Shown here: positions 1 to 64,000 of the stretch, one piece after another
Numbering within the stretch: the stretch's first letter is position 1
How the letters are laid out: the number at the start of each line of letters is the position of its first letter
NCBI RefSeq assembly: GCF_964355755.1
Contig: NC_092676.1
Coordinates: forward strand, 5,748,288-5,812,287
DNA: 64,000 nucleotides
Direction of reading: 5' to 3'
DNA from: Antedon mediterranea
Taxonomy: Eukaryota; Echinodermata; Crinoidea; Comatulida; Antedonidae
Notes under the pieces: generated by a model
The model's database searches: none
Seen by the model: only the letters and a program-made list of their open reading frames with translations
Told to the model about the DNA's origin: nothing
Translations under genes and position numbers: made by a program

Positions 1-3000
1 ATTATAAATTATTTTATTATTTATTTAAAAACAAATTAAACGAAGGAATTAATATGAGTCAAAATACTTACAGCTGTGTCAGTGCTGTCAATCTATCAAA
101 TACATTGGCTGGCAATGTGCTTATTTGGTTATAGTCCAACCACCTTCAAAGTAAAAACAATGTACAGTAACAATTACAATATTCAAGTTGTTTGATATGT
201 CAACTTTTATTTTTCTTATACATTTTGAATTATTTTTTATAGTCTTTCAGTCAATGATAGGGACATTATCTACATAGTAAATGCTGATGAGTATTCTTTA
301 ATTAGGCAAAAATTAACTGTTAAAATAATAATGTGTTATTTATTATCACAAATTCTATAGTAAATTCTAAATATTTATTATCATCTTAATGTATTTATCA
401 TTTTTATGTATTTAATTAAATCTCTATAATGACCAATGAACAATTATCGATAATCTTTTAAAACTGAAAAATGTATGAATAATGGCCTCTTCAAGTCAGC
501 TGTATACTGCTCTAGTACTCTTATAGATACCATTGTAAAACAAATTTGAATTAATAAATAAATTTATTTTTTATAGAAAATTCTAATTATTATTTGTTTT
601 ATTATTATCCTAATGTTTTATTATCATTTATCATTTATTATCTACATAATAAATACTGATGGCCTGGGTATACTTTATTTAGGCTAAAATATATGTTTAT
701 ATTTTGTTATTCTCATGAACATAATTTTTATAGGAAATCATACAAATTTGTTATCATCTTTATGTATTTAATAATATAATTATTTAATTTACCTAAATAA
801 TGACCAATAAACAATTATTAATATCTTTAAACAATTAATAATGTAATGAAAATTGTTAATACTGTATGTGATTTTTTTTTAAATACTGTGTTTGTTGATC
901 AAATTATGAATGATAAACTGCATAATATTCATTATTATGAATTATTTCATTTGTTTTCTTTTTAAGTAAATTAAAACAAATAAATTAATTTTAGAAAAAT
1001 ACTTACAGTGTTGTCAGTGCTGTCAATCTATCAAATACATTGGCTGGCAATGTACGTATTTTGTTAATGTACAAATACCTTCAAAGTAAAAGAAAGATAC
1101 AGTAACAATTACAATATTCAAGCTGTTTGAAATGTCAACTTTTATTTTCAATATACATTTTTGAATTATTTGTATAGTCTTTCAGTCAATGGTAGGGACA
1201 TTATCTACATAGTAAATGCTGATGAGTATTCTTTAATTAGGCAAAAATTAACTGTTAAAATAATAATGTGTTATTCTCATTATCACAAATTCTATAGCAA
1301 ATTCTATTTATTATCATCTTTATGTATTAATCATTTTTATGTATTTAATTAAATCTCTATAATGACCAATGAACAATTATCGATAATCTTTTAAAAATGA
1401 AAAATGTATGAATAATGGCCTCTTCAAGTCAGCTGTATACTGCTCTAGTACTCTTATTGATACCCTTGTAAAACAAATTTGAATTAATAAATAAATTTAT
1501 TTTTTATAGCAAATTCTAATTATTATTTGTTTTATTATTATCCTAATGTTTTATTATCATTTATCATTTATTATCTACATAATAAATACTGATGGCCTGG
1601 GTATACTTTAATTAGGCTAAAATATATGTTTTATTTTGTTATTCTCATGAACATAATTTTTATAGGAAATCATACAAATTTGTTATCATCTTTATGTATT
1701 TAATAATATAATTATTTAATTTACCTAAATAATGACCAATAAACAATTATTAATATCTTTAAACAATGAATAATGTAATGAAAATTGTTAATACTGTATG
1801 TGATTTTTTTTTAAATACTGTGTTTGTTGATCAAATTATAAATGATAAACTGCATTATATTCATTGTTATGAATTATTTCATTTGTTTTCTTTTTAAGTA
1901 AATTAAAACAAATAAATTAATTTTAGAAAAATACTTACAGGCGTGTCAATGCTGTCAATTTATTAAATACATTGGCTGGCAATGTACTTATTTGGTTCCC
2001 GCTCAAACTCCTTCAAAGTAAAAACAATGTACAGTAACAATTACAATATTCAAGTTGTTTGATATGTCAACTTTTATTTTCGGTATACATTTTTTTTGAA
2101 TTATTTCTATAGTCTTTCAGTCAATGATAGGGACATTATCTACATAGTAAATGCTGATGAGTATTCTTTAATTAGGCAAAAAGTAACTGTTAAAAAAGGA
2201 ATAATTTATTAATAATGGTTAAATAATGTTACTGCATAATATTCAGTATTATAAATTATTTTCTTATTTATTTAAAAACAAATTAAACGAAGGAATTAAT
2301 ATGAGTCAAAATACTTACAGTACTGTCAGTGCTGTCAATCTATCAAATACATTGGCTGGCAATGTACGTATTTGGTTCCAGCCCAAATCCCTTCAATGTA
2401 AAAGAAAGGTACATTAACAATTACAATATTTGATATTCTATTCATACAGGTATAGGCCTACAGTGATTGTGCTTGGGGTATATAAAGTGACCCCACAAAA
2501 TGAAATTATTTCTGATAACTCTAAGTACTAAATTTCAAATTGTCATTAGGTCATTATTACATATTTTAAAATATATATTATATATATTTTTAAATTCCAC
2601 GTTTTATAATAAACTTACAATGAAATGTTTGCACTGACTGACTTACAATTCTGTTACTGGAATATGATCATTATACTCGTTGATGGTTGCGATGTTATTA
2701 ATACTCCATGGAGGACGACATTCCACTCTGTGACCGTAAGTAGACCTCTTAGGCGCACCACATTCACAGTCGGCTGGACATTCTGCATTTGTTAAAAACA
2801 AGACAACTCGGAGATACGTCAAGAAAGGAAAAGTGAAAACTATCTTTTTCAATATATATGTAATGTTACAAATGCAATCAAATCAAATAAAATGTCTAGC
2901 TGTGACCGCTCAATTAAATATAATTCGAATCAGATAAAAAAATTAATTCATAATCATGTAAAAATAAATACTGTATAGTACAGTATATAAACAAAAGTTG

Positions 3001-3481
3001 AACATTAACATTTAAATCAGATTGTCTTCGAAGTTTAATAACAGTACTGTTGTTATAAACCAACAAAACAGTATAGTTTGTATGAGGCATACTGTTCAAA
3101 GACAGGGCTACATCTATTATTAAATACAGTATCAAATACCAAACAGCTAATTAATTATTATATTAAACAATTAATAAATTAAAAAAATGAAGCAATCATA
3201 CCGGGAAGGGTATTAGGATTCCAGGCGATAGTAGTAGGATCATAGTCAAAGTTGATGACGTGATTGGTAACGTTAACGTAAGTGGAGCTTCCCCTGTCAC
3301 TGTCAACACCACTGGAAAGGGTGCCACTGCCACTGCTACCACCACTGCCACTGTCACTGCCACTACCACTACCACTATCACTTTCACTGCCACCATCGCT
3401 GTCACTAAAACAGCGATAACAAGGTAATACAACCAATACAACAATACAATACAGTAGTATGTTTCCTTTTAAGATAAACAT
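1..3481 (-). CDS. LRR-GPCR gene C, 5' part (runs off the left edge)
   Basis: This is the 5' portion of a minus-strand gene built like gene B. It has a signal-peptide exon (3202-3481), an LRRNT exon (2647-2782) and four 72-nt LRR exons (2319-2390, 1939-2010, 1007-1078, 72-143). All junctions carry AG acceptors and GT donors, and the phases fit: exon 1 to LRRNT is phase 1, every later junction phase 2. The 7TM exon must lie left of the window. The predicted product is a membrane receptor with an extracellular LRR solenoid. From 2400 to 3481 it is nearly identical to gene B (42290-43289), so the two are recent duplicates, but the LRR cassettes differ in their concave residues. Ligand and signalling are unknown. 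Confidence 0.85.
72..143 (-). CDS. Gene C LRR exon C4
   Basis: LRR cassette of 72 nt, phase 2/2. Variable residues W-D-Y and Q. It is the last cassette of gene C visible; the array presumably continues left of position 1. Confidence 0.88.
480..575 (+). mobile_element. LINE 3'-tail relic in long-type intron
   Basis: About 95 bp with the motif GGCCTCTTCAAGTCAGCTGT and an AATAAATAAATT end, like the 3' end of a non-LTR element. It recurs at 1416, 9895, 32219, 33808, 35267, 37765 and 41302, carried along with the cassette unit. Confidence 0.5.
1007..1078 (-). CDS. Gene C LRR exon C3
   Basis: LRR cassette of 72 nt, phase 2/2. Variable residues Y-Y-I and T. The core begins NKIRTLP rather than NQISTLP. 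A long-type intron follows. Confidence 0.88.
1416..1510 (+). mobile_element. LINE 3'-tail relic in long-type intron
   Basis: Second copy of the same tail relic in gene C, at the equivalent place in the intron between C2 and C3. Confidence 0.5.
1939..2010 (-). CDS. Gene C LRR exon C2
   Basis: LRR cassette of 72 nt between AAG acceptor and GTAAGT donor, phase 2/2. Variable residues are S-S-G at the start and R at the end. The core shows NKL in place of DRL. The downstream (sense) intron is of the long type, with the LINE-tail relic. Confidence 0.88.
2319..2390 (-). CDS. Gene C LRR exon C1
   Basis: First 24-residue LRR cassette after the LRRNT, 72 nt, phase 2 in and out. Concave-strand residues at the exon start are D-G-W, and V sits at the last variable site. 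The rest is the family core (NQI.TLPANVFDRLTALT, here NQIRTLP). Confidence 0.88.
2647..2782 (-). CDS. Gene C LRRNT (N-terminal cysteine cap) exon
   Basis: The exon is 136 nt between acceptor AATGCAG and donor GTAAGTC. It encodes ECPADCECGAPKR and so on, with the cysteine spacing of an LRR N-terminal cap (C-x3-C-x-C, then a fourth Cys in VECR), and ends IPVTEL. It enters in phase 1 from exon 1 and leaves in phase 2, so its last codon (TT|G, Leu) is completed by the first base of the next LRR exon. It caps the hydrophobic core of the solenoid. The gene B counterpart has no differences that I can see. Confidence 0.88.
3202..3481 (-). CDS. Gene C exon 1: signal peptide plus Ser/Gly/Asp linker
   Basis: The exon begins at ATG (3481) with a hydrophobic signal peptide of about 25 residues (MFILKG..LLYCIVVLVVLPC). 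A low-complexity stretch of alternating Ser, Gly and Asp follows (roughly residues 26-67), then a segment with NVT and a final NTLPG. It ends in phase 1 at a GT donor (sense GTATGATTGC, plus-strand 3192-3201). The linker is about 26 residues longer than in gene B because of a (CACTGC/CACTGT)-type microsatellite. The overlapping 82-residue frame on the same strand is a shadow. Confidence 0.85.
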
Positions 3482-4240
3482 CTTCTTAACTTAATTCACT
3501 CGTAATCAATTAATAAACTTTACTTCTGCGAGTCCGCTCAGTATATGAACAATATACTTTGTTACTATCTTTATTTACCTGTATTTATTAAACTTTTTTT
3601 AAAATATTAAACATTTAGATACCGTCACCGGATGCATTAATAAAATTATGAGTTGTTAATATTTTATAATATCTTTTTATCCATGTGTGCACAAGATTTT
3701 TAAAACACATGGACCCAGCATTGTTGAAAAGTGCTAAGTTTGATTAAAGAGATTACATTTTGTAGGTATAATCTAGACTGGGTGCTAAGCGAATAACAAA
3801 CAAATGGGAGAAGGTGGTATCTGAAAAGTTGGAAAACATTAAAAATAAACACAATTATTAATACTATAATTTTCTATATTCCTAATACTGTATAGAGGTC
3901 GTTATATTATTGCACATTTTGATTCATATCTAGATAAAACAAGCTTATGACGATTATTTTCATGTTTTTCTTTTAATTAAAGTAAACATTATTTTGTTTC
4001 AGTTTTAGGTAAAATAGGGAAGTAGTTAAAAGTAAACAATACTGATTGGTAAGCAGGAGCTGAAATTAACAGAAAAAAAATTACAGGTGTAAATCAGTGT
4101 AAGAAATAAAGTTGACGCAGGTATATCAATCACATGTGTATTTCTAATATAGATGTACAGTAGGTGTTATTATGAATTACGCATATAACATAGTGAATTT
4201 GATGAAGTATTGATCGTTGTAAACAAAGTTAAAAATATGC

Positions 4241-4310
4241 AAGTGGAACGCCATTGCCACGTCAGCCAATCAACGACTGACAACGGTAAATGAAGATTCA
4301 GCCAATAAAA
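4241..4310 (-). promoter_or_regulatory. Conserved upstream block of gene C (CCAAT boxes and CRE-like site)
   Basis: Read on the minus strand, this block has two inverted CCAAT boxes (CCAAT on the plus strand at 4266-4270 and 4302-4306) and a TGACGTGG motif (complement of 4257-4264), about 780 bp upstream of the ATG. The same arrangement sits upstream of gene A (26124-26173) and gene B (44928-44977). Conservation in three copies suggests a promoter or enhancer, but no transcription start can be seen. Confidence 0.45.
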
Positions 4311-4869
4311 TTTAAGCAGAAACATGTTAATTTTTTAGTGAAATGTGTTATGGTCATTATCAAAGCCATTTTGCTATGTGCATAATTGATAACAATGCAC
4401 TAACATTATTTTCATATGTCACAGCTTTAAATCGATATATTGAATTCAAATTGTTCGTCTTTTCGATGCTACAGATTTGAGATTTTGTTTTGAAAATTCC
4501 CAGATTTGTGTACTATTAGTTAGTTTAAATTGTAAATATCTTTTCAACTACATTATTTTCTTTATATTTCTTACGAGCTTTCCTATGTTAATCTTTTATA
4601 GGTGATGATATTCCGATCCTGTTGGAAATAAGTCCTTGTGTACTTTGATATCTTGGCTTAACCACCCCCTCCCCCGGATATACGCTGTGTTGACGTTTAC
4701 AAGAAAAATGATAACTTTACTGTTATGTTCATAACTCTTTACGCCTTTCTTGTTTTGTTTTTCAATTCCTGGCTGCTTGATACTCTTAAAAAATTAATTT
4801 TCTGCTATACGTTTATACATTTATAGCTTGTCTCCCTCTAATTAAAGACCGATATACGCGATTTAATAA

Positions 4870-5220
4870 GTACTATTAAAGATGTAATTGTCCCCCTATA
4901 TTTTTTTCAAAATGTTTGGTTGAATATGCCATCTTAATTTCACATAATAGTTATCCATTTTTACCAAAAATTGGATCGAAAAAAAAAATTATTTATCCGA
5001 AAAAACTGTAATTTAAAGCAAAAATAGTCAGCCAATGGATTTTTGGTTGTATAGGCTATAACCATTTTTTTGTCATTTCATAAGTGAAAACATTGTTTTT
5101 TCCTCTTTTTTTTTTTCTACTGAAGTGATTAACTTTATTAAAACTACAAAATAATTAAAAGTCTTATTTAAGTAATCTTCATTTTTCATGTTTTTGAGGA
5201 CAATACATATTTAATAGTAA
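4870..5220. mobile_element. MITE, ATGTATTGTCC-terminus family
   Basis: The inverted ends TACTATTAAAGATGTAATTG and (reverse complement of the right end) TACTATTAAATATGTATTG match over at least 18 bases. The interior is AT-rich with poly-A/T. The paralogous copy is at 27847-28195, and a longer relative lies at 25217-25758. Confidence 0.5.
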
Positions 5221-6000
5221 AGGATTATTTAAACTCTGTTTTATGTTTGTACCGTATAACCTCATAATATGTAATAGTTTATTTCATCTGTTTTGTTTTA
5301 CTATCAAATGTTATTTCGTTCGGACCCCATAATTGATGCATGGCTTACACAGTTCTCATTATATAACTTCCAAATTTATCCAAAGATTGTTTTATCTTTG
5401 TTTAAAGTTTGTTTTGTTGACGTTTTATATATTATTATAATTTTAATAAGGAGTTTTTTTTATATAAGGAGTTATAGTTAACTCCTTGTTACTGTCCTGT
5501 TTCTTATTGTATATTATCATCCTTTCCTTCTCCTACGTTTTTGTGTCTCAAGTATCTCTAAAACGTGTACACATAACATTTCATAATTTTGTCAACATTT
5601 GAACATTTACATTTTGTATATTGTATATCTTATATTGATGATATGCAGCAGAAACTTCCAATAGTTAGGCTAATGTTGCCCATTAAGTTGTAAGGTTGAT
5701 CGTGAAAATCAAAACGATAATGAATATTATCACTAGCGTTCTGATTTTTACCAGCTTATAGCAACCCATTCAGGAATGATAACGACATATATATGTACGG
5801 CGACTGTAGAATAGACCCGAGATATGCCATACTTCGGTTTTTAGACGATAGAAGATTGGAATATTTTGTATAATAAAGAGTGATACAATGCGTTCTGTTC
5901 GTTTTACTTTTACTAATTTTGCAAATTGCAGTATTTACAATTATTATAAATATTGCCTGCCACGTTTTACATATTCAATATTGATCTTGACCTACCCACC

Positions 6001-6168
6001 AAAGTTATCGATCACTCTGCTAATAATATCATGAAACAAACTAAAGTTATCGATCACTCTGCTAATAATATCATGAAACAAACTAAAGTTATCGATCACT
6101 CTGCTAATAATATCATGAAACAAACTAAAGTTATCGATCACTCTGCTAATAATATCATGAAACAAACT
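6001..6168. repeat. 42-bp tandem repeat, 4 copies
   Basis: Four perfect copies of a 42-bp unit beginning AAAGTTATCGATCACTCTGC. The paralogous spacer downstream of gene B has one copy (28975-29016), so this is a recent expansion. The unit is a multiple of three and stays open in one frame, but nothing else supports coding. Confidence 0.9.
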
Positions 6169-6299
6169 AAAGTCACATTCACACTAATGTTTTATTTTAC
6201 GGAAGGGAAGACGACGTAGTTATTTTTTACCAAAACGGTATCGTCTTCCGTTCCGTGAAGTGGAATTTTAAATTTTGAATGGGAGTATTAAATGTAAGC

Positions 6300-6642
6300 A
6301 GTATCCAGATAAATATAAAACTTGTTATTCTATAACTATAAGAATAACCATATATGCTTCCTTTGATGAAAATTATATTTTCACACGTCCAATCAAATGA
6401 CGTCATGATGAGTAAGGACAATAATATCGTGACAATACAACGATGTTATTGTTTTTATTTATCATGACGTCATTTGATTGGAATTTTAAAAATATCATTT
6501 TTATCAAAGACAGCACAAATGATTATCCTATACTAGTTCTAGAACGAAAACCTTTCTAATTTCTTTTGATTTATGTAAAAACAATCCATGCTTATATATT
6601 TATCGTCGATCGTTTCGTCATGGTGTAAATGAGCCTTTACCA
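6300..6642. mobile_element. MITE insertion (AAAGGCCC-terminus family)
   Basis: Shares its interior (CACACGTCCAATCAAATGACG and the mirrored CATGACGTCATTTGATTGG) and right end with the element at 59263-59625. It is absent from the paralogous site near 29110. The left terminus looks truncated or diverged. Confidence 0.55.
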
Positions 6643-8034
6643 GGATAAATAACTAAGCTTGAACGGGTCCTATGATTTAAGTGAATATACGAACTTTTGT
6701 AAAAGGTACTTCAAGCTGTACCTTAAAGAAACCGAAGACAGAAAACATCTTAATATACCGTGTGGAGAAATATAGCTGTGTGTGTCCTTTGGCGAAGCAA
6801 CCTCACGATAAAGAAATATTATATATATATTTTTTTTTTAGCGAACTGTGTTGTGATGTTTTGTTTGAATACTCAAATTATAACACATTATCCTCTACTT
6901 TATATCTATGCTGCTTTTAATAGTAATAAAAGTATTAATGACAATCAAATGAAAACATAATATAAGAAATGGAATAACAGTATAATACTGTATATCGGAA
7001 GTTTGATTAAATACTCCTTAAGTTGTTCGCATTTAAGTTTGATACTCCTTAAGTTACTTTTAAAATTCCTTAATCTTACAAAAGTAGTACGTCAAAACAT
7101 TACCAAACAAAATGAATCAATTCCTTCTTCTTTAAATCTACTAAATCGTCAAATAATTAATAATATTCAAAAATTGTCGAATTGTTTAAATCTACCTAAA
7201 TCTTCACACATTATTTTACGTAACGGAAAATTTCAGTAAATCGAAGCATTAACTTCTTAAGTCTTTACTCAATGTTGTAGACAATTGGTACATTACATAC
7301 TTCAGAACCAATTTTTACTAATTTAAAACAACTTTGTAAACAAGTATTCGTTTTTGTGCACAAATTTTCAAACAAATAAAGATTCACAAATCCACTTATA
7401 ATGTATATAAAATACAATTAAACTTCAATCGATGAAATTCAACACATTGTGATCAGATATTCAAAATAATTAATCATTATTAAGAATGTATGTTTTTAGT
7501 TTAAATTTAATTCACGTTTTATGACATTGTTCTTTTCATACCTATCTAACATACAATCATCACCATATCTGGTTAATTTTAAATTGTCTTAGTACAGTAT
7601 AAGTAAAGTGTTAAATAAAATTGACTGAGAAACAATGAAATAAAATTTGATACTTCCATAATATTATTTACTTGTCATATGCGTATTTAAACGTTAAGCA
7701 AATAAATAACGTTTTTACAGATGTCAAACAACTTGATAGGTTAACTCGAGAAATTAAAAGACATTAAATAATTTATCAGGTGTATTGTTATAAACCAGTG
7801 AACGTATATAGAACTGATACAATCCTAAGATATAAACAAACAGTATTTGACAATTTCAACTTAACGTTCTGTATAATATTTGAAATAGATTACAATAAAT
7901 TTAAACCATTGTTGTAAAATATAAAATACATTTAAATCCCAAAGCGGGTGCTAAAGATTACATGAATACGATAAATGAACATTTAATAGGCAAAAACAAG
8001 ACCAAGTGTAGAGTTTGCACAATAAACAATTAAA

Positions 8035-9049
8035 TCACAATGTATTAAGTGGAATCTGTACAACTGCCGGTTGACGCACTTTGCACTTAAACATATATAC
8101 AATTGTGTAAAGATAAGGATTCACTGAGGAGTTGATGGGGATGATGAATGTCGCCGCCCAAACATATATGTCATCAGGAATCGTCATCCAACTCATCTCA
8201 GAACCAATTGCCATTACTATAATCGGACCCCAGCAACAGAAATCTGTGAAAACTATTAAGCCCAGTTTTCTCGCCATTTTCAACTGTTCTTTCCTCATCT
8301 GTCGTCTATTGACAGTGGCCCCCGATCTCTTAACCGATAAGAAGATCACGAGGTAGCTCACTGTTATTACAATGAACCCGATTCCGTTAAATACAACAAA
8401 CATGGCGACTGCATACTCCCAGCCTTGCCAATGACTTTTTGTCAGAGGTAGTGCGAGGCACACACTCTCTTTGCCATAGTAATTATCTCCAAAATATGAA
8501 ATATCTGTTATTGGAAGAAAACTCAGCACAATCCAAAATAGCCATGCCAAGCCGATAATGCTTCTACATTTTGTACGATTGAGGCGTTTTGTACTAAATG
8601 GATTAACAATGTTAATAGCTCGATCCACACTCAGCAGCATCAGTGTAAACACTGAGCATTGCCCAGAGATTGTAGAAATTGCCCCGGCAAAGCTGCAAAG
8701 AAAACTGCTCTTCCAATCCCTTGCAGCTTTAGCATACCGTCCACGATAGTGTATGTCCGCACTCGCAATGATGATCAAGTAGACTGCCATTAGCAAGTCG
8801 GACACGGCAAGATTAGTAATGAGTGTGGTCTGGACCTTATTTACATTGTTACCTAAATCATTATCCTTTTTGAACTTTCGTGATATGATGACAATCAAAT
8901 TGCCAATGACTGATGACACCCCAATGATCATCATCAATACACGGAGAACATCGCTTTTTAGCAAGTCTTCACAAGAAGCAAATGCATCAACGGGTTCGCA
9001 GACATCAATGTCACCAACAAGGCAACACAGACGAGAGAAATCGGAGTAC
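8035..9049 (-). CDS. Gene A 7TM exon (rhodopsin-class, LGR/GRL101-like)
   Basis: This single 1,015-nt exon has an acceptor (sense ..CTCTCTTAG), enters in phase 2 and ends at TGA 8035-8037. It begins with an LGR-type cysteine hinge (SRLCCLVG, then VCEP and ASCEDLL) directly after the LRRs, followed by seven hydrophobic segments. Visible GPCR landmarks: GNLIVI (TM1), NLAVSDLLM (TM2), a Cys before TM3 (FLCSF), SVDRAINIVNPF at the TM3 end (DRA instead of DRY), FCCWGPI (TM6) and NSSVNPYLYT (TM7). The cytoplasmic tail is short, about 20 residues. It differs from the gene B exon at about 11 of 337 residues. It is intact even though the 5' end of gene A is not. Upstream methionines inside the intron do not define the start. 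Confidence 0.93.
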
Positions 9050-9894
9050 CTAAGAGAGTAAAGTAACAGCAAATGTATGTGATCAGTTACTTTTTTTAAA
9101 GCCCAAATTGTTACTCTTCGAAAATTCGAGGATTTTCAGAATAAATTTATTTGATATAAAGATTGCGGTACACCACGTATATTAGTTCTGAAAAGATCTG
9201 TCGAGTTTCTCTATGTTACGATGAATCTGCGTATGATCGTCCTCATGAGTGGGAGGGATTGTGGGAGGGATAATATAGAAGAGCAAACATGATATAAACA
9301 TTTGATTTCGCCATGCAAACCTTCAAACAATGTAAATTTATTTGTAACTTTCGGATAAATTATGAATAATAAGATACTATTCGTGTATAATTATATAGCA
9401 TAATAATACAGCGAAGATAAACATGCCTTAGATTGTAAATTAACTAGTAATTTTAATATATTTATTTAAATTGAACATAATTAAAACATTTACCATATTC
9501 AATTTATCAAATTTAACTTACTTAACTAATTTGACATTCAATAAAATTATTTACTGTACATATAGCAATAAGAATAAAACAGTAGCTGCATAAGTTTGTA
9601 TGAGCATCTCTCATACTTTTATCATACTTACAATTCTTTTAAATTGTTCAGTTCTTCAAAAGTTCTATCTCTGTAATTCTGTAAGTTGTTCTTTTGTAAC
9701 CATCTATAGGATAACATATTAGAAATAAATTAAGAATAGGCTAATACATTTTGAAAAAAGTAAAGTTTTCAAACTATGGTTTATGTATGCTTTTCTTGAA
9801 GAAAATACATGAACTATGTATATTTTAACTGTTATGAATCCTCTTTATCTTTATCTTTGAATTTGGTCTGTATATTTTTGTATTGTTTTTAAGA

Positions 9895-9978
9895 GGGCCT
9901 CTTCAAGTCAGCTGTACTGCTGTAGTACTGTTAGAGCTACCCTTGTAAAACAAATTTGAATGAATAAATAAATATATT
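9895..9978 (+). mobile_element. LINE 3'-tail relic in the 7TM-proximal intron of gene A
   Basis: Same GGCCTCTTCAAGTCAGCTGT tail with AATAAATA end as in the cassette introns. The paralogous copy is at 32219. Confidence 0.5.
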
Positions 9979-10215
9979 CATATTTTATTTATCTGTACAT
10001 AACACTATTCTAAATTCAAGACCCCTGGTGAAAACCAAATACACTTTATTTGTTTACTTGTTTGGAAGTTTTCCATTCAAATTCAGTGGTTGAATACATC
10101 CTTTGTGTTCGAAGTTCTTATTATTATTGTATGTTTATATAAATAAATTAAATTATTTTATTATTTATTTAAAAACAAATTCAACGAAAGAATCAATATG
10201 AGTCAAAATACTTAC

Positions 10216-10287
10216 AGGTGTGTCAGTGCTGTCAATCTATCAAATACATTGACTGGCAATGTACTTATTTGGTTGCTGTTTAAACTC
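10216..10287 (-). CDS. Gene A LRR exon A10 (next to 7TM)
   Basis: LRR cassette of 72 nt, phase 2/2. Variable residues S-N-S and H. The core has PVN instead of PAN, shared only with A9. Confidence 0.88.
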
Positions 10288-10730
10288 CTTCAAAATAAAA
10301 GAAAGGTACAGTAACAACTACAATATTCAAGTTGTTTGAAATGTCAACTTTTATTTTCAAAATACATTTTGAATGATTGTAATAGTCTTTCAGTCAATGA
10401 TAGGGACATAATCTACATAGTAAGTGCTGATAAGTATTCTCTAATTAGGCAAAAATTAACTGTTAAAATAATAATGTGTTATTCTCATTATCACGAATTC
10501 TATAGAAAATTCTAAATATTTATCATCTTAATGTATTTATCATTTTTATGTATTTAATTAAATCTCTTTAAATAATGATCAATGAACAATTATTGATAAT
10601 CTTTAAAAAATGAATAGTTTATTAATAATGGTTAAATAATGTTACTGCATAATATTCAGTATTATAAATTATTTTATTATTTATTTAACAATAAATTAAA
10701 CGAAGGAATTTATAAGAGTAAAATACTTAC

Positions 10731-10802
10731 AGTAATGTCAGTGCTGTCAATCTATCAAATACATTGACTGGCAATGTACTTATTTGGTTACTGCCCAAAA
10801 AC
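10731..10802 (-). CDS. Gene A LRR exon A9
   Basis: LRR cassette of 72 nt, phase 2/2. Variable residues F-G-S and L, an unusually hydrophobic set. The core has PVN. Confidence 0.87.
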
Positions 10803-11144
10803 CTTCAAAATAAAAGAAAGGTACAGTAACAATTACAATATTTAAGCTGTTTGAAATGTCAACTTTTATTTTCGATATACATTTTTTAATTATTTCTATA
10901 GTCTTTTAGTCAATGAGGGTCATTATCTACATAGTAAATGCTGATGAGTATTCTTTAATTAGGCAAAAATTAACTGTTAAAATAATAATGTGTTATTCTC
11001 ATTATCACAAATTCTATAGAAAATTCTTAATATTAATTATCATCTTAATGTATTTATCATTTTTATGTATTTAATTAAATCTATTTAAATAATGATCAAT
11101 GAAGAATTATTGATAATCTTTAAAAAATTAATAATTTATTAACA

Positions 11145-12593
11145 AAAATTTTTCCTGGACAAATCAGACGATTGATTAATAAACTAAAGTCAAAGAAGTC
11201 TAGTCACCCTGATGACTTGCCAATTAAACTTATAAAAGAATTCGCCTTTGAAATTGCTACCCCACTTGCCCATATTTTTAATTGTTGTCTTAATGAAGGT
11301 GTATTTCCCGAGTTATGGAAGTTAGCAACAGCCATTCCTGTTCCAAAAGTTCCTAATGTGACATCATTTCAAGACCCCAGGCCAATTTCACTTACCCCCA
11401 TCTTTGCCAAGTTGTTTGAGTCATTCCTTACTGATTGGGTGACTAGTGACATTCATCAACATTTAGATATTAAACAATTTGGTTGCCGTAAAGGCTCATC
11501 TACTAGCCATTATCTTGTGGACATGATTCAGTCTGTAATTAGTGATATTGAAAAAGGTGATTCTTTTGTGGATATTTGTGCCGTTGATTTTACGAAGGCC
11601 TTCGACCGAATTGACCATACGGTCATTGTTAGAAAGCTTGTCGACATCGGAGTGAGAACATCTATTATTCCCACCATCTGTAGCTTTCTGACGGATCGTA
11701 AAATAAATACTAAACTTAGTTCATCCTTTTCCCCTTATGCCAACATCACATGTGGGATTCCACAGGCTACAAAGCTTGGGCCAATTTTGTTTCTTATATT
11801 AGTCAATGATATCTCTATGGAAGGCTGCAGATGGTGGAAGTATGTTGATGATCTCACTCTTGGTGACACTGTTAAACATGGTAATGCCCCTAAACTTCAA
11901 TCTTGTCTTGATGACCTTACTGAGTGGTGTGATACAAATCACATGGTCCCTAAACCCTCTAAGTGTCATATCATGAGAGTTAATTTTTTGAAAAGAAATA
12001 TTCCCCCTCCTAATTATTACCTTAGCGGTACAACACTTAATGTGGTTTCGTATATAAAGCTCCTTGGACTTATAATCCAGGATGACTTGAAATGGGATAA
12101 TAATGTCAGTGACATGGTAAAAAGAGCATCCAAAAGGTTGTATACGTTATATATCCTTAGAAGGGCCAATGTACCAGTTCATGATATGATATCCGTTTAT
12201 GTTTGTTATATTCGCCCAATCTTAGAATACGCCTGCCCTGTTTGGCATGGAAGCATCAATAAGGCCCAAATGTCGACCATTGAAAGAGTGCAAAAGAGAG
12301 TTTTACGTATTATTCTGGGTCCCGCTTTCCTTACGTATGATTCAGCTCTTGAGCTTACTGATATGACCACTCTCGCATCCAGACGAGAGACGTTGATTCA
12401 AAAATTTGGAGAAAGGCTCTTGAAATCGGAATTGTACAGAACTATTTTGCCCGACTACCGCATTATTAATAGAGAGCTTAGATCAACCACGGTAGATAAA
12501 CCCCTAATTAATATACCTGTTTGCAGAACTAACCGTCTTAAGACTTCGCCTGCCCTTACCATAAGTAGAATCCTTAATTCAAACAGTACCTGA
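11145..12593 (+). CDS. Reverse transcriptase of a CR1/L2/Jockey-like LINE, 5'-truncated
   Basis: About 482 codons stay open to TGA at 12591-12593, cut at the 5' end by the element truncation, so no true start is present. Reverse-transcriptase blocks are in order: PRPISL near the start, DFTKAFDRIDH (motif A), GIPQATKLGP (motif B; GS is more usual than AT), the catalytic YVDD in WWKYVDDLTL (motif C), KPSKCH, and LGLIIQDDLKWDN (motif E region). A C-terminal domain typical of LINE ORF2 (RPILEYACPVWH, ERVQKRVLRIILG) follows. The endonuclease domain is missing. The lack of stops suggests a fairly recent insertion. The exact clade is not determined. Confidence 0.88.
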   Translation, partial: KIFPGQIRRLINKLKSKKSSHPDDLPIKLIKEFAFEIATPLAHIFNCCLNEGVFPELWKLATAIPVPKVPNVTSFQDPRPISLTPIFAKLFESFLTDWVTSDIHQHLDIKQFGCRKGSSTSHYLVDMIQSVISDIEKGDSFVDICAVDFTKAFDRIDHTVIVRKLVDIGVRTSIIPTICSFLTDRKINTKLSSSFSPYANITCGIPQATKLGPILFLILVNDISMEGCRWWKYVDDLTLGDTVKHGNAPKLQSCLDDLTEWCDTNHMVPKPSKCHIMRVNFLKRNIPPPNYYLSGTTLNVVSYIKLLGLIIQDDLKWDNNVSDMVKRASKRLYTLYILRRANVPVHDMISVYVCYIRPILEYACPVWHGSINKAQMSTIERVQKRVLRIILGPAFLTYDSALELTDMTTLASRRETLIQKFGERLLKSELYRTILPDYRIINRELRSTTVDKPLINIPVCRTNRLKTSPALTISRILNSNST

Positions 12594-12837
12594 TCACGCT
12601 GAAGATGGCTATGTTATAAATATTTACATATATTGGCCTATGCATTTGTATATAAATTTTGTAATCTTTTTAACATAACATAATTTTATTTTTTTAACTG
12701 ATTTTTTCAAATTTTTTAATATTTTGTATAAATTTTTGTATTTTTTTAAATGTTTCTGTTTCCATATATTTATATATATATTTTTGTAAATCAACAATTT
12801 CAGCCTTCGGGCTGCATGTTTTTTATTGTATAAACCT

Positions 12838-12980
12838 GAATAAATAAAATAAATAAATAAATAAATAAATAAAGGCCAACAGCCATAAGTTGCGTAATAA
12901 AATGCATAGTGATACCGGACCGACAGACCGACAGACCGACCGACCGACATAGGGAACTATAGAGTCGCGTCCACGCGACT
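12838..12980. repeat. AATA-tail, (GACC)n microsatellite and hairpin at LINE 3' end
   Basis: An (AATA)n run is followed by a GACAGACCGACC-type run and a perfect 8-bp-arm hairpin AGTCGCGTCCACGCGACT (about 12962-12979) right at the junction with the array. The segment after the tail may be a second small element or a transduced sequence. Confidence 0.55.
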
Positions 12981-13088
12981 AATAATGGTTAAATAATGTT
13001 ACTGCATAATATTCAGTATTATAAATTATTTTATTATTTATTTTAAAACAAATTAAACGAAGGAATTAATATGAGTCAAGATACTTAC

Positions 13089-13160
13089 AGCTCTGTCAAT
13101 GCTGTCAATCTATCAAATACATTGGCTGGCAATGTACTTATTTGGTTACCCACCAAATCC
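13089..13160 (-). CDS. Gene A LRR exon A8
   Basis: LRR cassette of 72 nt, phase 2/2. Variable residues D-V-G and E. In sense order it is the last cassette before the LINE-bearing intron. Confidence 0.88.
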
Positions 13161-13604
13161 CTTCAGAGTAAAAACAATGTACAGTAACAATTACAATATT
13201 TAAGCTGTTTGATATGTCAACTTTTATTTTCGAAATACATTTGGAATGATTGTAATAGTCTTTCAGTCAATGATAGGGACATTATATACACAGTAAATGC
13301 TGATGAGTATTCTTGAATTAGGCAAAAATTAACTGTTAAAATAATAATGTGTTATTCTCATTATCACAAATTCTATAGAAAATTCAAAATATTTATTATC
13401 ATCTTAATGTATTTATCATTTTTATGTATTTAATTAAATCTCTTTAAATAATGACCAATGAAAAATTATTGATAATCTTTAAAAAATAAATAATTTATTA
13501 ATAATGGTTAAATGTTACCGCATAATATTCAGTATTATAAATTATTTTACTATTTATTTAAAAACAAATTCAACGAAGGAATCAATATGAGTCAAAATAC
13601 TTAC

Positions 13605-13676
13605 AGGTGTGTCAGTGCTGTCAATCTATCAAATACATTGGCTGGCAATGTACTTATTTGGTTCCAGTTCAAAGTC
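13605..13676 (-). CDS. Gene A LRR exon A7
   Basis: LRR cassette of 72 nt, phase 2/2. Variable residues T-N-W and H; invariant core. The 63-codon plus-strand open frame across it is its antisense shadow. Confidence 0.88.
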
Positions 13677-14118
13677 CTTCAAAATAAAAGAAAGGTACAG
13701 TAACAACTACAATATTCAAGTTGTTTGAAATGTCAACTTTTATTTTCGAAATACATTTTGAATAATTGTAATAGTCTTTCAGTCAATGATAGGGACATTA
13801 TCTACAGTAAATGCTGATAAGTATTCTTTAATTAGGCAAAAATTAACTGTTAAAATAATAATGTGTTATTCTCATTATCACAAATTCTATAGAAAATTCA
13901 AAATATTTATTATCATCCTAATGTATTTATCATTTTTATGTATTTAATTAAATCTCTTTAAATAATGACCAATGAAAAATTATTGATAATCTTTAAAAAA
14001 TAAATAATTTATTAATAATGGTTAAATGTTACCGCATAATATTCAGTATCATAAATTATTTTATTATTTATTTAAAAACAAATTCAACGAAGGAATCAAT
14101 ATGAGTCAAAATACTTAC

Positions 14119-14190
14119 AGGTGTGTCAGTGCTGTCAATCTATCAAATACATTGGCTGGCAATGTACTTATTTGGTTACTGTACAAATAC
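14119..14190 (-). CDS. Gene A LRR exon A6
   Basis: LRR cassette of 72 nt, phase 2/2. Variable residues Y-Y-S and H, identical to A5: one of only two matching pairs in the window. Confidence 0.88.
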
Positions 14191-14622
14191 CTTCAAAATA
14201 AAAGAAAGGTACAGTAACAATTACAATATTCAAGCTGTTTGATATGTCAACTTTTATTTTCGAAATACATTTGGAATGATTGTAATAGTCTTTCAGTCAA
14301 TGATAGGGACATTATCTACATAGTAAATGTTGATAAGTATTCTTTAATTAGGCAAAAATTAACTCTTAAAATAATAATGTGTTATTCTCATTATCATAAA
14401 TTCTATAGAAAATTCTAAATATTTATCATCTTAATGTATTTATCAATTTTATGTATTTAATTAAATCTCTTTAAATAATGATCAATTAACAATTATTGAT
14501 AATCTTTAAAAATGAATAATTTATTAATAATGGTTAAATAATGTTACTACTATTATGAATTGTTTTATTATTTATTTAAAAACAAATTTAACGAAGGAAT
14601 TAATATGAGTCAAAATACTTAC

Positions 14623-14694
14623 AGGTGTGTCAGTGCTGTCAATCTATCAAATACATTGGCTGGCAATGTACTTATTTGGTTACTGTACAAATAC
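14623..14694 (-). CDS. Gene A LRR exon A5
   Basis: LRR cassette of 72 nt, phase 2/2. Variable residues Y-Y-S and H, a recent duplicate of A6. Confidence 0.88.
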
Positions 14695-15132
14695 CTTCAA
14701 AGTAAAATAAAGGTACAGTAACAATTACAATATTCAAGCTGTTTAGAATCTCAACTTTTATTTTCGATATACATTTTTGAATTATTTTGTATAGTCTTTC
14801 AGTCAGTGATAGAGACATTATCTACATAGTAAATGCTGATGAGTATTCTTTAATTAGGCAAAAATTAACTCTTAAAATAATAATGTGGTATTCTCATTAT
14901 CACAAATTCTATAGCAAACTCTAAATATTTATTATCATCTTAATGTATTTATCATTTTTATGCATTTAATTAAATCTCTTTAATTAATGATCAATGAACA
15001 ATTATTGATAATCTTTAAAAAATGAATAATTTATTAATAAGGGATAAATAATGTTACTACTGTTATGAATTGTTTTATTATTTATTTAAAAACAAATTAA
15101 ACGAAGGAATCAATATGAGTCAAAATACTCAC

Positions 15133-15204
15133 AGGTGTGTCAGTGCTGTCAATCTATCAAATACATTGGCTGGCAATGTACTTATTTTGTTACTGTACAA
15201 ATCC
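15133..15204 (-). CDS. Gene A LRR exon A4
   Basis: LRR cassette of 72 nt with donor GTGAGT instead of GTAAGT. Variable residues D-Y-S and H; NKISTLP core. Confidence 0.87.
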
Positions 15205-15645
15205 CTTCAAAGTAAAAACAATGTACAGTAACAATTACAATATTCAAGTTGTTTGATATGTCAACTTTTGTTTTCATATACATTTTTGAATTATTTTAAT
15301 AATCTTTCAGTCAATGATAGGGACATTATCTACATAGTAAATGCTGATGAGTACTTTTAATTAGGCAAAAATTAACTGTTACAATAATAATGTGTTATTT
15401 ATTATCACATTCTATAGTAAATTCTAAATATTTATTATCATCTTAATGTATTTATCATTTTTATGTATTTAATTAAATCTCTTTAAATAATGATCAATTA
15501 ACAATTATTGATAATCTTTAAAAAATGAATAATTTAATAAGTATGATTAAATAATGTTACAGCTTAATATTCAGTATTATGAATTATTTGATTATGTATT
15601 TAAAAACAAATTACACGAAGGAATTAATATGAGCAAAATACTTAC

Positions 15646-15717
15646 AGTTCTGTCAGTGCTGTCAATCTATCAAATACATTGGCTGGCAATGTACTTATTT
15701 GGTTACGCCCCAAATCC
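15646..15717 (-). CDS. Gene A LRR exon A3
   Basis: LRR cassette of 72 nt, phase 2/2. Variable residues D-G-R and E. It shares D-G-R with A2 but differs at the fourth site. Confidence 0.88.
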
Positions 15718-16144
15718 CTTCAAAGTAAAAATAATGTACAGTAACAGTTACAATATTCAAGCTGTTTGATATGTCAACTTTATTTTTCATATACATTTTG
15801 AACTATTTTAATAGTCTTTCAGTCAATGGTAGGGACATTATCTACATAGTAAATGCTGATGAGTACTTTTAATTAGGCAAAAATTAACTGTTACAATAAT
15901 AATGTGTTATTTATTATCATTCTATAGTAAATTCTAAATATTTATTATCATCTTAATGTATTTATCATTTTTATGTATTTAATTAAATCTCTTTAAATAA
16001 TGATCAATTAACAATTATTGATAATCTTTAAAAATGAATAATTTATTAATAATGGTTAAATAATGTTACTACTATTATGAATTGTTTTATTATTTATTTA
16101 AAAACAAATACAACGAAGGAATTAATATGAGTCAAAATACTTAC

Positions 16145-16216
16145 AGCCATGTCAGTCCTGTCAATCTATCAAATACATTGGCTGGCAATGTACTTATTTG
16201 GTTACGCCCCAAATCC
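16145..16216 (-). CDS. Gene A LRR exon A2
   Basis: LRR cassette of 72 nt, phase 2/2. Variable residues D-G-R and W. The core has LTGLT in place of LTALT. Confidence 0.88.
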
Positions 16217-17321
16217 CTTCAAAGTAAAACAATGTACAGTAAAAATTACAATATTAAAGCTGTTTGTCAACTATTATTTTCATATACATTATGTTATCGT
16301 CTTTCAGTCAATGATAGGGACAAAAATCTTCATAGTAAATACTGATGAGTATACTTTAATTAGGCTAAAATAAAGTGTAAAAATAAGAAAGTTTTATTCT
16401 CATATAAATACAATTTTTATAGGAAATTCTAAATATTTGTTATCATCTTTAATGTATTTAATAAAATAATAATTAGATCTCGTTAAATAATGGCAGATCG
16501 AGTAATTATTTTTATTATCTTTAAAAAGGAATAATTTATTTATAATGGTTAGATATGTTAGGCCTATATTATTACTCATTCTGATTGAGAGGGTTACACT
16601 ACTATAAGAAAACGAATTGTGCATGTCGTAGGGCCCCTCGGAAGAGCAGTTTTTATATTATTTCTACCCTACTGAAAGAAAACGAAATAAATAATTAATA
16701 AATATGTGGTGCACTCTCTCCGAACTAGTATTTCTTCCCTTTCCGATTAATAGTATATTGTACAAAATAAGACAGCTCAAAATGACGATAGTCGGTTTCA
16801 TTGCAATGAGTATCGACGTGTTCACGTTTATATTTATTTTTCGTTTTACAAACATTGAGATAACAATTATCTTCATCTACATCTTCTACTCCTCCCCACT
16901 GACTGTATCTGGAATAACACGTATTTTATAAACAATTGTCTAGGCATTGACCGCGAACCAGATAAATAAGTGTGAAATTTCTAGAAAACTAGATGTATTT
17001 CAATTTTGTTTTACCATTAAAAATGATCGGCATTATCCAGCAAGCTATTTCACGAAAACTTATTCAAAATTGTACATATAGAAACTGCTATCATCCATAA
17101 TTAAATAGTGATCAAATACAATGGTTTTTATCTTTATGGAAAGTGTTTATGTGCTCATCATTTTTTCTCAAACATTCTGTTTCTGCCTCTGTTCCATTTT
17201 ATTTCATTATAGCCTCACAACTGGGACTGCGATAAGATATTGTTAACAATATAGGAACTTGACCTTACCTCAGTCACAGAAAGAAAATCGTATTACCCAT
17301 AAAACACTGAACCGGAAACAA

Positions 17322-17728
17322 AACTAAGATATCTCTATTAATAGAGATATCTCTATTAATAGAGATATCTTAGTTTTAAATAGATATCTCTATTAATAGA
17401 GATATCTCTGTTAATAGAGATATCTCTATTAATAGAGATATCTTAGTTTTAAATAGATATCTCTATTAATAGAGATATCTCTGTTAATAGAGATATCTCT
17501 ATTAAAAACTAAGATATCTTAATTTTAATAGAGATATCTTAGTTTTAAAAGAGATATCTCTATTAATAAAGATATAGAGATATCTCTGTTAATAGAGATA
17601 TCTCTATTAAAAACTAATATATCTTAGTTTTAAATAGAGATATCTTAGTTTTTAATAGAGATATCTTAGTTTTTAATAGAGATATCTCTATTGATAGAGA
17701 TATCTTAGTTTTAAACTAAGATATCTTT
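17322..17728. repeat. Palindromic AT satellite (GATATC core)
   Basis: About 400 bp of repeats of a self-complementary unit, AATAGAGATATCTCTATT, mixed with TTAGTTTTAA spacers. Every unit has GATATC. It can fold into many alternative hairpins or cruciforms. Confidence 0.9.
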
Positions 17729-17908
17729 ATTTCCGAATAAATGACAGCTTGGCGCGCCATAAAAATGATCAAATAACAACTTTCGTAGCGTACTTATATA
17801 TCGGTCGTAGTAGACACCATTTATAATTGTAAATAGAGCAAGCAACAGAAATAATCGATAATATAAACAGTGAAGGTGTTTCCCTGGTAGGCATACCAGG
17901 CCTCCTAT

Positions 17909-18260
17909 AGTAACATTGAATCGCACCTAAATTTGATTAAATGATTAATAAATAGCATAAATAATTAGTTCAATTAGCCTCCTATAGTAAAATTGAATCG
18001 CACCTAAATAGCATAAATAATTAGTTAAATTGATAAAACAAATTGTATTTCACGTAAAGTAAAGGCCTTTATAATTGATTAGTTGAATATCTAAAACAAA
18101 TAAATTGTAGTTCACGATCGATTCAGTTGAATCGCTAAATTTACATTGTAGTTCACGTAAAAGTAAAGGCCTTCAATAATAGTTAAATTACTAAATAAAT
18201 TGTAGTTCACGTAAAGTAAATTTCTTAAATCAATATAACTGATTAGTTAAATATCTAAAA
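17909..18260. repeat. Degenerate direct repeats
   Basis: CCTCCTATAGTAACATTGAA.. is repeated about 70 bp apart, and TTGTAGTTCACGTAAAGTAA occurs several times, often followed by AGGCCTT. No known element recognised. Confidence 0.6.
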
Positions 18261-18682
18261 CAAATTAATTGATTAATTAATTAATTAATATTTTGTATTT
18301 AATATTGAATGTCGCCACCAACGGCCATGTTGCCGGAAGTGACGGACCCGGAATCCCGTTGAACAGCGCGAGTGTGTGAAAACAAAATAACCCTGTGATA
18401 TCCACAAATTTCGATAGGTTACGCAAAATTTTGTCGTTGTAAAAGATAAAAATGGAACAATAGCGTAGTACTGAAAACAATTTTATCAAATCTACGTTTC
18501 GCGGTACATCTAAGATAGATAATGTAGGTATCCAAGGCGGAGATTTGTACGTCAGAATTAACCATAATTTATAGGCCTATATAGATAAAATGAATATTAG
18601 CAAAACAATGTAGGCCTACAGTACAAATTGCAATATTCATTTTGATATGTCAACTTTTTATTTTAAATTTTCTTTTTTTTTT

Positions 18683-18747
18683 GACGACGACGACGACAAC
18701 AATAATAATGATGATGATGATGATGATGATGATGACGATGACGATGA
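18683..18747. repeat. GAC/AAT/GAT trinucleotide microsatellite
   Basis: A run of GAC, AAT and GAT triplets of about 65 bp. Confidence 0.9.
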
Positions 18748-19279
18748 ATATCCTTTTAAATAATGCCCAAGGATCAATTATTATTATTTTTAATTAAAAA
18801 AAAAGAATAATTGTTGAATATTTTACAAATGATTTAAAAAATATATTGATGATGTATTGATCACATAATGAAATGATACAATGCATACAATTCATATAAA
18901 TTATCTATTTAAAAAATAAATTAAACAAAAAATTAAATATTGCACCCCTTAAACAATTTAAAAAAAAAAACATGTTGTTGTTGAATATGCCATTTTAATG
19001 TCAATAATAATAAAAAATTCTTTTTTTATTTATCCTCATTTTTTATGGTTTTTGGAGCACAATACATATTTAATAATTAATATGAGCAAAATACTTTCAG
19101 TTTTCTCAATTTATTGATAATGTTATTTTACTAATGCTTTTAAAATCTTTACTGTTTGTATAAATGTTTACATTATAAGATGATTAAATGTATATCATAC
19201 ATTATTATAACTTAATATATTACCGTATTTCTTTTTAAATCAAATTAAACAAAGAAATTAATATGAGCAAAATACTTAC

Positions 19280-19351
19280 AGCCATGTCAATGCTGTCAAT
19301 CTATCAAATACATTGGCTGGCAATGTACTTATTATGTTATTCCTCAAATAC
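19280..19351 (-). CDS. Gene A LRR exon A1 (most 5' and isolated)
   Basis: LRR cassette of 72 nt, phase 2/2, separated from A2 by about 3 kb of unrelated repeats. Variable residues Y-R-N and W; core begins NIISTLP. Its flanks are more diverged than those of the other cassettes. Confidence 0.85.
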
Positions 19352-19659
19352 CTTTAAAGAAAACACAATGTACATTAACAATTACAATATTCAAGCTGTT
19401 TGATATGTCAGCTTTTATTTTCGGTATACATTTTTAATTATTTTTATAGTTTTTCAGTCAATGATATTTTCTACAGAGTACATGCTGATGTGTATATTTT
19501 AAGTAGGCAAAATAAAGTGTGTTAAAAATATAAAGTATTAATAAAAAAAAATAATAATAATAATAATTAATATAATCATTATTATATATTTTAAAATACA
19601 TATTATATATATTTTTTATTCCATTTTAAATAATAAATGAAATGTTTGCACGGAAAATA

Positions 19660-21321
19660 ACTTACTTCTAGAATTTTTACTCGATGGTATATACAGTTGG
19701 TTCGTACTTTCGGTACTGATTTTAACCACCTGATGTAACCCTGTTTACTAATTAAATTGAGTTAGATAATTAGTTATTGACGATTAAAACGAATTTAGGT
19801 TCAACGATTTGCCCCAAATAGGGGTGTTTTCCAATCGTGGTATACATTGTCTAATGAATGTCCATGGAAAAATACCCGCATACAATAATACGAGGATGAT
19901 TCGCATTTTCCTATCTCCTCCTACGATAATTGTTTTTAATGGCTGAAAACGGGTTGAACAGCTCGAGTACAGTATCATAATGTTGAAGACAGGCCGATTT
20001 TCTTTAAAAAATACTATTTTGATAGATTTAAACGTTTATACAAATGTATTGATTTGCGATGAATGGAACATTCCAATCTCTGTTCGACAAGTTTTTCTCT
20101 GTTCCACAAGTGTCTATTCCCTCAGGCGTCGTAAAGGCAAGTACTGTATACTCATAACAGAAATTCGATCCATTTTTTTTTTCAATCTGTACTGCAGAGG
20201 TTGGAGATAGATTTTTTTAACGGATAATGAGCTAGCGTTTTCAGTCGCCCTATATTATGTACAAATCTTTATTATTGCAGTTAAACCACCCACATCATCA
20301 CCCTTCCCTCACTGGCATGAGTAGTAGTAGTAACTAATTAAGTTGAGTTAGATAATTTAATATTTATTGACGATTAAATCGAATTTATGATTTGCCCCGA
20401 ATGGAGGTGGTTTTCACAAATTGTTTTACATTATAAACATATACACGTCGTAGTGATGTATCGTTACATGTATACGTAAGGGCAAAATTCGGTAAATCGC
20501 GCCTTACTTCTAGAATTTTTACTCGATGGTATATACAGTTGGTTCGTACTTTCGGTACTGATTTTAACCACCAGATGTAACCATGTTTACTAATTAAATT
20601 AAGTTAGATAATTAGTTATTGACGATTAAAACGAATTTAGGTTCAACGATCTGCCCCAAATAGGGGTGTTTTCCAATCGTGGTATACATTTTCTAATGAA
20701 TGTCCATGGAAAAATACCCGCATACAATAATACGAGGATGATTCGCATTTTCCTATCTCCTCCTACGATAATTGTTTTTAATGGCTGAAAACGGGTTGAA
20801 CAGCTCGAGTACAGTATCATAATGTTGAAGACAGGCCGATTTTCTTTAAAAAATACTATTTTGATAGATTTAATATACGTTTATACAAATGTATTGATTT
20901 GCGATGAATGGAACATTCCAATCTCTGTTCGACAAGTTTTTCTCTGTTCCACACACAAGTGTCTATTCCCTGAGGCGTCGTAAAGGCAAGTACTGTATAC
21001 TCATAACAGAAATTCGATCCATTTTTTTTTTCAATCTGTACTGCAGAGGTTGGATATAGATTTTTTTTAACGGATAATGAGCTAGCGTTTTCAGTCGCCG
21101 TATATTATGTACAAATCTTTATTATTGCAGTTAAACCACCCACATCATCACCCTTCCCTCACTGGCATGAGTAGTAGTAGTAACTAATTAAGTTGAGTTA
21201 GAAAATTTAATATTTATTGACGATTAAATCGAATTTATGATTTGCCCCGAATAGAGGTGGTTTTCACAAATTGTTTTACATTATAAACATATACACGTCG
21301 TAGTGATGTATCGTTACATGT
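19660..21321. repeat. 840-bp tandem duplication where gene A LRRNT should be
   Basis: Two near-identical units (about 19660-20471 and 20503-21321), each starting CTTACTTCTAGAATTTTTAC. Each unit has a smaller internal duplication around TTATTGACGATTAAA and TTTGCCCC. Each carries a 64-codon minus-strand open frame (19784-19978 and 20626-20820) with a hydrophobic start after an internal Met (MRIILVLLYAG) and an arguable GT donor. It could be an alternative signal-peptide exon, but I cannot show that. Confidence 0.75.
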
Positions 21322-22504
21322 ACTGTACACTTTGAATCGACTAGGACGGTGATAGTTTCAACAAAGTATTACATCGCAATGTTTTACTGTGTTTAGTGGT
21401 ATATTATTTGTAAAACATGAAAACAATTAATATTTCCTTACTAAATGGATAAAGAATATATTTAAAAATTGTTCCTCCTTGCACCCATCCTCTTCCCCAT
21501 CCCTCAACCCTAATGCCACATACAAAACACAACTTATTAAGTTTGTTTAAATTTGACTTAAACAATTTTAAACAGTTTCTCTTGCGGAAGGAATTCCCAG
21601 GGTGCTAATTTTAGTTGAGTACATAAATCAAAGTGTCTATTTATTCGTTCCTGCGGTACGTACATTTGAAATCGCCAATTTTTTAACGCTGAAATTATTA
21701 TGTATTCAAGAACCATCTGTGGGCACGACCTAGAAGGTACGCGAGCGAAGCGAGCGTACCATCTAGTAAATTAAATTAACAATCACAGTAGAGTTAACAT
21801 AAAAATAAATACTGTATAGTACAGAATAAAAGCAAAAGTTAAAAATTAAAATTATGAATTTAATCAGATTGCCTTCGAAGTTTAATAATAGTGTAGTCCT
21901 ACTAGTGAGGTGCCTTAAGGTCAAAAACGTTACACGGATGACAACGTTTTCAAATTTTGCCCATATGTTCACTTGGGCATACAGATTAAAAAAATCACTG
22001 TAGCCAAGAAAACAAAATTATTTTATGACCATATTTGGAGTATTTTAAAAAATGGCCGCCAAAACAAAATGATGGTTCATATCTTAGTAACCGGTAGGGT
22101 ACAGAGTTCATTTTAGTGTTAAATTGCTTAGAACACATATGTTTCTATCCACTTTAATACAACATTTTATTAGAAAATGGCCGGAATCATCATTTCCGGA
22201 ATTGTGACCTTTGACCCTAATATGGTCATATCTCGACTACTGACCGTAAAAACATGAGGTTGGTCTTAAAATATTCACAATATACATGTTTATTTGGTCT
22301 AACGAACTATTTTTCCCAAAAGTGACTGGAAATCATAATATTAACCTTTGACCCGATAACCTCAAATTTCGTTACCGAATGCGCATAACATCAAAATATT
22401 GGGCTTAAATTGTCAAAAATGTATATTTTTGTATTAATTAAGGTAATGACTGAATTTGTCAATTGACCAGAGGTAATGATATTAACTTTTGACTTAAATT
22501 TTGT

Positions 22505-22935
22505 TTTATATCACAACTACAACTAACTTAGTACATCTGCCTCATTCCATAATTACTCAACTAGAAACAGGTCAAACTACTGTCCACAACTAAAACGCAC
22601 CAAAGTCGGACAGCAATGTATTTCCTACCAAGGAACACATATTTGGAACAATTTAACAGACTATATAAAACAATCCCCCACTTTAAGTTTGTTTAAACAG
22701 AGATTAAAGCAATATTATAACAATAGAAATATTTAAGTTAAGTAAATCACATTATGTTATTTTGGTTTGTTCTTTTTGTTTGTACTGATTGTTTGATCTT
22801 TTTGTTAGGGTTACATGCTTAAAGCACTTGTGCTTATTTTGTATCCCATTCCATTATCTTATTATTTGTATTGTATTTGTATATGTTTTTATTTTGATTA
22901 TGGAATAAAAATGTCGATGAATTGAAAAAATTGAA
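22505..22935 (+). mobile_element. Non-LTR retrotransposon 3' fragment nested in the foldback element
   Basis: Reading about 22530-22736 gives the C-terminal tail typical of a CR1/Jockey-type reverse transcriptase (YQGTHIWNNLTDYIKQSPTL, then LSLFKQRLKQYY and a stop). An untranslated stretch and a terminal A-rich repeat (AATTGAAAAAATTGAAAAA) follow. Only the 3' end is present. Confidence 0.75.
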
Positions 22936-23215
22936 AAACTAACTTCAGTGTTATAGAGAAGCAGTGCCTTTTCGACATAATCTATTTTTTAACATTCCAA
23001 AGACCAGTTAAAATAAATCACAATATTTGTTATAATAGTTTCTATTTGAGAATAATAAATACTAATAATAACAACGATTTCATTATTTAAGGTCCATAGA
23101 ACCCCTTTTATATACAATAAATTACTAAAGTATTACCTAGACAAAGATTTCCCTCCAAAATGAGTATTCATAAAATCCGGCATTCTGATTGGCTAAAAGT
23201 TTATGAAGTCAAACG

Positions 23216-23311
23216 TGTTGACAGGTGGATAATTGCCAAGTGGTAAGTATTTTTATGCTGCTTTATAAGCATAAAAATACTTACCACTTGGCAATTATCC
23301 ACCTGTCAACA
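23216..23311. repeat. Perfect palindrome, 43-bp arms, 10-bp loop
   Basis: The left arm 23216-23258 and right arm 23269-23311 are exact reverse complements around the loop TGCTTTATAA. It lies inside the foldback element, just left of its right inverted end. Confidence 0.95.
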
Positions 23312-23767
23312 ATCAATAGAAAAATATGTGTTCTAAGCAATTTAACACTAAAATGAAGTCTGTACCCCTACCGGTTACTAGGATATGGACCTTCATTTTG
23401 TTTTGGCAACCATTTTGAAAATACTCCAAATATGGTCATAAAATACATTTTTTTTCTTGGCTACAATGATTTTTTTAATCTGTATGTCCAAGTGAACATA
23501 TGTGCAAAAAATGAAAACTTTGTCATCCGTGTAACGTTTTTGATCATTTTTTCCCCTTAAGGCACCCCACTATACTGTTTTTTTAAAAACTAACAAAACA
23601 TTTTGTATAATATAGAGCCTATTTTCAAAGAAAGGGCTAAATATATTATTAGACACAGTATCAAATACCAAACAGCTAATTATGAAAATAACACACTTTC
23701 TGATACTGATAGCATAATTATTATACCTATCAACATAACGTAAATTTAAAGAATGAAGCAATCATAC

Positions 23768-23982
23768 CGGGAAGGGTATCACTATTCCATGCGATAGTAA
23801 TATTATCATAGTCAGACTCGATGACTTGATAAATTGTAAAGTTAACATCAGTTGAGTTGATAAATTCAATACTACTATAATCACTTTCACTGCCACCATC
23901 GCTGCCACTGTCACAGCGATAACAAGGTAATACAACCAATATAACAATACAATAGTAATATGATTCCTTTTAAGATGAACAT
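23768..23982 (-). pseudogene. Gene A exon 1, frameshifted
   Basis: Homologous to exon 1 of genes B and C from ATG (23982) to the phase-1 donor (sense GTATGATTGC, plus-strand 23758-23767). It is 215 nt, whereas a multiple of three plus one is needed. A 2-bp deletion in the signal-peptide codons (near 23950) puts the ATG frame into an early stop, while the frame that fits the donor is open downstream (VVLPCYRCDSG, later NSDTLPG). The mature linker is shorter in Ser/Gly and longer in Asn-X-Thr/Ser sites than in genes B and C. Confidence 0.75.
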
Positions 23983-24277
23983 CTTCTTAACTCAATTCAC
24001 TCGTAATCAATTTAATAAACTTTACTTCTGCGAGTCCACTCAGCATATGAACAATATACTTTGTTTCATATCTTCATTTACCTGTATTTATTAAACTTTT
24101 TTAAATATTAAACATTTAGATACAGTCACCGGATGCATTAATAAAATTCTGAGTTGTTAATATTTTATAATATTTTATCCATATTATATGAGCACAAGAT
24201 TTTTAAAACACATGGACCCGTGTTACTCATAATTGTTGAAAAGTGCTAAGTTTAAAAATAGAGATAAGTATAAGTAT

Positions 24278-24412
24278 AATCTAGGCTGGGTGTGTCTAGC
24301 AAGGGTGTCGATTATGTCGGTATAATCTAGGCTTGGTGTGTCCAGCAAGGGTGTCGATTATGTAGGTAGAATCTAGACTGGGTGTGTCTAGCAAGGGTGT
24401 CGATTTCAAGAT
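24278..24412. repeat. Tandem repeat of about 62 bp, 2-3 copies
   Basis: The motif TAGCAAGGGTGTCGATTATG occurs in three successive, slightly diverged copies, against a single partial copy near 3765. Confidence 0.75.
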
Positions 24413-25216
24413 TTACTTTTCAATTGCGAAAAAACTCAGATTTACTAAATTATTGATCGTTCCATTATTAATCAGAGGGGAGATTTTGATATTTTAATCT
24501 TTTTCAATTAATTCTCTTTGTTTGTACTGTGTTATAAGTTTGCATACATTTATTTATTTCATGATTTTCATAATTTATTATTTGTGTTGTACGTTTAAAC
24601 GTTTACTCTATATTGAATATAGATATCATAGAGCATGAAATAACTGGGTGAAGTATGTTTACATTAACGACGAGAGTGCGTTGGACTCCATCCAAGTATC
24701 TCAACATTCACACTAATAACATTACGTTATTACTTACTTGGTAAATGACTTATATTTTGAAAAAATATATTTTGAGGGAGACAATTACATCTTTAATAGT
24801 ACTTAGTAAATCGCGTATATAATACAATCTACCTCCAAGGAAAGAATAACTTCAATCAGATCGTTATGTTAATAGGTATAATAATTAAGCTATCAGTATC
24901 AGTAACAAGTGTGTTATTTTCATAATTAGCTGTTTGGTATTTGATACTGTGTTTAATAATATATTTAGCACATCCGATAGAGATGGATACCCTTCAAATG
25001 TTAAGGGTTTTAAAAAAGAGTTGTAGGCCTTAATGGCCAATGAAAGTAAAGTATACAAACTTTAAACCATAAAAGAATTTTCTTTAAATCATAATTAAAT
25101 TGGACCTAAGCGAATAACATAACAAAAAACATGTGGGAAGGTGGTATCTGCACAGTTGGAAAACAATGAATGAACAAAATTATTAACACTATAATATGAT
25201 ATAATTATTGTATTGT

Positions 25217-25758
25217 ATGTATTGTCCCTTTGACTAATTCCAAAAAAAAATTTTTTTTTTTATTTCGAAAAAAAGTGGGTCATTTTGAAGTATCATAATA
25301 GTTATTAAATTTCACCAAAAATTTGTCTAAAAATAAATAATTTAACCGAAATACAGATGTTTTTTTGTTCAAAAAATAACTTTGACTTCCAGTCAAAGTT
25401 TTCAATCAAAACATATCCCATAATGCAATGCGCTTGTTTGGCTACTCTGTATGCATAATCATAAAACTTCCTCGCGATATGTGTGAAAACACCTTCTCAA
25501 CCGTGGTGAGTTGTAAACAATCCTAATTAGCATCATGCATAATGCATACTCATGGTTTGAAATCTTTGTTTACTTTCGCTTCGACGATTTCTCAGACGAA
25601 ATGTAATCTAATTAATTTACCTGTTAATTACGTAAACTGTTGTTTTTGGCTCGAATTTTCGACTTAAAGTGAATAACTTTATATATTACTTTGATATGGC
25701 CAATTTAAATTTAGAATATTTTTTTTTTCATTTTTTTGTGTTTCAAGGGACAATACAT
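25217..25758. mobile_element. MITE, ATGTATTGTCC-terminus family (long form)
   Basis: Ends ATGTATTGTCCCTTTGA and, on the other strand, ATGTATTGTCCCTTGAAA. Absent at the matching place near 3890. The interior holds long A/T runs and a divergent inverted repeat. Confidence 0.65.
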
Positions 25759-26123
25759 CTTAATGATATATAGAGGGAGTTACATTATTGCACTTTTTGA
25801 TTCATATCTATATAAAGCAAGCTTATGACGATTAAAATGACGGTAAAATAGGGAAGTAGTTAAAAGTAAATAAAACTGATTGGTAAGCAGGAGCTCAAAT
25901 TAACAGAAATAAAAGTGTAAATAAGTGTAAGAAATAAATGTGACGCAGGTATAACAATCACATGTGTATTTCTAATATAGATGTAGGTGTTATTATGAAT
26001 TACGCATATATAACATAATGGATTTGATCAGGGAAGAGTTAAATTAATTTAACTCTTCTTTGGATTTGATGAAGTATCGATCGTTGTAAACAAAGTTAAA
26101 AATATGCAGGTGGAACGCCATTG

Positions 26124-26173
26124 CCACGTCAGCCAATCAACGACTGACAACGGTAAATGAAGATTCAGCCAAT
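26124..26173 (-). promoter_or_regulatory. Conserved upstream block of gene A
   Basis: CCACGTCA (26124-26131) and CCAAT at 26133-26137 and 26169-26173, in the same spacing as upstream of genes C and B. It is pushed to about 2.1 kb from the ATG by insertions. Confidence 0.4.
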
Positions 26174-26554
26174 AAAATGTAAGCAGAAACATGTGAATTT
26201 GTTAGTGAAATATGTTAAGGTCATTATCAAAGCCATTTTGCTATGTGCATAATTGATAACAATGCACTAACATCATTATCATTTTCATATGTCACAACTT
26301 TAAATCGATATTGAATTCAAATTGTTCGTCTTTTTCATGCTACAGATTTGAGATTTTGTTTTGAAAATCCCGGATTTGTGTACTATTAGTTAAAATTGTA
26401 AATATCTTTTCAATTACATTATTTTCTTTATAGTTCTTACGAGCTTTCCTATGTTAATCTTTTATAGGTGATGATATTCCGATCCTGTTGGAAATAAGTA
26501 CGTGTGTACTTTGATATTTTGTATTGTATTGGCTTAACCACCCCTACCCCGGAT

Positions 26555-27642
26555 GCGATTTTTTTTTTCGTACATAAGTTGGGGACCCCCTCATGAAACG
26601 TCACAAAATAAACATGAATAATTCATCAGTTAAATTTTCTTGTTCCGTGTGCACCCAAGCGTATAGCAACAAGAAGTGATTACACAAGTGCGGTACGATT
26701 CTGGGCCTATCTCCGCTGTTGAAGAATAGCGGCGTTTTGTGTGGATTGTCGAAATAATCGGCCTTTAGTTTATGGTGTTTTTAATATAATTTATTACTAA
26801 AGAATTACGTGTTAAAATTATAGTTTCTATTGATACTATTAGGCCTAATTATTAGTCTCTAAACCCATGTCTATTCTAGTAGTAGCTGTGTGGATGTGTG
26901 TGACGTGTGTGTGTGTGTGTGTTAGGTATGACCAAAGATAGTTACACTATCTTTGGTATGACACAATCCGAGTAATAAGTCAGCAAAATTAAACAATAAA
27001 CATTACACAAAAATACATTTTTTTATTCTCGTGGGTCAAATCTTCCCATCTCATGTGTTCATATACGCGCATTTTTAAAGTTCCTTTGAGTACATTGCAT
27101 ATTGTTTGATAATTGATAGCAGAATTTAAAAAATACAGTACACACATTATACACATTCTTTATTCTTGTGGGTCTAAGCTTTCTTTGGGCTATGTCCAAG
27201 AACGCTTGGGTGCACACGGAACAACAATAATACGATTCTTTCTACAATAATAGGACTAGGATTCTAGGTCAATTCACGTGATTGCCTTCGCGCACTCTTC
27301 TTCACACACACGTCCACTATGCAAAATGTGTCGAGGCTAATCGACAGCTAGGCAAAACATTAAACTAAGTAGTAATTGGACATAGCCCAAATACACAAGT
27401 CACACACACCCACACAGCTACTACTAGAATATACAGGGGTTTAGAGACACACAAAACTCCGCTATTCTATTATGAAATCAGCGGAGATAGGCCTAGAATC
27501 GTACCGCACTTGTGTAATCACTTCTTGTTGCTATACGCTTGGGTGCACACGGAACAAGAAAATTTAACTGATGAATTATTCATGCTTATTTTGTGACGTT
27601 TCACGATGGGGTCCCCAACTTATGTACGAAAAAAAAAATCGC
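26555..27642. mobile_element. Foldback (MULE-like) element with 9-bp target duplication
   Basis: Flanked by the direct repeat ACCCCGGAT (26546-26554 and 27643-27651). The inverted ends begin GCGATTTTTTTTTTCGTAC and continue for about 150 bp. The paralogous site at 4670-4690 is empty. A 9-bp duplication and long inverted ends fit Mutator-like elements. No transposase frame seen. A TG microsatellite and a 17-bp-arm palindrome (about 26922-26957) lie inside. Confidence 0.85.
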
Positions 27643-27846
27643 ACCCCGGATATACGCTGTGTTGACGTTTATAAGAAAAATGATAACTTTACTGTTATGT
27701 TCATAACTCTTTACGCCTTTCTTGTTTTGTTTTTCAATTCCTGGCTGCTTGTAACTCTTAAAAAATTAATCTTCTGCTATACGTTTATAAATTTATAACT
27801 TGTCTCCCGCTAATTAAAGACCGATATATACGCGATTTAATAAGTA

Positions 27847-28195
27847 CTATTAAAGATGTAATTGTCACCCTATAATTTTTTCAAAAATGTTTGGTTGAAT
27901 ATGCCATCTTAATGTCACATAATAGTTATCCATTTTGACCAAAAATTGGATCGAACAAAAAAATTATTTATCCTAAAAAAACTGTAATTTAAAGCAAAAA
28001 TAGTCAGCCAATGGATTTTTGGTTGTATAGGCTATAACCATTTATTTTGTCATTTCATAAGTGAAAACAATGTTTTTTCCTCTTTTTTTTCTACTGAAGT
28101 GATTAACTTTATTAAAACTACAAAATAAATAAAAGTCTTATTTAAGTAATCTTCATTTTTCATGTTTTTGGGGACAATACATATTTAATAGTAAA
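27847..28195. mobile_element. MITE, paralogous copy of 4870-5220
   Basis: Same ends and interior as the element in the gene C/A spacer, duplicated along with the spacer. Confidence 0.5.
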
Positions 28196-30506
28196 GGATT
28201 ATTTAAACACTGTTTTATGTTTGTACCGTATAACCTCATAATATGTAATAGTTTATTTCATCTGTTTTGTTTTACTATCAAATGTTATTTTGTTCGGACC
28301 CCATAATTGATGCATGGCTTACACAGTTCTCATTATATAACTTCCAAATTTATCCAAAGATTGTTTTATCTTTGTTTAAAGTTTGTTTTGTTGACGTTTT
28401 ATATATTATTATAATTTTAATAAGGAGTTTTTTTATATAAGAAGTTATAGTTAACTCCTTGTTACTGTCCTGTTTCTTATTGTATATTATCATCCTTTCC
28501 TTCTCCTACGTTTTTGTATCTCGAGTATCTCTAAAACGTGTACACATAACATTTCATAATTTTGTCAACATTTGAACATTTACATTTGTATATTGTATAC
28601 CGTATATTGATGATATGCAGCAGAAACTTCCAATAGTTAATGTTGCCCATTAAGTTGTAAGGTTGATCGTGAAAATCAAAACGATTATGAATATTATCAC
28701 TAGCGTTCTGATTTTGACCAGCTTATAGCAACCCATTCATGGAATGATAAAGAAATCTATCTGTACGGCGACTGTAGAATAAACCCGAGATATGCCTTAC
28801 TTCTTACTACTTTTTAGACGATAAAAGATTAGAATATTTTGTATAGTAAAGAGTTATACAATGCATACTGTACGTTTTATTTTTAATAAATTGTGCAATT
28901 TGCGGTATTTACCATTATTATCAATATTGCCTGCCACGTTTTACATATTCAATATTGATCTTGACCTACCCACCAAAGTTATCGATCACTCTGCTAATAA
29001 TATCATGAAACAAACTAAAGTTACATTCACACTAATGTTTTATTTTACGGAAGGGAAGACGGCGTCGTTATTATTTACCAAAACGGTATCGTCTTCCGTT
29101 CCGTGAAGTATAATGTAAGCGGTATCCGGATAAATAACTAAGCCTGTGTCCTATGATTTAAGTGAGCATACGATCGTTGGTAAAAGTTACTGCAAGCTGT
29201 ATGTTAAAGCAACACTAAGAAGACAGAAAACATCTTAATATACTGTGTGGAACAAGCTGTGTGTGTCATTTGGCGGAGCAACCTCACGATAAAGAAATAT
29301 TGTATGTATAGTTTTTTGGCGAACTGTGTTGTGTTGTTTTTGTTTGAAAACTCAAATTATAACACAATGCCCTCTTCTTTATTTTCTTAATGCTGCTTTT
29401 AATAGCAATAAAAATATTAATGACAATCAAGTAAGAACATAATATAAATAATGGAATAACAGAATAATACTGTATATCGGAAGTTTGATTAAATACTCCT
29501 TAAGTTGTTCGCATTTAAGTTTGATACTCCTTAAGTTACTTTTCAAATTCCTTAATCTTACAAAAGTAGTACGTCAAAACATTACCAAACAAAATGAATC
29601 AATTCCTTCTTCTTTAAATCTACTAAATCCTCAAATAATTAATAATATTACAAAAATTGTCGAATTGTTTAAATCTACCTAAATCTTCACATTATTTTAC
29701 GTAACGGAAAATTTCAGTAAATCGAGCCTTAACTTCTTAAGTCTTTACTCAATGGTACATTGCATACTTCAGAACCAATTTTTACCAATTTAAAACAACT
29801 TTGTCAAAAAGTATTCGTTTTTGTGCACAAATTTTCAAACAAATAAAGATTCACAAACTCACTTATAATGTATACAAAATACAATTAAACTTCAATCGAG
29901 GAAATTCAACACATTGTGATCAGATATTCAAAATAATTAATCATTATTAAGAATGTATGTTTAAGTTTTTAGCTTAAATTTAATTCACGTTTTATCACAT
30001 TGTTCTTTTCATACCTATCTAACATACAATCATCACCATATCTGGTTAAATTTAAATTGTCTTAGTACAGTATAAGTAAAGTGTTAAATAAAATTGATTT
30101 AGAAACAATGTAAAAAAATTTGATACTTCCATAATATTATTTACTTGTCATATGCGTATTTAAACGTTAAGCAAATAAATATCGTTTTTACAGATGTCAA
30201 ACAACTTGATAGGTTAACTCGAGAAATTAAAAGACATTAAATAATTTATCAAGTGTATTGTTATAAACCAGTGAACGTATATAGGACTGATAAAATCCTA
30301 AGATATAAACGAACAGTGTTTGAAAATTTTAACTTAACGTTCTGTATAATATTTGAAATAGATTACAATAAATTTAAACCATTGTTATAAAATATATAAC
30401 ACATTTAAATCCCAAAGCGGGTGCTAAAGATTACATGAATACAATAAATGAACATTTAATAGGCAAAAACAAGACCAAAGTGTAGAGTTTGCACAATACA
30501 ATTAAA

Positions 30507-31521
30507 TTACAATGTATTAAGTGGAATCTGTACAACTGCCGGTTGACGCACTTTGCACTTAAACATATATACAATTGTGTAAAGATAAGGATTGACTGAG
30601 GAGTTGATGGGGATGATGAATGTCGCCGCCCAAACATATATGTCATCAGGAATTGTCATCCAACCCATCTCAGAACCAATTGCCATTACTATAATCGGAC
30701 CCCAGCAACAGAAATCTGTGAAAACTATTAAGCCTAGTTTCCTCGCCATTTTCAACTGTTCTTTCCTCATCTGTCGTCTATTGACAGTGGCCCCCGATCT
30801 CTTAACCGATAAGAAGATTACGAGGTAGCTCACTGTTATTACAATGAACCCGATTCCGTTAAATACAACAAACATGGCGACTGCATACTCCCAGCCTTGC
30901 CAATGACTTTTTGTCAGAGGTAGTGCGAGGCACACACTCTCTTTGCCATAGTAATTATCCCCAAAATATGAAATATCTGTTATTGGAAGAAAACTCAGCA
31001 CAATCCAGAAAAGCCATGCGAAGCCGATAATGATTCGACATTTTGTACGATTGAGGCGTTTCGTACTAAATGGATTAACAATGTTAATAGCTCGATCCAC
31101 ACTCAGCAGCATCAGTGTAAACACTGAGCATTGCCCAGAGAGTGTAGAAATTGCCCCGGCAAAGCTGCAAAGGAAACTGCTCTTCCAATCCCTTGCAACT
31201 TTGGCATACCGTCCACGATAGTGTACATCCACACTCGCAATGATGATTAAGTAGACAGCCATTAGCAAGTCAGACACGGCAAGATTAGTAATGAGTGTGG
31301 TTTGAACCTTATTTACATTGTTACCTGAATCATTATCCTTTTTAAACTTTCGTGATATGATGACAATCAAATTTCCAATGACTGATGACACCCCAATGAT
31401 CATCATCAATACACGGAGAACTTCGCTTTTTAGTAAGTCTTCACAAGAAGCAAATGCATCAACGGGTTCGCAGACATCAATGACACCAACAAGGCAACAG
31501 AGACGAGAAAAATCCGATTTC
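30507..31521 (-). CDS. Gene B 7TM exon (rhodopsin-class, LGR/GRL101-like)
   Basis: This 1,015-nt exon runs from the acceptor (sense ..CTCTCATAG) to TAA 30507-30509. The reading frame continues upstream of the first Met through the Cys hinge (SRLCCLVG, VCEP, ASCEDLL), so the Met at 31409 is internal, not a start. TM landmarks are as in gene A: GNLIVI, NLAVSD, SVDRAINIVNPF, FCCWGPI, NSSVNPYLYT. About 97 percent identical to gene A, with all substitutions conservative or in loops. Confidence 0.95.
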
Positions 31522-34500
31522 CTATGAGAGAGTAAAGTAAACTTGGCAAATGAATTTGAATAGTTATTTTTTTCGGAGGCCCAAATTGTTACTCTTCGAT
31601 CCCAAAAATAATGAGTAAAGGTTTAGAATAGTCGAAGATTAATTGTGAAAGTACATTTTTATGATACTTTCGGATAAATAAGAATAATAAAATACTATCT
31701 GTTTATAAGCATAATAACACATCGAATATCATGATTGTAACATAGCCGAATTAACTATTAATTTTAATATATCTATTTAAATTGAACATAATTAAAACAT
31801 TTACCACATTCAAATTATCAAATGTAACTTACTTAACTAAAACACCGACAAATTTAACATTCAATAAAATTATTTACTGTACATATAGCAAAGAGAATAA
31901 ATACTAATAGCTGCATAAGTTTGTATGAGCATCTCTCATACTTTTATCATACTTACAATTCTTTTAAATTGTTCAGTTCTTCAAAAGTTCTATCTCTGTA
32001 ATTCTGTAAGTTGTTCTTTTGTAACAATCTATAGGATAACATATTAGAAATAAATTAAGAATAGGCTAATACATTTTGAAAAAAGTAAAGTTTTCAAACT
32101 ATGGTTTATGTATGCTTTTCTTGAAGAAAATACATGAACTATGTATATTTTAACTGTTATGAATCCTCTTTATCTTTATCTTTGAATGTGGTCTGTATAT
32201 TTTTGTATTGTTTTTAAGATGGCCTCTTCAAGTCAGCTGTACTGCTGTAGTACTGTTAGAGCTACCCTTGTAAAACAAATTTGAATGAATAAATACATAT
32301 ATTAATAATTTATTTATCTGTACATAACACTATTCTAAATTCAAGACCCCTGATGAAAACAAAATACACTTTCTTTGTTTACTTGTTTGCGAAGTTTTCC
32401 ATTCAAATTCAGTGGTTGAATACATCCTTTGTGTTCGAAGTTCTGATTATTATTGTATGTTTTTTTAACGTTTTGTACTGTAATGCCTATAGCACTGATA
32501 CATATAACTATTCAAATACAAAGCTTCCTCACATTTTGACATTGAATCGTACAGCAAAAACTTTATTTTTTATTTGTTTACAGCAATAACTCCTTTACGG
32601 CTTCACAAGTGTGTTATAAAATCATGTTAACTTACAAACGTGAAAGTGATGAAGCAAAAGAAGAAAATGCACCTGGTTCTATGGTAGTTATAGCGTTTTC
32701 CTGTAAATACCTGTTAAGATAACCAATATGTATTATTATATATCTTGTTTTTCACATTACATTAAGTAAAGTACAGATACAAGTATTATTGTATTACACA
32801 TTGCATAATATTCAATACTCTCATATACATTAATTCCTTGTCTCTTCTGGGTATTTTTTTTTAATAAGGGGATAAAAAGTTCACTTTTTTATTGAATCTC
32901 ATCAAATAATTGTTTGTTAATTATTGTTTGTTAATCTTAATATTCTATTGATTTTTTACAACAATTGATAACACAGTGACTGGTTATAATACAACAAATG
33001 TAAATTAGACTGGATCATAATAATAGAAAGTAGTTCTGTTTCTGGGATATACGTCAGTAAATACTGATGGCCTGGGTATACTTTAATCAGGCTTAAATAT
33101 ATGTTTATTTTGTTATTTTTATAGGAAATCATAACAATTTGTTATCATCTTTATGTATTTAATAATATAATTATTTAATTTACCTAAATAATGACCAATA
33201 CACAATTATTAATATCTTTAAACAATGAATAATTTAATGAAAATTGTTAATACTGTATGTGATTTTTTTTTTAAATACTGTGTTTTTTGATCAAATTATG
33301 AATGATAAACTGCATAATATTCATTATTATGAATTATTTCATTTGTTTTCTTTTTAAATAAATTAAAACAAACAAATTAATTTTAGAAAAATACTTACAG
33401 TTCTGTCAGTGCTGCCAATCTATCAAATACATTGGCTGGCAATGTACGTATTTTGTTATTGTACAAATACCTTCAAAGTAAAAGAAAGATACAGTAACAA
33501 TTACAATATTCAAGCTGTTTGAAATGTCAACTTTTATTTTCAATATACATTTTTGAATTATTTGTATAGTCTTTCAGTCAATGGTAGGGACATTATCTAC
33601 ATAGTAAATGCTGATGAGTATTCTTTAATTAGGCAAAAATTAACTGTTAAAATAATAATGTGTTATTTATTATCACAAATTCTATAGTAAATTCTAAATA
33701 TTTATTATCATCTTTATGTATTTATCATTTTTATGTATTTAATTAAATCTCTATAATGACCAATGAACAATTATCGATAATCTTTTAAAAATGAAAAATG
33801 TATGAATAATGGCCTCTTCAAGTCAGCTGTATACTGCTCTAGTACTCTTATAGATACCCTTGTAAACAAATTTGAATTAATAAATAAATTTATTTTTTAT
33901 AGCAAATTCTAATTATTATTTGTTTTATTATTATCCTAATGTTTTATTATCATTTATCATTTATTATCTACATAATAAATACTGATGGCCTGGGTATACT
34001 TTAATTAGGCTAAAATATATGTTTTATTTTGTTATTCTCATGAACATAATTTTTATAGGAAATCATACAAATTTGTTATCATCTTTATGTATTTAATAAT
34101 ATAATTATTTAATTTACCTAAATAATGACCAATAAACAATTATTAATATCTTTAAACAATGAATAATGTAATGAAAATTGTTAATACTGTATGTGATTTT
34201 TTTTTAAATACTGTGTTTGTTGATCAAATTATGAATGATAAACTGCATTATATTCATTGTTATGAATTATTTCATTTGTTTTCTTTTTAAGTAAATTAAA
34301 ACAAATAAATTAATTTTAGAAAAATACTTACAGTTTTGTCAGTGCTGTCAATCTATCAAATACATTGGCTGGCAATGTACTTATTTGGTTTCTGTCCAAA
34401 TGCCTTCAAAGTAAAAACAATGTACAGTAACAATTACAATATTCAAGTTGTTTGATGTGTCAACTTTTATTTTCGGTATACATTTTTTTTTAATTATTTG

Positions 34501-37500
34501 TATAGTCTTTCAGTCAATGATAGGGACATTATCTACATAGTAAATGCTGATGAGTATTCTTTAATTAGGCAAAAATTAACTGTTAAAATGAGAATGTGTT
34601 ATTCTCATTATCACAAATTCTATAGAAGATTCTAAATATTTATTATCATCTTAATGTATTTATCATTTTTATGTATTTAATTAATTCTCTTTAAATAATT
34701 ATCAATGAACAATTATTGATAATCTTTAAAAAATGAATGATTTATTAATAATGGGTAAATAATGTTACTGCATAATATTCAGTATTATAAATTATTTTAT
34801 TATTTATTTAAAAACAAATTAGACGAAGGAATTAATATGAGTCAAAATACTTACAGCCATGTCAGTGCTGTCAATCTATCAAATACATTGGCTGGCAATG
34901 TGCTTATTTGGTTACCGCTCAAATCCCTTCAAAGTAAAAACAATGTACAGTAACAATTACAATATTCAAGCTGTTTGATATGTCAACTTTTATTTTCGGT
35001 ATACATTTTTTTTGAATTATTTCTATAGTCTTTCAGTCAATGATAGGGACATTATCTACATAGTAAATGCTGATGAGTATTCTTTAATTAGGCAAAAATT
35101 AACTGTTAAAATAATAATGTGTTATTTATTATCACAAATTCTATAGTAAATTCTAAATATTTATTATCATCTTTATGTATTTATCATTTTTATGTATTTA
35201 ATTAAATCTCTATAATGACCAATGAACAATTATCGATAATCTTTTAAAAATGAAAAATGTATGAATAATGGCCTCTTCAAGTCAGCTGTATACTGCTCTA
35301 GTACTCTTATAGATACCCTTGTAAAACAAATTTGAATTAATAAATAAATTTATTTTTTATAGCAAATTCTAATTATTATTTGTTTTATTATTATCCTAAT
35401 GTTTTATTATCATTTATCATTTATTATCTACATAATAAATACTGATGGCCTGGGTATACTTTAATTAGGCTAAAATATATGTTTTATTTTGTTATTCTCA
35501 TGAACATAATTTTTATAGGAAATCATACAAATTTGTTATCATCTTTATGTATTTAATAATATAATTATTTAATTTACCTAAATAATGACCAATAAACAAT
35601 TATTAATATCTTTAAACAATGAATAATGTAATGAAAATTGTTAATACTGTATGTGATTTTTTTTTAAATACTGTGTTTGTTGATCAAATTATGAATGATA
35701 AACTGCATTATATTCATTGTTATGAATTATTTCATTTGTTTTCTTTTCAAATAAATTAAAACAAATAAATTAATTTTAGAAAAATACTTACAGTTTTTTC
35801 AGTGCTGCCAATCTATCAAATACATTGGCTGGCAATGTACTTATTTGGTTATAGCTCAAATACCTTCAAAGTAAAAACAATGTACAGTAGCAATTACAAT
35901 ATTCAAGCTGTTTGAAATGTCAACTTTTATTTTCAATATACATTTTTGAATTATTTTAATAGTCTTTCAGTCAATGATAGGGACATTATCTACATAGTAA
36001 ATGCTGATGAGTATTCTTTAATTAGGCAAAAATTAACTGTTAAAATGATAATGTGTTATTCTCATTATCACAAATTCTATAGAAGATTCTAAATATTTAT
36101 TATCATCTTAATGTATTTCCCATTTTTATGTATTTAATTAAATCTCTTTAAAAAATGATCAATGAACAATTATTGATAATCTTTAAAAAATGAATAATTT
36201 ATTAATAATTGTTAAATAATGTTACTGCATAATATTTAGTATTATAAATTATTTTATTATTTATTTAAAAACAAATTACACGAAGGAATTAATATGAGTC
36301 AAAATACTTACAGTGTTGTCAGTGCTGTCAATCTATCAAATACATTGGCTGGCAATGTACTTATTTGGTTTCTGCTCAAACTCCTTCAAAGTAAAAACAA
36401 TGTACAGTAACAATTACAATATTCAAGGTGTTTGATATGTCAACTTTTATTTTCGGTATACATTTTTTTTGAATTATTTCTATAGTCTTTCAGTCAATGA
36501 TAAGGACATTATCTACATAGTAAATGCTGATGAGTATTCTTTAATTAGGCAAAAAGTAACTGTTAAAATAATAATGTGTTATTTATTATCACAAATTCTA
36601 TAGTAAATTCTAAATATTTATTATCATCTTTATGTATTTATCATTTTTATGTATTTAATTAAATCTCTTTAAATAATGACCAATGAACAATTATTGATAA
36701 TCTTTAAAAAATGAATGATTTATTAATAATGGGTAAATAATGTTACTGCATAATATTCAGTATTATAAATTATTTTATTATTTATTTAAAAACGAATTAC
36801 ACGAAGGAATTAATATGAGTCAAAATACTTACAGCCATGTCAGTGCTGTCAATCTATCAAATACATTGGCTGGCAATGTGCTTATTTGGTTACCGCTCAA
36901 ACCCCTTCAAAGTAAAAACAATGTACAGTAGCAATTACAATATTCAAGCTGTTTGAAATGTCAACTTTTATTTTCAATATACATTTTTGAATTATTTTAA
37001 TAGTCTTTCAGTCAATGATAGGGACATTATCTACATAGTAAATGCTGATGAGTATTCTTTAATTAGGCAAAAATTAACTGTTAAAATGATAATGTGTTAT
37101 TCTCATTATCACAAATTCTATAGAAGATTCTAAATATTTATTATCATCTTAATGTATTTATCATTTTTATGTATTTAATTAAATCTCTTTAAATAATGAC
37201 CAATGAACAATTATTGATAATCTTTAAAAAATGAATAATTTATTAATACTGGTTAAATAATGTTACTGCATAATATTTAGTATTATAAATTATTTTATTA
37301 TTTATTTAAAAACAAATTAAACGAAGGAATAATATGAGTCAAAATACTTACAGTTCTGTCAGTGCTGTCAATCTATCAAATACATTGGCTGGCAATGTGC
37401 TTATTTGGTTATACCACAAATTCCTTCAAAGTAAAAACAATGTACAGTAACAATTACAATATTCAAGCTGTTTAGAACCTCAACTTTTATTTTCGGTATA

Positions 37501-40500
37501 CATTTTTTTTGAATTATTTGTATAGTCTTTCAGTCAATGATAGGGACATTATCTACATAGTAAATGCTGATGAGTATTCTTTAATTAGGCAAAAAGTAAC
37601 TGTTAAAATAATAATGTGTTATTTATTATCACAAATTCTATAGTAAATTCTAAATATTTATTATCATCTTTATGTATTTATCATTTTTATGTATTTAATT
37701 AAATCTCTATAATGACCAATGAACAATTATCGATAATCTTTTAAAAATGAAAAATGTATGAATAATGGCCTCTTCAAGTCAGCTGTATACTGCTTTAGTA
37801 CTCTTATAGATACCATTGTAAAACAAATTTGAATTAATAAATAAATTTATTTTTTATAGCAAATTCTAATTATTATTTGTTTTATTATTATCCTAATGTT
37901 TTATTATCATTTATCATTTATTATCTACATAATAAATACTGATGGACTGGGTATACTTTAATTAGGCTAAAATATATGTTTTATTTTGTTATTCTCATGA
38001 ACATAATTTTTATAGGAAATCATACAAATTTGTTATCATCTTTATGTATTTAATAATATAATTATTTAATTTACCTAAATAATGACCAATAAACAATTAT
38101 TAATATCTTTAAACAATGAATAATGTAATGAAAATTGTTAATACTGTATGTGATTTTTTTTTAAATACTGTGTTTGTTGATCAAATTATGAATGATAAAC
38201 TGCATAATATTCATTATTATGAATTATTTCATTTGTTTTCTTTTTAAATAAATTAAAACAAACAAATTAATTTTAGAAAAATACTTACAGTTCTGTCAGT
38301 GCTGCCAATCTATCAAATACATTGGCTGGCAATGTACTTATTTGGTTATAGGTCAAATACCTTCAAAGTAAAAACAATGTACAGTAGCAATTACAATATT
38401 CAAGCTGTTTGAAATGTCAACTTTTATTTTCAATATACATTTTTGAATTATTTTAATAGTCTTTCAGTCAATGATAGGGACATTATCTACATAGTAAATG
38501 CTGATGAGTATTCATTAATTAGGCAAAAATTAACTGTTAAAATGATAATGTGTTATTCTTATTATCACAAATTCTATAGAAGATTCTAAATATTTATTAT
38601 CATCTTAATGTATTTCCCATTTTTATGTATTTAATTAAATCTCTTTAAAAAATGATCAATGAACAATTATTGATAATCTTTAAAAAATGAATAATTTATT
38701 AATAATGGTTAAATAATGTTACTGCATAATATTCAGTATTATAAATTATTTTATTATTTATTTAAAAACAAATTACACGAAGGAATTAATATGAGTCAAA
38801 ATACTTACAGCCATGTCAGTGCTGTCAATCTATCAAATACATTGGCTGGCAATGTACTTATTTGGTTACTGTGCAAATACCTTCAAAGTAAAAACAATGT
38901 ACAGTAACAATTACAATATTCAAGGTGTTTGAAATGTCAACTTTTATTTTCAATATACATTTTTGAATTATTTCTATAGTCTTTCAGTCAATGATAGGGA
39001 CATTATCTACATAGTAAATGCTGATGAGTATTCTTTAATTAGGCAAAAATTAACTGTTAAAATGATAATGTGTTATTTATTATCACAAATTCTATAGTAA
39101 ATTCTAAATATTTATTATCATCTTAATGTATTTATCATTTTTATGTATTTAATTAAATCTCTTTAAATAATGATCAATGAACAATTATTGATAATCTTTA
39201 AAAAATGAATAATTTATTAATACTGGTTAAATAATGTTACTGCATAATATTTAGTATTATAAATTATTTTATTATTTATTTAAAAACAAATTAAACGAAG
39301 GAATTAATATGAGTCAAAATACTTACAGTTCTGTCAGTGCTGTCAATCCATCAAATACATTGGCTGGCAATGTACTTATTTGGTTATCGTGCAAATCCCT
39401 TCAAAGTAAAAACAATGTACAGTAACAATTACAATATTCAAGTTGTTTGATATGTCAACTTTTATTTTCGGTATACATTTTTTTTGAATTATTTCTATAG
39501 TCTTTCAGTCAATGATAGGGACATTATCTACATAGTAAATGCTGATGAGTATTCTTTAATTAGGCAAAAATTAACTGTTAAAATGATAATGTGTTATTCT
39601 CATTATCACAAATTCTATAGAAGATTCTAAATATTTATTATCATCTTAATGTATTTCCCATTTTTATGTATTTAATTAAATCTCTTTAAAAAATGATCAA
39701 TGAACAATTATTGATAATCTTTAAAAAATGAATAATTTATTAATAATGGTTAAATAATGTTACTGCATAATATTTAGTATTATAAATTATTTTATTATTT
39801 ATTTAAAAACAAATTAAACGGAGGAATTAATATGAGTCAAAATACTTACAGCTGTGTCAGTGCTGTCAATCTATCAAATACATTGGCTGGCAATGTGCTT
39901 ATTTGGTTACTGTTCAACCTCCTTCAAAGTAAAAACAATGTACAGTAACAATTACAATATTCAAGCTGTTTGATATGTCAGCTTTTATTTTCAGTATACA
40001 TTTTTTTTGAATTATTTGTATAGTCTTTCAATCAATGATAAGGAAATTATCTACATAGTAAATGCTGATGAGTATACTTTAATTAGGCAAAAATTAACTG
40101 TTAAAATAATAATGTGTTATTTATTATCACAAATTTTATAGTAAATTCTAAATATTTATTATCATCTTAATGTATTTATCATTTTTATGTATTTAATTAA
40201 TTCTCTTTAAATAATTATCAATGAACAATTATTGATAATCTTTAAAAAATGAATGATTTATTAATAATGGGTAAATAATGTTACTGCATAATATTCAGTA
40301 TTATAAATTATTTTATTATTTATTTAAAAACAAATTACACGAAGGAATTAATATGAGTCAAAATACTTACAGCCATGTCAGTGCTGTCAATCTATCAAAT
40401 ACATTGGCTGGCAATGTGCTTATTTGGTTACCGCTCAAACCCCTTCAAAGTAAAAACAATGTACAGTAGCAATTACAATATTCAAGCTGTTTCAAATGTC

Positions 40501-43289
40501 AACTTTTATTTTCAATATACATTTTTGAATTATTTTAATAGTCTTTCAGTCAATGATAGGGACATTATCTACATAGTAAATGCTGATGAGTATTCTTTAA
40601 TTAGGCAAAAATTAACTGTTAAAATGATAATGTGTTATTCTCATTATCACAAATTCTATAGAAGATTCTAAATATTTATTATCATCTTAATGTATTTCCC
40701 ATTTTTATGTATTTAATTAAATCTCTTTAAAAAATGATCAATGAACAATTATTGATAATCTTTAAAAAATGAATAATTTATTAATAATTGTTAAATAATG
40801 TTACTGCATAATATTTAGTATTATAAATTATTTTATTATTTATTTAAAAACAAATTAAACGAAGGAATTAATATGAGTCAAAATACTTACAGGTGTGTCA
40901 ATGCTGTCAATCTATCAAATACATTGGCTGGCAATGTGCTTATTTGGTTACCGTTCAAATCCCTTCAAAGTAAAAACAATGTACAGTAACAATTACAATA
41001 TTCAAGCTGTTTGATATGTCAGCTTTTATTTTCGGTATACATTTTTTTTGAATTATTTGTATAGTCTTTCAGTCAATGATAGGACATTATCTACATAGTA
41101 AATGCTGATGAGTATTCTTTAATTAGGCAAAAAGTAACTGTTAAAATAATAATGTGTTATTTATTATCACAAATTCTATAGTAAATTCTAAATATTTATT
41201 ATCATCTTAATGTATTTATCATTTTTATGTATTTAATTAAATCTCTATAATGACCAATGAACAATTATCGATAATCTTTTAAAAATGAAAAATGTATGAA
41301 TAATGGCCTCTTCAAGTCAGCTGTATACTGCTCTAGTACTCTTATAGATACCCTTGTAAAACAAATTTGAATTAATAAATAAATTTATTTTTTATAGCAA
41401 ATTCTAATTATTATTTGTTTTATTATTATCCTAATGTTTTATTATCATTTATCATTTATTATCTACATAATAAATACTGATGGACTGGGTATACTTTAAT
41501 TAGGCTAAAATATATGTTTTATTTTGTTATTCTCATGAACATAATTTTTATAGGAAATCATACAAATTTGTTATCATCTTTATGTATTTAATAATATAAT
41601 TATTTAATTTACCTAAATAATGACCAATAAACAATTATTAATATCTTTAAACAATGAATAATGTAATGAAAATTGTTAATACTGTATGTGATTTTTTTTT
41701 AAATACTGTGTTTGTTGATCAAATTATGAATGATAAACTGCATTATATTCATTGTTATGAATTATTTCATTTGTTTTCTTTTTAAGTAAATTAAAACAAA
41801 TAAATTAATTTTAGAAAAATACTTACAGTTTTGTCAGTGCTGTCAATCTATCAAATACATTGGCTGGCCATGTACTTATTTGGTTACCGTACAACAACCT
41901 TCAAAGTAAAAACAATGTACAGTAACAATTACAATATTCAAGCTGTTTGAAATGTCAACTTTTATTTTCGGTATACATTTTTTTTGAATTATTTCTATAG
42001 TCTTTCAGTCAATGATAGGACATTATCTACATAGTAAATGCTGATGAGTATTCTTTAATTAGGCAAAAAGTAACTGTTAAAAAAGGAATAATTTATTAAT
42101 AATGGTTAAATAATGTTACTGCATAATATTCAGTATTATAAATTATTTTCTTATTTATTTAAAAACAAATTAAACGAAGGAATTAATATGAGTCGAAATA
42201 CTTACAGGTGTGTCAATGCTGTCAATCTATCAAATACATTGGCTGGCAATGTACTTATCCGGTTATAACTCAAATCCCTTCAATGTAAAAAAAAGTTCAT
42301 TAACAATTACAATATTTGATATTCCATTCATACAGGTATAGGCCTACAGTGATTGTGCTTGGGGTATATAAAGTGACCCCACAAAATGAAATTATTTCTG
42401 ATAACTCTAAGTACTAAATTTCAAATTGTCATTAGGTCATTATTACATATTTTAAAATATATATTATATATATTTTTAAATTCCACGTTTTATAATAAAC
42501 TTACAATGAAATGTTTGCACTGACTGACTTACAATTCTGTTACTGGAATATGATCATTATACTCGTTGATGGTTGCGATGTTATTAATACTCCATGGAGG
42601 ACGACATTCCACTCTGTGACCGTAAGTAGACCTCTTAGGCGCACCACATTCACAGTCGGCTGGACATTCTGCATTTGTTAAAAACAAGACAACTCGGAGA
42701 TACGTCAAGAAAGGAAAAGTGGAAACTATCTTTTTCAATATATATGTAATGTTACAAATGCAATCAAATCAAATAAAATGTCTAGCTGTGACCGCTCAAT
42801 TAAATATAATTCGAATCAGATAAAAAAATTAATTCATAATCATGTAAAAATAAATACTGTATAGTACAGTATATAAACAAAAGTTGAACATTAACATTTA
42901 AATCAGATTGTCTTCGAAGTTTAATAACAGTACTGTTGTTATAAACCAACAAAACAGTATAGTTTGTATGAGGCATACTGTTCAAAGACAGGGCTACATC
43001 TATTATTAAATACAGTATCAAATACCAAACAGCTAATTAATTATTATATTAAACAATTAATAAATTAAAAAAATGAAGCAATCATACCGGGAAGGGTATT
43101 AGGATTCCAGGCGATAGTAGTAGGATCATAGTCAGAGTTGATGACGTGATTGGTAACGTTAACGTAAGTAGAGCTGCCACTGTCACTGTCACCACCACTG
43201 GGAAGGGTGTCACTAAAACAACGAGAACAAGGTAATACAACCAATATAACAATACAATACAGTAGTATGATTCCTTTTAAGATGAACAT
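30507..43289 (-). CDS. LRR-GPCR gene B, complete 18-exon receptor with hypervariable LRR array
   Basis: Exons in sense order: signal peptide and linker (43088-43289), LRRNT (42533-42668), fifteen 72-nt LRR exons (42206-42277 down to 33399-33470) and 7TM (30507-31521). Lengths 202+136+1080+1015 sum to 2,433 nt, a multiple of three, giving 810 residues plus stop, and all phases agree. Predicted: a plasma-membrane GPCR with an extracellular solenoid of 15 near-identical LRRs joined directly to an LGR-type hinge and 7TM. No LDLa domain and no LRRCT cap are seen; the Cys hinge may serve as cap. The LRR backbone is constant and the concave-face residues vary. Function is inferred as recognition of diverse ligands (immune, allorecognition or chemosensory); signalling partner unknown. 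GRL101/relaxin-receptor-like by 7TM motifs. Confidence 0.88.
32219..32300 (+). mobile_element. LINE 3'-tail relic in the 7TM-proximal intron of gene B
   Basis: Paralogous to 9895-9978. The same tail recurs inside the long cassette introns, which hints that this intron seeded them. Confidence 0.5.
33399..33470 (-). CDS. Gene B LRR exon B15 (next to 7TM)
   Basis: LRR cassette of 72 nt, phase 2/2. Variable residues Y-Y-N and E. NKIRTLP and LAAL core variants, close to C3. Confidence 0.88.
33808..33900 (+). mobile_element. LINE 3'-tail relic in long-type intron B14-B15
   Basis: Copy of the GGCCTCTTCAAGTCAGCTGT tail, carried by unit duplication. Confidence 0.5.
34332..34403 (-). CDS. Gene B LRR exon B14
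   Basis: LRR cassette of 72 nt, phase 2/2. Variable residues H-D-R and K, the most charged set. Followed by a long-type intron. Confidence 0.9.
34855..34926 (-). CDS. Gene B LRR exon B13
   Basis: LRR cassette of 72 nt, phase 2/2. Variable residues D-S-G and W; invariant core. Confidence 0.9.
35267..35360 (+). mobile_element. LINE 3'-tail relic in long-type intron B12-B13
   Basis: Another copy of the same relic. Confidence 0.5.
35792..35863 (-). CDS. Gene B LRR exon B12
   Basis: LRR cassette of 72 nt, phase 2/2. Variable residues Y-S-Y and K. Here the normally constant Thr before the fourth variable site is also Lys (ALKK). Confidence 0.88.
36312..36383 (-). CDS. Gene B LRR exon B11
   Basis: LRR cassette of 72 nt, phase 2/2. 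Variable residues S-S-R and T; invariant core. Confidence 0.9.
36833..36904 (-). CDS. Gene B LRR exon B10
   Basis: LRR cassette of 72 nt, phase 2/2. Variable residues G-S-G and W, identical to B4: a recent duplicate or conversion product. Confidence 0.9.
37352..37423 (-). CDS. Gene B LRR exon B9
   Basis: LRR cassette of 72 nt, phase 2/2. Variable residues N-W-Y and E, a markedly aromatic face. Confidence 0.9.
37765..37858 (+). mobile_element. LINE 3'-tail relic in long-type intron B8-B9
   Basis: Another copy of the same relic, in the intron downstream (sense) of B8. Confidence 0.5.
38289..38360 (-). CDS. Gene B LRR exon B8
   Basis: LRR cassette of 72 nt, phase 2/2. Variable residues Y-T-Y and E. 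LAAL core variant, as in B12 and B15. Confidence 0.9.
38809..38880 (-). CDS. Gene B LRR exon B7
   Basis: LRR cassette of 72 nt, phase 2/2. Variable residues Y-H-S and W; invariant core. Confidence 0.9.
39327..39398 (-). CDS. Gene B LRR exon B6
   Basis: LRR cassette of 72 nt, phase 2/2. Variable residues D-H-D and E, an acidic set. The core has FDGL in place of FDRL. Confidence 0.9.
39850..39921 (-). CDS. Gene B LRR exon B5
   Basis: LRR cassette of 72 nt, phase 2/2. Variable residues R-N-S and Q; invariant core. Confidence 0.9.
40371..40442 (-). CDS. Gene B LRR exon B4
   Basis: LRR cassette of 72 nt, phase 2/2. Variable residues G-S-G and W, same as B10. Confidence 0.9.
40891..40962 (-). 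CDS. Gene B LRR exon B3
   Basis: LRR cassette of 72 nt, phase 2/2. Variable residues D-N-G and H; invariant core. Confidence 0.9.
41302..41396 (+). mobile_element. LINE 3'-tail relic in long-type intron B2-B3
   Basis: Another copy of the same relic. Confidence 0.5.
41827..41898 (-). CDS. Gene B LRR exon B2
   Basis: LRR cassette of 72 nt, phase 2/2. Variable residues L-Y-G and K. The core has STWPAN in place of STLPAN, which removes a consensus Leu. Confidence 0.88.
42206..42277 (-). CDS. Gene B LRR exon B1 (first after LRRNT)
   Basis: LRR cassette of 72 nt, phase 2/2. Variable residues D-S-Y and H; NRISTLP core. Shares its unusual acceptor flank (CATTGAAG) with C1, marking it as the fixed first repeat. 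Confidence 0.9.
42533..42668 (-). CDS. Gene B LRRNT exon
   Basis: The exon is 136 nt, phase 1 in and phase 2 out. It encodes the Cys-rich N-cap (ECPADCECGAPKR, later VECRPPW) ending IPVTEL. It matches the gene C exon (2647-2782) without visible change, in contrast to the diversified LRR exons that follow. Confidence 0.9.
43088..43289 (-). CDS. Gene B exon 1: signal peptide and short linker
   Basis: The ATG is at 43289. A hydrophobic signal peptide (LLYCIVILVVLPC) is followed by a linker with few Ser/Asp/Gly repeats and by NVT and NTLPG, ending in phase 1 at GTATGATTGC. Compared with gene C it lacks most of the SDSGSG repeat. The frame is intact, unlike gene A. Confidence 0.88.
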
Positions 43290-43763
43290 CTTCTTAACTT
43301 AATTCACTCGTAATCAATTTAATAAACTTTACTTCTGCGAGTCTGCTCAGCATATAAACAATTTTGTTTACAATCTTCATTTACCTGTAGATATTGCTTT
43401 TAATTATTAAACATTTAGATAAAGTACATCACCGGATGCATTAATACAATTGTTAATATTTAATACTATATTGATATTATATAATATTCATGTAATAAGC
43501 ACAACATTTATAAAACACATGGACTAGTTAACTAGGATTGTTGAAATGGAATAATAAGCTGAACTCTGTTTTACTGACTACGACGTCATGATGTATACTG
43601 TACAACCAAATTCATCCATGATTTGTGTTTTCTACTTCCATTAGATATAGGCAGAGTGAGGCTGGGTGTGTCTAGAAAACTCCTATTTCAAGATCTGAAT
43701 TTTATAGTTTCATTAAAAAAAAATAATAAATGGATCATTTCATTATTATCCGTGGAAGAATTT

Positions 43764-44018
43764 TTAAAATGTTATATATACCGTTCAAAAATGCTATATA
43801 CCTTTTTAAATGTAATATACCTTTTTAAATGTTACATACCTTTTTAAATGTTATAGACCCTTTTAAACGTTATAGACCTTTTTAAATGTTATATACCTTT
43901 TGAAATGTTATATACCTTTTTAAATGTTATATACCTTTTAAATGCTATATACCTTTTTAAATGTTATAGACCTTCTTGAATGTTATATACCTTTTAAAAT
44001 GTTATATACCTTTTAAAC
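43764..44018. repeat. 19-bp tandem repeat, about 13 copies
   Basis: Repeats of AAATGTTATATACCTTTTT with scattered changes (TATAGACC variants). Confidence 0.9.
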
Positions 44019-44927
44019 TAATGCATATGTCATCATAACCACCAAGCCACAACACCACTTCACTCCACTTGATCAATGGAAAGCGACAGTTTAAATAATC
44101 AATTGTAATCTATTGTATTAATCTTCATTTTGCTCATTTTGTTCAATTCTGTATATTTTTTGTATAATGTATTTAACTACTCAGTTCGCAATTCAGTTTA
44201 TACTGCCATGAATTGTTTTATGTATATACTTATTTGATGAATAAAAGATACCGAAATATAATCAATCGTTTGAGGTTGATCAAATGTCTTACATTGCGCC
44301 TACGTCTTCCGGTTGCGTCCTGGTGGAGCCAAGCTATTTAATTTATTTCTTTATTCTGACATAAAATCATAAAAAAAAGGATAAAAAACACAATAAAGTA
44401 CCGAGACGGCAAACTTATTTCCATTGTGGTCCTAAACAACAACAAATAACATTACAACACCATCTATAACTAGCTTGAAAAGGTCAGTATTTGATATTAG
44501 CAATAGAGATGTGGTTTCTATGAATGGCTGTCGAATTTTGTGGGAAAGGGCTTTTTTATTTTGTTGTATTGTTTTATAGTTTTTATAAATAGAAGTGAGT
44601 ATACAAACTTTGAATGAAAAGTGATTTTCTGTGTCTAGATTGAATCTGAAAAGTATTGGAACAATAAACCCGTTTTCTGGGCAAAATAGAGAAGTGGTTA
44701 AGAATAAAAAATACGACTGGTTGGCAGGGCGAACCTCAAACTTTAATAAAAAGTGTTGACAGAAAAGGCGAACAAGTTGAATTCAAAATAATAACAATAT
44801 TATTAATCATCGTGTATTTCTAATAATATTGTTAGTATTGTTATGAATTATGCATATATCATAATGGATTTGATGCAGCAACTGTCGTTGTACAGGAAGT
44901 TCAAAATACGCAAGTGGAACGACATTG

Positions 44928-44977
44928 CCACGTCAGCCAATCAACAACTCACAACAGTTACCAAAGATTCAGCCAAT
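44928..44977 (-). promoter_or_regulatory. Conserved upstream block of gene B
   Basis: CCACGTCA (44928-44935) and CCAAT at 44937-44941 and 44973-44977, as in genes C and A. The surrounding sequence is more diverged, which makes the kept motifs more telling. Confidence 0.45.
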
Positions 44978-45894
44978 CAAATCTAAGTCGAAGCTTGTTA
45001 ATTTTTTAGTGAAATATGTTACGATCATTATCAAAGCCATTATGTTATATTCATAATTCATATTGAATTCAGGTTTTTTGTCTTGTCATGCTTAAGGAGG
45101 TTTTCACACCTGAAAATAAACTGGAGCCGCTACCGGAGCAGGTGTGAAAGAGGCTTTAGATAATATGAGGGAAATTCCCCAGATTTGTGTACTACTGTGT
45201 TAGTTTAAAGTGTAAATATCTGTTCAATTACATTATTTTCTTACTTCTTTCTTGTATATTATGTATAACATCAAAATGTATAAACACTGTTTTGTTTTAT
45301 TATCGGATGTTCATTTCGTTTTGACCTCACAATTTAAGCATTGTTTGCTTCACGGACCGAATCTAGCTGGGCCGTGATAATGACGTCATACAGTTTAGGG
45401 TGAGGTATTAATGAGGAGCATTGATCGAAGTGTTAACATTTACAAAACATCTACAAAACATCTTTTTTATGTCTAATTATTTTAGTTTTAAGATTGAAAT
45501 TCTCCATCTCAAACCCATATTATAAATCCAAAATGTATCCAACGATTATTTTATCTTAGTTTAAAGGGTTTTCTTGTTTACGTTTTACTGTATATATTGT
45601 AGGCTTTAGACAATTTAACATTTCTTGAATATAAATTTTATTAAGATAATATTACCGCAGGGAAGTTGACCAACGATAATTCAAATAATCCATCGCTTGT
45701 GATTGGTCAAATTACTTACAGTATTATCTTCTACTCTATTTCTAATTTATTTCGCTTTCCCGTGAATATTATGGTTATGTATCATGGTTTTCTTTTATGC
45801 CTTATGTTTTGTTGCGATTAAATATTCTTCTTTTTTTCCGAAATCTAAGAAATAAAACAATCGGCTATCAATAATCTCAACCAAGGACTGTAAG

Positions 45895-46452
45895 CAGGGG
45901 TGGATTGCTATAAAACAGTCTTAACTGATGGTCTTAACTCCCCGATTAAAGCCGGCTTTATCAGATAGACGGTCTTACTAAAGCCACCCTGTTAGACCAT
46001 TGCTATAAAACAGTCTTAGATAAGACCGCGCAAAGTATTTTGCACGTAGAATGCCAAATAAGGTAATGTTCGTCACGCTTATTCAATTCACAATCATAAC
46101 AGTGTGTACACTTATACGCGAGAAAATCTATTCTAAGCCTATATAAGAATAAAATCACCGTTATTACCTAATGTAACACTTAAAACTCGTTCAATTGGTT
46201 ATCTTTTACGATAAATAATACATAAAAGCAATAAAAAGAGAGGTTTAAGACTGTTTTAAGACTCCTTCGAGTAGGCTTTAATTTTAAAGACCGTTTACAG
46301 GTTAGAACACGGACCTATAAATTAGATAGGTCCATGGTTAGACCGCGGTATTGCAATGTTCTATTATTAATAAAGACTACTTGCTACGTCACGAATTATA
46401 GCAGGCTAAGCGCTAAAACCGGTTATAGACCGCTTTTAGCAATCCGCCCCAG
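45895..46452. mobile_element. Non-autonomous DNA element with GGATTGCTA inverted ends
   Basis: Left end CAGGGGTGGATTGCTATAAA; right end, read on the other strand, CTGGGGCGGATTGCTAAAAG. The interior repeats AAACAGTCTTA and TTAGACC motifs in both orientations. The target duplication is not clear. Confidence 0.7.
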
Positions 46453-47034
46453 GACTCGAAACCTTCGATATAACGTACTGTATTGATAGAAAACAGATAT
46501 GTTTAATTCAAATAGATAATAATTAGTAATGTCAGTTTTGACGCAGGAAGATAACACGTGCATTTCTAATATTGTATCAATATCAATTATGTATATATTA
46601 TAATGGCTTTGATGCAGCTAATGATATAAACAGAAGTCAATAAAACATTAACATTTCTAGGTATAATTTGTCCTCACGAAGTCACGTATGCTTCATAAAT
46701 GTAACATACATTACATCGTCTCTCATCGCACCGCGCGCCGCTGTCAACTTCCGTTCGTCTGGTTAGGACTTTTTGAATTTGATTGGCTGAATCTTTGGTT
46801 ACCTGAGTCTTTTATTGGCGCACTTGGCAATGTACAACGATTGGAAAACGTTTTTGAGTTACTATTTTAAAAGGTCAAACACACGGGATCTTTAACCAGA
46901 AAGCTATTCCTCGAAAGGATCAGATGAATACGAAACATATACACGACGACAAGACATGTGCCTATTATTTATATAGCATTATTTTCTCGCATAATAATTG
47001 ATATTTAAAAAGTCGATATAGCATATTTTTATTT

Positions 47035-48545
47035 TTTTATTTTGTATATAACTGGTTGACATGCGCAGATGCACATCATATTTTCTGCGCATTGAAACAT
47101 TTTTCAAAAAAATCCTAGTACAGAGAAATTTCCGAAATTTGGCCATGTTAGTGCAAAATTTCGACCTTTTTATTTTTGCACATAACTAGTTGAAATTTGA
47201 CCATAGCATGATAAGCATGCGCAGAGTCGAATATTGGGTTCTGCGCATTTCAATTATGCTATATCAACCAGTTTTAGTGAAAAATAAAAAGGTCGAAATT
47301 TGAGCATTTTTTGTAAAAATCCATGTACTATAGTGCAGGAAAATTTTGGAAAAATTGACGTTTTTTTACACTTTTATTTTTTGCCATAAATGGTTACTAG
47401 GCCTATAGCGTGATAAACATGCGCAGAATCGAATATAGGGTTCAATTATGCTATAGTAACCAGTTTTAGCAAAAAATAAAAAGGTCGAAATTTGACTTTT
47501 TTTTTAAAAATCCCTGTACTATAGTACAGGAAAATTTTCGAAAAAATTGCCGTTTTTTGACAGTTTTATTTTTTGTCGTAAATGGTTACTATAGCATGAT
47601 AAACATGCGCAGATTCAAATATTGGGTTATGCGCATGTCAATTATGCTATAGTAACCAGTTTTAGCAAAAAATAAAAAGGACGAAATTTGACTATTTTTT
47701 GAAAAAATCCCTGTACAGGAAAATTTTCGAAAAATAACCATTTTCGACCCTTTTATTTTTTGACATAAATGGTTACTATAGCATGATAAACATACGCAGA
47801 GTCAAATATTGGGTTCTGCGCATTTCAATTATGCTATAGTAACCAGTTTTAGCGAAAAAAGAGGTCGAAATTTGACAATTTTAACAAACAATTTTTTTTT
47901 TATTTGTTATTTGTTTGTTTGTTTGTTATTTTTTGACATAAATGATTACTATAGCATGATAAACATGCGCAGAGTCGGATATTGTCGGTACAGGAAAATT
48001 TTCTAAAAATGACACTTTTTCGACCCTTTTATTTTTTCCATAAATGGTTACTATAGCATGATAAACACGAGCATAGTCGAATATTGGGTTCTGCGCATGT
48101 CAATTATGCTATAGTAACCAGTTTTAGCAAAAAATAAAAAGGACGAAATTTGACCATTTTTTGAAAAAATCCCTGTACATCCCTGTACTATAGTACAGGA
48201 AAATTTTCGAAAAATAACCATTTTTCGACCCTTTTATTTTTTGACATAAATGGTTACTATAGCATGATAAACATGCTCAGAGTCGAATATTGTTTTTTTT
48301 TTCGGAAAATGGCCAAATTTGGACATAAATAGTTACTATGACTCTATAAGGTGATGATAACACAATATATGCGCATATATGGCAATATTATCGCATAATA
48401 ACTGAATTTTAAATAGTGGATATTTTAGCCATTTAAAAAAAAATCCCAGTACTATTAGTACCCCTACGAGGAAATTTTCGAAAAATGCCAAAATTTCGAC
48501 ATTTTTTATTTTGGACATAACTAGTTACTATGACTCTAAATGTGT
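47035..48545. repeat. Satellite of about 190-bp palindromic units
   Basis: About seven units. Each has TGGTTACTATAGCATGATAA and its mirror TTATGCTATAGTAACCA, so each unit can fold back on itself. CATGCGCAGA and GGTCGAAATTTGA recur. Small open frames here are repeat artefacts. Confidence 0.88.
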
Positions 48546-48597
48546 ATAAATAATATAATGTAGGTACCCCATTATTACTTTTTAAGCAAAGTCGTAA

Positions 48598-49000
48598 CCT
48601 GGAATGACGCAGATGCAATGCAAGCGATGTTGACAAGTGACACGCACTAGTTCGAATCTATCGCTTGTGATTGGTTGCGGTGCGCTTACGTCCTAGTGGA
48701 AACCAAGCTTTAATTCGTAGTGTCCTAATGTCAGGCGCGTACGACCAGATCCATACAATTTCACACAGGGGTAAAAGGCAGGAGGTAGGCCTACGTCAGA
48801 AGCATACATACAAAAATACATTATAATAACATGTATGTAATAACATTAAGGTATTAACGCCTGTTTTCCATTAGGCTTGGTTCTCACTAGTATATGCAAC
48901 GCAAACAATGACGTAGATGCAACGCAAGTTGAAAAGCGACAGTTCGAAAAATCCATCGCTTGATCAAATCACCTGCGTTGTTCTTACGTCTTTTTACTTG
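48598..49000. mobile_element. Fragments of AAGCTTGGTTCCCACTAG MITE family
   Basis: Partial copies of the family seen whole at 63182-63458 lie at about 48598-48712 (ending CCAAGCTTT) and 48873-49000 (starting AGGCTTGGTTCTCACTAG). A further half copy lies near 44290-44335. Confidence 0.55.
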
Positions 49001-49126
49001 AATATGCAAATTAGCTTTTACAGTATAGTGGAAAATAATTGGACAAATAGAGGAAGTAAAACCTCTGTGATTGGACAATGGGTAACTCATGAATAGTATT
49101 CCATTTGTTAAGGAATTCCTAAATTG

Positions 49127-49322
49127 TAAAGGCCCATTTACACTAGGGCGATAATGATCGAATATAACAAGATAAATATGCATTTTTCATACCTAAAACA
49201 AAAGAAATAAATGGTTATCCTATAGTTATAGAATGAAAACCTTTCTAATTTCTTTTGTTGTTGTTGGGAATTATTATCTATTTATCATCGATCGTTATCA
49301 TCCTAGTGTAAATGTGCCTTAA
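49127..49322. mobile_element. MITE, AAAGGCCC-terminus family (short form)
   Basis: Ends TAAAGGCCCATTTACACTAG and, on the other strand, TTAAGGCACATTTACACTAG. Interior shared with 59263-59625. Confidence 0.7.
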
Positions 49323-49747
49323 GAGTTTTTAGCTTAGTCTTAGTTTGGTTAACGAGTTCGGATTTGTTGCACAATTTTTCACTTCACAAAATATAAATGC
49401 GAAATCAATTAACAATACATTTTTCTAGTAAAAAAAAACAGACTATAGTATTTTTGCCATGAAAACCATTATACAATAACACTAATATATAAACATTTTG
49501 GCTAACAGTTTGTGAAAAGTGTTTTAGATTATACAGTATCCACATTTTATTGGGAAAACAGGAATCAAAGACTGTACTATTCATCTTTTTACAGTTTAAT
49601 ATCTTAGGCATATGAAAATCACAATGATATAAATGGTCAACAATTTAAGTATGAAAATCTTTTAAAGATTTTTTAATATTTAACTATTATATACATTTTG
49701 TATTCATATATTCAGAGGCTCCTTGTTTTAAAATGTAAAAAAAAATA

Positions 49748-49820
49748 TGTGTGGCATAATGGTTAGGTGCCTATCTTGTAAATGATTGTCATTAGATTCG
49801 ACTTCATCTGGATGTTTTAC
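49748..49820 (+). mobile_element. tRNA-like SINE head
   Basis: GTGGCATAATGGTTAGGTGC (A-box-like) and AGATTCGACTTC (B-box-like), spaced as in a tRNA-derived pol III promoter. It does not fold as a clean tRNA, so I call it SINE-derived. Confidence 0.4.
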
Positions 49821-50209
49821 AATGCAGATTTTTAAAGAAAAAAGTCAGCGGTAATGCTGAAAGATGTTTTTAATTAAAATATTAGGAAGCTTTTAATTTG
49901 AGAAGACTTTTTGTCATTTTAATTCTTTGTGCATGTAGACGTGCTTCCACCTCGACACAGGTTTGGTGGTTTCTAGGTCCAGGTGTAGACCAACGACATA
50001 TGGAATGAACTAATTTCTTCCTATGTCATCGCAAATCAAAAGCTCTATTAAGTCATAAACTTCCCCAGCTATAGAGGGCAGCAGATCATTCGCCCACTGC
50101 CTGTAATAAAACACAACATTCAATATTCATGGTTTAATATCGGCGTAAAATGGCAAGCCAAAACAAAAAATGTACTACTATTCAGTGTTTGCCAAGACAA
50201 AAGAAACAC

Positions 50210-50620
50210 TATGTTGATACAGCTTAACCAATGACCCCACATCAGCTGTTAAATTCCCAACACTTGACCAATGACTGTTCATTTCCTATCTGTTGAATAT
50301 TCATACTGTACAACTTGACCAATGACTGTTCAGTATAATTTCCTATCTGTTGAATATTCATACCTGTTGACCAATCCTTATTGACTTCTTTTTTAAACCA
50401 CATCAACTGTTACAATATTCACAACATTTGACCAATGACTTTACAGTATCATTTTCTATCTGTTGAATATTCATACTACAGTAGTTGACCAATCCACATT
50501 GACTTTCTGTTTTTAAACCACATCAACTGTTAAATATTCACAACATTTGACCAATGACTTTACAGTATCATTTTCTATCTGTTGAATATTTATATCTGTT
50601 GACCAATAAGTGTTCAATAT
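50210..50620. repeat. Tandem repeat of about 55/115 bp
   Basis: Alternating units start TTGACCAATGAC or TTGACCAATCC and include TATCTGTTGAATATTCATAC. It lies just downstream of the GOLT1B stop codon and may fall in its 3' untranslated region. Confidence 0.85.
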
Positions 50621-50654
50621 TCCAAAAATTAGCATAATATATTCACGGTGGGTT

Positions 50655-50693
50655 TCATACCATTTGGTTGTGATCTTCAAATCGTGATACAAC
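50655..50693 (-). CDS. GOLT1B: GOLT1B exon 5 (terminal, 12 codons plus stop)
   Basis: After a T-rich acceptor ending TAG it reads VVSRFEDHNQMV and TGA in phase 0. The family C terminus (ending NNMV in human, from memory) and the exact phase support the join across 4.45 kb. Confidence 0.85.
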   Translation of the reverse strand, partial: VVSRFEDHNQMV

Positions 50694-53600
50694 CTAAAAA
50701 AAAAATATGATTGATAATTTTACAAATTAATAATAATTGATTTATGATTTTATTTTTATTATTTGCCAGGATCTATCGACAGGAGCAATGTCCTCTGCAT
50801 TTAAGCTCTGTTTGACCAAAAAAAGTCTGATGTACCCGAATGTGGTAGTGATATGCCCAAATATGGTAGTGATATGACATCATCATGTCCATATATAGGC
50901 ACATTATAATTTTTGTTACATAAAGTTTGATAGTGTAGAAAGAGCTAAAAGCTATGTCTACACTATCAAACTAGTTTGACCAAACAAGTGTGATGCACCC
51001 GAATATGGTAATGATATGCCAAAATATGGTAGTGATATGACATCATCATGTCCATATAAAGGCACATCATATTTGTTGTCACTATAATAAAGTTCTATCA
51101 GTGCACTATCAAATTAGTTTGACCAAACAAGTGTGATGCACCCGAATATGGTAGTGATATGCCAAAATATGGTAGTGATATGACATCATCATGTCCATAT
51201 AAAGGCACATCATATTTGTTGTCACTATAATAAAGTTCTATCAGTGCACTATCAAATTAGTTTGACCAAACAAGTGTGATGCACCCGAATATGGTAGTGA
51301 TATGCCAAAATATGGTAGTGATATGACATCATCATGTCCATATAAAGGCACATCATATTTGTTGTCACTATAATAAAGTTCTATCAGTACACTATCAAAC
51401 TAGCTTGACCCAAAAAAAGTGTGATGCACCCGAATATGGTAGTGATATGACATCATCATGTCTATATATTAATATAGGCACATCATATTTTTTGTCACAT
51501 GAAGTTTGATAGAGCTTTAGAAATCAATTCTGGACAATAAGCCTAAATGGACAATGACAAGTGACTTCTTAAAATCAGAGGGGATATTTATAATTACAGT
51601 AGAACCTGCATTTTACCTACGGTACGGGACCGAAAGACGTACGTATAACACAGGATTCGTAAAATCCAGGTTGACCTTCAACTGACCCCCAACTACGTAG
51701 ATCGTAGCTAAAATGTGAAACCTAGCTGTGAGGCCTAACTAGAAAAGTATATGCAGGCTGTGCGATGTTTAAATAAAGTAAAAAAATCAATGTTCTTGTA
51801 TTTTCTATCAATAAATAAAAACAGTCGCTGCTGTAAGGGAATGCATGCGTGTGGCTTGTCTCACAAGTTAATATGGATTTATTGTTGTTAAATAGCTCCC
51901 TCAATGTAAGAAAATATCACTATGTAATAAAAGACTAAAAAATGATGACATCATCGGTCATTTTATGCATACGTAAAATCCAGGGAACGTAAAATCATGG
52001 TTTTACTGTATACGGTTATTTTTAACCTTTTGGATCACCACCATGCTTTGATTTATTAATAATTCTATAAATTAAAACTAGATTTGAACTCGTCACGTTG
52101 ACGAGTTAGGCTATCGCCCAACGCATCGAAACACGCACATGTTATTTATTATGCTTAGTCTACAATAGGCTGCACTACAACGATTGTAAAAAACAGCTGG
52201 AATACATCAAAATCGTTTAATAAGTGTCAACAGTTGACGGTATTAGCATTGTAAACGGTTTAGTTGACGGTTATTTTTTATTTTACACCACTCACGTTTA
52301 TTCAATTGTTTGAAAATGATGACCGTTTCAAATAAAAAAAAAAAGTTCATAAGTCTAAAAAGGAATTATTTTAGTAATAAAATATTGAAAATTGGAAGAA
52401 AATTGATAACGTTTACGCGGTATGCGCTTTATTGAATGTGACGAACAGTGTCGAAAGAGACAAAATCCCTATATTTTACATTTGTGTGGCCATACGATGA
52501 CGTCACAACAGCCCAGAGGTAAAAATTTTGCATGAATTCATATCTACAATATATCTGCTTACATATTAAGTTAAAAAAATTGGGGGTCACCAGACATCCC
52601 GGAGAGCTATAATCGATTCAAAATAGGCATATTTTTACACAAATTTGCATAAAATTACCAATTTTCAAGCGCACGATTTTTAAAGTTTGACGTGCACGTG
52701 TGTCATTATTTTGCATTCATAATTCATCAAATATGAAAGAAATATATCATAAAACTATGAAAAACAATAATCAAGCGCAAAAACGGGCTTTCTAGGCTGC
52801 GTACGAGCGAAGTGCGCAATAGCGCGCGCGCAACGCAATTTTTTTTGAAAAATGTGAAATGCTTAAAATGTCCTGAAACGTGTAGAAAGTTGATTAGAAA
52901 TTGATTTTGAGCATTTTTAACTTTCAAAGCGCGCGTACGCGCCATTTGACCAATGTTCAAAATTTTGCTGATGATACAGGAAGATGACCCTTGACATGAA
53001 GCATAGCTACAGTACAGATAAAAACTACTGCAACATTTGCCACGCGTAGGTAACGTAGTCAACGCGTGGCGGGTGCGTGGCGGTTGCGTGGCGTAGCATT
53101 CGTAGTGCGTAGGCTACGCGTAGCATTCGTAGCCTACGTTGTGATCAACTGTGTGTGGGAATTCCCCAAACTCAACTGTGTACAAGTAAATTGTCGACGG
53201 CTAAGCAGGCTACGAAAAGTTTGAATAAATAGAAATGATACGATTGTTATTCAATAATATCATCATCATTATTAAACATACTTGAAATTCAAATTTTTCT
53301 AAAGGAAATAGCAATTAAAATTGCTCAAAGCCTAGGCTAGACGCGAAAAGTCTACTGCTGACTGCTGTACATTCACCATCGCCGGCCAGGCAGTAGTGTA
53401 CAAAATGAATTGATGACGGGCCGTTATTATGACTACCTTTCATAGTAATAGTAACTATTAGTAGTAGGCCTAAAATTGCAAGTTAATTTTTTATAAGTAA
53501 TTAATACAGTACTCAGTATGTTTCATTTAAACAAACAATATCCAGGTTTGAAACTTTCGTCGTAACTGTACATCAAACTCCATTAATATTAGCTATTGTA

Positions 53601-56600
53601 ACAACCTGCAGCAGAGGATCGGTGTGGAGGGTCAAGTTACAGGTCGTTTAGAACATCGTCATCAGCAGAGAGGAGGAGGATCGGAGGACACTAACATGTG
53701 CTTGCCTGATCTTGTTGTTTTGTTTTTTTTAGTCATGCGCAATAATAGTAGATAGTATTTAAATAAATGTTATTTTAGTTATAAATAAAAATAAATTATA
53801 ATTAACATTTTAGGGTTAGGAAATATGCAAGACTTTATTTAATAAAAGTTGAACTTCACTAAATTGAAGGTTAAAATCAAAACATAAAAGTACAGTTCAG
53901 AGAGAGTATCCATCCGCGGATCATAAACACGTGGATATAAACACACTGGGCGAATGAATTACGAATGGAGTGATCCGTCTCGATTTCCGTTGGAGCAAAA
54001 ATAATATCGCATTTGTATTCTATTATTTTGACATTTACAGTATTTAAACAATTCATATTATCCCATAGTACTAAATAAGCGTAATATTTCATTTAAACGC
54101 ATTTTTAAAACGAAACATCGTTCATTATATAGCCTAGTAAACAAACATAGTTCAGACAGTAGAGAGTTGTACTGCGCGATACAAACACGTGGATAAACAG
54201 CAGCTTCACGGCGAAAACTGTCGTATCGAGGAAATATCCTTCTGTCACGTCCTAGGCTATACCACATTATTTCACATTTTCACGCCATGTACATCGTATT
54301 TAACGCTTGTACACAGTATGGATTATCATACAGTACTACTACTAAGTAGGCCTATAAGTACTATAGGCGTACCACATATTTTAAAATTAAACTGTCGGTA
54401 GGTACGCCGGTAACCCTACCTTTTTAGCTAGCTAGCTAGGCCTAGCCGGAGGCCATTTCACACAAACAGATGACGACCGCCGTCCACCGTACGTTGGCCG
54501 ATCGGTGATAGATGTACACTTGTTCTTCTTTCATAAAAATAAATGTCCCATTTTAACACAACCAACACACAGTAATTAATACTAATATAAATACATTTAT
54601 TATTACTTCACAGTAATTAACTCGCATTTTAAAATTGATGAAAACTAGTATTCAAATTCGTTAACAAATTCCGTGTGTGGTGCAGCAGCACAGTACACAA
54701 TAATCTGAACATTGGAATTTCCCCTCCTAGCTCTCGCTTCGTAGGCTACGCGTAGACTACGCGTAGCATGTTAGCTTGCGTAGATTACGCCACGCGAAAC
54801 CTACGAAGTTGCCACGCGTACGAAACGTAGTCTACGCGTCCAAATGTTGCAGTATTTATTATCTGTACTGTATTGGTTTTCAAGTTATAGTCAATCTAAG
54901 AATTTCAGAAAATTGCGCGTAGTTACGCTACGCGACCATATTTTCATTAAACCAAAGTTTGTTGCACAACTACATATATACGTGCATCTGCTGGCCAAGT
55001 TACAACATAACTGCTATTGCCATTTTTGAGATATGCGACCAACAAAAAATGAGCAGAAAAAATGAAATCTCTGACAATAACAATAGGCTATCGCTCTACA
55101 GAGAGCGATAGCCTAATAATAATAATATATAAATATAACTTACTGAGTTGATTCCTGGAAGATACAATATAGTTCCTATAATAGGCACTCGTCTTAAAAA
55201 GTTTATTGCGACTGGGAAAAATCCTCTGAAAGAAAGTACAGTATGAAATGAACTTAATTAAGAAGTTCTTGGGAAAAATGGAAAAAAGTTCTTTTAAGGA
55301 GAACTCCCTTTAAGGAAAAACATGAATCGTTTAAAGCTTAATTGTTTATTATTAATTCTTGATGCTTAAAAATAATGAGCAATTATTTATAAATGACAAA
55401 TTGACATCGATAAACAGAAATTTATCATCAAATACAATTCATTTTAAGACTGTTTTAACAGGATCAAATGCAAGTGTGGAAATACCATTCATTCCCGAGA
55501 CATCCATGGATTTTTGTCTCAGCTAAGTTTTTTTTTCAGTTTCTCACCCCGGGCCCTTCAAACCTGTTTCACAGCCTAAAGAGATTGCAAAACTTTGCAT
55601 TTAATTTCTTAGCCCTTATTACTGTATATTTAGGGACCATGTCATAATTATTCTACTGCGGTTACTGCAGTAACTACATTTGTTGTTGTTTATTACAGTA
55701 TGAGTCGGTCTTTTCAATAAATCGGTGTGTACTGTATGATTACAGAAACACAGTGACTAATTTGGACAAGGTCCCTTAGTAAAGAAACAAATTGTTTATA
55801 GTATCAAAATGATAATAATTTTTTGATAAAAATTTAGCTTACCTAAACAACAAAAAGAATCCGTAAGTTTCCACACACATTCCTACAATAGGCCAACCAA
55901 TTAACACCACTACCATACCACCAACAAAGAACCCTGTGGCTTTTAATTTGTGCGTTTGAAAGAAGAAACGGAATGTTCTCTCTAGACCGATAACTAAGGC
56001 TAAACCCGATAAAAATAATATCTGAAAAAAAATTTAGAAAAAATCAAATTATTAAATGATTAACATTTTTATTATAACAATAATAATAAAAAAATGATGA
56101 TTTAATTAAAAAAAATTAACATTAACTAATATTTAAATCCAAATTAAACTGATTTTCCAAAAGGTTGAAATTTACATTTCCGATTGCTAAGAGTCCGCCA
56201 TCAAAGAAGAATAAAACACCTAGAAATAAAAAGAACACACCAAATCCGGCAAGACCAACGCCAATTTCTGTAAAGAGAAATTTAAATTTGATTGATAATA
56301 TGTGGGATAAATGAGTTTAAGCATTCTTTCAGTAGGCCTACTGTAGCCTAGGTTCTCGGTCAGACTGGCCTACTGCTTGCCATTTACTATAGACTGAAAA
56401 CCACCATCAACACGACCACAAAATCTTACTCTAAACAATAACAAAACATTCCTCTACGTAAATGGTGGCTAAAAAGCCGACTAGCCTGTCTATGTCTTAT
56501 TATTTTATTATTAATACAATAGATGAGATAGCGTAGGGCCTAGGCCTACAGGCTAATTAATTTATTTAAATAAATTATTTAATTAGGCCTAGTTAGAGGC

Positions 56601-56943
56601 TAGCTAGCTAGGCTAGGCCTGGAATTAAACATTATTTTATTGAAATAGGTAAAGCTATACAATACAGAAATGCTTAATATTATATAATTTAACCCAAAGA
56701 TATATATTATGTATATACATAATAGTAGGATCACAATTTATATTTCGAGGCTAGGCCTAGACCTTGTCACAACTGGAGAAACCATGCGGGGACTTGAGCA
56801 TTTCTTCCGGGCAGGTGAAACACCCGAAAGAGCTTGATTCAAGAGGCCTCGACAATTTAAGTAATAGGTCAAAACGCTATACTTATCTTCATAAAACAGT
56901 TTTAAAATGTAAACTTACTTTGAAGATCTGTTATTTCAATCAT
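50655..56943 (-). CDS. GOLT1B: Vesicle transport protein GOT1B (GOLT1B), complete five-exon gene
   Basis: Exons in sense order: 56919-56943, 56176-56267, 55843-56021, 55144-55225, 50655-50693. They sum to 417 nt, i.e. 138 residues plus stop, the length I recall for human GOLT1B. Recognisable family text: MIEITDLQK start, GVGLAGFGVFFLFLGVL (TM1), the LERTFRFFF block, a GWP motif (LIGWPIVGM), YGFFLLFRGFFPV, RRVPIIG, LPGINS, and a tail ending NQMV. It is a small four-helix membrane protein of the GOT1/SFT2 type acting in ER-Golgi vesicle traffic (family knowledge). All splice sites are GT-AG and in phase. The last intron is 4.45 kb and full of repeats. Confidence 0.95.
50810..51515. repeat. Satellite of about 144-bp units, derived from a MITE, 5 copies
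   Basis: Units begin near 50812, 50975, 51118, 51262 and 51404 with TTTGACCAAACAAGTGTGAT and contain AATATGGTAGTGATATG twice (once in the last). A single-copy relative with inverted ends is at 57803-57953, so this array arose from that MITE family. Lies in GOLT1B intron 4. Confidence 0.88.
51597..52008. mobile_element. Tc1/mariner-like MITE with TA duplication
   Basis: 412 bp flanked by TA. Inverted ends CAGTAGAACCTGCATTTTAC and, on the other strand, CAGTAAAACCATGATTTTAC. No transposase. Lies in GOLT1B intron 4. Confidence 0.8.
53010..54870. mobile_element. Foldback DNA element, about 1.86 kb, TA target site
   Basis: Flanked by TA (53008-53009, 54871-54872). Inverted ends CAGTACAGATAA..TACTGCAACATTTG extend about 150 bp and are built from degenerate CTACGCGTAG-type palindromes. 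Two diverged internal repeats contain ACACGTGGATA (about 53928 and 54186). The short open frames inside match nothing I know. Confidence 0.75.
55144..55225 (-). CDS. GOLT1B: GOLT1B exon 4
   Basis: 82 nt, phase 2 in, phase 0 out (donor GTAAGT). Encodes GFFPVAINFLRRVPIIG and LPGINS. Confidence 0.95.
55843..56021 (-). CDS. GOLT1B: GOLT1B exon 3
   Basis: 179 nt, phase 0 in, phase 2 out (donor GTAAGC). Encodes the second and third membrane segments around LERTFRFFF and GWPIVGM, the most conserved part. Confidence 0.96.
56176..56267 (-). CDS. GOLT1B: GOLT1B exon 2
   Basis: 92 nt, phase 1 in, phase 0 out (donor GTAAAT). Encodes the first membrane segment and the FFFDGGLLAIGN loop. Confidence 0.95.
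56919..56943 (-). CDS. GOLT1B: GOLT1B exon 1 (coding part)
   Basis: ATG at 56943 followed by 25 coding nt (M-I-E-I-T-D-L-Q, then A of a split Lys codon) and donor GTAAGT. The start agrees with the family N terminus. Confidence 0.9.
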
Positions 56944-57800
56944 AATTCTGTCTCCTTAACAACTATTTTGTTAAAATATTGTTTTGTACCGTCAGGCTAG
57001 GCCAACCCACACGTCAACACAATAGACGTGGAACTGTTGAAAAAATAGCAAAGGCTATTTGGACGGCGGCCTGTGAGGTTAACCAAACACGATTGTTTGT
57101 ACGGTAAAAATCGTCATTGGCCATTGGATCGCATACCGGCCGTACCACAACAGATTAGTTCACACGCCCAGTCGTCGTGCGAATAACACCAGCCTTCGGA
57201 AAAATACGAGTAATTGATATAGCGCCACCTACAATTTAAAACTTTATTATAAATTTAAACAAGAAATATTTCTTACAAAAAACGCCGCGTAACTTTTTGA
57301 CTGGACAGTCTTCATTAATCTAATATAATAGGTCGGCCAATCAAAACGCAAGTGAACAATTGGGACTTTACTTGTGATTTATGTCATTGGCCTGTCAGCA
57401 CAGTCGTTTCTTTCTAGAATTAAACGCACAAACTTGTATTGGGTATAATTTATGTTTATGTGGTTATTACTATCGCATTTAGGTATTGATAATAATAATA
57501 ATATGGCTTTTGAATATATAATTACTGTCTGTAGAATAACATTTATACATTTTCGGTTCGCGATGAAAAGTTATATGAATGGATTTGTAATAGGTATTTA
57601 TAATAATAGTATATGGGTTGTATTATTGATAAGCTATCACCAAATCGCGTTATACCATTATTTCTCAGGGTTTTTTGCACCATTGATCAATACCAAACGC
57701 GTATCGGTATTATAGTTTTTAATGAATCATTACATTAATAAAAATACCCAATTAAATCAATCGCGTCAGTCCAATTCCGACTTATGTTTCGATCACATAG
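56944..57800. other. Region upstream of GOLT1B
   Basis: Should contain the GOLT1B 5' untranslated region and promoter (relatively GC-rich around 57050-57200). No TATA box or defined start seen. A CCAAT box lies at about 57337. No second gene supported; the 57452-57715 open frame has no recognisable features. Confidence 0.5.
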
Positions 57801-57802
57801 TT

Positions 57803-57953
57803 CTGTGTCTACACTGTCCCAACTAGTTTAACAAAAAAAGTGTGATGTGCCCAAATATGGTAGTGATATGCCCGAATATCGTAGTGGACATCGTCATGTC
57901 TATATAATAATATGGGCACATCATATTTAGTTTGATAGTATAGACAGAGCTTA
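57803..57953. mobile_element. MITE, single-copy parent type of the 144-bp satellite
   Basis: Ends GTGTCTACACTGTC and, on the other strand, GCTCTGTCTATACTATC. Interior TGGTAGTGATATGCCCGAAT is shared with the satellite units at 50810-51515. Confidence 0.7.
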
Positions 57954-57964
57954 AGGATTATATT

Positions 57965-58910
57965 TAAAAAATGTTTTCTTTCATTTTGAAAAAAAGTATT
58001 TATTTGTTTATAAGCCCAATTTTCCAGTCTTAATTTTACATTTTGAAAAAAAAGTATTTTATTTGTTGATAAGCCCAATTGTGCAGTCTTATTTTACATT
58101 TTGAACAAAAGTATTTATTTGTTGATAAGCCCAATTTTGCAGTCTTATTTTACATTTTAAACGAAAGTATTTATTTGTTGATAAGCCGAATTTCCAGTTT
58201 AATAATAATGACCCCTTCCACAGTGCTTATACCATATATATTTTACATGATATTGACCGTGGGTTCTTTACGCCTCTGATGCATTTGTTTTTATTGTACC
58301 TTTTTAATAAATTATTATATGTTTAGGCCTAATCACACCCAATTTAATGAAACGGTCAGATTCCGATTTCAATTGAACAAAAGTAGTACTGTATTTATTA
58401 TTCATTGATAAGCCAAGGGTCCCATGGCGTTAGCCGATATCTTGAGCATTTGACTCATGTGTCAACCTGTAACACAAATCATTCTTCAAAATCTAAAGAA
58501 AGAACCTCACACGTCTTTTTTGTGAGTGATGGATATGCCAACGGAAATAATATGTGGACATTGCAAACAATCATAGGCCCGATCATAGGCCTACAGTAAC
58601 AAACATAACATGGCTAATAAGCATAACATTCAGACTTGTTTGTTTTCTAGTGGATTTTATTTACTTTAGCATGTAGAATAAAACTAGTAACAGTGGCTAT
58701 ATTAATAATTATACTGATTATCCTTGATGTTATCGCGTCTAATAATAAAATATTTTGTTGTTGATAAGCCCAATTTTTCAGCCTTGATTTTACATTTTGA
58801 ACGAAAGTATTTATTTGTTGATAAGCCCAATTTTGCAGTCTTAATAATGACCCTTCCACAGTGCATTTTACATGATATTGACCGAGGGTTTATACGCCTC
58901 TATAGCCACT
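57965..58910. repeat. Tandem 57-bp repeats and their larger duplication
   Basis: Four copies of a unit with AGTATTTATTTGTTGATAAG and TTTTACATTTTGAAC occupy 57965-58205. The last copies plus the following sequence (CAGTGC, then TTTTACATGATATTGACCG) recur at about 58745-58910, and stray units lie near 58385 and 59030. The intervening open frames are built of this repeat. Confidence 0.85.
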
Positions 58911-59262
58911 GATCAATACCATAATTAATGTACTTTTTTAAATGAATATTGAAATGTTTCAACATACCCAATTCAAAAAAACGGTCCGTTTTCGAGTTCA
59001 ATCTTTTAGAGAGGTTGGAGTTTCATTTTGAACGAAAGTATTTATTTGATTGTGATAAGCCAAATTTCTAGTCCTAATGATTTGAGATTCAACGGGTTTT
59101 GCTTTCAATTGTATAATAACAGCCACATGTTAAGGAATATGAATCTCTTTATGATTTTAATATGGTTCGAAATGATATTACACAACGATTAGACAGCAAC
59201 TGTGCAAGAGTCCAACTAATAAAATGAAAACGGAATGATCAATTAATTGAAAATTTACAGCA

Positions 59263-59625
59263 TAAGGCCCATACACTAGGACGATAACGATCGACGATAA
59301 GACAAATGTGCATTTTTAATACATAAACCAAAAGGAATATAAACAATTCCTTTGATGAAAATTATATTTTCACACGTCCAATCAAATGACGTCATGATTA
59401 GTAAGACCAATAATATCGTGACAATACAGCGATTTTATTGTTTTTATTTATCATGACGTCATTTGATTGGAATTTGAAAAACATTATTTTTATCAAAGGC
59501 AGCATAAATGATTATCCTATAGGTCTAGAACGAAAACCTTTCCAATTTCTTTTGGTTTATGTAAAAAAAATGCATGCTATATATTTATCGTCCGTCGTTA
59601 TCGTCATAGTGTAATTGGGCCTTTA
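59263..59625. mobile_element. MITE, AAAGGCCC-terminus family (long form)
   Basis: 363 bp with inverted ends of about 80 bp (TAAGGCCCATACACTAGGAC; on the other strand TAAAGGCCCAATTACACTAT). The interior has a second inverted pair, CCAATCAAATGACGTCATGA and its mirror, so the whole element can fold. Confidence 0.85.
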
Positions 59626-59639
59626 TACAAAAAAAAATA

Positions 59640-61430
59640 AATTGATTACGAAGTTACATGTCATTTTCACCTATCACCAAAAAACTAACCTTTTCAACAC
59701 TAATTAATTGTTACGAAGCCAATTTATATTATATATTTCATTAATGAACTTTACGGTAAATGAAGAGTAAGTATCAGTTAATATGAATAATATAACTAGT
59801 AGGTCTATGAAGTTGCGTTCAGACACAGAACTGTGACATTACTATCATAAATGTTGAAACCACTTATAAAACCTTTTTTTAAAGAAAATATAATTGTGTT
59901 AGGAGAAGGCTAATAAACAAATAGATAATGTACAAACCTTTTTCTGGATTAATTAATGGAGCAGGCGTTCCTAATAATCTGCTGCTGCTACCTAGACTGA
60001 TTGTTCACCTTCTGACGATAATTGATTGGACCCCCCACGGCATCTGATAACCAACAAAAAATGTACCAGGACTGTTTCAATGATTTAATATCTGACGGCG
60101 TATTATTATAACATTGGCCTAGATTGACAGTCAAAAGAAAGTTATTGTAAATACCTCCCTTTATGTTGACAGAGCCAAAATAAAGTTTTGACCATTATCG
60201 AATGATTATTTGACAGTGATTTATTATAATACCGGCCTGGTTGACAGCAAAAACGAAGTTATTATTTATTGAACAAGATTTTACAGATTTCCGTCTACAT
60301 CTCAATAATACTGTATTATCAGCAAAGGCTTTCATATAGACTCTCTTCTCCCAGACGTTTTTTGGGTCCAGCAGCTACCTATAAATTATAGTCGAGTTTC
60401 CAAATTCACAAAACTGTCAGCCTTAGATACTAAAGCTACCGCTATGAAACAGCTTATTAATGAATGTGTCCTCCTAGGACATAGCTGGCTAGAGCCGCGG
60501 CGCGAAAAACAGTAGGTTAGGAAAATTCCAAGATTGTTTAAAAAAAGACAACAAACAGAACAAACAAACTACTGTAATTAAAAAACACATTAACATTAGC
60601 TTATGAAAGTTATGCCTATAAAACTAACTATAGTTTCATTAAGTTATCTGGTGAACTCTCTCCATAAAAAGTCTCTACATTTTTAAACACATATTCATTG
60701 AACTTTAAATATTATTTTATTTCAAATATGTAACTCTTGTTTCATATCATAAGTTCGGTGCAGATTTGACTAACTGAGGCCCATTTTCCATACTAGCGAA
60801 TGCGATGCAAAATATGCGCTAATAATCATAACTCATGGATGTTACCTTCGCACGAGTTCCAATCGAAAACAGTCTAGGAAAGTTAATACGAACAGCAACA
60901 AACGATCGTTTTCACGACGTCAAAAAAAAGTCATTCTACATTGAGCATGTTTAGAGAATGGCTGTTAAATTCAATAGTGTTGCAGTGTGGCGCGTCATGA
61001 AGAAGCACACATTATTAAATCAAAATTAATACAGCATTATACAAAAATGTGCTGGAACTATTAATATCATGTATACAAGATTATAGTTAGTATGTAAATG
61101 ATAATAATTTATTAATATAATTTAGATTCAACCTGTTAGTGGCGGTTTCATCGCTGTTGGTTGTGAACTGAATAAAAAAAATAAATTTAAAAAAATATTT
61201 ATTCAGCAAAAGTTCGTTTCACATTTCATCTTGCCTGGAGTGAAGTAATAGGCAAGAGCCAAAACAGAAAACTGCTCTTACTTCAGCATAAACATGTTCT
61301 TGAAAGAACTCGAACCAAGGGCTCCAGTGTAATAGGTTAAAGTCTTTACCACTAGACCAAACATTTCGGTTAATGATGAGTCTATTTACTACTGTTAGTT
61401 AGTATCTAAACTGTACAATAGAAGCATGTA
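59640..61430. other. Intergenic stretch, no gene supported
   Basis: No long open frame and no recognised exon. A possible small exon near 59937-59983 was considered and rejected. A tRNA-like SINE head lies at its right end (minus strand, about 61305-61375). Confidence 0.5.
61305..61375 (-). mobile_element. tRNA-like SINE head
   Basis: On the minus strand it reads TTTGGTCTAGTGGTAAAGAC (A-box-like), then GGTTCGAGTTC (B box) about 35 nt later. No clean cloverleaf, so SINE-derived is more likely than a functional tRNA. Confidence 0.45.
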
Positions 61431-61437
61431 TACTTTG

Positions 61438-62503
61438 GTACACCTGTATGATAGAAACACCTGTATTATAGGGACACCTGTATTAAAGGGACACCTGTAT
61501 TATAGGGACACCTGTATTATAGGGACACCTGTATTATAGGAACACCTGTATTAAAGAAACACCTATATTAAGGGACACCTCTGTTTAAAGGGTCACTTCT
61601 ATTAAGGACACCTCTATAAAAGGGACACCTCTATTAAAAGGTCCCCTTTATTTAAGGGACACTTCTATTAAAGGGACACTTCTATTAAAGGGACACCTCT
61701 ATTAAAGGGACACCTCTATTAAAGGGCCACTTCTATTAAAGGGACACCTCTATTAAAGGGACACCTCTATTTAAGGGACACTTCTATTGAAGGGACACTT
61801 CTATTAAAGAGACACCTCTATTAAAGGGACACCTCTATTAAAGGGCCACTTCTATTAAAGGGCCACCTGTATTAAAAGGCCACCTCTATTTAAGGGACAC
61901 TTCTATTAAAGGGACACTTCTATTAAAGGGACACTTCTATTAAAGGGACACTTCTATTAAAGGGACACTTCTATTAAAGGGACACCTCTATTAAAGGGAC
62001 ACCTCTATTAAAGGGACACCTCTATTAAAGGGCCACTTCTATTAAAGGGCCACCTGTATTAAAAGGCCACCTCTATTTAAGGGACACTTCTATTAAAGGG
62101 ACACTTCTATTAAAGGGACACCTCTATTAAAGGAATACCTCTATTAAAGGAACACCTTTATTAAAGGGCCACTTCTATTAAAGGGACACCTCTATTTAAG
62201 GGACACTTCTATTAAAGGGACACTTCTATTAAAGGGCCACCTCTATTAAGGGACACCTCTATTAAAGGGCCACTTCTATTAAAGGGACACCTCTATTAAA
62301 TAGTCAATTTTATTAAAAGGACACCTCTATTAAAGGGACACCTCTATTAAAGGGTCACCTCTATTAAAGGGACACCTCTATTAAAGGGACACCTCTATTA
62401 AAGGGCCACCTCTATTAAGCGACACCTCTATTAAAGGGACACTTCTATTAAAGGGCCACCTCTATTAAAGGGACACCTCTATTAAAGGGATACCTCTATT
62501 AAA
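61438..62503. repeat. 17-bp minisatellite, about 63 copies
   Basis: Repeats of AAAGGGACACCTCTATT over about 1.07 kb, with variants (GGCCACTTC, ACACCTGTATTATAGGG at the left end). Blocks of variants recur in the same order, pointing to duplication of multi-unit blocks. Confidence 0.96.
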
Positions 62504-63049
62504 ATTTCATTTACATGATGTAGGCCTATTTGACAATAAACTTAAAATCTTTTTATCTACCTCAGGATATTACTCCTATCGCTATTTTAAAGAATGTAAG
62601 ACGTGTATTTTGAACAATATAAAATTGAAGCATCTTTTTTTCTGGTTTATTGTTGCTGTGATATCCTATATATATTCTTAGCAGTTATAGAGTTTTAATG
62701 ATTCGTCGCTTGTGATTGGTCAATTCACTTATGCCGTGCTTATCATTGCATTTCTAAAGTGAGAACCAAACGTTAGAGACTTCTATTGGATATTTGTTAT
62801 AGAAATGTATCCTATTCCAAAACATTAATACAGTTCTTTTAAATCATTTATTAAACCAATCTGGTTTTAGTAACATTTACATAAGAAGATCGGAAAAAGG
62901 AACAAAAATAAGATGTCATTTTGGCCAACAAATGTAATTTGTACCAAATGCTTTTACTGCTGGCCTATACTCATTACATATGAAAATACCTGAACACATT
63001 TGTTTTGATTCAACTCGCCCCACGACCTATCGATCACTATACTGGAGAT

Positions 63050-63150
63050 CATAGCTGTAGCTGATTGGTGGTTAATGTGCTTGCCTTCCAATCCCAAGGT
63101 CCAGGGTTCAATCCTGACCTGGTGCAAGGGTTATAACTCACGACTCTTTC
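63050..63150 (+). mobile_element. tRNA-like SINE head
   Basis: TTGGTGGTTAATGTGCTTGC (A-box-like) and GGTTCAATCC (B box) in tRNA spacing, followed by a non-tRNA tail. Confidence 0.45.
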
Positions 63151-63181
63151 AACTCCACTGTCTAAGCCTCAAATGAGACTA

Positions 63182-63458
63182 AAGCTTGGTTCCCACTAGA
63201 ACGTAACGCAAGGACGTAAACGCAACGCAAGTGAATTGACCAATCACAAGCGATGGCTTATTCGCTTGTGATTGCAACCGTCTATAACTTCGCTTGTCAT
63301 TGGTTAAGCTTGGTTCCCACTAGAACGTAACGCAAGGACGTAAACGCAACGCAAGCGTTTTAACCAATGACAAGCGAAGTTATAGACAGCTTGTCATTGG
63401 TTAAAACGCTTGCGTTGCGTTTACGTCCTTACGTTACGTTCTAGTGGGAACCAAGCTT
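63182..63458. mobile_element. MITE AAGCTTGGTTCCC with nested 153-bp hairpin
   Basis: Flanked by TA. Ends AAGCTTGGTTCCCACTAGAA in inverted orientation. The left end occurs again at 63306, making 63306-63458 a near-perfect palindrome with 70-bp arms (one mismatch seen). It looks like an element inserted in, or recombined with, its own kind. Confidence 0.85.
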
Positions 63459-63459
63459 T

Positions 63460-64000
63460 AGTAGTTTATAACCATGATAAATTAATAGATTGATTTGTTT
63501 TTTATACTGGGTGACCTCTTCTTCTTCAGTATAATAGTAAATAGTTTATCCATCCTGTAATTGGCGAGTTACAGTACTCGCTGTTAGATGCGTATGAAAT
63601 AATACAAAAATAATAAAATAATAATAACTGTCAGACCAGCAATTCAAAATATTTGCAAGAGTATTCAGAGTTTTTGGTATTCCAACTTCTCTCATGAAAT
63701 TTTTTTTTAGTAATACCAATGGTGTTTTTCTGTACGTTTAACCATAGAGACACAACAGAACTTAGTTATTATGTAATGTAGATACATTTATTACCATTTG
63801 AAGATAGATGTGACAGTTTTCAAAAGAAACTGTATCCATGAAATTAAAAAAACGTCCAAGAAAACCTGCAAAATCGAATGACGACATTAAAAACGTACAA
63901 AACTGCACACATTGACAACAACCAGACGTGTCAGTTTTTGTATTAGTCTAGATCTAGGCAATTACCTCACGAAGTCAATACACTTCTCGTTATATCTCAA
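63460..64000. other. Right edge, nothing recognised
   Basis: AT-rich sequence with no exon, repeat or RNA gene that I can support. Confidence 0.5.

Follow-up and report, generated by a model that had tools for sequence, protein, structure and literature searches.

Gene organization in the window

The window, the whole 64,000-nucleotide stretch of DNA from the crinoid Antedon mediterranea that we analysed, contains genes B and A and part of gene 0, which is cut by the window start (Table 1). Gene B lies on the minus strand (30507-43289), with an LRRNT exon and then fifteen 72-nt phase-2 LRR exons upstream of a relaxin-receptor-like 7TM exon. AG precedes and GT follows each of the fifteen LRR exons, and both exon ends are in phase 2. 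Pfam detected PF00001 and PF13855 in the 859-aa gene B model; PF00057 (LDLa) was absent from this model of recognised exons, to which a further, unrecognised exon may belong, and no ROC-COR GTPase family was detected in it. The cysteine hinge was read by eye. The top PDB matches of the 7TM domain were RXFP1, FSHR, LHCGR and TSHR, and the best was RXFP1 (7tmw, E 1.2e-46). With a class A 7TM domain, an LRR ectodomain and a hinge, gene B agrees with the LGR-type 7TM receptor proposed in the sequence-only reading that preceded this analysis. Judged by its sequence, it is an LGR-type GPCR related to GRL101 and relaxin receptors (type C), without an LDLa module. Searching viral contigs with the 7TM exon returned no relative. 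Nine other ORFs in the window gave one sub-threshold Pfam match.

Table 1. Features of genes B, A and 0 (window coordinates unless marked C7).
Feature	Position	Strand	Remarks
Gene B exon 1	43088..43289	-	Signal peptide and short acidic linker, phase-1 donor; from translation and splice reading
Gene B exon 2	42533..42668	-	LRRNT cap (ECPADCECG...PVTE), 136 nt
Gene B LRR array	33399..42277	-	Fifteen 72-nt phase-2 exons starting at 33399, 34332, 34855, 35792, 36312, 36833, 37352, 38289, 38809, 39327, 39850, 40371, 40891, 41827, 42206
Gene B divergent LRR exon	32636..32710	-	75 nt (YLQENAITTIEPGAF...)
Gene B last LRR exon	31957..32028	-	LLQKNNLQNYRDRTFEELNNLKE
Gene B hinge and 7TM exon	30507..31521	-	PF00001, stop codon included; hinge CCLV...CEPVDAFASCEDLL
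Gene A exon 1 remnant	23768..23982	-	Frame broken relative to gene B
Gene A LRR array	10216..19351	-	Ten 72-nt exons starting at 10216, 10731, 13089, 13605, 14119, 14623, 15133, 15646, 16145, 19280
Gene A last LRR exon	9632..9703	-	
Gene A hinge and 7TM reading frame	8035..9042	-	Extent given as the open frame from DFSRLCC to the stop
Gene 0 exon 1	3202..3481	-	S/G/D-rich stretch longer than that of gene B
Gene 0 LRRNT exon	2647..2782	-	Identical to that of gene B
Gene 0 LRR exons	72..2390	-	Four of 24, starting at 72, 1007, 1939, 2319
Gene 0 remainder and 7TM exon	7TM exon at C7:5733225-5734229		Left of the window

Gene A resembles gene B in its hinge and 7TM region, where 325 of 335 residues are the same. 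Blastn against the window found neither an LRRNT exon nor a 75-nt LRR exon for gene A and, because these exons were not found and exon 1 is broken, the gene is probably decaying.

Gene 0 and gene B have 24 and 15 LRR exons, respectively, with one variable haplotype in common. Of the 1005 bases in their 7TM exons, 2 differ; both change an amino acid and neither is synonymous, which is too few to judge. When the two genes were paired by position, the LRRNT exon differed at 0 of 136 bases, LRR1 at 11 of 72 and LRR2 at 13 of 72, and from 43101 to 41304 each 100-base block without an LRR exon showed 0-2 differences. Besides the identical LRRNT copy in gene 0, a copy with 97.8% identity lies at C7:5725469-5725604. 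The gene 0 array contains a block repeat, and identical exons occur in more than one place.

Variation among the LRR exons

The variable positions are x0, x1, x2 and x3 of LTx0-L-x1-L-x2x3-N. Re-translation reproduced all fifteen gene B residue sets (x1-x2-x3;x0) of the sequence-only reading: DSY;H, LYG;K, DNG;H, GSG;W, RNS;Q, DHD;E, YHS;W, YTY;E, NWY;E, GSG;W, SSR;T, YSY;K, DSG;W, HDR;K and YYN;E. The earlier layout is corrected in one respect, in that x0 of one exon shares a beta-strand with x1-x3 of the exon that follows it. A single gene B exon used as a blastn query gave 29 matches in the window, and our window set comprised 29 LRR exons of one scaffold type (15 from gene B, ten from gene A and four from gene 0), all with intact splice dinucleotides and no stop. 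In this set, the summed amino-acid entropy at the four codons ranked first among the 8855 possible four-of-23 sets and made up 76% of the total. We rejected chance placement of the variable sites on the basis of this rank (1 of 8855). The claim that variation falls mainly at four sites therefore stood for the window exons, although other codons (6, 8, 17, 19 and 22 among others) also vary a little.

The wider set comprised 88 exons of eight arrays, that is, the 29 window exons and 59 others on the same chromosome. The arrays read have 5 to 24 LRR exons of 72 nt each; the readings at 5.02, 5.23, 5.47 and 5.50 Mb are based on part of the DNA there. In the DNA analysed between 5.0 and 5.8 Mb of C7, we counted 95 copies of the scaffold that deviate from it by at most 3 mismatches, and 87 of these belong to the 88-exon set; the one remaining exon of the set is more diverged than this limit allows. 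The other eight copies were excluded, seven for lacking one or both splice dinucleotides and one for having W at a scaffold L, so not all scaffold copies are usable. Across the 88 exons, x0-x3 carried 70% of the amino-acid entropy, 76 of the 88 four-residue sets were distinct, and exactly these positions were the top four sites in seven of the eight arrays. Variable sites scattered over the repeat would have spoken against the sequence-only reading, and the 59 outside exons gave the same four top sites. Because the exon finder asks for LRR-type residues at a number of scaffold sites, entropy at those sites is lowered; at the positions free of this demand, entropy was at most 1.24 bits, compared with 2.85-3.31 bits at the four sites.

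In a homologue model, strands spanned x0-L-x1 in six of seven repeats, with a fold like that of TSHR, LGR4, FSHR and RXFP1. Taken from this model and general knowledge, the predicted place of x0-x3 is on the concave beta-strand face.

The receptor family across the genome

The A. mediterranea genome contains at least 55 related near-full-length 7TM exons (best 120 of 291 candidates scored), and 44 of the 55 listed matches are stop-free. Six genes have stop-free 7TM exons, and 7TM matches in a cluster at C7:8.27 Mb are full of stops. Six other-clade arrays have at least five exons; the four-site pattern was absent in three of them and present at three of four sites in one, and the same top four sites were found on other scaffolds at C8:24.38 Mb and C7:18.04 Mb (arrays L061, L062 and L066 include one last-type LRR exon that the filter left in). 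In a 7TM tree that took in no vertebrate RXFP or glycoprotein-hormone receptor rows, an 11-row crinoid group with support of 100/99 held the window genes and proteins named GRL101-like, together with Antedon and Anneissia forms that carry LDLa or lectin domains. A protein of Amphiura filiformis, P0078, has a similar look. Protein record P0189 of A. mediterranea is identical to the 7TM exon of one family member and has no LRR and no ectodomain; because of this, such families may be overlooked elsewhere.

Evidence for selection on the variable codons

We compared exon pairs by the divergence of their intron flanks, using the 656 of 3828 pairs with a flank difference below 8% over at least 280 aligned bases; these pairs are not independent. 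In the flank classes of 0.34% (13 pairs), 1.6% (36 pairs), 2.6% (36 pairs), 4.0% (171 pairs) and 6.4% (400 pairs), the 12 variable bases differed by 21%, 47%, 48%, 54% and 58%, respectively, and the other 60 exon bases by 1.7%, 2.6%, 2.5%, 3.4% and 4.3%, respectively. The 12 variable bases of the flank-matched pairs from the 88 exons had thus diverged 9 to 62 times more than their intron flanks. The other 60 bases ran at 0.67 to 1.6 times the flank rate in four of the five classes, the closest pairs being the exception; in 6 of these 13 closest pairs, the variable bases were identical. Diversifying selection together with exon duplication and shuffling can yield this flank-controlled pattern, whereas relaxed constraint cannot; we reject loss of constraint because the variable bases outrun introns.

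The high dN/dS expected at the four sites was borne out in part. The pN at the four codons exceeded the pS of the other codons 7.3-fold (6.0-9.3) in all 88 exons and 6.8-fold (bootstrap 5.4-8.6) in the 59 outside exons, but pN/pS inside the four codons of the 88 exons was only 1.24 (1.45 for x1-x3 alone), in part owing to near-saturation of the first and second bases. Differences between T and C at the third base amounted to 2.5%, 27% and 18% at codons 1, 3 and 4, respectively, so some synonymous change has occurred in these codons. In the 7TM exon, most change is synonymous; among six genes, pN/pS was defined for 14 of 15 pairs and was 0.09-0.39 in these.

We rejected adenine-directed or deaminase-type targeted mutation, as synonymous scaffold A and C are constant at codons 9, 11, 12, 14, 19, 20 and 22 in the 29 window exons; untargeted or adenine-only mutation is largely refuted.

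Interpretation and alternative explanations

The four-site entropy, the flank comparison and the pN comparison agree on a constant scaffold with a hypervariable face on a 7TM receptor, as first read from the letters. We consider it likely that gene B belongs to an expanded crinoid LGR-type family that joins a variable binding domain to a constant signalling domain, is under diversifying selection and probably recognises a foreign or individual-specific ligand. Because the tandem 72-nt exons are symmetric in phase 2, an array can gain, lose or swap LRR cassettes and stay in frame. New arrays would be made by duplication, unequal crossing-over or short conversion tracts, and diversifying selection exerted by a ligand on the concave face would retain new residue combinations. 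The hinge may relay binding to the 7TM domain and on to a G protein. The ligand would most likely be foreign or individual-specific, such as surface molecules of microbes or parasites, or cues to mates or to self and non-self, because turnover on this scale would be needless for a conserved hormone. With four residues per exon, such a system would be easy to read, model and test.

The diversity in these arrays is germline. An antibody-like constant/variable split on a GPCR, with cassettes combined by alternative splicing or somatic rearrangement, seems unlikely to us; if it were true, one animal would have many binding faces on one signalling domain for immune or individual recognition. According to the available text of a 2026 review of animal immune diversification, in which the word GPCR is absent, echinoderm recognition relies on large germline families (PMC13428168).

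The alternative that we take most seriously, while judging it the less probable reading, keeps the same anatomy and diversifying selection but assigns the receptors a chemosensory or reproductive role (pheromone, gamete or spawning cue) rather than an immune one. Expanded GPCR families are usual in chemosensation, but such families usually vary in the 7TM pocket, whereas here the variation lies in a large surface for protein binding and the 7TM exon is nearly constant (2/1005 between gene B and gene 0). A starfish GRL101-like receptor is described as more highly expressed in sensory tentacles than in tube feet (PMC6267866, in part), and starfish spawning peptides act on LGR type C relatives in the portion of PMC11863921 available to us. 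Against such a role, snail GRL101-like receptors lie within a schistosome-resistance locus, as stated in the available text of PMC12297450.

Very unlikely is an origin without positive selection, in which structure holds the scaffold, gene conversion homogenises it and four surface residues are simply unconstrained. The scaffold residues are structural, the arrays are plainly homogenised and pN/pS inside the four codons is near 1, all of which this explanation accommodates; yet unconstrained sites should not outrun introns, and here they exceed their flanks 9 to 62 times while the other 60 bases stay near them in four of the five flank classes. At codon 1, moreover, the third base is T in 80 of 88 exons and the first two bases differ in 59% of comparisons, which conversion can hardly separate.

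We give still less credence to a receptor for a relaxin or insulin-like peptide that has merely duplicated its LRRs. Its 7TM domain is indeed closest to relaxin and GRL101 receptors, but at least 55 related 7TM matches and a face that evolves faster than introns are ill-suited to a conserved hormone, and ambulacrarian LGR3/LGR4-type receptors carry the LDLa module that the gene B model lacks (PMC8286064, available text).

A reading in which the arrays are decaying repeats or a product of misassembly, and no receptor is expressed, would fit the broken first exon and missing LRRNT exon of gene A, the stop-ridden 7TM matches at C7:8.27 Mb, the 7 of 95 scaffold copies without a splice dinucleotide and the LRR-less record P0189. 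This reading is highly improbable given that splice sites and frame are kept in 29 of 29 window exons, the 7TM exons of six genes and 44 of 55 listed 7TM matches are stop-free, 7TM pN/pS is 0.09-0.39 in 14 of 15 pairs, and the arrays differ in content, not in number alone.

Least probable of all is a targeted mutator, either adenine-directed like that of diversity-generating retroelements or of the AID/APOBEC type, rewriting the four codons. In its favour, the signal is limited to few bases, and at codons 1, 3 and 4 the third bases (T/C/T) are mostly retained and the first two vary, as with an AAY template. Against it, all 29 window exons have A as the third base of codons 9, 11, 14, 19, 20 and 22 and an unchanged third C at codon 12, and a minority of third bases in the variable codons do change to G or A.

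Comparison with known systems

On present sequence evidence, the family seems to be a recognition system of a kind that has yet to be described in animals. The suggestion that the pattern is undescribed held for GPCRs, as we found no report of a hypervariable LRR exon array on a GPCR in the literature searched, but the pattern is not unique at the protein level, being present in ROCO genes and other LRR proteins. The same four top sites occurred in 29 of 126 other regular LRR proteins, a share biased by the gathering of these proteins through similarity to gene B, which ranked second in contrast. A protein search with the LRR array returned mostly generic LRR proteins among the best 120 of 667.

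RXFP1, RXFP2 and starfish RXFP/LGR3 share hinge and 7TM homology with gene B. RXFPs have an LDLa module. Relaxin receptors differ from gene B in this module, absent from the gene B model, and in the hypervariable face of gene B (available text of PMC8286064 for the LGR3/LGR4 types). The SudRes2 cluster of Biomphalaria sudanica is like the gene B family in its LRR ectodomain, class A 7TM domain of the same group and tandem genes, and it is hyperdiverse and tied to parasite resistance; its GRL101-like receptors differ from the LDLa-less gene B model in carrying LDLa and C-type lectin domains, and the available part of the source describes no hypervariable constant-scaffold LRR exon array for SudRes2 (PMC12297450). 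LRR genes of Tetrahymena have exact-length phase-2 exon arrays as in gene B, but of 90 bp, and their exons have been widely shuffled through ectopic recombination; the terms GPCR, concave, hypervariable and positive selection are absent from the main text of this source as available (PMC6564038).

Gene B resembles the VLRs of lamprey and hagfish in having an LRRNT cap and an LRR solenoid with hypervariable concave residues, and VLR structures 2o6q and 3m19 were among the PDB matches. The antigen-contacting residues of VLRs occupy the same concave positions. VLRs have an LRRCT, stalk and anchor and no 7TM domain; gene B has no such ending, and its LRRs lead into the 7TM exon. VLRs, which are not GPCRs, arise in somatic cells when a cytidine deaminase assembles incomplete germline cassettes (general knowledge and the available text of PMC13428168), whereas gene B has complete, spliceable germline exons and a domain fused to a 7TM receptor. 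A VLR-like hypervariable face on a G-protein-coupled domain would be a further, independent animal solution to variable recognition.

The LRR-ROCO genes of the brown algae Ectocarpus and Saccharina, like gene B, encode one LRR per tandem 72-bp phase-2 exon. The available text reports four positively selected concave sites, as the pN and flank comparisons suggest for the gene B family, along with exon shuffling, a proposed recognition role and splice variants that have been shown (PMC11378527; Zambounis 2012 cited there). The algal protein is a ROCO GTPase of an unrelated lineage, whereas gene B encodes a membrane GPCR (PMC11378527, in part). The same 72-bp phase-2 cassette logic is thus found in brown algae and in an animal.

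Anatomy of gene B

Joined in silico, the exons of gene B, the focal minus-strand LRR-GPCR gene, give an open frame of 859 residues in which Pfam recognizes 7tm_1 and LRR_8 (16 stretches). The nearest PDB match of the 7TM exon is relaxin receptor 1 (E 1.2e-46), followed by the FSH, LH and TSH receptors; by its 7TM domain, the crinoid receptor is a member of the LGR superfamily, with no LDLa in the gene B model. All 29 window LRR exons of gene B type retain their splice sites and reading frame. All fifteen residue sets listed for gene B in the sequence-only reading were correct on re-translation.

Features of gene B and other elements of the window
Feature	Position	Strand	Remark
Gene B exon 1	43088-43289	minus	signal peptide
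Gene B LRRNT exon	42533-42668	minus	
Gene B array	33399-42277	minus	fifteen LRR exons of 72 nt
Gene B divergent LRR exon	32636-32710	minus	75 nt
Gene B last LRR exon	31957-32028	minus	72 nt
Gene B terminal exon	30507-31521	minus	hinge, seven-helix domain and stop in a single exon
Gene A 7TM frame	8035-9042		the gene also has ten LRR exons
17-bp tandem array	61457-62503		about 62 copies
143-bp array	50961-51449		3.4 copies

Variation at four sites per repeat

In the 29 window exons, the residues x0 to x3 of LTx0-L-x1-L-x2x3-N hold 76% of the amino-acid entropy, first among 8855 sets of four sites, and form 27 distinct four-residue sets. We scanned the genome for a 33-base stretch of the scaffold, the near-constant remainder of the LRR exon, allowing up to three mismatches; this yielded 114 copies and 0 for the reversed pattern, and all 100 copies listed lie on chromosome C7. 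The DNA analysed from C7 5.0-5.8 Mb gave eight arrays (7, 12, 5, 8, 7, 24, 10 and 15 exons) with a total of 88 intact exons; we excluded eight further copies, seven of them without a complete splice-dinucleotide pair. Entropy over the 88 exons was 2.85 bits at x1, 2.99 at x2, 3.15 at x3 and 3.31 at x0, and at most 1.24 at every other site, with 76 distinct sets. The confinement to four sites, proposed from the window, extends beyond it, with x0 to x3 again the top four in the 59 of these 88 exons that lie outside the window. Taken singly, seven of the eight arrays rank x0 to x3 highest, the exception being the five-exon array. The most frequent residues there are Y, S, G, D, N, R, H and W; a similar mix is typical of antibody and VLR (lamprey and hagfish variable lymphocyte receptor) binding faces.

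The open positions of LxxLxLxxN point to the concave side. Our structural reading is based on the Antedon homologue P0004, for which a predicted model (mean pLDDT 76.5) was used; of the seven repeats listed in this model, six have strands spanning x0-L-x1, and the first has R for L. In the PDB, the model is closest to TSHR and LGR4; FSHR ranks 7th and RXFP1 35th.

Divergence measured against introns

Because the array introns are alike, they provide a separate neutral yardstick for every pair of exons. Flanks were compared for 656 of 3828 exon pairs in five classes (13, 36, 36, 171 and 400 pairs) with mean flank differences of 0.34%, 1.6%, 2.6%, 4.0% and 6.4%. Across these classes, the 12 variable bases differ by 21%, 47%, 48%, 54% and 58% (62, 30, 18.5, 13 and 9 times the flanks), and the other 60 exon bases by 1.7%, 2.6%, 2.5%, 3.4% and 4.3% (ratios of 4.9, 1.6, 0.96, 0.85 and 0.67). 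The variable bases are identical in 6 of the 13 closest pairs. With introns as the yardstick, the variable codons change faster than neutral.

The sequence-only reading implied, among other things, a dN/dS above 1 at the four sites. This stood when pN at the four codons was divided by pS of the other nineteen: 7.3 (bootstrap 6.0-9.3) in the 88 exons, 6.8 (5.4-8.6) in the 59 non-window exons and 9.6 (6.6-15.1) in the 29 window exons. It stood less well within the four codons, where pN/pS was only 1.24 (1.45 for x1 to x3 alone, 88 exons), a simple ratio that is compressed because the first two bases are near saturation. In codons 1, 3 and 4, T/C third-base differences amount to 2.5%, 27% and 18%, and the first two bases differ by 59-66%; these third-base differences count against positive selection. 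Judged by within-codon pN/pS only, the excess of amino-acid change would be called modest.

A constant 7TM part and probably exchanged exons

The 7TM exon of gene B has 2 differences in 1005 bases from that of gene 0, a relative partly in the window, each altering an amino acid (0 synonymous), and five from that of the gene at C7:5718067. From gene A it differs at 33 (23 synonymous, 10 nonsynonymous; pN/pS 0.13), and pN/pS was 0.09-0.39 in the 14 of 15 gene pairs with a defined value. Genes B and 0 have identical LRRNT exons and arrays of fifteen versus twenty-four exons. Across the eight arrays, different genes have just a single 12-base variable haplotype in common.

When the 5' parts of genes 0 and B are aligned, 40 of 1953 noncoding bases are different. 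Between 43101 and 41304, 100-base blocks without an LRR exon have 0 to 2 differences, and LRR1 and LRR2 differ at 11 and 13 of 72 bases; the difference climbs on the upstream side, within exon 1 and ahead of it, and on the downstream side at positions lower than 41203. As some exon differences fall at scaffold or synonymous bases, whole exons have probably been exchanged. Other young pairs have single-step differences at variable codons, as with gene B exons 35792 and 38289, whose flanks differ at 5 of 360 bases. Identical exons occur at multiple places in ten cases, nine inside one gene, and an exon block is repeated within gene 0. Two kinds of process are thus visible in these comparisons: shuffling or duplication of whole exons, and selected point changes.

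Relatives in the window and beyond

Besides gene B, the window, which spans C7:5748288-5812287 of the 354-Mb assembly, contains gene A and part of gene 0, whose first four LRR exons lie inside it and whose 7TM exon lies to its left. Gene A (8035-23982) seems to be decaying: compared with gene B, the frame of exon 1 is broken, and blastn found neither an LRRNT exon nor a 75-nt LRR exon. A reverse-transcriptase ORF (11124-12593, PF00078), probably LINE-like, lies between its LRR exons 10731 and 13089. A sub-threshold PF00048 chemokine-family match at 20859-21104 (16.9 bits, cut-off 21.3), with a similar reading frame at 20031-20216, is probably chance. Gene 0 exon 1 (3179-3490) has an expanded Ser/Gly/Asp-rich stretch absent in gene B, a length change in a low-complexity linker. 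P0189, a protein recorded for the feather star Antedon mediterranea, is identical (299/299) to the C-terminal 299 residues of the gene at C7:5718067 and shares 298 with gene B, 296 with gene 0 and 292 with gene A; as this 299-residue model has no LRR whatever, the public gene model misses the ectodomain.

The 7TM exon has at least 118 genomic matches; at least 55 of them cover no fewer than 300 residues with an identity of 59% or higher, and at least 44 of those are stop-free. A 27-sequence tree places the window genes in an eleven-member crinoid group that also has proteins named GRL101-like and LDLa or lectin forms (Antedon, Anneissia). For three LGR types, Veenstra reported one orthologue apiece in the ambulacrarians studied (PMC8286064), so the expansion was not recognized there.

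Among ten upstream stretches from other clades, six had at least five 72-nt phase-2 LRR exons and four only two to four. Arrays at C8:24.38 Mb and C7:18.04 Mb again have x0 to x3 as top four sites on different scaffolds (roughly STLTENAFAGLESLE and SNLPADIFDGLNNLQ), in a second C8 gene three of these four rank among the top sites, and three of the six longer arrays (C1, C10, C4) do not have the pattern. The regions C8:24377695-24384695 and C8:24447931-24454431 form an LRR-GPCR cluster with its own homogenized scaffold, approximately the first of these, and variable concave residues; C7:18042932-18049432 carries approximately the second, a third scaffold type, x0 to x3 again being most variable. 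A brittle-star LRR-GPCR (Amphiura filiformis, P0078, 1499 aa) has a regular scaffold, EGIFKDLTNLET, with variable x1 to x3 and nearly constant x0. As x0 to x3 are also the top four sites in 29 of 126 other regular LRR proteins from similarity hit lists, the protein pattern alone does not distinguish the crinoid family; what does is the intron yardstick, together with the 7TM partner and the constant part that the genes share.

Further window-type copies were seen on C7. Thirteen LRR exon copies at 8275401-8310000 (partial loci) have no stops and AG...GT in 12; nearby 7TM matches (8266068-8299062) have many stops. Arrays at 5022997-5031895 and 5228919-5250500, with no adjacent 7TM among the matches listed, are possibly orphan cassette arrays or soluble forms. 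Six scaffold copies at 5467049-5473969 and 5501339, with LAAN replacing LPAN and all without a GT donor, represent an exon type, recurring through two genes on the plus strand, that is either dead or spliced differently.

Proposed function and known systems

Most likely, this is a germline-encoded receptor for recognition, in which the binding face varies and the G-protein-coupled output stays constant. The observed basis is the architecture, exon symmetry, site-specific excess change, constant 7TM and copy-number change. The concave face would touch the ligand, a changing ligand would drive diversifying selection, and the signal would pass via the hinge. Any subset of LRR exons keeps the reading frame, so putative alternative splicing would stay in frame.

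Literature searches of open-licence PMC papers turned up no description of a GPCR that carries hypervariable LRR cassettes. GRL101-like LRR-GPCRs occur in a snail parasite-resistance locus (PMC12297450), and Tetrahymena has arrays of 90-bp phase-2 LRR exons (PMC6564038). The design principle is already known from VLRs and, above all, from brown-algal LRR-ROCO GTPase genes, in which a 72-bp phase-2 exon encodes each LRR and positive selection acts on four concave sites (PMC11378527). The crinoid receptor would work like VLR and ROCO receptors but belongs to neither.
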